Origin: Alcaligenaceae bacterium
GTDB taxonomy: Bacteria; Pseudomonadota; Gammaproteobacteria; Burkholderiales; Burkholderiaceae_B
Direction of reading: 5' to 3'
Assembly (NCBI GenBank): GCA_947379755.1
Contig: CANCOC010000038.1
Location: 1 to 32,504, forward strand
Length of the DNA stretch: 32,504 nucleotides
Below, in pieces: positions 1-32,504 of this stretch. The position numbers were made by a program, and so were the translations under genes. Below the pieces are notes generated by a model that was not told the DNA's origin, searched no databases, and saw nothing but the letters and a program-made list of their open reading frames with translations. How positions within the stretch are numbered: position 1 is the first letter of the stretch; each line of letters opens with the position of its first letter.

Positions 1-249
1 GAACAAATCAGAACCTCTGATGATACGAATTGTTACACATTCGCTGGGATCGGAGTCTATCAACCCTCTCTTTTCTCGCACACACCGCCTGCCCGGCCCG
101 CAAAGCTTGCCCCGCTGCTGCGAACCGCGATGGAGCAGAATCATATTGCGGGCGGGCTTCACAAGGGAATGTGGGTAGATGTCGGGACGCCCGAGAGACT
201 CGCTGCACTTTCTCAGGCCATAAGCACGTTATGCTTGAAGGGTGATTAA
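1..249 (+). CDS. murU: N-acetylmuramate alpha-1-phosphate uridylyltransferase (MurU), C-terminal fragment
   Basis: The gene enters from the left edge already open; only the last 82 codons are present, ending in TAA at 247-249. The visible sequence has the nucleotidyltransferase C-terminal pattern: a FAGIGVYQPSLF strand, a KLAPLLRTAM segment and a WVDVGTPERLAAL motif near the end. In this family MurU joins UTP and MurNAc-1-phosphate to give UDP-MurNAc in the cytoplasm, recycling peptidoglycan sugars downstream of the kinase AmgK, whose gene would lie left of the window. The WVDVGTPERL ending is shared with other sugar-1-phosphate nucleotidyltransferases of the RmlA/GlmU superfamily, so MurU is the best but not the only choice. 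The N-terminal GxGxRxxP-type signature is outside the window and cannot be checked. Confidence 0.8.
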   Translation, partial: EQIRTSDDTNCYTFAGIGVYQPSLFSHTPPARPAKLAPLLRTAMEQNHIAGGLHKGMWVDVGTPERLAALSQAISTLCLKGD

Positions 250-295
250 GTCTGCACGATGCAACATGCGTGATTGAATTCAAGGAACTTTGTTT

Positions 296-1024
296 ATGGT
301 TATCCGCGTTCAGCCCAAACGGGCAGTGTTCAAACCCTCTCCCTACGAAACCAGCCGCCGTTTCAAAAGACCTCCTGTCTGGTTGATTTTGCTGCTCATC
401 GGCATATTGCTGGGATCAACTGGCGTGTTGTTTATCCAGACCAGTTATGGCCCCAAGCAGCTCTCCGTGCGTGAGTCGCAGGACTTGATGAGTGAGCTCA
501 ACAGCGCGACACTTGAAAAACAGCGCTTGCTGACTCAGGTCGATGAAATCACCAAAAAACTCGAGTCTGAACGTCTCGAAAATGGAACAGTCCGCAAGAC
601 GCTGGAAGAAGAACTGGCCAAAGTCCAGTCACTTGTCGCCCCGATGAAAGATCAGCTGGATCTGTTTGCGCAGACCCTGCCTTTTGATCCGAAATACGGC
701 CCGATCGGCATCAGCACCGCAAACTTCATCCAGGCTAAAACGGGTGGCAAACTCTCTTACCTGATCTGGATCATGCAGGACAAGGCTGATCGTCCCGAAT
801 TTACCGGCAAACTCGAACTCGCGTTTGAAGGCAGGCATGCAGATGGCCGCAACGAAACGATCACCATTGCGCCGCTACCGATCAAAGTCAAACATTACGA
901 GCATGTCACCGGACAGGCTGACCTGCCCGATGGCTTTGTCGCACGCCGCGTCAACGTCAAGATTCTGGATGGAGAGGGCAAAAAGCCAGTGACCTGGCGT
1001 GTCATGCAGGTTCAGCAAAAATAA
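296..1024 (+). CDS. DUF6776-like single-pass membrane protein with coiled coil
   Basis: This encodes a 242-residue protein. It has a basic N-terminus, one hydrophobic segment at about residues 24-46 (WLILLLIGILLGSTGVLFI), then a charged heptad-like stretch at about 65-115 rich in Glu, Lys and Leu that should form a coiled coil, followed by a roughly 120-residue globular domain likely to be periplasmic. The ATG at 296 is preferred over a TTG at 290 because AAGGA at 282-286 sits 9 nt from the ATG and only 3 nt from the TTG. It resembles the uncharacterised DUF6776 family of Betaproteobacteria; no enzymatic motif is visible. It lies 46 bp after murU, so an envelope role is a reasonable but unproven inference. 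Confidence 0.65.
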   Translation: MVIRVQPKRAVFKPSPYETSRRFKRPPVWLILLLIGILLGSTGVLFIQTSYGPKQLSVRESQDLMSELNSATLEKQRLLTQVDEITKKLESERLENGTVRKTLEEELAKVQSLVAPMKDQLDLFAQTLPFDPKYGPIGISTANFIQAKTGGKLSYLIWIMQDKADRPEFTGKLELAFEGRHADGRNETITIAPLPIKVKHYEHVTGQADLPDGFVARRVNVKILDGEGKKPVTWRVMQVQQK

Positions 1025-1034
1025 ACGACGATCC

Positions 1035-1790
1035 TCAGATCGCTGTCCACCCGCCATCGACCATGAGTGACGACCCCGTCACCATGGCCGAGGCATCACT
1101 GGCCAGAAATACCACAGCCCCCATCAGGTCCTGAGGCTGGCCGACCCGACCCAGCGCTATTTTCGCAAGCACCGACTCCCTGAAGGCGTCATCCTGCAGC
1201 ATGCCGCGTGTCATATCCGTCTCAATAAAAGTCGGGCAGATAGTGTTGACACGAATACCGGCCGCGCCCACTTCCCAGGCCAGTGCCTTGGTCAGTCCTT
1301 CGATGGCATGTTTGGTCGCACAGTAGACCGTGCGTTTAAATCCACCGACATGTCCCATCTGTGACGAGATATTGATCAGGCTGCCGGGCAAGCCAGCTTC
1401 GAGCAGACCGCGCACGACTTCGCGTGCAACATAAAACGCAGCTTTGACATTCAGGTTGAGCACGGCATCCAGATCCTCATCCTGCATCTCTGTCAGCAGG
1501 GTCGGACGGTTCATCCCGGCATTATTGACCAGAATCTGAAAAGGGCCATGCTGGGCGATCCCTTGCCTGACTGCCTGTGCATCCGTGACATCGACAATCC
1601 ATGCCGAGGCATGGCCACCAAGTGCGCGCACTCTGGCACAGACCTCGTTGACTTCGCTGGCATTGCGCGCGGCGACCACAACATGAGCACCTGCCTCAGC
1701 CAGCGCAAATACAGCCGCCTGACCGATCCCGCGACTCCCTCCGGTCACGAGTGCACGACGGTGATCCAAACGAAAACTGGGTGTATTCAC
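1035..1790 (-). CDS. SDR-family NAD(P)-dependent oxidoreductase
   Basis: A classical short-chain dehydrogenase of 251 residues. The Rossmann motif TGGSRGIG is at about residues 16-23, NNAG at 89-92, and the catalytic triad is visible as Ser143 in INISSQ, Tyr156 and Lys160 in the YCATK motif. The C-terminus MVDGGWTAI is typical of 3-oxoacyl-ACP-reductase-like and sugar/polyol SDRs. I place the start at a GTG (1788-1790) because AGGAG at 1796-1800 is 5 nt upstream; an ATG at 1808 would add six residues but lacks a ribosome-binding site. The substrate cannot be read from sequence. It is divergent from aspA and convergent with the DUF6776-like gene, whose stop is 11 bp away, so it is probably transcribed alone. 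Confidence 0.9.
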   Translation of the reverse strand: MNTPSFRLDHRRALVTGGSRGIGQAAVFALAEAGAHVVVAARNASEVNEVCARVRALGGHASAWIVDVTDAQAVRQGIAQHGPFQILVNNAGMNRPTLLTEMQDEDLDAVLNLNVKAAFYVAREVVRGLLEAGLPGSLINISSQMGHVGGFKRTVYCATKHAIEGLTKALAWEVGAAGIRVNTICPTFIETDMTRGMLQDDAFRESVLAKIALGRVGQPQDLMGAVVFLASDASAMVTGSSLMVDGGWTAI

Positions 1791-1854
1791 ATTGACTCCT
1801 GAAAGCATGATCGGAAATAGGGCAAGCCCACTGTTGGCAGATTATGCTCCGAGC

Positions 1855-1884
1855 TTGCAAATGGTTGCAATGACGCACTTGCAA
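1855..1884. promoter_or_regulatory. Three TTGCAA palindromes in the SDR/aspA divergent intergenic region
   Basis: The self-complementary hexamer TTGCAA occurs at 1855-1860, 1865-1870 and 1879-1884, within 30 bp between two divergent genes. The spacing (10 and 14 bp between starts) puts the first two copies about one helical turn apart. This could be an operator for one or both genes; no regulator family is identified. Confidence 0.3.
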
Positions 1885-1961
1885 CATGACACTTTCAGAC
1901 ACGGGTTTGTGCGATGATTGTGCCAGCCCAGCCGGGTCCGCTAGCCAGAATCGGAGACGTC

Positions 1962-3392
1962 ATGCCCCATACAGTTGATTCCGCAATGCCTGCCACACGC
2001 AGTGAACATGATCTGCTGGGATGGCGTGAAGTTCCATTTGAGGCCTACTACGGCGTGCACACCCTGCGGGCGATCGAGAATTTTCCGATCACGGGGCTGC
2101 CCATTTCAATGGTTCCGGATCTGATTGACGCGCTGGCTGAGATCAAAATCGCTGCAGCGCTGACCAATCGCGATCTCGGCATGCTGGATCCTGAAATATG
2201 CGAGGCCATCGTGACTGCTTGCCACGAAATCCTTGCAGGCAAGCTCCACGCGCACTTTAAGGTCGATATGATTCAAGGGGGTGCCGGGACCTCCACCAAT
2301 ATGAATGCCAATGAAGTCATTGCCAATCGCGCCCTCGAGATCATGGGTCATGCACGGGGTGAATATCACAAGCTCCATCCCAATGAGCATGTCAACCTGA
2401 GCCAGTCAACCAACGATGTGTATCCCACCGCCCTCAAGCTGGCAACCTACAGGGGCTGCCAGCGTTTACTCACCCGCATGGCCAGCCTGCAAACAGCCTT
2501 TGATGCAAAAGCGATTGAGTTCAAGGATTTACTCAAAGTCGGTCGGACACAATTGCAGGACGCCGTACCGATGACGCTTGGACAAGAATTTCGCACCTAT
2601 GCCGTGATGCTTGGCGAAGACATCCTGCGCCTGCGCGAAGCCCTGCCACTGATCTGCGAGATCAACCTGGGGGCCACTGCAATTGGCACGGGTATCAACA
2701 CGCATCCGGAATATGCGCAATGCGTCCGGTCGCATCTGGTCGAGATTACCGGCCTGCCACTTGAGACAGCCCCGAACCTGATCGAAGCCACGCAAGACTG
2801 CGGCGCCTTTGTCCAGCTGTCCGGTGTCCTCAAGCGTATCGCAGTCAAGATTTCAAAAATCTGCCATGACTTGCGACTACTCTCGAGCGGGCCCCGGGCA
2901 GGCTTTGGCGAGATCAATCTGCCCGCCATGCAGGCCGGCTCCAGCATCATGCCGGGCAAAGTCAACCCTGTGATTCCTGAGGTGGTCAATCAGGTTGCCT
3001 ACGAAGTCATTGGCAATGACGTCACGATCAGCTTTGCAGCAGAGGCTGGACAGCTTCAGCTCAACGCCTTTGAGCCCGTCATTGCGTATTCAATGTTTCG
3101 CAGCGTCTCTCACCTGACCAATGCCTTTGATACTCTTGAGCACCGGTGCGTGCGCGGCATCACCGCCAACCCGGATCGACTCAAAGAACACCTGGACCGG
3201 TCGATCGTTCTGGTGACAGCACTCAATCCATATATTGGCTACCAGCATGCTACCGAAGTCGCCCAGCAAGCCCTCGATACCGGCAAGCGTGTATACGACA
3301 TTGTCCTGGAACGTGGTCTGCTGGACAAAGCAAAACTTGATGAAATTCTCCGCCCAGAAGCCCTGACCGCACCCAGAGCCTTGATCCTGTGA
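1962..3392 (+). CDS. aspA: Aspartate ammonia-lyase
   Basis: A 476-residue member of the aspartase/class II fumarase superfamily, which deaminates L-aspartate reversibly to fumarate and ammonium as a cytoplasmic homotetramer. The N-terminal segment EHDLLGWREVPFEAYYGVHT and the GGAGTSTNMNANEV and SQSTNDVYPT motifs match AspA closely. The superfamily signature GSSIMPGKVN is at about residues 326-335 and carries the catalytic Ser. The start at ATG 1962 has GGAGA at 1953-1957; an upstream in-frame ATG at 1914 would add 16 residues not expected in the family. The length matches E. coli AspA (478). Fumarase C shares the signature, but the N-terminal wording favours aspartase. It may feed fumarate and ammonium into central metabolism; a promoter was not identified. 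Confidence 0.92.
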   Translation: MPHTVDSAMPATRSEHDLLGWREVPFEAYYGVHTLRAIENFPITGLPISMVPDLIDALAEIKIAAALTNRDLGMLDPEICEAIVTACHEILAGKLHAHFKVDMIQGGAGTSTNMNANEVIANRALEIMGHARGEYHKLHPNEHVNLSQSTNDVYPTALKLATYRGCQRLLTRMASLQTAFDAKAIEFKDLLKVGRTQLQDAVPMTLGQEFRTYAVMLGEDILRLREALPLICEINLGATAIGTGINTHPEYAQCVRSHLVEITGLPLETAPNLIEATQDCGAFVQLSGVLKRIAVKISKICHDLRLLSSGPRAGFGEINLPAMQAGSSIMPGKVNPVIPEVVNQVAYEVIGNDVTISFAAEAGQLQLNAFEPVIAYSMFRSVSHLTNAFDTLEHRCVRGITANPDRLKEHLDRSIVLVTALNPYIGYQHATEVAQQALDTGKRVYDIVLERGLLDKAKLDEILRPEALTAPRALIL

Positions 3393-3429
3393 GGCGTTTA
3401 TACTCAGCCGGTCTTTAGGATCGACTCAT

Positions 3430-4950
3430 TTGCATATGCCTCTCCCGCCCCTTCGCGCTGAACAGACCGCCCTGCTCAACAGGCGATTGTGGGGTTTGCT
3501 CACGCTCGGACTGGTGATCCATCTGGGGTTTGGCTGGCTGCTGACCTTATCGGTCGATGAAGCTCACTACATGCTCTACGCCGACAAGCTGGACTGGAGC
3601 TATTTTGATCACCCGCCGCTGGTGGGCTGGGTGCAGTGGCCGCTGGTCGTGATCGGTGCCCCCGAGGGCATCATCCGGCTGATTCCCCAGGCACTGTGGC
3701 TGACAGCCTGTCTGCTGGCGCGGCAGATTGCGCGAGAGCTCTACCGCATAGTGCCCAGCTGGAGCAATCCTGCCATACGGGAAGCGGCCGGCGTATGGGC
3801 GGTTGCACTGCTGCTGCTGGCACCCCTCATGCATGTCCTCGCTGTCGGTTTGCTACCCGATACGCTGTTAATGGTGCTGACGCTTGCGCTCATGTGGGTG
3901 ACCCTCCAGTTAGCGGGTCACCAGACGCTGCGTCTCTGGATCCTGCTGGGCCTGCTGCTTGGGGTGGCCGGACTCGCCAAATACACCGCCATCCTGCCCG
4001 CGCTCACCATCATCGGCATCCTGAGCTGGCGCCACGGCGCAAAGCTGTTGATCCAGCCCGGACCGTGGCTCGCACTCCTGATTGCCTGTCTGCTGGTGAC
4101 GCCGGTGTTTTACTGGAATATGCAGCATGACTGGATCTCGTTCCTCTATCAAATCAACCACGGTGCAGGTGGCGAGTGGAAAATCCGACGTCTGGCAGCC
4201 TTTGTCGGCATCCAGATCGTCGCCTATGGTCCTCTGCTCATCATGGGTGCGATTCTTGCCTGTCGTGAGATTCTCAAACAGAAAGCCTGGCTGGCGGCCA
4301 GCCTGCTGCTGTTTTTTTTCATTCCCTTTGCCGTCACGGCCTATCTGTCAGGCGGCGGAGGGAGCCTGCCGCACTGGACCGGTCCGGCCTGGCTGACCCT
4401 CGTGCCTTTTGCAGCCAACGCACTCGCCAGTCACTGGCAATCGGGGCGAAAAGTCATGATCACTGCATGGGTGCGCACGCAGGCAGTGATCTGCATCCTA
4501 GCCTTCACGATGTTGTTTTTCATAGGGATTCCAGGCATCAGCCAGGACCACGCCTGGGGCAAAAAAAATCCGATCGCAGATCTCTGGGGCTGGGATACTG
4601 CAGGGGATCGTGCACGTACACTGATGCTGGCGCGCCGGATCCCCTCCATTTCAGTCAAAAACTGGACACTGGCGAGCAGGATGACCTGGTATACCCGTCC
4701 AGCTACAGTATTTGTGCTGGATGACCGTTTTGACCAGTTTGACCTGTGGTTTGGAGCACTTCCTGCAGGAAGTGACAGTCTTTTTGTAAACTGGTCGCAA
4801 ATGCGCTTTGATTTACCCACTGGAGCCGGCGGTTTTGAGTCTTGTACGCTGATCGATCAACTCGATATTCAGCGTCTGGGCCGAACAGTCTCCGACTTCA
4901 GTTTTTATCATTGTCGCAACTGGGGTGCGGGCGTCGCACCAAAGCATTAG
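3430..4950 (+). CDS. GT39/ArnT-like polytopic glycosyltransferase
   Basis: An approximately 506-residue membrane protein with many hydrophobic helices. The N-terminal pattern SVDEAHYMLYADKLDWSYFD followed by HPPLVG (about residues 41-66) is the acidic first periplasmic loop of the GT39/GT83 family (PMT_2, ArnT-like). Such enzymes move a sugar from a polyprenyl-phosphate donor to an acceptor on the periplasmic side of the inner membrane. A TTG at 3430 is spaced 9 nt from AGGA (3417-3420); an ATG at 3436 would be 15 nt away, so the TTG is slightly preferred. It overlaps or abuts the following flippase-like gene and heads a four-gene envelope operon. The acceptor (lipid A, another glycolipid or a protein) cannot be decided; no aminoarabinose-synthesis genes are nearby, arguing against a standard Ara4N transferase. 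Confidence 0.82.
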   Translation: MHMPLPPLRAEQTALLNRRLWGLLTLGLVIHLGFGWLLTLSVDEAHYMLYADKLDWSYFDHPPLVGWVQWPLVVIGAPEGIIRLIPQALWLTACLLARQIARELYRIVPSWSNPAIREAAGVWAVALLLLAPLMHVLAVGLLPDTLLMVLTLALMWVTLQLAGHQTLRLWILLGLLLGVAGLAKYTAILPALTIIGILSWRHGAKLLIQPGPWLALLIACLLVTPVFYWNMQHDWISFLYQINHGAGGEWKIRRLAAFVGIQIVAYGPLLIMGAILACREILKQKAWLAASLLLFFFIPFAVTAYLSGGGGSLPHWTGPAWLTLVPFAANALASHWQSGRKVMITAWVRTQAVICILAFTMLFFIGIPGISQDHAWGKKNPIADLWGWDTAGDRARTLMLARRIPSISVKNWTLASRMTWYTRPATVFVLDDRFDQFDLWFGALPAGSDSLFVNWSQMRFDLPTGAGGFESCTLIDQLDIQRLGRTVSDFSFYHCRNWGAGVAPKH

Positions 4951-4960
4951 GCAAATTTCC

Positions 4961-5989
4961 TTGAAAAAAACATTTAAAGCAGTCTGGCCCTACTTACGGA
5001 TTGTGCTCTCCATTTTGTTGTTGTGGCTGGCCGTCCGTAATATCGACTGGCAAACCCTCTCACAAACCAAGATTGCCATGCAGCCTTTCTGGCTCGTGCT
5101 GGCCTGGGCCACCATGATTTGCGCCAACCTGATGGCCACAGGCAGATGGGGCTATCTGATGCGCAGCCTTGGGCTGTACCAGTCCTGGTGGAACTATGTG
5201 TCACTCTACTTTGCCGGCGGCCTGATCAATCAGGGCCTGCCCAGCACCATCGGCGGTGACAGCTATCGCGTGATCGAAGGCAGCCGCGCACCCCACACGC
5301 GTAGTACCGGACCACTGCCCACGCTCGCTCAGGAGTTACATGACCCGATCGATCTGCACCACGCACCGCCAAGACTCAGGCTGGGCTTTCTGGCCGTGAC
5401 GCTTGATCGCGGACTGGGTCTGATTGGCAATAATATTCTCGGTGCGCTCGGCCTGATCCTCGCAGGCGTCATGATTGGACCCTGGGCACAGACGCTTGGC
5501 TGGTGGACACTCGCTGCGATGCTGTCGGGTTCTGCACTGGCGTGTCTGTTACTGGCATTTGATCGCTCGACCGCACTGATCAAAAAGACTCTGCTGCGTC
5601 TGCGCATGCCAACCGCACTCTCAGGCTTACATGCGGCCTTTGGCTGGCCTGCTGTCGTGCTACAACTGGTTCTTTCCGTGGCAACACACACCATGGGTAT
5701 GCTTGCGTTCTGGTGCTGTCTGAAAGCATTTGGTGCCACGGTCCCCGTGCAGGCCCTGATGATTGGTTTACCTGCGCTGGGCCTGCTGATGATGCTGCCT
5801 ATCAGTATTTCGGGCTGGGGGCTCAGGGAGGCGACGTTATCCGCCGCGCTCACTCTCTGGGGCGTCGATGCCGGAGTCACTGTCCTCGGCTCAGTCTGTT
5901 TTGGCCTGGTATCAGTTGTGACCTATTTGCCCGGCGCTTTTTCCTTGCTCAAACGACGCAACAAAGTCGATTCGCACGCCACACAGTGA
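4961..5989 (+). CDS. Lysylphosphatidylglycerol-synthase-TM / flippase-like membrane protein (UPF0104 type)
   Basis: A polytopic protein of 342 residues if translated from TTG 4961. The first helix (IVLSILLLWLAVRNIDW) and the GGLINQGLPSTIGGD motif at about residues 86-100 are typical of the flippase-like / LPG_synthase_TM family, which includes the membrane half of MprF and AglD-type proteins. The soluble lysyl-transfer domain of MprF is absent, so it does not make lysyl-PG by itself. An alternative GTG at 4925 would overlap the previous gene by 26 bp; the TTG has a weak AGG about 10 nt upstream. Its place between GT39 and GT9 genes suggests transfer or flipping of a lipid-linked glycan intermediate, which is inference. 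Confidence 0.8.
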   Translation: MKKTFKAVWPYLRIVLSILLLWLAVRNIDWQTLSQTKIAMQPFWLVLAWATMICANLMATGRWGYLMRSLGLYQSWWNYVSLYFAGGLINQGLPSTIGGDSYRVIEGSRAPHTRSTGPLPTLAQELHDPIDLHHAPPRLRLGFLAVTLDRGLGLIGNNILGALGLILAGVMIGPWAQTLGWWTLAAMLSGSALACLLLAFDRSTALIKKTLLRLRMPTALSGLHAAFGWPAVVLQLVLSVATHTMGMLAFWCCLKAFGATVPVQALMIGLPALGLLMMLPISISGWGLREATLSAALTLWGVDAGVTVLGSVCFGLVSVVTYLPGAFSLLKRRNKVDSHATQ

Positions 5990-6014
5990 AGCATCCTTTA
6001 TATATGAGTCAGTT

Positions 6015-7268
6015 ATGAGTTTAAGCGTTGATACCATGCGCACCATCGACCGGTGGGTCGGTGTGCCTCTTTGTGCCGTGGTCAGTCCGTTGGTCGCGTT
6101 GTTTGACCGCATTCAAACCGCCGTGCAAGGCGCGCCTGCAAAACCGCGCAAACTGTTATTCATCGAGCTCTCAGAAATGGGCAGCGCGATTATTGTTGAT
6201 CCAGCCATGCGCCAGGCCCAAGCGCGCGGAGCGGAAATATTTTTCCTGATTTTCAAAAGCAACAAGGCCAGTCTTTCATTATTGAATACGGTGCCTGCAA
6301 ACAATATTTTTACAATTGATGCATCCAGTGTGACGAACCTGATTCGCGATACCTGGCGCTTTTTAATTCTGGCCCGACAACGCAAAATTGACACCGTCAT
6401 TGACCTTGAATTGTTTTCGCGTTTTACCGCATTGCTCACAGGCCTGTGCGGCGCAAGGCGTCGCGTGGGCTATCACATATTCCATGGCGAAGGTCTGTGG
6501 CGTGGCACGATGCTCACGCACCCCGTGCACTACAACCCGCACATGCACATTGCCAAAAACTTTCTGTCACTGGTGCATGCCGCGTTTGCCTCGCGACAGG
6601 AACACCCATTCAGCAAGATTCAAATTCCTGACTCAGCCATGCACATTGCACAGGCTGTCATTGACCCTGACACGCGTGCAGCGGTACTGGAGCGGATCGA
6701 AAAACTGACACTGGCCAAGGACATCCCCTTTAAGCTGGGTAGACAGCCGTTTTTTCTCGTCAATCCGAATGCCAGCGAATTGCTGGTGCAACGACGCTGG
6801 GCACCGGAAAGTTTTTCCAGACTGATTGTCGCCCTGAGGCAAAAATGGCCTGACTGCCTGATTTTAATTACTGGTTCGCCTGCTGAACACGCCTATGTCG
6901 AAAATGTTCGCGTACAGGCGGGTGTCGCCAATGCACTGAATTTTGCGGGACAGGTCAGTTTTGCAGAGCTCCCCGCGCTATACACGCTAGCCGACGTCAT
7001 GGTGACAAATGATTCCGGGCCCGGTCATTTTTCTTCTGTCACCGGACTGCATACTGTCGTGCTGTTCGGACCCGAAACGCCTGCCCTCTATGGTTCGCTG
7101 GGCAAGTCCATTCCTATTACGGCACAACTGGCCTGCTCACCTTGCGTGAGTGCAGCCAACCATCGCAAAACACCTTGTTCAGACAATGTGTGCATGCGTG
7201 CCATCTCCGTTGACCAGGTTCTCGAAAAAATGTCTATCCAATATGCAGCAGCCATCATCCATGCGTAA
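6015..7268 (+). CDS. Glycosyltransferase family 9 (ADP-heptose:LPS heptosyltransferase-like)
   Basis: A 417-residue protein with the GT9 two-domain GT-B plan. After a 40-residue extension, the N-terminal domain opens with KLLFIELSEMGSAI. The C-terminal domain carries the sugar-nucleotide site seen as VNPNAS..WAPESFSRLI, then FAGQVSFAELPALYTLADV and the diagnostic TNDSGPGHFSSVTGLHTV at about residues 331-348, followed by LFGPETP. Family members add heptose or related sugars to LPS core on the cytoplasmic face. A C-terminal Cys-rich patch (CSPCVSAANHRKTPCSDNVC) resembles that of other GT9 proteins. Its stop overlaps the start of the PAP2 gene, supporting co-transcription. The donor sugar is not determined, and this is not clearly WaaC or WaaF. 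Confidence 0.85.
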   Translation: MSLSVDTMRTIDRWVGVPLCAVVSPLVALFDRIQTAVQGAPAKPRKLLFIELSEMGSAIIVDPAMRQAQARGAEIFFLIFKSNKASLSLLNTVPANNIFTIDASSVTNLIRDTWRFLILARQRKIDTVIDLELFSRFTALLTGLCGARRRVGYHIFHGEGLWRGTMLTHPVHYNPHMHIAKNFLSLVHAAFASRQEHPFSKIQIPDSAMHIAQAVIDPDTRAAVLERIEKLTLAKDIPFKLGRQPFFLVNPNASELLVQRRWAPESFSRLIVALRQKWPDCLILITGSPAEHAYVENVRVQAGVANALNFAGQVSFAELPALYTLADVMVTNDSGPGHFSSVTGLHTVVLFGPETPALYGSLGKSIPITAQLACSPCVSAANHRKTPCSDNVCMRAISVDQVLEKMSIQYAAAIIHA

Positions 7269-8082
7269 TACAAATTTACCCCGCAACCAGTTTGCAACAT
7301 CTCCACAAGTGCCTGTCTGGTCCTGGCTGCTGCCGCTCGTGCCGTTATCACTCTGGCTGATCACGGCCCTTGCAACGAGTCCAGCCACGCTGTTCTTGTT
7401 TGCAAATCAAACCACTCGCGCACTCCCGGATACTGTCTGGGTATTTTTTGATTTGCTGGGCAATGGCTGGTATGTGTTTTCGCTCGCGTCGCCATTGTTG
7501 ATTCTCGCTCCCCGGATTCTGGTGTCAGGCGTGTGTGCCGGAGCGATCGCAGGAGGACTCGGACGCCTGCTCAAACTGTCCCTGCAGATGCCGCGACCTG
7601 CAGCAGTCCTCGACCCGTCGACTTTTTATATTCTGGGCAAACCACTCACTTCGCTCTCGATGCCCTCAGGACACACACTGACAGCATTTGCACTGGCCAC
7701 GGCGTTTTATTTCAGCGCATCGCCTGAAAAAAGAAAACCTTATCTCTGGCTGTTCGGGTTGGCAATCGCTGCGGGTATCGCCCGTATGGCGGTCGGTGCG
7801 CACTGGTCTGGCGATGTGCTGGCGGGCGCAGGACTGGGCATACTGGGCGGCGTCGCAGGTGCCCACCTCGGCACCTACGTCCCCGAACGCCTGCTCAAAC
7901 CCACTGCATGGCTCACACGCTTACTGGCCCTGTGCACCATCCTGTGCATCTATATGCTGGTCACAAAAGAAATCGACTTCACTCAATCGTATCCTTTCCA
8001 GCTTGGCGCAGCAGCCATTGCAGCCATCAGTTTGTTGCTCTTTGTGCGCAAAAGTCTTGCGCGCAACCTTTCAGGCTTTTAA
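7261..8082 (+). CDS. PAP2-family membrane phosphatase
   Basis: A 273-residue integral membrane phosphatase. All three PAP2 motifs are intact: K105-x6-R112-P113 in KLSLQMPRP, PSGH at 135-138, and R175-x5-H181-x3-D185 in RMAVGAHWSGD. PAP2 enzymes hydrolyse lipid phosphates such as undecaprenyl pyrophosphate, phosphatidic acid or lipid A phosphates, with the active site usually at the periplasmic face. The start at ATG 7261 overlaps the GT9 stop by 8 bp; an upstream in-frame ATG at 7243 is possible, and neither has a clear ribosome-binding site. As the last gene of the envelope operon it may recycle polyprenyl phosphate released by the GT39 enzyme or dephosphorylate the lipid acceptor. It converges with the DapA-like gene, and the two coding ends overlap by 4 bp. 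Confidence 0.88.
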   Translation: MRNTNLPRNQFATSPQVPVWSWLLPLVPLSLWLITALATSPATLFLFANQTTRALPDTVWVFFDLLGNGWYVFSLASPLLILAPRILVSGVCAGAIAGGLGRLLKLSLQMPRPAAVLDPSTFYILGKPLTSLSMPSGHTLTAFALATAFYFSASPEKRKPYLWLFGLAIAAGIARMAVGAHWSGDVLAGAGLGILGGVAGAHLGTYVPERLLKPTAWLTRLLALCTILCIYMLVTKEIDFTQSYPFQLGAAAIAAISLLLFVRKSLARNLSGF

Positions 8083-9014
8083 TTTAACGCGCTGAGCTTT
8101 TTTTGCTGACGAATCGTCAGACGCTCAATATCGGCAATATCCAGGGCAGAGAGTTTGGGCCCTGGCTTTCTGATTGCCGCCGAGGCGATCACACCGCGTT
8201 GTGCAAAGATATGTTTACGCACGGCCAGCCCGATCCCAGCCTGCTGTTCATATTTGGCAAGCGGCAAATATGCATCAAAAATATCAAAAGCACGTTCAAC
8301 ATCGCCTGCAGCATGCGCGCGGCAGACCTCAACCATCATCTCAGGATAAGCAAAACCGGTCATCGCGCCGTTTGCACCACGCAAGAGCTCCTCAGGCAAG
8401 AACAATCCGCCGCCGTTTCCTGTCAGAATCGAGGTCGGCTTCAGCTCACCCTTTTGTATCGCGGCGCAGATCGCTGAGAGCTTGCCCAAACCGGGCCAGT
8501 CCTCGTGCTTGAGCATCACGCAATTCGGTGAGTTTTTCAGAATACGCAGCACCACACCGGTAGACATCTGCACGGTGGTTGAAACAGGATGGTCTTGCAG
8601 TACCCAGGGTACGTCGGCGCCCAGAGTTTCATTGACCATATCAAAATAACCGCTAATCTGGTCATCGGTACGCACGGTTGGAGGCGGCGCAACCATCACG
8701 CCATCGGCGCCCATGTCCATCACACTTTTGGTCAGTTCAGACATTGCAGCAAAGCCGGGTGCAGACGCCCCTACGATCACAGGCACCTTACCCTGTACGC
8801 GCGCCAGCACCTGTTTGACATACTGCCGCGACTCATCTGCTGTCAGCTTGGTCGCCTCACCCATAATGCCCAGAATAGTGAGCCCAGTCACGCCGGATTC
8901 CAGACAAAAATCGATCATCTTGTCCGTACTGGCGAGATCGAGATCGCCGTTGTCTTTAAAGGGCGTCACAGTAATTAAATAGACGCCGTTGGCTGATGCA
9001 TTGAATGTGCTCAC
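8079..9014 (-). CDS. DapA-like aldolase/dehydratase (DHDPS/NAL superfamily), non-canonical active site
   Basis: A 311-residue class I TIM-barrel protein of the dihydrodipicolinate synthase / N-acetylneuraminate lyase superfamily. The Schiff-base lysine is Lys169 in CVMLKHED. Two canonical DapA features are missing: the GTTGE loop reads GIMGEA (49-54), and the catalytic Tyr of the YNxP segment is replaced (VLQDHPVSTT, about 138-147). It is therefore unlikely to make dihydrodipicolinate; a dehydratase or aldolase acting on a keto-acid such as a 2-keto-3-deoxy sugar acid is plausible. The start is GTG at 9014, supported by AGGGA about 6 nt upstream. It is divergent from a Bug binding protein and an amidohydrolase, suggesting a shared catabolic route. 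Confidence 0.85.
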   Translation of the reverse strand: MSTFNASANGVYLITVTPFKDNGDLDLASTDKMIDFCLESGVTGLTILGIMGEATKLTADESRQYVKQVLARVQGKVPVIVGASAPGFAAMSELTKSVMDMGADGVMVAPPPTVRTDDQISGYFDMVNETLGADVPWVLQDHPVSTTVQMSTGVVLRILKNSPNCVMLKHEDWPGLGKLSAICAAIQKGELKPTSILTGNGGGLFLPEELLRGANGAMTGFAYPEMMVEVCRAHAAGDVERAFDIFDAYLPLAKYEQQAGIGLAVRKHIFAQRGVIASAAIRKPGPKLSALDIADIERLTIRQQKKLSALN

Positions 9015-9046
9015 GCGAAATCCCTGTGCTGGTTGTCTGGATGGGT

Positions 9047-9069
9047 TGATCTTGTTCTTATGATCTTGT
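9047..9069. repeat. Direct repeat TGATCTTGT x2 in divergent promoter region
   Basis: The 9-mer TGATCTTGT is at 9047-9055 and again at 9061-9069 (14-bp period), 33 bp upstream of the DapA-like start codon. This could be half-sites for a regulator of the divergent pair; no regulator gene lies alongside. Confidence 0.25.
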
Positions 9070-9136
9070 GAGAGTCTAGCGGAAAAAGCAGGCCGGATGA
9101 CAGATCGCTGCCAACACAGGCGCAGCCATAAATCAC

Positions 9137-9165
9137 TTGCATCCAGGCTGCCAACGCCCTAGTCT
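9137..9165 (+). promoter_or_regulatory. Possible sigma70 promoter for the Bug-amidohydrolase operon
   Basis: TTGCAT at 9137-9142 and TAGTCT at 9160-9165 are separated by 17 bp and lie about 55 bp upstream of the Bug start at 9220. The -10 matches consensus at 4 of 6 positions, so this is a modest prediction. A GTCCG/CGGAC inverted repeat (9184-9188 and 9198-9202) follows within the leader. Confidence 0.3.
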
Positions 9166-9219
9166 TACGTCTCAAAACAAGATGTCCGGATTCAATGCGG
9201 ACCGTTCAGAGAGACATAC

Positions 9220-10221
9220 ATGGCAACCGTACAGAAAATCCTGGGGGCGATCCTCAAATCAGCAGGCCTGGGCATCACACTGGGTATCCTGGCAACAAGC
9301 GGTCAAGTACTCGCGCAGGGCTTTCCTAAACAGCCGATCAAACTTGTCGTACCCTGGGCGCCTGGCGGCAATGTCGACATCACGGCGCGAGCGGTTGCAC
9401 CAGCCCTGTCAGAGATTCTCGGCCAGCAGGTTGTTGTTGAAAACAAACCTGGTGCGGGTGGCTTTATCGGAACCACAGGAGTCGTGCGAGCGGCACCAGA
9501 TGGCTACACACTGATGCTCGGTTCAAGCGGATCGATTTCTGTTGGTCCCGCGCTCGCCCGCAAAGCGCCTTACGATCCGACGACCGAGCTGGTCGCGATC
9601 GGACCGATCCATTCCGTGCCAATGGTGTTATCAGCCTCAGCAAAAGGAGATATCAAAAATTTTTCCGACTTCAGTACAAAAGCAAAAACTGCCGGAGAAG
9701 TGATTTCGATCGGCTCGGCAGGCAATGGTTCGAGTCAGCACCTGGCGCTTGAGCTGCTGGCCTTGCGCATGGGGATCAAACTCAATCACATCCCGTATAA
9801 AGGCAGTGGTCCGGCCCTCAATGATCTGGTGGGCGGTCAGATCGATACGATGATGGATCAGCTGACGGCATCGATTGCCCACATCCGCAACGGCACCATC
9901 ATTCCCATTGCCCAAACAGGCACGACACGCTCGCCTCTGATCCCCAATGTCCCAACCTTTGAGGAACTCGGCATCCCCACATTCGACATGGTCACCTATA
10001 CAGGTATCTTTGGACCGGCCGGTATCCCCCAGACCGTCATGGATCAACTCACTGCCGCGCTGCAGCAGGCGCTCACGCGTGCGGACGTCAAAGAAAGATT
10101 TACCAATCTGGGTGTGGACATCATCACACTGGACCGTGCGGCCTTCCAGAAGTACGTCAACGCAGACTTCGCAAATTCCATGGCGATTGGCAAAGCTGCC
10201 AATATCGTCATCAACGAATAA
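9220..10221 (+). CDS. Bug/TctC-family tripartite tricarboxylate transporter substrate-binding protein
   Basis: A 333-residue periplasmic binding protein. A Sec-type signal peptide (hydrophobic run about residues 8-30, cleavage near VLAQG) precedes the mature start QGFPKQPIKLVVPWAPGGN. Family hallmarks are the PWAPGGNVDITAR ligand loop, the ENKPGAGG motif, the VRAAPDGYTLML segment and the HIPYKGSGPALNDL motif. Bug proteins deliver organic acids, amino acids or other small carboxylates to TctAB permeases or act as orphan sensors; no TctA or TctB gene is nearby, so this is an orphan. It is followed 16 bp later by an amidohydrolase gene, suggesting that its ligand is the amidohydrolase substrate or a precursor. 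Confidence 0.92.
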   Translation: MATVQKILGAILKSAGLGITLGILATSGQVLAQGFPKQPIKLVVPWAPGGNVDITARAVAPALSEILGQQVVVENKPGAGGFIGTTGVVRAAPDGYTLMLGSSGSISVGPALARKAPYDPTTELVAIGPIHSVPMVLSASAKGDIKNFSDFSTKAKTAGEVISIGSAGNGSSQHLALELLALRMGIKLNHIPYKGSGPALNDLVGGQIDTMMDQLTASIAHIRNGTIIPIAQTGTTRSPLIPNVPTFEELGIPTFDMVTYTGIFGPAGIPQTVMDQLTAALQQALTRADVKERFTNLGVDIITLDRAAFQKYVNADFANSMAIGKAANIVINE

Positions 10222-10237
10222 TTTCAGAGCCCCTCCC

Positions 10238-11131
10238 ATGACCCAAACACTCCTGCCCCCCGTCCTGGATCTGCGCGCCCCCAAACGCCAGGTTCCTGCC
10301 GGAACTATTGACTGCCACGCACACATTTTTGACCAGTACGATCGCTATCCGATGGATCCGGAGCGCAAATACACGCCTCCTGTCTGCACGCGTGAGTCCT
10401 GGCTCAACATGCATCGCATCATGGGCGTACAGCGCGGTGTGCAAGTCCATGGCTCGACCTATGCATTTGACAATTCAATCACTGAAGACTTCATCCGTAC
10501 AGACCCTGCGCGCTTTCGGGCTGTCGGCGCAATAGCGCCAGATACGAGCCGCGCGCACATTGCCCGACTGCATGAGGCAGGATTTCGTGCAGCGCGCCTG
10601 ATGGATCAGTACCCTAACGGCGCCACGACACGCGATCTTGAAAAAATCGCCGATCTGATCGCTGAATTTGGCTGGCATATAGAAATCAATATTCTCAAAG
10701 GTGCTGACTGGATCGGCCTGGAAAAACGACTCATGGACTGCCCGGTCGGACTGGTGTTTGATCACATGGGGCGTATTCGTGGCAATGTTGGCGTTGACTC
10801 ACCCGAGTTTGGCGTGATTCGTCGCCTGCTCGATCAAAAGTCCGATACCTGGGTCAAGATTTCAAGCTGGTATCGCATGTCTGATGCGCCCATTCCTGCG
10901 CTCGGCATACCCGAGTATCCAGACATGAAGGTGTTTGCCCAGACACTGCTGAACCACCACGCCGATCGCTGCGTGTGGGGTACCAACTGGCCGCATCCCG
11001 GCATTGAAAAAAACATGCCCAACGACATCGACTTGCTGGACTTGCTTGAAACCTGGATCCCGAACGATGCTGCGCGCCAGAAGCTATTTGTCACAAACCC
11101 TGAAAGACTCTATGGCTTCACACCTGTTTAG
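10238..11131 (+). CDS. Metal-dependent amidohydrolase (COG3618, PDC-lactonase/LigI-like)
   Basis: A 297-residue TIM-barrel hydrolase of the amidohydrolase_2 family. The first strand carries the DCHAHIF motif (H27-x-H29), later VFDHMGRI, a WGTNWPHP segment near residue 248, and the typical ending TNPERLYGF. Its closest named relatives by pattern are 2-pyrone-4,6-dicarboxylate lactonase (LigI) and D-galactarolactone isomerase/lactonase-type proteins, so a lactone of a dicarboxylic or sugar acid is a good guess for the substrate. The start ATG at 10238 follows the Bug stop by 16 bp, so the two are very probably co-transcribed. The DapA-like gene on the other strand would fit a downstream keto-acid step. 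The exact substrate is not determinable here. Confidence 0.85.
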   Translation: MTQTLLPPVLDLRAPKRQVPAGTIDCHAHIFDQYDRYPMDPERKYTPPVCTRESWLNMHRIMGVQRGVQVHGSTYAFDNSITEDFIRTDPARFRAVGAIAPDTSRAHIARLHEAGFRAARLMDQYPNGATTRDLEKIADLIAEFGWHIEINILKGADWIGLEKRLMDCPVGLVFDHMGRIRGNVGVDSPEFGVIRRLLDQKSDTWVKISSWYRMSDAPIPALGIPEYPDMKVFAQTLLNHHADRCVWGTNWPHPGIEKNMPNDIDLLDLLETWIPNDAARQKLFVTNPERLYGFTPV

Positions 11132-11194
11132 GGTGTCGGCTCTGCTCTGACTGCGTATCAATTTTCGTTGAATCTGATTGCCAAAAGTGAATAC

Positions 11195-11611
11195 ATGATG
11201 ACTCCTGCGACACACAATCCCACCACACCACAAGAAAAAATTGACGCCCTTGAGGTCAACTACAAACACATTCTGGGTTTTGTTCCGGACCGTATTCATT
11301 CACGTATCGCCCTGGGTATCCAGACCGCACCGGAGATGACTGAAGGGATTGAACACCTCAGGGCACAATTACTCGAGCCCCAGGCACTCGATCTGAAAAC
11401 AAGCCAGCTGATGGCATTTGGGATGCTATTAATGAATCTGTCACAAGCTGCCGAAAATCATGCCGTGGCTGCCTTGCGCGCCGGCGCAACGGTGCAGGAA
11501 CTGCAGGCCGTTGCGGGTATTGCATTTGTTTTCAGAGGCATTCCAGCCATCAACCTGTCAGGCGATGCGATCGCCGGAGCATTAAAAAAAATCGAAACGC
11601 TTAAAGACTGA
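11195..11611 (+). CDS. Carboxymuconolactone decarboxylase/AhpD-like small protein lacking CxxC
   Basis: A 138-residue alpha-helical protein. The segment QLMAFGMLLMNLSQAAENHAVAALRAGAT followed by VQELQAVAGIAFVF matches the core of the CMD family (helix, then H-x-x-x-A, GAT, and E-L). The CxxC pair found in AhpD-type peroxidase partners is absent; the equivalent position reads NLSQAAENH, leaving Glu87 and His89 as the visible polar pair. A redox role is thus unlikely, while a decarboxylase or structural role is possible. I chose ATG 11195; an ATG immediately after it is equally possible, and the ribosome-binding site is weak. It lies 63 bp after the amidohydrolase and probably shares its transcript. 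Confidence 0.7.
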   Translation: MMTPATHNPTTPQEKIDALEVNYKHILGFVPDRIHSRIALGIQTAPEMTEGIEHLRAQLLEPQALDLKTSQLMAFGMLLMNLSQAAENHAVAALRAGATVQELQAVAGIAFVFRGIPAINLSGDAIAGALKKIETLKD

Positions 11612-11639
11612 TCTCTCAGAACAATCACTCAAGTGCGGG

Positions 11640-11670
11640 CGGACACGCTCAGACATACAGGCGATGTCCG
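11640..11670. terminator. Possible hairpin between convergent genes
   Basis: CGGACA (11640-11645) plus CGC (11646-11648) can pair with GCG (11661-11663) and TGTCCG (11665-11670), with one bulged A and a 12-nt loop. It sits exactly between the convergent stops of the CMD-like gene and pagP. There is no T-run on either side, so it is at best a weak or factor-assisted bidirectional terminator. Confidence 0.3.
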
Positions 11671-12234
11671 TCATTCAAACGTCCACTTCGTCCAGGCAAA
11701 CAAAACATTACCATTCCCGTTGCCTCCCGGAACGTACGCCGCCTGGACACTAAAACTGCCGACACTAAGCGAAGCCATCGGCAGGATCCCCGGGAAGGGT
11801 GTGTAGTTTGCGATATCAGACCTCGCGGTCAAAAACCCTACCAGCCCCACGCCCACTTTGAGATCGGTCTCCCCGATCGGCCAGGTCGGAACCCAGGCGT
11901 AACCCAGCATGTACTCAGGGTGTCCGTGCGAGTCCTGAAAGACCATGGCATACAGCCCCTCATAATTCCCACTATCGTTGTACCTGCCTTTACCAAGACC
12001 GAATCCCAGTGGATTCTCGGTGTACTGGCTGCGTTGCTCAGAGGTGTAGGCAAAAGGCATATGCAGGGACAGAAAAGGCACATAGGCCTCGACATGCCCC
12101 TCCTTCCAGGTCTGCAGCATATGGCGCGAAGACTCCTCATACCAAGCCTCTTCGGCGCGGGCTTGCAGCGACCAGCTACAGCAGGTCAGACACAATAGGC
12201 ACACGTAACTCAATTTGCGGATCATGGCATCCAT
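11671..12234 (-). CDS. pagP: Lipid A palmitoyltransferase PagP
   Basis: A 187-residue outer-membrane beta-barrel enzyme that transfers palmitate from phospholipid to lipid A. A signal peptide (VCLLCLTCCSWSLQARA) should be cleaved near residue 27. The mature protein aligns by eye with E. coli PagP throughout. The catalytic residues are all present: His58 in SLHMPFAY, and Asp101-Ser102 in FQDSHG. The LTARSDIANYTPFPGILPMAS stretch and the NGNGNVLFAW ending are family signatures. The start at 12234 is supported by AAAGG about 5 nt upstream; an internal ATG three codons later has no spaced site. It is divergent from the nitrate operon and convergent with the CMD-like gene, so it is a single-gene unit. 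PhoPQ-type control is known in relatives, but I could not find a convincing box. Confidence 0.93.
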   Translation of the reverse strand: MDAMIRKLSYVCLLCLTCCSWSLQARAEEAWYEESSRHMLQTWKEGHVEAYVPFLSLHMPFAYTSEQRSQYTENPLGFGLGKGRYNDSGNYEGLYAMVFQDSHGHPEYMLGYAWVPTWPIGETDLKVGVGLVGFLTARSDIANYTPFPGILPMASLSVGSFSVQAAYVPGGNGNGNVLFAWTKWTFE

Positions 12235-12396
12235 ACAAACCTTTATTCAAACTTTATCTGGCCAATCAATGCCAATTTGATCATTAATTGACGATTTTTT
12301 CCTTGAGATACATCAAATTGTGCAGCTCACATAAAAAATGCACCATTAGCAGGCTTTCATCCCGGCACGCACCAACTCGACCCCAAAAAGGCGTCC

Positions 12397-12413
12397 TGCA
12401 CCTCCAGTGGGCA
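12397..12413 (+). promoter_or_regulatory. Candidate NtrC binding site
   Basis: TGCACC (12397-12402), a 5-bp spacer, and TGGGCA (12408-12413) approximate the NtrC dyad TGCACC-N5-GGTGCA: the first arm is perfect and the second matches 4 of 6. Its centre is about 86 bp upstream of the transcription start expected from the adjacent -24/-12 promoter, a normal position for an enhancer-type activator site. Confidence 0.5.
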
Positions 12414-12463
12414 AGAGGGTGGCCGTGGGGACATCATGCAGCCAGCGAGGCACGCCATCGGGA

Positions 12464-12481
12464 CTGGCACAATAGTTGCTT
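12464..12481 (+). promoter_or_regulatory. Sigma54 (-24/-12) promoter of the nitrate-assimilation operon
   Basis: The sequence CTGGCAC-AATAG-TTGCTT contains TGGCAC at 12465-12470 and TTGCT at 12476-12480, with the invariant GG and GC separated by exactly 10 bp as RpoN requires. Transcription would start near 12491, about 35 nt before the nrtA start codon. The leader is therefore too short for a NasR-type antitermination structure. Control by NtrBC under nitrogen limitation follows from the promoter class and the nearby NtrC-like dyad. Confidence 0.85.
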
Positions 12482-12482
12482 A

Positions 12483-12513
12483 ATTCTGTTCAGAACCCCA
12501 ATATTCTGTTCAG
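12483..12513 (+). repeat. 11-bp direct repeat ATTCTGTTCAG in the nrtA leader
   Basis: ATTCTGTTCAG occurs at 12483-12493 and 12503-12513 (20-bp period, about two helical turns). The first copy spans the predicted transcription start and the second runs into the AGGAG ribosome-binding site at 12512-12516. It could be an operator or simply a local duplication. Confidence 0.5.
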
Positions 12514-12525
12514 GAGCCAGCGATC

Positions 12526-13797
12526 ATGTCGACCCCCCTTACCCAGCCAGTTATCAGTGCAGAGCGTCGCAAGCTCTTGGGAAAAACAGCACAAACAATC
12601 GCCGGCGCAAGTTTGCTGGCTCTGGTGGATCCTCTGGTTAAAGCGGGTGCCTGGGCTGCAGGCAGTGATGCACCTGAAAAACCTGAAGTCAAAGTCGGAT
12701 TCATTCCACTGACGGACTGCGCCTCGGTCGTGATGGCATCGGTCATGGGATTTGATAAGAAATATGGGCTCAAGATTTCACCCTCCAAGGAGGCCTCATG
12801 GCCGGGTGTACGCGACAAGCTCATCAGTGGTGAGCTCGATGCAGCTCACGCGCTGTATGGAATGATCTATGGCGTGCAGGTCGGCATCGGTGGCCCAAAG
12901 AAAGACATGTCCGTGCTCATGACTCTGAACACCAATGGTCAGGCCATCACGCTTTCCAAGATCCTGGCAGACAAAGGAGTAAAGGACGGTGCCACGCTCA
13001 AGGCGCTGATGGACAAAGAGCCGCGCGAATACACCTTTGCTCAGACCTTTCCAACAGGCACACATGCGATGTGGCTCTACTACTGGATGGCAGCGAACGG
13101 TATCAACCCAATGAAGGACGCAAAAATCATCACGGTCCCGCCGCCACAGATGGTGGCCAACATGCGCGTAGGCAATATGGACGGCTATTGCGTGGGTGAG
13201 CCCTGGAATGCTCGTGCAATCGTAGACAAAATCGGTTTTACGGGGATCACGACTCAAGCCATCTGGAAAGACCATCCAGAAAAAGTGCTGGGCACAACAG
13301 CGGAGTTTGTCGAGCGCTATCCCAACACGGCCCGTGCCATGACGGCCGCCGTGCTCGAAGCGTCAAAGTTTATTGATGCATCGAACGAAAACAAAAAGAA
13401 AACAGCAGAGACCATCGCTGCAAAATCCTATGTCAACACAGAAATGGATGTCATTCTCGGGCGCATGCTGGGTCATTATGAAGACGGTCTGGGTAAGAGC
13501 TGGGATGATCCGGATTCCATGAAGTTTTATAACAATGGTCTATCGAGCTTTCCGTACCTGTCGGACGGTATGTGGTTCCTGACCCAACACAAGCGCTGGG
13601 GCTTGCTCAAAGAGCATCCCGACTATCTGAATATCGCAAAGAAAGTCAACCGCATCGATGTTTATACCGCAGCAGCCGCAGCCGCAGGCGTGCCACTGCC
13701 TGCCTCACCCATGCGCAGCTCGACACTGATGGATGGTGTCGTCTGGGATGGCTCAAATCCTGTTGCCTATGCTGACAGCTTCAAAATCAAAGGCTAG
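12526..13797 (+). CDS. nrtA: Nitrate ABC transporter substrate-binding protein (NrtA/CmpA family)
   Basis: A 423-residue periplasmic nitrate/nitrite-binding protein. The N-terminus ERRKLLGKTAQTIAGASLLAL has a twin-arginine (R14-R15) followed by a hydrophobic region, so Tat export is likely. The mature part opens with KVGFIPLTDCASVVMA, the start of the NrtA fold, and includes TFPTGTHAMWLYYWMAANGI and MDGYCVGEPWNARA, which line the ligand pocket in this family. AGGAG at 12512-12516 is 9 nt before the ATG. The permease gene starts 4 bp after its stop. CmpA-type bicarbonate binders are close relatives, but linkage to nitrate and nitrite reductases settles the role as nitrate capture. The gene is first in a sigma54-driven operon. 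Confidence 0.93.
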   Translation: MSTPLTQPVISAERRKLLGKTAQTIAGASLLALVDPLVKAGAWAAGSDAPEKPEVKVGFIPLTDCASVVMASVMGFDKKYGLKISPSKEASWPGVRDKLISGELDAAHALYGMIYGVQVGIGGPKKDMSVLMTLNTNGQAITLSKILADKGVKDGATLKALMDKEPREYTFAQTFPTGTHAMWLYYWMAANGINPMKDAKIITVPPPQMVANMRVGNMDGYCVGEPWNARAIVDKIGFTGITTQAIWKDHPEKVLGTTAEFVERYPNTARAMTAAVLEASKFIDASNENKKKTAETIAAKSYVNTEMDVILGRMLGHYEDGLGKSWDDPDSMKFYNNGLSSFPYLSDGMWFLTQHKRWGLLKEHPDYLNIAKKVNRIDVYTAAAAAAGVPLPASPMRSSTLMDGVVWDGSNPVAYADSFKIKG

Positions 13798-13801
13798 CCT
13801 G

Positions 13802-14683
13802 ATGACACAAGCGACACTCTATCCAGGGGGCGAGATGGCGCAGGATGATCAGGCCGAACTCACCGCACTGCGCGCACGCGAAGAAAAGCGTCTGGCCCGG
13901 CGTGATCAGCTCCTGAGGATCATTGATCCCGCCGTGCCTGCATTGCTGGGCTGTCTGGGCTTTGCCTTGTTCATTTTGATCTGGCAAGGCATTCATCTGG
14001 GGATTAAAGAAATCCCATCTCCAGGCTTTACCCTGAATGCAGCAATCAAACTTTTCTCAGATCCGTTTTACTCCAATGGTCCCAACGACCAGGGGATCGG
14101 CTGGAACATCCTTTCATCTTTAAAACGCGTCGCGCTCGGCTTTGGTCTGGCCGCAATCGTTGGTATTCCCGTAGGGTTTGCCATCGGGCGCTTTCGCCTC
14201 TTTCAGGCCATGACGTCTCCGATCATTAATTTGTTGCGTCCCGTCTCTCCTCTTGCCTGGCTGCCGATCGGTTTGCTGTTATTCAAGGCGGCCAATCCAG
14301 CTGCCATCTGGTGCATTTTTATCTGCTCCATCTGGCCGATGGTGATTAACACCGCTGTGGGTGTCAGCAAGATCCCTCAGGATTACACAAACATTGCAAG
14401 GGTGCTGAATCTTTCAGAATGGAAAGTATTCACTAAAATTTTATTCCCGGCCACACTGCCCTACATGCTCACGGGTGTCCGTCTGTCTATTGGTACGGCC
14501 TGGCTTGTGATCGTCGCTGCAGAAATGCTGACCGGTGGCGTGGGAATCGGCTTCTGGTTATGGGATGAATGGAACAACCTGAAGGTTGAAAATATCATCA
14601 TCGCAATCTTTGTCATTGGCATTGTTGGCTTGCTGCTTGAGTACTGCATGCTGGCACTCGCCAGACGATTCACCTATTCCTGA
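13802..14683 (+). CDS. ntrB: Nitrate ABC transporter permease
   Basis: A 293-residue inner-membrane permease of the NrtB/SsuC/TauC type. A charged cytoplasmic N-terminus (about 45 residues, rich in Arg and Glu) is followed by about six hydrophobic helices. The segment NIARVLNLSEWKVFTKILFPATLPYMLTGVRLSIGTAW contains the EAA-like loop that contacts the ATPase, and the VAAEMLTGGVGIGFWLWDEWN stretch is characteristic of nitrate and sulfonate permeases. The ATG at 13802 begins 4 bp after the nrtA stop, with AAAGG inside the end of nrtA. It forms the channel of the importer with NrtA and the following ATPase. No defects are seen. Confidence 0.92.
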   Translation: MTQATLYPGGEMAQDDQAELTALRAREEKRLARRDQLLRIIDPAVPALLGCLGFALFILIWQGIHLGIKEIPSPGFTLNAAIKLFSDPFYSNGPNDQGIGWNILSSLKRVALGFGLAAIVGIPVGFAIGRFRLFQAMTSPIINLLRPVSPLAWLPIGLLLFKAANPAAIWCIFICSIWPMVINTAVGVSKIPQDYTNIARVLNLSEWKVFTKILFPATLPYMLTGVRLSIGTAWLVIVAAEMLTGGVGIGFWLWDEWNNLKVENIIIAIFVIGIVGLLLEYCMLALARRFTYS

Positions 14684-14696
14684 ACAGGCGGCCCAC

Positions 14697-15512
14697 ATGA
14701 CCAGCCCCCAATTCGACCGGTACCTGATGATTGAAGATGTGCAACAGACCTTCAAGACAAAGAAGGGTCCCTTTATTGCACTCAAAAATATCAATCTGAA
14801 TATTCGAAAAGGTGAGTTTGTTTCACTGATCGGCCATTCGGGCTGTGGCAAATCGACGTTACTCAATCTGATTGCCGGACTCACCATGCCGAGCGCAGGC
14901 CGACTGATCTGCGCAGGCCGGGAAATTGCGGGTCCGGGTCCAAGTCGTGCTGTCGTGTTTCAAAATCACTCATTGCTTCCATGGTTATCGTGTTTTGAGA
15001 ATGTATACCTGGGCGTTGAACGCGTATTTGCTGCGGGAGAATCAAAGAAACAGCTTCAGGAGCGAACCGCAGCAGCCATGGCACTCGTGGGTCTGACAGA
15101 ATCACAACACAAAATGCCACACGAAGTATCTGGCGGAATGAAGCAACGCGTAGGCATTGCACGGGCGCTGGCGATGGAGCCACAGGTGCTGCTGCTCGAC
15201 GAGCCCTTTGGCGCACTGGATGCGTTGACGCGTGCTAATTTGCAGGACGAGCTGATGAAGATCATGGCCGCGACCCAAAGCACCGCTGTCATGGTGACGC
15301 ATGATGTCGACGAAGCCGTGCTGTTGTCAGACCGCATCGTCATGATGACCAATGGCCCTGCCGCACAGATTGGTGAAGTCCTGGCTGTCGAACTGCCACG
15401 ACCACGTGATCGCGTTGAACTAGCAAACAACCAGCACTATCAGGACTACCGTACCGCAGTGATCGACTTCCTCTATCGCAAACAAGGCAAGCCTGCACTG
15501 GCTGCAGCCTGA
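14697..15512 (+). CDS. ntrD: Nitrate ABC transporter ATP-binding protein
   Basis: A 271-residue ABC ATPase. Walker A is GHSGCGKST at residues 46-54, the Q-loop is in VVFQNHSLLPW, the signature VSGGMKQRVG is at 144-153, Walker B is VLLLDEPFGALD at 164-175, and the switch histidine is H202 in VTHDVDEA. The PWLSCFENVYLGV segment is common to NrtD/SsuB/TauB-type subunits. The ATG at 14697 is chosen because it follows the permease stop by 13 bp and has AGGCGG upstream; earlier in-frame codons overlap the permease and lack homology. It powers nitrate import with the two preceding gene products. The fused NrtC regulatory domain of cyanobacteria is absent. Confidence 0.93.
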   Translation: MTSPQFDRYLMIEDVQQTFKTKKGPFIALKNINLNIRKGEFVSLIGHSGCGKSTLLNLIAGLTMPSAGRLICAGREIAGPGPSRAVVFQNHSLLPWLSCFENVYLGVERVFAAGESKKQLQERTAAAMALVGLTESQHKMPHEVSGGMKQRVGIARALAMEPQVLLLDEPFGALDALTRANLQDELMKIMAATQSTAVMVTHDVDEAVLLSDRIVMMTNGPAAQIGEVLAVELPRPRDRVELANNQHYQDYRTAVIDFLYRKQGKPALAAA

Positions 15513-15523
15513 CGGGATTCATC

Positions 15524-17965
15524 ATGAAAAAAATGAAACTGGTTTTGATTGGTAATGGCATGGCAGGCGTACGCACACTAGAAGAATTGCTCAAGATTGC
15601 ACCCGATCTGTACGAAATTACCGTGTTCGGCGCAGAGCCATATCCAAACTACAACCGTATCCTGCTTTCACCCGTGCTCTCGGGCGAACAGAATGTCGAA
15701 CAGATCATCCTGAATGATCTGGAGTGGTACGCCAAAAACAACATCACCTTGCACCTGAACAAAACGGTCGTCAAGATCGATCGCAAGGCGCGTGAAGTGC
15801 ATGCAGCAGATGGGACGATTGAGCCATATGACCGCCTGCTTCTGGCAACGGGCTCCCTGCCCTTTATCCTGCCAGTCCCCGGCAATGATTTGCCGGGAGT
15901 CATTGCCTATCGCGATATCAAAGATACCAACGAAATGATTGAGGCAGCGGCCTACCATACCCATGCGGTGGTGATCGGCGGAGGCTTGCTTGGACTGGAG
16001 GCTGCAAACGGTTTGCGGGTGCGCGGGATGCAGGTGACAGTCGTTCACCTGGCCGAGTGGCTGATGGATCGTCAACTAGATCTGATCGCGGCAAATCTGC
16101 TGCAAAAAAGCCTGGAGGATCGCGGCATCGTCTTCAGGCTCAAGACCCACACAGAGTCTTTGCTGCCCAATGCCCAAGGCACACGCGTGGGTAAAATCCG
16201 GTTTAAAGATGGCGAGGAAATACAGGCTGACCTAGTCGTCATGGCGGCGGGCATCCGACCCAATACCACACTCGCAGAGTCGGCCAGAATACATTGCTCG
16301 CGCGGCATCATCGTCAACGATACGATGCAGACTTTTGATCCGCTCGTGTATGCGGTCGGTGAATGCGTCAACCACCGTGGCTCTGTGTACGGACTGGTTG
16401 CACCGCTCTTTGAGCAGGCTAAAGTCTGCGCCAACCATCTGGCTGAATTCGGCATTGCGCGCTACTCGGGTTCTGTGACATCTACAAAACTGAAAGTCAC
16501 CGGCATCGACCTGTTTTCGGCTGGTAATTTCATGGGTGGTGAGGGCTGCGAAGAAATCACCTTGTCCGACCCACTGGCAGGTGTCTACAAAAAGCTCGTT
16601 GTTAAAGACGACAGACTTGTCGGTGCCTGTATCTATGGTGACACCGCAGATGGAACCTGGTATTTCAAACTGCTGCGCGAAGAAAAAAACATTGCCAGCA
16701 TCCGTGACTCACTGATATTTGGTGAATCAAATATTGGTGATGTCGGTCACGAAGGCCACAACAAAGCGGCCGCTATGCTGGATGCCGATGAGGTATGCGG
16801 CTGCAATGGCGTGAACAAGGGAAAAATTGTTCGTGCGATCAAGGATCAGGGACTGTTCACCCTCGAAGATGTGCGCAAGTGCACCAAAGCGAGCGCCTCG
16901 TGTGGCTCCTGTACAGGCCTGGTCGAACAGATCCTGATGAACTGCCTGGGTACCAGTTACTCCGAGACCCCAAAGAAAAAAGCCATCTGCGCCTGCACAG
17001 ATACCTCTCACGAAGATATTCGCATTGCAATTCGCGAGAACAGGTACCTCACGCAGGCCGAGGTGCGCGCGGGACTTGGCTGGAGAACACCCAGTGGATG
17101 TGCCAGTTGCCGACCTGCTCTGAATTACTACCTGATTTCGACCTGGCCCCATGAGGCAAAGGATGATCCGCAATCACGTTTTATCAACGAACGCGCCCAC
17201 GCTAACATTCAGAAAGATGGAACGTATTCAGTCATCCCCAGGATGTGGGGTGGGCTGACAAATGTCTCGGAACTTAGACGTATTGCGGATGTTGCTGAAA
17301 AATACAACGTCCCCACCGTCAAAGTCACGGGGGGGCAGCGCATTGATTTGCTGGGGATCAAAAAAGAGGATTTACCAGCCGTCTGGCATGATCTGGGAAT
17401 GCCTTCCGGACACGCCTATGGCAAATCGATCCGGACAGTCAAGACCTGTGTTGGCGCTGAACATTGTCGCTTTGGCACACAGCTCTCCATGGACATGGGC
17501 GTTGAACTCGAACGCATGCTCTTTGGCATGTACGCACCTCACAAGGTCAAGCTTGCAGTTTCAGGCTGTCCGCGCAATTGCGCCGAAGCCGGGATCAAAG
17601 ATGTCGGAGTCATCGGCGTGGATTCAGGCTGGGAAATTTATATCGCAGGCAATGGCGGGATCAAAACCGAAGTTGCCGAGTTTCTCTGCAAACTCAAGAC
17701 TGATGATGAGGTCAAAGAGTACTCCGGCGCATTTATCCAGTTATACAGGGAAGAAGGCTGGTATCTGGAGCGGACCGTTCATTATGTCCAGCGCGTAGGA
17801 ATCGACTACGTCAGACAACGCATTCTTGGGGATGCCTCAGGCCGCAGCGAGCTCTACCAGCGCCTGCTCTACGCGCTGAAAGACGCACCAGACCCCTGGA
17901 AAGACTTTGAACGTGCAGGCGTGGACCTGACGCAGTTTGAAAGCATTGCGCTGGCACCCCTTTGA
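15524..17965 (+). CDS. nirB: Assimilatory NAD(P)H nitrite reductase, large subunit
   Basis: An 813-residue siroheme enzyme that reduces nitrite to ammonium with six electrons. In order: an FAD/NAD(P)H pyridine-nucleotide reductase region (GNGMAG near residue 10 and VVIGGGLLGLEAANGL near 150), two BFD-like [2Fe-2S] modules with Cys pairs (starting near residue 425 with CGCNG and CGSC, then CAC and CASC near 490-530), and a ferredoxin-half/siroheme domain. The siroheme-[4Fe-4S] ligands are C642-x5-C648 and C682-x3-C686. Length is slightly below E. coli NirB (847) but complete. It lies 11 bp after the transporter ATPase and 16 bp before nirD, so NirB and NirD are made together. Confidence 0.95.
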   Translation: MKKMKLVLIGNGMAGVRTLEELLKIAPDLYEITVFGAEPYPNYNRILLSPVLSGEQNVEQIILNDLEWYAKNNITLHLNKTVVKIDRKAREVHAADGTIEPYDRLLLATGSLPFILPVPGNDLPGVIAYRDIKDTNEMIEAAAYHTHAVVIGGGLLGLEAANGLRVRGMQVTVVHLAEWLMDRQLDLIAANLLQKSLEDRGIVFRLKTHTESLLPNAQGTRVGKIRFKDGEEIQADLVVMAAGIRPNTTLAESARIHCSRGIIVNDTMQTFDPLVYAVGECVNHRGSVYGLVAPLFEQAKVCANHLAEFGIARYSGSVTSTKLKVTGIDLFSAGNFMGGEGCEEITLSDPLAGVYKKLVVKDDRLVGACIYGDTADGTWYFKLLREEKNIASIRDSLIFGESNIGDVGHEGHNKAAAMLDADEVCGCNGVNKGKIVRAIKDQGLFTLEDVRKCTKASASCGSCTGLVEQILMNCLGTSYSETPKKKAICACTDTSHEDIRIAIRENRYLTQAEVRAGLGWRTPSGCASCRPALNYYLISTWPHEAKDDPQSRFINERAHANIQKDGTYSVIPRMWGGLTNVSELRRIADVAEKYNVPTVKVTGGQRIDLLGIKKEDLPAVWHDLGMPSGHAYGKSIRTVKTCVGAEHCRFGTQLSMDMGVELERMLFGMYAPHKVKLAVSGCPRNCAEAGIKDVGVIGVDSGWEIYIAGNGGIKTEVAEFLCKLKTDDEVKEYSGAFIQLYREEGWYLERTVHYVQRVGIDYVRQRILGDASGRSELYQRLLYALKDAPDPWKDFERAGVDLTQFESIALAPL

Positions 17966-17981
17966 ACCACAGGACAACATC

Positions 17982-18317
17982 GTGCTCAATCAAAAATGGA
18001 TTTTAGTGACGACCAAAACCGAAATTCCGGTACTGGGTGCCCGTGTAGTGTCGGGCTCGCCAGCGGGTCCCATTGCCATATTCAAAACACTGGATGACAC
18101 TGTGTTTGCCTTACTGGATCATTGCCCCCATCAGGGTGGCCCGCTTTCACAGGGCATTGTCCATGGAAACTCGGTGACGTGCCCCATGCATGCATGGAAT
18201 ATCGGGCTGGAAGATGGCTGCGCCGTGTTGCCCGATGTGGGTTGTGCCCGCAGCTTTGCTGTGAAATGCGTGGGCGATGATATCTATTTGCAGCAGGACC
18301 AGCTGGCGGAGCCCTGA
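17982..18317 (+). CDS. nirD: Nitrite reductase small subunit with intact Rieske motif
   Basis: A 111-residue Rieske-like protein that partners NirB. The pattern C-P-H in DHCPHQGGPLSQG and C-P-M-H in VTCPMHAW gives the full Cys-x-His / Cys-x-x-His set that binds a [2Fe-2S] centre; in enterobacterial NirD these ligands are lost. A bound cluster is therefore likely here and may carry electrons within the NirBD complex. The start is GTG at 17982, with AGGA (17971-17974) 7 nt upstream; an earlier TTG would overlap nirB. Its TGA shares an A with the nasA ATG (TGATG), indicating translational coupling. Confidence 0.92.
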   Translation: MLNQKWILVTTKTEIPVLGARVVSGSPAGPIAIFKTLDDTVFALLDHCPHQGGPLSQGIVHGNSVTCPMHAWNIGLEDGCAVLPDVGCARSFAVKCVGDDIYLQQDQLAEP

Positions 18318-21166
18318 TGCAAACCAGCACCACACAGACACGCCAGACCCGCACGACCTGTTGCTACTGTGGTGTCGGATGTGGCATGCTGGTTCAAACA
18401 GAATCGACAGGCGAGCATATTCGCATCAAGAGCGTTCAGGGCGACCCGGACCACCCTGCCAATATGGGTCAGTTGTGCTCTAAAGGCTCAACACTCGGAC
18501 TGACCGCACAGCCACACCTCTATGAACAATCACGTGCAAAATTTCCAGAGCTGCGCCGGCACAAAGACAGCCCAAGAAAACGCGTTAGCTGGGATCAGGC
18601 CTGTGAGACGGTCGCCCAGCGCTTTGCAGAGATCATTGCCGAACACGGCCCCGATTCTGTTGGCCTGTATGTCTCGGGCCAGTTATTGACTGAAGACTAT
18701 TACGTCTTTAACAAACTCGCAAAAGGCCTGATTGGCACAAACAATATCGATACCAATTCGCGCCTGTGCATGTCCAGTGCGGTGGCTGGTTACAAACAAA
18801 GCTTTGGCGCGGATGCTCCGCCATGCAGCTACACAGACATCGAGCAGGCTGCGACAATTTTTATCACTGGGTCAAACACCGCCTACGCGCACCCGATTCT
18901 TTTCAGGAGGATTGAGGCTGCCAGACAAAAGAATCCTGCTCTCAAACTCATCGTGGTGGATCCCAGGCGTACCGATACCGCAAGTATGGCAGATCTGTTT
19001 TTGCAGATTCTGCCCGGTACAGATGTTGCGCTATATCACGGCATGTTGCACATCATGCTCTGGGAAGGCTGGATTGCACAACCCTATATCGATACGCATA
19101 CAGAAGGCTTTGCTGCACTCAAGACCTTGATCCGGGACTACACACCCAAAGCTGTCGCTGAAATTTGTGGCATCACAGAAGCAGACCTTACCGAAGCCGC
19201 CAGACTCTTTGCCTGTTCGCCCGCGACCCTCTCTCTGTACTGCCAGGGACTGAACCAGTCCTCATCAGGTACAGACAAGAACACCGCACTGATTAATTTG
19301 CACCTCGCCTGTGCGCAACTTGGCAAGCCAGGCGCAGGACCATTTTCCCTGACTGGTCAGCCCAATGCCATGGGTGGCAGGGAAGTGGGCGGCCTGGCTA
19401 ATCTGCTGTCGGCGCACCGCGATATGAAAAACCCCGAGCACCGTCAGGAAGTGGCCGATTTATGGGGGATTCCAACTGTGCCTGCACTGCCTGGCCTGAC
19501 AGCGATTCCAATGTTTGAAGCGCTTGCCGCGGGCACACTCAAAGCTATCTGGATTGTCTGCACCAACCCTGCACAATCGCTTCCCGATCAAACGATGGTT
19601 CATGCAGCGCTTGCGGGTGCAGAGTTTGTGGTGGTCCAGGATGCCTACGCCCATACGGCCACGACCGCCTATGCAGACGTGCTCTTGCCCGCCACGACAT
19701 GGGCCGAAAAAGAAGGCACCGTCACAAATTCAGAAAGACGCATTTCCAGAGTGCGTGCCGCACTGCCTGCTTTTGCAGAATCCAGAAATGACTGGGAAAT
19801 TGCACTGGACGTCGCACGACGCCTTGAAACCCTTATGCACGCTGGCTCTCAGAGCATCTGGCATTCTTTGTTTAATTTTACCGATGCACAATCCGTCTGG
19901 GAAGAGCACCGCGCGACAACGCGTAAACGCGACCTGGACATCACCGGCCTGAGCTATCAAATTCTGGAACAGCAAGGTCCGCAGCAGTGGCCGTACCCGC
20001 AAGGTGCCTCGACAGGTACAACACGTCTCTACACAGATGGGCTGTTCGTCACACCCTCACAACGCGCACGATTCACCGCAGCGCCCTATCGTGCAACCTC
20101 GGAACGCACCGATGCGCGCTATCCCATTGGTCTGACCACGGGTCGGCTGCGCGATCAATGGCATGGCATGAGCCGAACCGGCACACTGGCACGTCTACAG
20201 GCTCACGCGCCTTCGCCCAGCGTAGATATTTCACCGCTGGATGCACGCCGTCTCAGCCTCACCGACGGGGAACTGGTTTACGTCACCTCAAGACGGGGCG
20301 TACAAATCCTGCCAGTCAGAATGACGGATAGCATCCGGCCATCACAGGCATTTATTGCCATGCACTGGGGCGCCGAATGTGTCTCGGGCCATGCTGGAAA
20401 ATCAGTCGCCCGAGGCGTCAATAGTCTGACCATCGCAGCGATCGATCCAGTGTCTGAACAGCCTGAACTCAAATTTGCCGCAGTCAAAATTACCAAGGCA
20501 AATTTGCCATGGTATTTGTATGCCTTTGCCTGGATGCCCGCTGACCAGGCCGTTCGACTTCAGATTGAGCTCAGGGAGTTATTCGATCAGGCAAGCTTTG
20601 TCACTGCAACGATATTTGGGCGTGACGAAATGACGTCCAAAAATGGTCAGATGGAAACAGGTTTAAGCCTCACGATGGCAAATACCGAAGCCTTTAGTGA
20701 AGCCTTGCTCAGACAGATTCAATTGATTTTCAATGCCTACACAACAGGAGAACAGTCCTCCTTATCTTTTCGCGATTCACGCCACAACAGCCAGCGCGAC
20801 CTGTCCATTACCCACACCCAGACTGAAAAATACATTTCAAGTGTCCTGCTCACAGGGGCAGGCAAGGATGTCGCTGCCGAGGTCTGGCTCAGAAACTATC
20901 TCGAAAACCAGAAAGACATCACCGCCCTGGGCCGGCGCCTGCTGATGCCGGGTCACATCCCCCCGGAACCAATGCTTGCAAGAGGCCGGATGATCTGCAA
21001 CTGCTTTAATATTTCAGAAGATACAATTCGGGCTCATTTAGCACTTGCTCCCACTCTAGAAAAAGATCTTGCCTTGCAATCTCTTCAAACCTCTCTGTCA
21101 TGCGGTACTAGTTGTGGCTCCTGCCTGCCTGAAATTAAAGCCATGATCGCCTCAAATGTCCATTAG
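18317..21166 (+). CDS. nasA: Assimilatory nitrate reductase catalytic subunit with C-terminal BFD-like domain
   Basis: A 949-residue cytoplasmic molybdenum-bisMGD enzyme reducing nitrate to nitrite. The N-terminal [4Fe-4S] ligands are C15-x2-C18-x3-C22 and C54. Molybdopterin-family segments follow: GLYVSGQLLTEDYYVFNKL, NIDTNSRLCMSSAVAGYKQSFG, CQGLNQSSSGTDKN and TGQPNAMGGREVGGLANLL, then a dinucleotide-binding C-terminal domain (TTGRLRDQWHGMSRTG). The last 58 residues are a BFD-like [2Fe-2S] module with C894, C896, C929, C933 and an adjacent C936. This NasA type lacks a separate FAD subunit gene in the operon, so the electron donor is an open question. It is coupled to nirD by a TGATG overlap, with GGAG 5 nt before the ATG. 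Confidence 0.95.
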   Translation: MQTSTTQTRQTRTTCCYCGVGCGMLVQTESTGEHIRIKSVQGDPDHPANMGQLCSKGSTLGLTAQPHLYEQSRAKFPELRRHKDSPRKRVSWDQACETVAQRFAEIIAEHGPDSVGLYVSGQLLTEDYYVFNKLAKGLIGTNNIDTNSRLCMSSAVAGYKQSFGADAPPCSYTDIEQAATIFITGSNTAYAHPILFRRIEAARQKNPALKLIVVDPRRTDTASMADLFLQILPGTDVALYHGMLHIMLWEGWIAQPYIDTHTEGFAALKTLIRDYTPKAVAEICGITEADLTEAARLFACSPATLSLYCQGLNQSSSGTDKNTALINLHLACAQLGKPGAGPFSLTGQPNAMGGREVGGLANLLSAHRDMKNPEHRQEVADLWGIPTVPALPGLTAIPMFEALAAGTLKAIWIVCTNPAQSLPDQTMVHAALAGAEFVVVQDAYAHTATTAYADVLLPATTWAEKEGTVTNSERRISRVRAALPAFAESRNDWEIALDVARRLETLMHAGSQSIWHSLFNFTDAQSVWEEHRATTRKRDLDITGLSYQILEQQGPQQWPYPQGASTGTTRLYTDGLFVTPSQRARFTAAPYRATSERTDARYPIGLTTGRLRDQWHGMSRTGTLARLQAHAPSPSVDISPLDARRLSLTDGELVYVTSRRGVQILPVRMTDSIRPSQAFIAMHWGAECVSGHAGKSVARGVNSLTIAAIDPVSEQPELKFAAVKITKANLPWYLYAFAWMPADQAVRLQIELRELFDQASFVTATIFGRDEMTSKNGQMETGLSLTMANTEAFSEALLRQIQLIFNAYTTGEQSSLSFRDSRHNSQRDLSITHTQTEKYISSVLLTGAGKDVAAEVWLRNYLENQKDITALGRRLLMPGHIPPEPMLARGRMICNCFNISEDTIRAHLALAPTLEKDLALQSLQTSLSCGTSCGSCLPEIKAMIASNVH

Positions 21167-22097
21167 CCATTACCTCAAACAGATTGGCCGGGGCAGCAAA
21201 GGCGCCAGCAATCTTTCGCGAACGGATGCGCAAACGCTCATGCATGCCGTCCTGGCGCGCAGCGTCACTGATCTGGAGATCGGTGCGTTTTGCATGGCCA
21301 TGCGCATCAAGGGTGAAACCAGCGACGAACTTGCCGGCTTTTATGATGCCATCCAGCCGTTGATGCCCAGCCTCAGTTTTGACAAACCCGTGCTGCTGCT
21401 GCCCTCCTACAACGGCGCGCGCAAAACCCATCTGATGACACCTTTGCTGGCACGATGGATGGCTGATCTTGGGTATCTGGTGCTGGTCCATGGCACGCAT
21501 GAGGATCCGCATCGCACGAGTTCAGAGCAATTATTCCGCGCCATGGGCTGGCCAGTAGCAGAAGCGGCAGACAACATTCATGCACTCCTGGAGCAGAACC
21601 AGCTGGCCTATTGTCCCCTTGAAGTGATCTGCCCGGAATTGAATCAGCTGTTAGCCGTCAGACAGATGATTGGCGTGCGTAATTCCGGGCATATCCTGGC
21701 AAAACTGATAAATCCGGTTCAGTCTCTCTCCTATCAGATCAGCAACTACACGCACCCCGCATACCCAGTCATCATCGAAGAATTTTTTAAACTCCATCCC
21801 GCAAATGTGGTTTCGATGCGCGGCCATGAGGGTGAGCCAGTTGCCAGCCCAAGACGTCTGCCCGAGCTCAGTATCCAGCTGCACACGACCGGACAGTCAT
21901 GGATCACGCCTGCCGAATTTGACGAAATACCTCCAGAATATATGCAAGGCATTGATGCCAGCGCGACCAGTGCGCTTTACCGGCAGATCCTGGACGGCTC
22001 GTGCCCAGCACCTCAAACACTATTGATGCAGGTTGAAGCGCTGCATCAGGCCTTTTCACATCAGGGTCTTTCGCCATCCATCGCGTCTGACGTTTAA
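21156..22097 (+). CDS. ybiB: YbiB/TrpD2-family protein (phosphoribosyltransferase fold, DNA-binding type)
   Basis: A 313-residue protein with the fold of anthranilate phosphoribosyltransferase: an N-terminal helical domain (SVTDLEIGAFCMAMRIKGETSDELAGF) and a nucleoside-phosphorylase-like domain. The PRPP-binding glycine loop of TrpD is replaced by LPSYNGARKTHLMTPLLA, and MRGHEGEPVASPRR stands where TrpD has substrate contacts. This is the pattern of YbiB/TrpD2, which in E. coli binds nucleic acids non-specifically and is reported not to act in tryptophan synthesis. The start at 21156 overlaps the nasA end by 11 bp, so it is tightly coupled to nitrate reductase. Why such a protein sits in the nitrate operon is not known; help with cofactor biosynthesis or regulation is speculative. 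Confidence 0.8.
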   Translation: MSISHYLKQIGRGSKGASNLSRTDAQTLMHAVLARSVTDLEIGAFCMAMRIKGETSDELAGFYDAIQPLMPSLSFDKPVLLLPSYNGARKTHLMTPLLARWMADLGYLVLVHGTHEDPHRTSSEQLFRAMGWPVAEAADNIHALLEQNQLAYCPLEVICPELNQLLAVRQMIGVRNSGHILAKLINPVQSLSYQISNYTHPAYPVIIEEFFKLHPANVVSMRGHEGEPVASPRRLPELSIQLHTTGQSWITPAEFDEIPPEYMQGIDASATSALYRQILDGSCPAPQTLLMQVEALHQAFSHQGLSPSIASDV

Positions 22098-22106
22098 ACT
22101 ACGGTC

Positions 22107-22481
22107 ATGACAACTAAACAATCAACAGGCATTATTCTTTTTGCCCATGGATCACGCGATCCAAACTGGCGCCTGCCTTTTGAGGCCATCCTGGACCACT
22201 TCCAAAAAAGCCACGCGCAGCCTGCTGCGCTCGCTTTCCTGGAATGCATGCAACCCAGTCTGTCCGAAGCGATTGACAAAATGATCGACTCAGGTATCCA
22301 TGAGATTCGCGTGGTACCCGTTTTTTTGGCCGTCGGCAGTCATGTCCGCAAAGATCTGCCCATCCTGCTCGAGCAGGCAAGGGCCAGACATCCACAACTT
22401 TCCATCACAGCTACCGCCGCTATTGGCGAGCAGCCTGCGATTCAGGCGGCTATTGCTGAGTTTGCCCTAAGTGTGATTTAA
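22107..22481 (+). CDS. cbiX: Short CbiX/SirB-type sirohydrochlorin chelatase
   Basis: A 124-residue single-domain class II chelatase. The N-terminal metal-binding histidine is H14 in ILFAHGSRDPNW and the second is H79 in VFLAVGSHVRKDLP, both in the expected motifs. The length matches short CbiX-type proteins that work as homodimers. The family inserts Co2+, Fe2+ or Ni2+ into sirohydrochlorin; beside a siroheme-dependent NirB, iron insertion for siroheme is the natural assignment. It starts 10 bp after the YbiB-like stop and ends the nitrate operon, converging with the Bug gene 22 bp away. A CysG or uroporphyrinogen methyltransferase gene is not in the window and must be elsewhere. Confidence 0.85.
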   Translation: MTTKQSTGIILFAHGSRDPNWRLPFEAILDHFQKSHAQPAALAFLECMQPSLSEAIDKMIDSGIHEIRVVPVFLAVGSHVRKDLPILLEQARARHPQLSITATAAIGEQPAIQAAIAEFALSVI

Positions 22482-22502
22482 AGTCCGCATTTGTTACCAG
22501 TC

Positions 22503-23471
22503 TTACCTGATGACTTTTTTCCAGGCAGACAGCTCGTCGGACAGGGTTTGCGCAAAAGCAGCTGGAGGTTCTGATAATGGAGTCGCGCCCTCGTTGAGCA
22601 ATCTGTCTTTGAGACTGGGCGTGACATCCCGGATAACCTGGTTCAGCGCATCGACCATAGCGACTGGCGTTGCGGCCGGTGCCAGAATGCCCCACCAGGT
22701 TGACACGTCAAACTGTTTCAAACCAGATTCCATAACAGTAGGGGTCTCTGGATACATCGCCGAGCGCACGCGCGAAGTAACTGCCAGCACATTTACTTTA
22801 TGGTCATTCACATGCGCGCGAATAGTCGGGACGGTTGCAAAAAAAACTTGCGTTCGACCCGCGAGCAAATCCAGTGTGGCCGGACCACTGCCTTTGTAGG
22901 GCACGTGTGTCATCGTAATGCCAGCCGACTGTGCAAAGAGTTCTGCCGCGAGATGATTGATACTTCCAGGTCCCGCTGAGCAGTATGTCAATGTGCCGGG
23001 ATCTTTTTTGGCCGCAGCAATCAACTGCTCAATTGTGAGGATGCCGGAGGCTTTGGAGGATACAACCAGCAGGGGGCCACGTCCGAGTATTGCAACCGGC
23101 GCAAAGTCTTTGACCGGGTCGTAAGATGGCGCAGGATCAGAGGCTGCATGCGTAATAAATGTCGAGGTCGCAAACAGTAATGTGGCGCCGTCAGGCACGG
23201 CACGCGCCACGCCCACCGCGGCAATTGCGCCCCCTGCTCCACCCTTGTTATCAACAATCACCGTAGCACCCAATCGCGTCGACAAGTCCCTGGCGAGTTC
23301 GCGCGCGATACTGTCTGTCCCGCCCCCAGGAACAAAAGGCACGACCAGCGTGACAGGTTTACGCCTGAGATCAGGAGTTTGTGCAAAACAGGGCGTGATA
23401 CCAAGGTAAGAGCCTGCCGATGCAACCGAGGCAATTGCACCCGAAATCAGTACCTGGCGACGGCGCATCAT
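22503..23471 (-). CDS. Bug/TctC-family substrate-binding protein (second copy)
   Basis: A 322-residue periplasmic binding protein with an N-terminal twin-arginine-like signal (MMRRRQVLISGAIASVAS, cleavage near CFAQ). Mature landmarks are VTLVVPFVPGGGTDSIAR, IVDNKGGAGG, VARAVPDGATLLFA and HVPYKGSGPATLDLLAGR, all of the Bug family. Its ATG shares bases with the stop of the upstream dehydrogenase gene (TGATG), so the two are translationally coupled. As in the other Bug locus, no TctA or TctB permease gene is present. It is only distantly similar to the 9220-10221 paralogue outside the family motifs, so a different ligand is likely. It is the last gene of the minus-strand cluster and presumably binds the compound that the cluster metabolises. 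Confidence 0.92.
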   Translation of the reverse strand: MMRRRQVLISGAIASVASAGSYLGITPCFAQTPDLRRKPVTLVVPFVPGGGTDSIARELARDLSTRLGATVIVDNKGGAGGAIAAVGVARAVPDGATLLFATSTFITHAASDPAPSYDPVKDFAPVAILGRGPLLVVSSKASGILTIEQLIAAAKKDPGTLTYCSAGPGSINHLAAELFAQSAGITMTHVPYKGSGPATLDLLAGRTQVFFATVPTIRAHVNDHKVNVLAVTSRVRSAMYPETPTVMESGLKQFDVSTWWGILAPAATPVAMVDALNQVIRDVTPSLKDRLLNEGATPLSEPPAAFAQTLSDELSAWKKVIR

Positions 23472-24532
23472 CAGAGCGTCTGCAGATACGCAGCAAGCGC
23501 TTGTCCCGTTTCTTTGGTTCCCAGTCGCCCACCGACATCACGCGTGGCTTGCCCCGCAGCAATCGCCTGTGCGACGGCATCGTTCAGGGCATGGCTGGCC
23601 TGAATAAAAGCAGGCAGCTTTTTACGCTGACCGTACCAGGCCAGCAGCATGCCAGCCGAAATCACCTGCGAGAAGGGATTCGCTTTGTTCTGACCAGCAA
23701 TATCGGGCGCCGAACCGTGTGCGGCCTGAGCCATCCCGTAATCGGTTCCGGCATTGATCGAAGCCGCCATTCCCAGACTGCCAGCAAGTTCGGCCGTCAG
23801 GTCTGACAAAATATCGCCAAACATATTTGTTGTCACAATCACGTCATACCGTTCAGGCGCACGCACAACGTGCGCCATCATGGCATCGACAATCACATCG
23901 TCAACCACGACATCCGGGAATTCACGACCCACGGCATGGCAGGCATCGATAAACATGCCATCACCTATTCTCAGCACGTTTGCCTTATGCACGATCGTCA
24001 CATGCTTTTTGCGCGTCATGGCCAGCTCAAAAGCCGAGCGTGCGATCCGCTCACAGCAATGACGCGTAATGCGTCGCAGCGATACAACGACATCTGGCGT
24101 GATCAGCATTTCGCTGCCACCTGACTCGATATTACGGTCAGCGTAAAAGCCTTCCGTGTTTTCGCGAACGACGACAAGATCCAGCGGTTTATGTTGTGTT
24201 CCGCTACCAGGATATGTTTTTGCCGGACGAATATTGGCAAACAAATCCAGACTCTTTCTAAAAAACTTCGAAGGATTGATTTCACCCTTTGATTCATCTT
24301 TAAAGTCGTAGGTGGACATGGGACCAAGAATCAGCCCATCGGCACTTTTTACTGAGGCAAGTAATCCCTCATGAATTGTTGTGCCGTATTTTTTCAGGCT
24401 GTCATGACCGGCGATATCGTGATGCAGATCCAGACCGAGCTTGAATTTTTCTGAAATGATTTCGAGCGCCTGCGTGGCAACGGCCATGGTCTCAGGACCA
24501 ATGCCATCACCGGGAATGACGATAATTTTCAT
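23471..24532 (-). CDS. Isocitrate/isopropylmalate-family beta-decarboxylating dehydrogenase
   Basis: A 353-residue NAD(P)-dependent oxidative decarboxylase of 2-hydroxy acids. It starts IIVIPGDGIGPE, has substrate arginines in FFRKSLDLFANIRPAK (R92, R102), the VRENTEGFYADRN motif at 122-134 that sets substrate choice, catalytic Lys183, metal-binding Asp216, Asp240 and Asp244, and the nucleotide motif AHGSAPDIAGQNKANP from residue 271. The RENTEGFYADR wording differs from LeuB (RELTGGIYFG type) and from classical NADP isocitrate dehydrogenase, so the substrate may be tartrate, D-malate or another malate derivative. It is coupled to the Bug gene and lies 42 bp after the cupin gene. Length is normal and nothing appears broken. 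Confidence 0.88.
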   Translation of the reverse strand: MKIIVIPGDGIGPETMAVATQALEIISEKFKLGLDLHHDIAGHDSLKKYGTTIHEGLLASVKSADGLILGPMSTYDFKDESKGEINPSKFFRKSLDLFANIRPAKTYPGSGTQHKPLDLVVVRENTEGFYADRNIESGGSEMLITPDVVVSLRRITRHCCERIARSAFELAMTRKKHVTIVHKANVLRIGDGMFIDACHAVGREFPDVVVDDVIVDAMMAHVVRAPERYDVIVTTNMFGDILSDLTAELAGSLGMAASINAGTDYGMAQAAHGSAPDIAGQNKANPFSQVISAGMLLAWYGQRKKLPAFIQASHALNDAVAQAIAAGQATRDVGGRLGTKETGQALAAYLQTL

Positions 24533-24574
24533 TTTTATACTTATTAAGTGTGAGGTGACCTGCGCGCTAAAAAT

Positions 24575-24949
24575 TTAGTCTGGCATTGCAATGGTTTCAA
24601 ACTGGCCTGGCAAAACGATTTCCAGCATTTCGAGGTCCTCCGAGTGCGCAATCTCGCGGTGACGGATCCCTGGCGGCTGGTGGACACAGGTACCTGCGAC
24701 CAACTTGTGCTCACCGTGCCCTTCGTATTCGAAAATAGCCCAGCCCTTCAGGACATACACCAGCTGCATCTGAATCTCGTGACGGTGCCATTCGCCAGTC
24801 GCCTCTGTACCGGTATGGGCATGAATCAGATGCATGACCGCTTTGCCATCGGTCGCCTCCATAATGCCGAGATCACGGTAGTCAAAATATTGCCGCAAAC
24901 CATCGTGCGAAAAGGGGACATCCCTGGCATGCTGAATACTGAATTTCAT
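24575..24949 (-). CDS. Single-domain cupin protein
   Basis: A 124-residue beta-barrel protein. Cupin motif 1 is GEWHRHEIQMQLVYVLKG with His55 and His57; the usual Glu four residues later is a Gln. Motif 2 is HQPPGIRHREI with His97. These three histidines can hold a divalent metal, so it may be an isomerase, dioxygenase or small-molecule sensor; the family does not fix the function. GGAG lies 5 nt before the ATG at 24949. It sits between the rubredoxin-reductase fusion (44 bp upstream) and the dehydrogenase (42 bp downstream) on the same strand, so it is very likely part of the same transcript. Confidence 0.82.
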   Translation of the reverse strand: MKFSIQHARDVPFSHDGLRQYFDYRDLGIMEATDGKAVMHLIHAHTGTEATGEWHRHEIQMQLVYVLKGWAIFEYEGHGEHKLVAGTCVHQPPGIRHREIAHSEDLEMLEIVLPGQFETIAMPD

Positions 24950-24993
24950 GTCATCTCCATTATTTTATTTTTATCATACGCCATGGAAATGTA

Positions 24994-26322
24994 TCACCCG
25001 ATTTCGAGTGAGGCAACAGTCGTGCCCCCAAAGGACTGCTGCATCCGGAGCTTTGCCGGGTCGTCTTGCATCACCTGCCACAGCCCTGCTGTAACAGGCA
25101 GACCATGAAGGACCACAGGGATGGACTTTGTTTTCAGGCGAATCACCGGCTGCGTATGGGCATACCCTGCATAAGGAATATTCAGGATCGCGTGCGCAAT
25201 TGCCTGGGCCTGTTTAGAAATGGGTTCAATAAAACGGCAAGGTGCACCCTCGATGCTGACACAGTCGCCCAACGCATAGACCTGGCTGGCACTGGTTTGC
25301 AACGTGGAGGGGTCCACTGCAATGCCTCTGTCCAGCGCAAGGCCGGCACCCGAGGCCAGACGCGTATCGGTCACGAGCCCAGTCGCTGCAACCACTTCAT
25401 CCGCAACAAACTGCCGTGCGCATTGCGTCCAGACGCGCTTGCTACCATCCGGATTGAGCGCAACACCCAGCACCTGCACCGATCCCACAACAGTCACACC
25501 TGCCTTCTCAAGGCCTGCGCGTAAGCGTGCAGAGCCCTGCGGCGGGAGCAGCGTGGCCAGTGGCTGAGACTGGACATCCAGCAAGGTGACCTGATGCCCA
25601 GCCCGTGCAAAATCATCAGCAAGTTCGCAGCCAACCATTCCGGCACCAACAATCACAATCCGCTTGGGACCCTGCTGGATTTTTTGTTTCAAGCCTGACC
25701 AGCCAGCCAGATCGTTGATGCGCCAGCAAAGCTGGGGGGGCAAACATGCAGGCAACGCAGGTCGTGCACCCATCGCAATCACCAGACTGGTGAATGACAA
25801 GGTGCCGCGGGTCGTGCGTAACTGATGCAGGACGGGACTCAGTCCCACTGCAAAGGTATCAGGTAACAAACGCACACCAAGCCTGAGCGCCGCATGAACA
25901 CCGGTTTCGCGCACAAGTGACTCGCGTGTGGCGCCGCGCGATATTGCAATAGACAATTCGGGCTTGAGGTAACGATCACCCTCACAGGCCGTCACAATCG
26001 TAATCGGCAATCCGGCATCCAGGGCACGCAAGGCTTCTGCCGCGGCCCAGCCAGCATGACCTGCTCCGACAATCACGACGCCCAGACCACGTGCGACATG
26101 CGACGCACCAGTCAGCAGGCTTGGGCCAGCGACTGCGACGGCCGCGTGGTCGTAGGGTTCAAAATCAGCCTTGACGACGCCACATAATGGGCAGACCCAG
26201 TCTTCGGGTATATCTTCGAAACGTGTACCGGGTGCGATGCCGCTGTCGGGATCGCCAGCCTGTTCGTCATAAATCAGGCCGCAGGCGCGACAGATAAACT
26301 GCTTCCATTGAACCTGGCTCAT
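24994..26322 (-). CDS. Rubredoxin-FAD/NAD(P)H oxidoreductase fusion (rubredoxin reductase-like)
   Basis: A 442-residue two-part protein. Residues 1-55 are a rubredoxin with the iron ligands C11-x2-C14 and C44-x2-C47 and the typical [22 protein letters not shown] stretch. After a short linker comes a pyridine-nucleotide-disulfide-type reductase: FAD motif [10 protein letters not shown] at about 82-91, NAD(P)H motif [14 protein letters not shown] at about 222-235, and VYALGDC near 348-354 closing the FAD site. It should pass electrons from NAD(P)H through FAD to its own rubredoxin. Free-standing relatives serve alkane hydroxylases, flavorubredoxin or superoxide reductase; none is visible here. 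It overlaps the flavoprotein gene before it by 4 bp (ATGA), pointing to that protein as its partner. Confidence 0.9.
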
Positions 26323-27458
26323 GCAGGCATTTCCTGCCTGGACAATCGTGCCATTTCCCAGCGCAGATGCTTGATTGCGGGCGTCACAATCGCGACAAAA
26401 TGGGCCTCGCGGATCCGGCGCTGCGGTGCCGTATTCATCATGTAGCCGCGGGCGCCCTGATGGAGCAAGGCAGACTGGGAGGCTCTGAGGACAAACTCGG
26501 CGCTTTGCGCACGAGCATCCAGCACCTCAATCAGATAATCATTGCTGCCGTCATAAGGCGTAAGGGCCAGTCGCGAGATCCGTGTGGCCAGATCGTCGTA
26601 TTCTGCCTGCAATGTGTCCGGCCTGTCATGCAAAAACTGATTGACGTGGCCAAGCAGAGGTTCGACTTCGAGGATCGAATCTATACTGCCCTGCGCCACA
26701 CCCAGTGCCCAGCCGGTCTGCAGCAAAATAAATGCCGCGCGGACTTTTGCGATGAAGGGCTTTGCTGGGTCTGCAATGATATTGTCCTCGCTGATGAACG
26801 TGTCATCCATGCGAATACCCCAGGTGCTGGTACCTTCCATGCCAGAAAACTCGGGACACTGACGCAATACAACTTCTTCGGTACAGCGCAGCAAAAACAT
26901 GATTTCGTGGGAGGTGCTGCCATCCTCGCGGCATACGCCTGCAATGGCACCGCAGTACTGACCCGGTGCAATGTGACTGACCCAGGGCAGCGCACCGCTG
27001 ACGCGATAGCCACCCGGTACTTTTTTGGCACGCAGCAACATTTTTTCAATGCCAGCAAACGACTTCATCGGGTTCGAAAGTGCAGTCCCCCCAAAGGTTG
27101 CTGCCATGGCATGCTGCTCAAGGACCTGTCCAGTCAGGGCCGGGTTGCCGGACTGCTCCAGGTACAGGCCACAGACATCATGGCACCAGGTCAGAAAACC
27201 TGTTGACCCGCAGTTGCGGCTGATCGCACGCATGGACTCAATCGCCAGGCCAAACCGTGTGCCATTGCGATCAAGGTGTGCAGAAAATGCACCTGCCTGA
27301 CCCAGTTCGCGCATGATATCGAGTGGATAATGCCCGGCATGGTCGATGCGGTAGGCCGCCTCAGCCAGACAACGATTCGAAATATCCGTAACGCTCTGGA
27401 GCACAGCGTCGATACTTGTTGAATTCGAAACTTCAGACACTGCATCCACTGGATTCAT
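26319..27458 (-). CDS. Acyl-CoA-dehydrogenase-fold flavoprotein, possibly a flavin monooxygenase
   Basis: A 379-residue protein with the ACAD fold: an N-terminal helical domain, a beta domain around [20 protein letters not shown] and [15 protein letters not shown], and a C-terminal four-helix domain ending in [21 protein letters not shown]. In true acyl-CoA dehydrogenases this last region carries the catalytic Glu in an IYEGT motif; here it reads VAIVTPA, so that base is missing. The pattern suits DszC/HpaB-like flavin monooxygenases or other side branches of the family. I start at ATG 27458; an open frame extends to 27605, but the extra 49 residues run through the upstream gene and lack family character. 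The ATGA overlap with the rubredoxin-reductase gene suggests functional coupling. The substrate is unknown. Confidence 0.8.
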
Positions 27459-27495
27459 ACACACGCTCTGATTCAGAAACACATATAAAAAAAAA

Positions 27496-28050
27496 TTAAT
27501 CAGCCAGCCCGATATCAAAGGCAATAGGATTACGCATTGAATTGGCGACGGGTGAATACATGTTGGCATGACGCACGATTTCATCGAGGACTTCACGCGA
27601 AGCATCGCCTTCTACAACCACCTTGACACGAATCGCCTGAAAACCCATCTGTGCAGGCTGCATGTCTGCGCCGCCCGCACCCCAGGCTGCAGGGTTTCCG
27701 ATATCGCCTTCAAGGAATAATTCGAGCTTACTGAGTTTGACTTGCTTCCAGGTGGCCACGGCAGTGATGCCAACAGACAGGCAACCACCAAGCGCACACA
27801 GCACCATTTCACCTGGAGCAGGCGCAGTATCCTCGCCAAACAGGTGAGGTGGTTCATCGACTACGACCGGAGCATGGTTGCCGACGTAGTTCAATGTGCG
27901 GTACTGACCCTCAGTCACGGTATGTACTTTGTTGGTCCCACGGCGGGTGGGGTCTGCACGGCCTTTCTCTGCAAAACCCATCAGACCATCGCGATCGATC
28001 GGACGCAAATAGGCTTTGACTGTTGTAGGGGTTGCGTTGCTGGTGCTCAT
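27496..28050 (-). CDS. OsmC-family protein lacking the second catalytic cysteine
   Basis: A 184-residue OsmC/Ohr-superfamily protein. The core helix reads APGEMVLCALGGCLSVGITAVAT, with Cys85 and Cys90, the latter at the usual first-cysteine position. The second redox cysteine, normally in a CPV or CPxS motif, is replaced: the segment reads HANMYSPVANSMRNP with Ser166. A thiol peroxidase cycle as in Ohr is therefore unlikely, and a role with sulfur compounds, thioesters or electrophiles is more open. A good ribosome-binding site (CGGAGT) precedes the ATG at 28050. It is followed 37 bp later by the ACAD-like gene and preceded by the Ldh-type gene, with a 75-bp gap that could hold an extra promoter (TAGATAAT near 28068-28075 on this strand). 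Confidence 0.85.
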   Translation of the reverse strand: MSTSNATPTTVKAYLRPIDRDGLMGFAEKGRADPTRRGTNKVHTVTEGQYRTLNYVGNHAPVVVDEPPHLFGEDTAPAPGEMVLCALGGCLSVGITAVATWKQVKLSKLELFLEGDIGNPAAWGAGGADMQPAQMGFQAIRVKVVVEGDASREVLDEIVRHANMYSPVANSMRNPIAFDIGLAD

Positions 28051-28125
28051 GATGGACTCCGTTGATTTAAAAATTATCTAGTATGTCAGGACTATTTTAA
28101 GCGATGGTTATGACTACCCGGCGAG

Positions 28126-29202
28126 CTAAAAAGGCAGCAAGGAACCAACCCCTGCCTCATTGGCCACCCGTGCCACATCAGACAGCGTATCAATCGGCAG
28201 CAATAGCCCTTTACTGCGGTTGTCGGTATCCGCCAGTTTTTCCATTTCACCAGGATAAAACACCTGATCATGGCCCTCTGCAAGTGGAACATCCTTGAGC
28301 GAAGTCAAATACTCATCCATGCGCGCATGGAACGCGTTGAGCGGCTGAAAAGCCGCAACATTCAGTGCCACCATGAAGTGACCGGCACCACTGCGATTGA
28401 CCGGATCATACGGGCCATGGACCTTGTCCAGGAACTGGCTACCTGACAGCACACCCGAGAGAATATCCACCATTGTGCCCATGACATAGCCTTTGTGGCC
28501 TGCCATCGGCAGGATAAAGCCTTCGAGAGCAGCTTTGGGATCCGTTGTGGGGCGCCCCAGCGCATCGACCGCCCAATGCGAAGGGATGCTCTCGCGACGC
28601 TTGTCTGCCAGATAAATCTTGCCGCGCGCCACACCCGAGTTCGCCATGTCCATGACCACTGGTCCGTAGCTCCCACCTGGCACTGCAATTGACCAGGGAT
28701 TGGTGCCGATCTTTTTCTTCAGGCCACCCCAGGGAGCCATGTTTGGGCCCGCATTACTCATGAGCACCATTACACAACCCTGCTGCGCGCCAATCCGGGT
28801 GTAATACATGCAGGTGCCAAAATGATTCGAGTTCCGCACGGACACAACACCCACACCATGCTTCTGTGCACGCGTGACAGCCTCATCGACCGCGCGTCGC
28901 GCGATGACCTGGCCCAGCCCGTCGTGCCCGTCCATGACCGCCACTGCACCTGCATCGACTTCGAGAGTCGTCTGTGTTAAAGCCTGCATCGCACCGGATT
29001 GCAGACGGGCGTAATACCAGCCCAGACGCAACAGCCCGTGGGACTGATGACCCCAGAGGTCTGCCTGCACCAGGGTGTCTGCAGCGAGCCAGGCATCCTG
29101 TTCAGGCACACCAATGCTGCGATATACCGCTGCAGCCACCTCCTGCAAACGTACAGGGTCAATTCTGTTGCCCATGACTTGCTGCGATTCTGTCTCACGC
29201 AT
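28126..29202 (-). CDS. Ldh-family (malate/L-lactate/ureidoglycolate-type) NAD(P)-dependent oxidoreductase
   Basis: A 358-residue member of the Ldh_2 family (YlbC/ComC/AllD/DlgD type), which is unrelated to classical LDH and acts on 2-hydroxy or 2-keto acids. The catalytic region is GHQSHGLLRLG with His52 and His55, then VRNSNHFGTCMYYT (His127), TNPWSIAVPG for cofactor binding and GHKGYVMGTMVDILSGVLSG. The start at ATG 29202 has AAGAG just upstream and gives normal length; another ATG at 29175 is possible. An open frame upstream to 29361 crosses an inverted repeat and has no family similarity. It heads the minus-strand cluster and is divergent from an OFA-type transporter; the substrate is probably a hydroxy or keto acid imported by that transporter or captured by the Bug protein. 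Confidence 0.88.
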   Translation of the reverse strand: MRETESQQVMGNRIDPVRLQEVAAAVYRSIGVPEQDAWLAADTLVQADLWGHQSHGLLRLGWYYARLQSGAMQALTQTTLEVDAGAVAVMDGHDGLGQVIARRAVDEAVTRAQKHGVGVVSVRNSNHFGTCMYYTRIGAQQGCVMVLMSNAGPNMAPWGGLKKKIGTNPWSIAVPGGSYGPVVMDMANSGVARGKIYLADKRRESIPSHWAVDALGRPTTDPKAALEGFILPMAGHKGYVMGTMVDILSGVLSGSQFLDKVHGPYDPVNRSGAGHFMVALNVAAFQPLNAFHARMDEYLTSLKDVPLAEGHDQVFYPGEMEKLADTDNRSKGLLLPIDTLSDVARVANEAGVGSLLPF

Positions 29203-29236
29203 GCTCTTTTTAACCCGATATGTAGAGCGAAACAGT

Positions 29237-29261
29237 TTAACCAGTTCAAGAAACCGGTTAA
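29237..29261. promoter_or_regulatory. Operator-like inverted repeat upstream of the Ldh-type gene
   Basis: TTAACCAGTT (29237-29246), spacer CAAGA, then AACCGGTTAA (29252-29261): 10-bp arms complementary at 9 of 10 positions. It sits 35 bp upstream of the Ldh-type start, where a repressor or activator dimer would control the minus-strand cluster. It has no following T-run, so a terminator is unlikely. Confidence 0.55.
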
Positions 29262-29387
29262 GCGCCAGACCCGCAACATGCATGGCACGCCCAGCCCGCG
29301 CACCCCTGCAGCGCACAACGCACCAAACAGGCACCGAGTTGGTGCCGCGCATCCTGCGCATTCCTGAGCCACCCCTTTTCAGGCATG

Positions 29388-29417
29388 TTGCATCGCGTTT
29401 GTGCCGAAGCGGATAAC
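29388..29417 (+). promoter_or_regulatory. Possible sigma70 promoter of the MFS gene
   Basis: TTGCAT (29388-29393) and GATAAC (29412-29417) are separated by 18 bp, about 55 bp upstream of the MFS start at 29473. The fit to consensus is moderate. Confidence 0.3.
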
Positions 29418-29472
29418 TGGCATGTTTATTGCTGTTCGCCTGCTATCGAATAAAGTTCTTCTGGAGATACTG

Positions 29473-30744
29473 ATGACCGCTTCCTCAATTGCTGCGCACC
29501 CTGCTGCGGGTCAAACCAGCTTTCTGAAATCAAAGTGGGTGCAGTTGCTGCTTGGCATGATTTGCATGATGGCAATTTCAAGTCCGCAATATGTATGGGC
29601 ACTCTTTACTAAACCTTTGCTCGGTGAGCTGGGAGTGGAGCTGGCCACTCTCCAGGTTACCTTTTCAATACTGATTGTGCTGCAAACATTCTTTTCACCG
29701 TTTCAGGGATACCTGGTTGACCGCTTTGGTGCGCGCGTCCTGCTGTCGATCGGCGCCATTCTGACGGGTTTGAGCTGGGTACTGTCTGCCAAAGTGCATA
29801 GCGTGATGGGAATATATTTAACCTATGGCCTGCTGGGCGGATTAGGAACCGGCATCGTCTACATCGGGATTGTAGGATTGATGGTGCGCTGGTTTCCCAC
29901 TTCGCGTGGCTTTGCCGTGGGCATGGTTGCGGCGGGCTATGGCATTGGTGCGATTCTCACGACCTTCCCGATTTCTTCCACGCTTGCTGCCTCTGGTTAT
30001 CAGCACACACTGACCGTTTTCGGCTACATCATCGGTGCGGTTGGCCTGATCGCTGCACAGGGTTTGAGAATGCCAGATGTGATTCGAAACGCTGTCAGCA
30101 AAAAAATTGCTCAGGCCGAGCTTGGTGTCACGCCAAAAGTCATGCTCAAGACGCCGATATTCTGGCTGATGTTTGCAATGATGACCATGATGTCAACTTC
30201 TGGTCTGATGGTGATTTCACAAATGGGTGCCTTTGCCAAGGATTTCGGCATCACCAATGCGATGGTCTGGGGCATGGCTGCACTGCCGCTGGCGCTTACG
30301 ATTGACCGGTTTACGAATGGCCTGACACGACCATTTTTTGGCTGGATTTCTGACCGCTACGGTCGCGAGAACACCATGTTCATCGCGTTTGGCCTCGAAG
30401 CCATCGCCATGACATGCTGGCTGTATTTCCGTAACGACCCCGTCATGTTTGTATTGTTATCCGGCATTGTATTTTTTGGCTGGGGTGAGATTTTCTCTCT
30501 GTTTCCTTCCACACTCACCGATACGTTTGGCCCAAAACATGCAACGACCAATTATGGTTTTCTGTATATGGCACAAGGCATCGGATCCATCCTGGGAGGC
30601 CCGATTGCCGCGCTGGTCTACACAGGTTTTGGTAGCTGGATACCCGTCTTTGGGCTGATGATCGGCCTGGATGCCACGGCAGCATTGCTGGCCTTGTTTG
30701 TACTCAAGCCCATGCGTGTCAGCTATCTGAATAAGTCGATCTAA
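29473..30744 (+). CDS. OFA-family (oxalate/formate antiporter-like) MFS transporter
   Basis: A 423-residue major facilitator with about 12 transmembrane helices. The loop 2-3 signature is GYLVDRFGARVL, the repeat in the second half is GWISDRYGRENTM, and QYVWALFTKPLLGELGVELATLQVTFSI in helix 1-2 is typical of OxlT-like OFA proteins, as is GLLGGLGTGIVYIGIVGLMVRWFP. The start ATG 29473 has GGAGA (29463-29467) 5 nt upstream; a longer frame to 29401 begins in the promoter region. Family members move small mono- and dicarboxylates (oxalate, formate, lactate, pyruvate). Divergence from the hydroxy-acid dehydrogenase cluster suggests that it imports that cluster's substrate. The ligand itself is not determined, and OxlT function should not be assumed. 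Confidence 0.88.
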   Translation: MTASSIAAHPAAGQTSFLKSKWVQLLLGMICMMAISSPQYVWALFTKPLLGELGVELATLQVTFSILIVLQTFFSPFQGYLVDRFGARVLLSIGAILTGLSWVLSAKVHSVMGIYLTYGLLGGLGTGIVYIGIVGLMVRWFPTSRGFAVGMVAAGYGIGAILTTFPISSTLAASGYQHTLTVFGYIIGAVGLIAAQGLRMPDVIRNAVSKKIAQAELGVTPKVMLKTPIFWLMFAMMTMMSTSGLMVISQMGAFAKDFGITNAMVWGMAALPLALTIDRFTNGLTRPFFGWISDRYGRENTMFIAFGLEAIAMTCWLYFRNDPVMFVLLSGIVFFGWGEIFSLFPSTLTDTFGPKHATTNYGFLYMAQGIGSILGGPIAALVYTGFGSWIPVFGLMIGLDATAALLALFVLKPMRVSYLNKSI

Positions 30745-30808
30745 AAACCACTTGTCACGTGGGCGCGAGTAAGGGATGATGCGCGTTCACTTGATAAGGG
30801 AATTTGCC

Positions 30809-31246
30809 ATGACCAAACTTCGCAGCGACATCACAGTTCAAGAGCTGAACCAGCGAAGCGGTGACAACTTGCCCGGTCTGATGGGTGTGCAGGCAATCGA
30901 GCTGATGGAAAATACGCTCAAGAGCCGCATGGTTCTGAAGCAAATGCATTTTGCACCGAACACCTATCTGCATGCAGCCAGTGTGATCGCACTGGCCGAC
31001 ACGACGTGTGGCTATGCCACCGTTGCCCACCTGCCAGCGGGCGCGACTTCCTTTACAACCATCGAACTCAAGAGCAATCACCTCGGCACTGTGCGTGGCG
31101 TAGGTTCTGTGATTGCCTGTACAGCCACCGCCCAGCATCTGGGCGGCAATACTCAGGTTTGGGATGCCGTCGTGACCGACGAAGCGACCGGCAAAAAAAT
31201 TGCCATCTTTCGTTGCACCCAAATGATTCTATGGCCCAAAGCCTGA
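30809..31246 (+). CDS. Hotdog-fold thioesterase-like protein (PaaI/YdiI type)
   Basis: A 145-residue single hotdog domain. The central helix region reads NTYLHAASVIALADTTCGYAT, with His55 and Asp64 at positions that carry catalytic residues in PaaI-type acyl-CoA thioesterases, followed by the strands TTIELKSNHLGTVRGV and IFRCTQMIL. The usual HGG preceding the helix is HAA, so activity cannot be taken for granted. ATG 30809 has AAGGG (30796-30800) 8 nt upstream; an ATG at 30776 is less well placed. It lies 64 bp after the MFS gene and 65 bp before fhs on the same strand. The substrate is unknown; acyl-CoA hydrolysis is the family expectation. Confidence 0.82.
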   Translation: MTKLRSDITVQELNQRSGDNLPGLMGVQAIELMENTLKSRMVLKQMHFAPNTYLHAASVIALADTTCGYATVAHLPAGATSFTTIELKSNHLGTVRGVGSVIACTATAQHLGGNTQVWDAVVTDEATGKKIAIFRCTQMILWPKA

Positions 31247-31280
31247 TAAATGCCGCAACCCCGGGCACGGTATGATGCTT

Positions 31281-31295
31281 AACATTCAGAATGTT
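31281..31295. promoter_or_regulatory. Perfect 15-bp palindrome upstream of fhs
   Basis: AACATTC-A-GAATGTT (31281-31295) is a perfect dyad 16 bp before the fhs start codon and 5 bp after a good -10-like TATGAT (31271-31276). The position fits a repressor operator at the transcription start. A convincing -35 element was not found. Confidence 0.5.
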
Positions 31296-31311
31296 TAAAT
31301 GAGATGGATAG

Positions 31312-32504
31312 ATGCGTAGCGATATTGAAATTGCTCAGGCCGCCCACAAGCGCCCAATCATTGAGCTCGCACACCAGCAAGCCAATATCCCCGAAGACCA
31401 GCTAGAGCCATACGGCCGCTACAAAGCCAAACTCTCACTTAGCTATATCGATTCATTAAAGGCCCGCCCGGACGGCAAACTGATCCTGGTGACGGCCATC
31501 TCGCCGACTCCTGCCGGCGAAGGGAAAACCACGACCACGGTGGGGCTCGGCGATGCCCTCAATCACATCGGCAAACGCGCCATCATTTGTTTGCGCGAAC
31601 CTTCGCTCGGTCCGGTATTTGGCATGAAAGGCGGTGCGGCTGGCGGTGGAATGGCGCAAGTTATTCCCATGGAGGATATCAACCTGCACTTCACGGGCGA
31701 CTTCAACGCAATTGCCTTGGCCAATAACTTACTGGCCGCACTGATTGACAACCATATTCACCACGGCAACAAGCTGTGCATCGATGTTCGTCGCATTACG
31801 TGGCGTCGCGTAATGGATATCAATGACCGCGCGCTGCGAGAGATTGTCGTAGGCCTGGGCGGGCCTGCGAACGGTTTTGCCCGCGAAGATCATTTTGATA
31901 TCGTAGTAGCCTCTGAAATCATGGCGATATTCTGTCTGGCCACAAGCATTGCAGATTTGAAAAAACGGCTTGGCCATATCGTCGTCGGTTATACGCTAGA
32001 CAAAAAACCCGTCCTTGCAAGTGCGCTCAATGCGCAAGGCGCCATGACAGCCTTGCTCAAAGACGCACTGGCTCCCAATATTGTACAGACGCTCGAAAAC
32101 AATCTCGCCTTCGTACATGGCGGTCCCTTTGCCAATATTGCGCATGGCTGCAATACCGTCCTGGCGACCTCGACTGCGTTAAAACTGGCCGACTATGTTG
32201 TGACCGAGGCAGGCTTTGGTGCAGATCTCGGTGCCGAAAAGTTTTTTGATATCAAATGCAGAAAATCAGGACTCAAGCCTTCGGCCGTGGTCATCGTGGC
32301 AACAGTGCGTGCGCTGAAATATCACGGTGGCGTCGAGGTCAAACATGTTGGTCACGAAAATATCGATGCCCTGGAACGTGGCCTGGTCAACCTTGAGCGC
32401 CATATCGACAATATGCAAAGACACTTTGGCGTGCAGTGCGTGGTGGCCATCAATCATCGCAGCGAAGATACGCCTGCTGAAATCGATCGCCTCAAGGCAA
32501 GTGT
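31312..32504 (+). CDS. fhs: Formate-tetrahydrofolate ligase, 5' part (runs off the window)
   Basis: The first 397 codons of an enzyme of about 557 residues; the frame is open to the window end. The ATP-binding P-loop is [15 protein letters not shown] at about residues 66-80, followed by the family blocks [45 protein letters not shown] and [21 protein letters not shown]. The enzyme joins formate, ATP and tetrahydrofolate to give 10-formyl-THF in the cytoplasm, feeding purine synthesis and one-carbon metabolism. The start ATG at 31312 gives the usual N-terminus. Proximity to an OFA transporter and a possible operator suggests a link to formate supply, but fhs is widespread and this may be coincidence. 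Confidence 0.95.

Follow-up and report, generated by a model that had tools for sequence, protein, structure and literature searches.

Three adjacent genes on the minus strand of the window (the whole 32,504-nucleotide stretch of DNA that was analysed) encode an OsmC-like protein, a flavoprotein of the acyl-CoA dehydrogenase (ACAD) fold and a fused rubredoxin reductase (RdxR), and together form a conserved unit. Given that in other bacteria this triad often lies beside cyanate-degrading and sulfur-handling genes, it probably degrades a small C/N/S compound, most likely thiocyanate, for nitrogen. It is suggested, with a probability of roughly one half, that the triad carries out the first, oxidative stage of a pathway that acquires nitrogen by way of cyanate and whose substrate is thiocyanate or a close S-C-N compound.

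Organization of the gene cluster

Gene coordinates and profile searches place a run of seven minus-strand genes at 22503-29202, as the initial annotation had described: a single strand, no gap above 75 bp (75, 37, 44 and 42 bp) and two overlaps, of 4 bp between ACAD and RdxR and of 1 bp between IDH and Bug. The gene identities it proposed hold under Pfam, with a weak match for the ACAD-fold protein, and the OFA transporter was likewise found divergent to the run. The features are as follows.

12526..21166, plus: nitrate-assimilation block with an NrtABC-type ABC importer, NirB and a NasA-like reductase (NrtA 37%, NrtB 44%, NrtC 51%)
22503..23471, minus: TctC/Bug binding protein (PF03401, 204 bits)
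23471..24532, minus: beta-decarboxylating dehydrogenase of the IDH/IPMDH/tartrate-DH superfamily (Iso_dh; PF00180, 294 bits)
24575..24949, minus: small cupin (PF07883, 37 bits)
24994..26322, minus: RdxR, rubredoxin fused to a NorW-like FAD/NAD(P)H reductase (PF00301, 76 bits; Pyr_redox_2, 151 bits)
26319..27458, minus: ACAD-fold flavoprotein that lacks the catalytic Glu of the dehydrogenases (PF02771, weak at 24.5 bits, cut-off 22.9)
27496..28050, minus: one-cysteine OsmC-like protein (PF02566, 68.6 bits)
28126..29202, minus: Ldh_2 malate/lactate-type dehydrogenase (PF02615, 383 bits)
29418..29433, plus: sigma54 -24/-12-like element upstream of OFA, matching 11 of 12 positions of the consensus
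29473..30744, plus: divergent OFA-family MFS transporter (TIGR04259, 415 bits, cut-off 335)

The OFA start was read from the sequence as the ATG at 29473, and similar sigma54-like elements precede OFA in two related loci (L015 and L019) where, as in the window, the transporter lies beside the triad. The program-made open reading frame of the ACAD gene begins at 27605 and overlaps OsmC; alignments fit 27458 instead. RdxR scores 228 bits against NorW PRK04965, under the cut-off of 392, and Iso_dh falls under the cut-off of each of the 18 NCBIfam families listed. At the end of Ldh, 28156-28136 could form a terminator-like hairpin, and a match to a promoter-like pattern spans 28100-28073, in scans whose totals were near those of shuffles (8 vs 6.8; 7 vs 4.6). 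The window's genome contains five PF02615 genes, including the Ldh_2 gene of this run. Within the nitrate block, ntrB (254 bits), ntrCD (342 bits) and NirB (927 bits) exceed their NCBIfam cut-offs and the NasA-like scores are under theirs; 12526-13797 gave no NCBIfam match at 1e-20.

Conservation of the triad

Related loci were found via ACAD and span several classes; the best 80 from the contig scan were listed and named, and neighbours were counted with cut-offs of 60 bits and 9.5 kb. OsmC lies near ACAD in 78 of these 80 loci and RdxR in 74, and 73 of the 78 OsmC genes are directly upstream of ACAD on the same strand. The co-conservation of OsmC, ACAD-like and rubredoxin-fusion genes that had been proposed as a check is thus borne out by the neighbourhood comparison. 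The rest of the run behaves differently: in the 11 loci of Alcaligenaceae kin, Ldh is found near the triad in 10 (about 6.5 kb away in L017), cupin in 9 and IDH in 7, whereas among the remaining 69 named loci cupin and IDH are labelled in none and Ldh once, at 35% (L070). Bug relatives near the module are at most 38% identical (34-38% near L014, L019 and L022; 32% near L073), and a PF00144 hydrolase gene precedes Ldh in both kin checked (L014 and L022). The single cluster of the initial annotation therefore stands as a physical run; as a conserved unit, only OsmC-ACAD-RdxR was found outside the Alcaligenaceae kin. A lack of co-conservation, which the same annotation held would count against the cluster, applies to Bug and largely to Ldh, IDH and cupin and does not apply to the triad. 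Bug and IDH were consequently dropped as pathway parts, the former not being conserved and the latter occurring only in kin.

Among families present in at least 6 loci, as far as these could be named, no carbon-skeleton gene recurs beyond the kin. Two kinds of binding protein accompany the module, both of the NMT1_2 family, with SsuA-family scores under cut-off. A 165-aa ORF family in 28 loci has no Pfam or NCBIfam match and, in loci inspected subsequently, overlaps the gene of the sigma54 activator; it was taken as a shadow ORF.

Residues of the flavoprotein and the OsmC-like protein

The AF2 model of the ACAD-fold protein (pLDDT 90.8) predicts a short-chain acyl-CoA dehydrogenase fold, with a TM of ~0.8. 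Thr359 occupies the column of the catalytic Glu of short-chain enzymes (YEGT region), and among 131 homologues this position is Thr in 130 and Ser in 1. W159 and S161, the flavin-pocket Trp and Ser, are kept in 131 of 131. With the fold and the pocket pair retained and the Glu lost, the protein appears to fit the pattern of an ACAD-fold flavin monooxygenase and does not fit that of a catalytic acyl-CoA dehydrogenase. In the OsmC-like protein, Cys90 and Ser166 are present in all 115 homologues aligned. Ser166 stands where E. coli OsmC has its second Cys, and the pattern is not that of a two-cysteine OsmC/Ohr peroxidase.

Association with cyanase and nitrogen regulation

Near ACAD in the 80 listed loci are a sigma54 activator in 58, CynA in 56 and CynS in 46 (the last under the stricter neighbour count; 47 by blastp label). 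At the genome level, cynS is present in 76 of 80: locally in the 47 labelled by blastp and elsewhere in 29 of the other 33, one of these outside matches (G007) being a fragment of 31 residues; the 4 genomes in which it is missing are, by their titles, all MAGs. With related genomes treated as independent, cyanase occurs in 19/33 genomes with ACAD versus 71/366 without in the window's order (p 5e-6), and in 11/12 versus 46/237 in the order of Methylorubrum (p 4e-7). In the order sample, cynS is missing from 3 of 21 genomes of OsmC type and from 11 of 11 of CMD type, in which an AhpD-like CMD protein replaces OsmC. One full layout (L117) reads sigma54-OsmC-ACAD-RdxR-CynABD-CynS-TauE-PDO, PDO being persulfide dioxygenase, and another (L181) ABC-OsmC-ACAD-rhodanese-CynS.

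In the window's genome CynABDS lies on a separate contig, C102; neither a sigma54 activator nor CynS is labelled in the window, and CynS is near none of the 11 kin loci. The ACAD tree groups 24 rows together (99/99, the bootstrap not being settled): the window and its kin, and 12 others, of which 10 have CynS in the locus. Sigma54-like boxes lie upstream of OsmC in 60 of 84 loci, compared with 6% in mononucleotide shuffles, and in 8 of the 11 kin; the window has none at that position. The link between module and cyanase is strong, and the recurrence of cyanase, a CynABD-type importer, a sigma54 activator and sulfane-sulfur enzymes looks like nitrogen acquisition via cyanate. The nitrate-assimilation block that neighbours the run is in keeping with such a role.

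Association with sulfur genes

At least one of rhodanese, PDO and TauE is found near 40 of the 80 listed ACAD loci (PDO near 26, TauE near 13). For comparison, 40 control cynS loci were drawn from the 71 genomes of the window's order that have cynS and no ACAD, contig ends cutting five of these loci (L122, L136, L143, L144 and L156); CynA was present in 24 of the 40, and sulfur genes and sigma54 activators, for which the search seeds came from ACAD loci, in 0/40 each. Sulfur genes accompany 14/21 beta loci with a local CynS versus 0/40 controls (p 5e-9, with the beta subset chosen by hand on the basis of record titles and related genomes treated as independent). Of the 20 ACAD loci initially taken from the window's order, 4 have such genes nearby, and of the 11 kin loci, 0. 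The window's genome carries TauE-PDO on a separate contig (C8); PDO is found in 8 of 12 genomes, the window's own included, and rhodanese in 5 of 12, its own not among them.

Proposed pathway

It is proposed that NADH would reduce the flavin of RdxR, whose rubredoxin domain would pass electrons to the ACAD-fold flavoprotein, and that this putative oxygenase would activate O2 and oxygenate the sulfur of thiocyanate. The single Cys of OsmC, as putative sulfur acceptor and carrier, would take the activated sulfur to form a protein persulfide, freeing cyanate, with the overall reaction:

SCN- + O2 + NADH + H+ + RSH -> OCN- + RSSH + NAD+ + H2O

CynS would then convert cyanate to NH3 and CO2, and the sulfane sulfur may be taken to sulfite by rhodanese and PDO, the sulfite being exported by TauE. 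Several distant loci with a cyanase link carry no RdxR label, and the reductase is therefore not essential to the core reaction. The oxygenation or sulfur-removal step powered by the fused reductase, which the initial annotation had envisaged, is compatible with this gene anatomy. The narrower claim, of a third, aerobic and flavin-dependent thiocyanate system in which an ACAD-fold oxygenase is driven by the rubredoxin reductase, a one-Cys OsmC catches the sulfur as persulfide and cyanate goes to cyanase, is put forward tentatively, at somewhat less than even odds. Methylorubrum thiocyanatum, the one module member known to have a thiocyanate phenotype, was withdrawn as support for the substrate; a gene for thiocyanate hydrolase gamma is present in its genome as well (TIGR03887, 360 bits, cut-off 291) and the phenotype therefore cannot decide the matter.

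If true, such a system would serve many heterotrophic Proteobacteria for nitrogen, and an oxidative module in the cytosol, linked to cyanase, would account for the source of cyanate in some heterotrophs. It would also assign a function to genes so far named just 'OsmC family' or 'acyl-CoA dehydrogenase family'; a literature search of open-licence PMC papers found none on the OsmC-ACAD-RdxR gene set.

Alternative explanations

The gene set calls for C-N and S only, which raises the possibility of another S-C-N substrate (an isothiocyanate, thiocarbamate, thiourea-like compound or organic thiocyanate) yielding cyanate and sulfane sulfur. The two kinds of binding protein and the OFA transporter adjoining the module in three loci would suit this. 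It is nevertheless unlikely, given that the NrtA/CynA-type importer is the commonest and that the carbon-skeleton gene such a substrate would lead one to expect does not recur beyond the kin among the families named.

Rather less probable is that the flavoprotein makes cyanate from cyanide, rhodanese and PDO then serving as ancillary protection. Cyanate as product would suit CynS equally, rhodaneses use cyanide, and a cyanide monooxygenase, for which the module is also a candidate, has according to PMC11049912 been postulated without experimental proof. However, PDO and TauE are not needed for cyanide, and Pseudomonas pseudoalcaligenes CECT5344, according to passages of PMC6627978, grows on cyanide without need for cyanase. 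The recurrent importer is a further objection. HCN requires no anion importer.

It is also quite improbable that OsmC and the flavoprotein form a stress module that detoxifies peroxides or thiol adducts arising from cyanate use, with no substrate oxidized. Cyanate and persulfide are reactive compounds, and OsmC and its CMD replacement both have thiol-redox folds; yet of the 90 genomes with cynS in the window's order, 71 lack such an ACAD (E <= 1e-60), so cyanate use alone does not need it, and the second OsmC Cys expected in peroxidase chemistry is gone. Nitroalkane-oxidase-like or sulfonate-desulfonating roles were also dropped, as they would leave cyanase unexplained.

Organic-acid catabolism as the core, in which the two dehydrogenases of a seven-gene operon act on an imported hydroxy acid that the flavoprotein has first attacked, would suit the shared strand, the small gaps and the kin neighbours but is very unlikely, given the absence of those neighbours from nearly all other loci, the unconserved Bug, the hydrolase gene before Ldh in the two kin checked, the sigma54-like box before OsmC in most kin and the recurrence instead of cyanase and its companions.

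Comparison with known systems

The proposed thiocyanate-to-cyanate module resembles in its neighbours the cynFABDS cyanate operon of CECT5344, which has a sigma54 activator, CynABD and CynS, parts of the kinds that lie beside the module elsewhere (passages of PMC6627978, in which 'acyl-CoA' and 'rubredoxin' occur 0 times and OsmC is absent). The importer and CynS are in the window's genome, on C102, and the activator and CynS are not beside the module in the window. Unlike that operon, the module would put an oxidative step ahead of cyanate.

PMC5328954 and PMC5778177 describe two enzymatic routes from thiocyanate, a hydrolase and a copper dehydrogenase. With the latter (TcDH, of the cyanate pathway of sulfur oxidisers), near which a sigma54 regulator is also reported, the module would share the conversion of thiocyanate to cyanate and sulfane sulfur; TcDH, however, is a periplasmic copper enzyme working with cytochrome c, whereas the module consists of a flavoprotein, a thiol protein and a rubredoxin reductase (parts of PMC6504805 and PMC5778177). 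Thiocyanate hydrolase would share the substrate, but has an NHase fold and yields COS and ammonia with no cyanate, as set out in part of PMC5778177. The window's genome has a single PF02979 match, which scores 153 bits for thiocyanate hydrolase gamma (TIGR03887, cut-off 291) and 243 bits for nitrile hydratase alpha (cut-off 250); PF02979 matches occur in 11 of the 11 genomes given; NCBIfam naming covered four of them (the window's own, G001, G011 and G019), and other kin may encode a thiocyanate hydrolase.

The ACAD fold without dehydrogenase chemistry is shared with 3-sulfinopropionyl-CoA desulfinase and with the flavin monooxygenase HsaA, which the flavoprotein matches weakly (26.7 bits, cut-off 600, and 24.6 bits, cut-off 450); DszC is a further ACAD-fold flavin monooxygenase. 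Beside the module's flavoprotein gene lie those of a one-Cys OsmC and a rubredoxin reductase in place of a flavin reductase. This OsmC, in turn, belongs to the family of the OsmC/Ohr thiol peroxidases and shares their first catalytic Cys, but differs from them in the replacement of the second Cys by Ser throughout its aligned homologues.

The gene run in the window

The run of seven minus-strand genes described in the initial annotation was borne out: Ldh_2, OsmC, ACAD-like, rubredoxin-reductase (RdxR), cupin, Iso_dh and TctC/Bug genes follow one another at distances of 75, 37, 44 and 42 bp, save for two overlaps of 4 and 1 bp, and face the OFA transporter. On the plus strand, upstream, lies a nitrate-assimilation block consisting of an NrtABC-type importer, NirB and a NasA-like reductase. 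The features discussed here are:

24994-26322, minus strand, RdxR (rubredoxin and NorW-like reductase)
26319-27458, minus strand, ACAD-like flavoprotein
27496-28050, minus strand, OsmC
29418-29433, sigma54-like box before OFA
29473-30744, plus strand, OFA transporter

The reading of the whole run as an organic-acid and oxygenation operon is supported in part. The core, the OsmC-ACAD-RdxR triad, is a conserved cyanase-linked nitrogen module.

Conserved neighbourhood of the ACAD-like gene

Plasmids were searched by tblastn with the ACAD-like protein (60 records; eight matching regions opened). In regions from Marinobacter, Acetobacter and, after ORF calling on the unannotated record, Caballeronia, the OsmC-ACAD-FAD/rubredoxin reductase genes adjoin an ABC importer and cyanase, and the Caballeronia region also encodes a metallo-beta-lactamase-fold protein resembling persulfide dioxygenase (PDO). 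Forms of the module occur on plasmids at loci L006, L007, L008, L009 and L011, with L006, L007 and L009 typed as conjugative in PLSDB. A distant ACAD homologue (27% identity) lies on a 46 kb Synechococcus elongatus plasmid, and two 2.17 Mb Neisseria gonorrhoeae records filed as plasmids (NZ_CP119140.1, NZ_CP119142.1) look chromosomal by size.

Genome contigs were scanned with an alignment of nine ACAD relatives, and neighbours within 9.5 kb of ACAD were labelled by phmmer (E <= 1e-15, 60 bits). Among the best 80 loci with record titles, OsmC was found in 78, RdxR in 74, a sigma54 activator in 58, the importer component CynA in 56 and the cyanase CynS in 46, and at least one sulfur gene in 40 (PDO in 26, rhodanese in 18, the proposed sulfite exporter TauE in 13). 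The names of these neighbours are supported by family matches of single members: 334 bits were obtained for the L060 PDO against the dioxygenase portion of Blh (the cut-off of 625 applies to the full two-domain protein), 138 bits for the L061 TauE and 119 bits for the L048 rhodanese, and the L006 activator is NifA-like at 441 bits, below its cut-off. In L117 the genes form the row sigma54-OsmC-ACAD-RdxR-CynABD-CynS-TauE-PDO and in L181 one row holds importer, OsmC, ACAD, rhodanese and CynS; RdxR is absent from several cyanase-linked loci.

With CynS local by blastp label in 47 of the best 80 loci, it was found elsewhere in the genome for 29 of the other 33 (the check was given 34 genomes, of which 30, including that of L034, were positive) and not found in 4 of the 80 genomes. 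Kinship makes the p-values in this paragraph too small, as the genomes counted are related and hence not independent; read in this way, cynS is present in 19/33 ACAD genomes versus 71/366 without ACAD in Burkholderiales (p 5e-6; 399 genomes, ACAD in 33, cynS in 90, both in 19), and in 11/12 versus 46/237 of the 249 genomes in Methylorubrum's order (p 4e-7). The control set comprised 40 cynS loci of Burkholderiales, from 40 of the 71 cynS genomes without ACAD at E <= 1e-60; CynA was present in 24/40, and sulfur genes and sigma54 activators in 0/40. Sulfur genes occur in 14/21 betaproteobacterial loci with local CynS versus these 0/40 (p 5e-9, likewise too small). They are rarer, 4/20, in the initial set of ACAD loci taken from the order sample, and rhodanese was found in three more (L166, L169, L171) among 12 order-sample loci fetched later.

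Sister forms of the module

The 33 ACAD genomes of Burkholderiales divide into 21, the window's included, with OsmC beside ACAD, 11 with an AhpD-like CMD protein in its place, and one in which the neighbourhood is lost at a contig end. With cynS present in 18/21 OsmC-type genomes versus 0/11 of the CMD type (p 3e-6), the link to cyanate is a feature of the OsmC type, and because of this 0/11 the product or role of the CMD form may differ. A CxxC motif is present in 14/14 CMD proteins, and this form was seen at L008, L013, L084, L108-L111, L113, L116, L120, L162, L167, L172 and L173; in Neisseria (L013) and close relatives the ACAD-CMD pair has no labelled importer or reductase nearby. An alphaproteobacterial form (L009, L012, L179-L186) has rhodanese after ACAD and no RdxR, an arrangement found with OsmC in 8/10 loci fetched from Methylorubrum's order; L012, L179 and L180 have a separate FAD-dependent oxidoreductase nearby, and L009 and L179 a DsbA-like protein.

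The window's lineage

In the ACAD tree the window and 11 kin loci fall together with 12 other rows (24 in all, support 99/99). Since CynS is part of the locus in 10 of those 12, the Ldh/cupin/IDH surroundings are most simply a derived context. Ldh is seen at 10/11 kin loci (about 6.5 kb away in L017), cupin at 9/11 and IDH at 7/11, some of these loci ending at contig ends; Bug relatives there are at most 38% identical, and a PF00144 hydrolase gene precedes Ldh in two kin checked. CynABDS and a TauE-PDO pair lie on other contigs of the window's genome (C102 and C8 respectively); module-type rhodanese was not found in this genome at E <= 1e-20. A sigma54-like box precedes OsmC in 8/11 kin and was looked for at this position in the window, where none was found. 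Such a box precedes OFA in the window, as in kin L015 and L019; in this lineage OFA may come under nitrogen control.

Putative substrate and mechanism

The joint occurrence of cyanase and sulfane-sulfur enzymes points to a substrate containing S, C and N, and as thiocyanate is the simplest such compound, it is probably the substrate of the core module. Methylorubrum thiocyanatum reportedly owes its name to its ability to grow with thiocyanate or cyanate as nitrogen source (Wood et al. 1998, by its title). This phenotype cannot decide the substrate, given that the genome (G019) carries both the module (L047) and thiocyanate hydrolase gamma. The latter shares a 3 kb contig (L189) with an NHase-beta-like gene. 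PF02979 (nitrile hydratase alpha/thiocyanate hydrolase gamma) is present in 11/11 genomes, namely the window's own, nine kin and M. thiocyanatum; the own copy and two kin copies, the only ones of the kin group classified, fall below the thiocyanate hydrolase cut-off.

A literature search returned no recognisable report tying OsmC, ACAD or rubredoxin to cyanate or thiocyanate use, and these proteins are absent in that role from the available portions of PMC6627978, PMC5328954, PMC6504805, PMC5778177, PMC11049912, PMC8561711, PMC13021748 and PMC12810054.

It is suggested that NADH electrons would pass through RdxR and rubredoxin to the ACAD-fold flavoprotein, which would activate O2 and oxygenate the thiocyanate sulfur. 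OsmC Cys90 would accept the sulfur as a persulfide, to be removed by rhodanese, PDO or TauE, and cyanate would pass to CynS. Among the points that weigh against this scheme are the four genomes in which cynS was not found, the cyanase-linked loci that lack RdxR, and the failure to find module-type rhodanese in the window's genome. RdxR has two CxxCG motifs in 85/86 proteins. The model of the ACAD-like protein (pLDDT 90.8) shares the acyl-CoA dehydrogenase fold (TM 0.70-0.83 at 15-21% identity among the first 50 matches), and Trp159, Ser161, His333 and Arg316 are invariant (131/131). At the column of the catalytic Glu, this protein has Thr359 (T in 130/131, S in 1/131), and OsmC keeps Cys90 and has Ser166 at the second-Cys site of E. 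coli OsmC (115/115).
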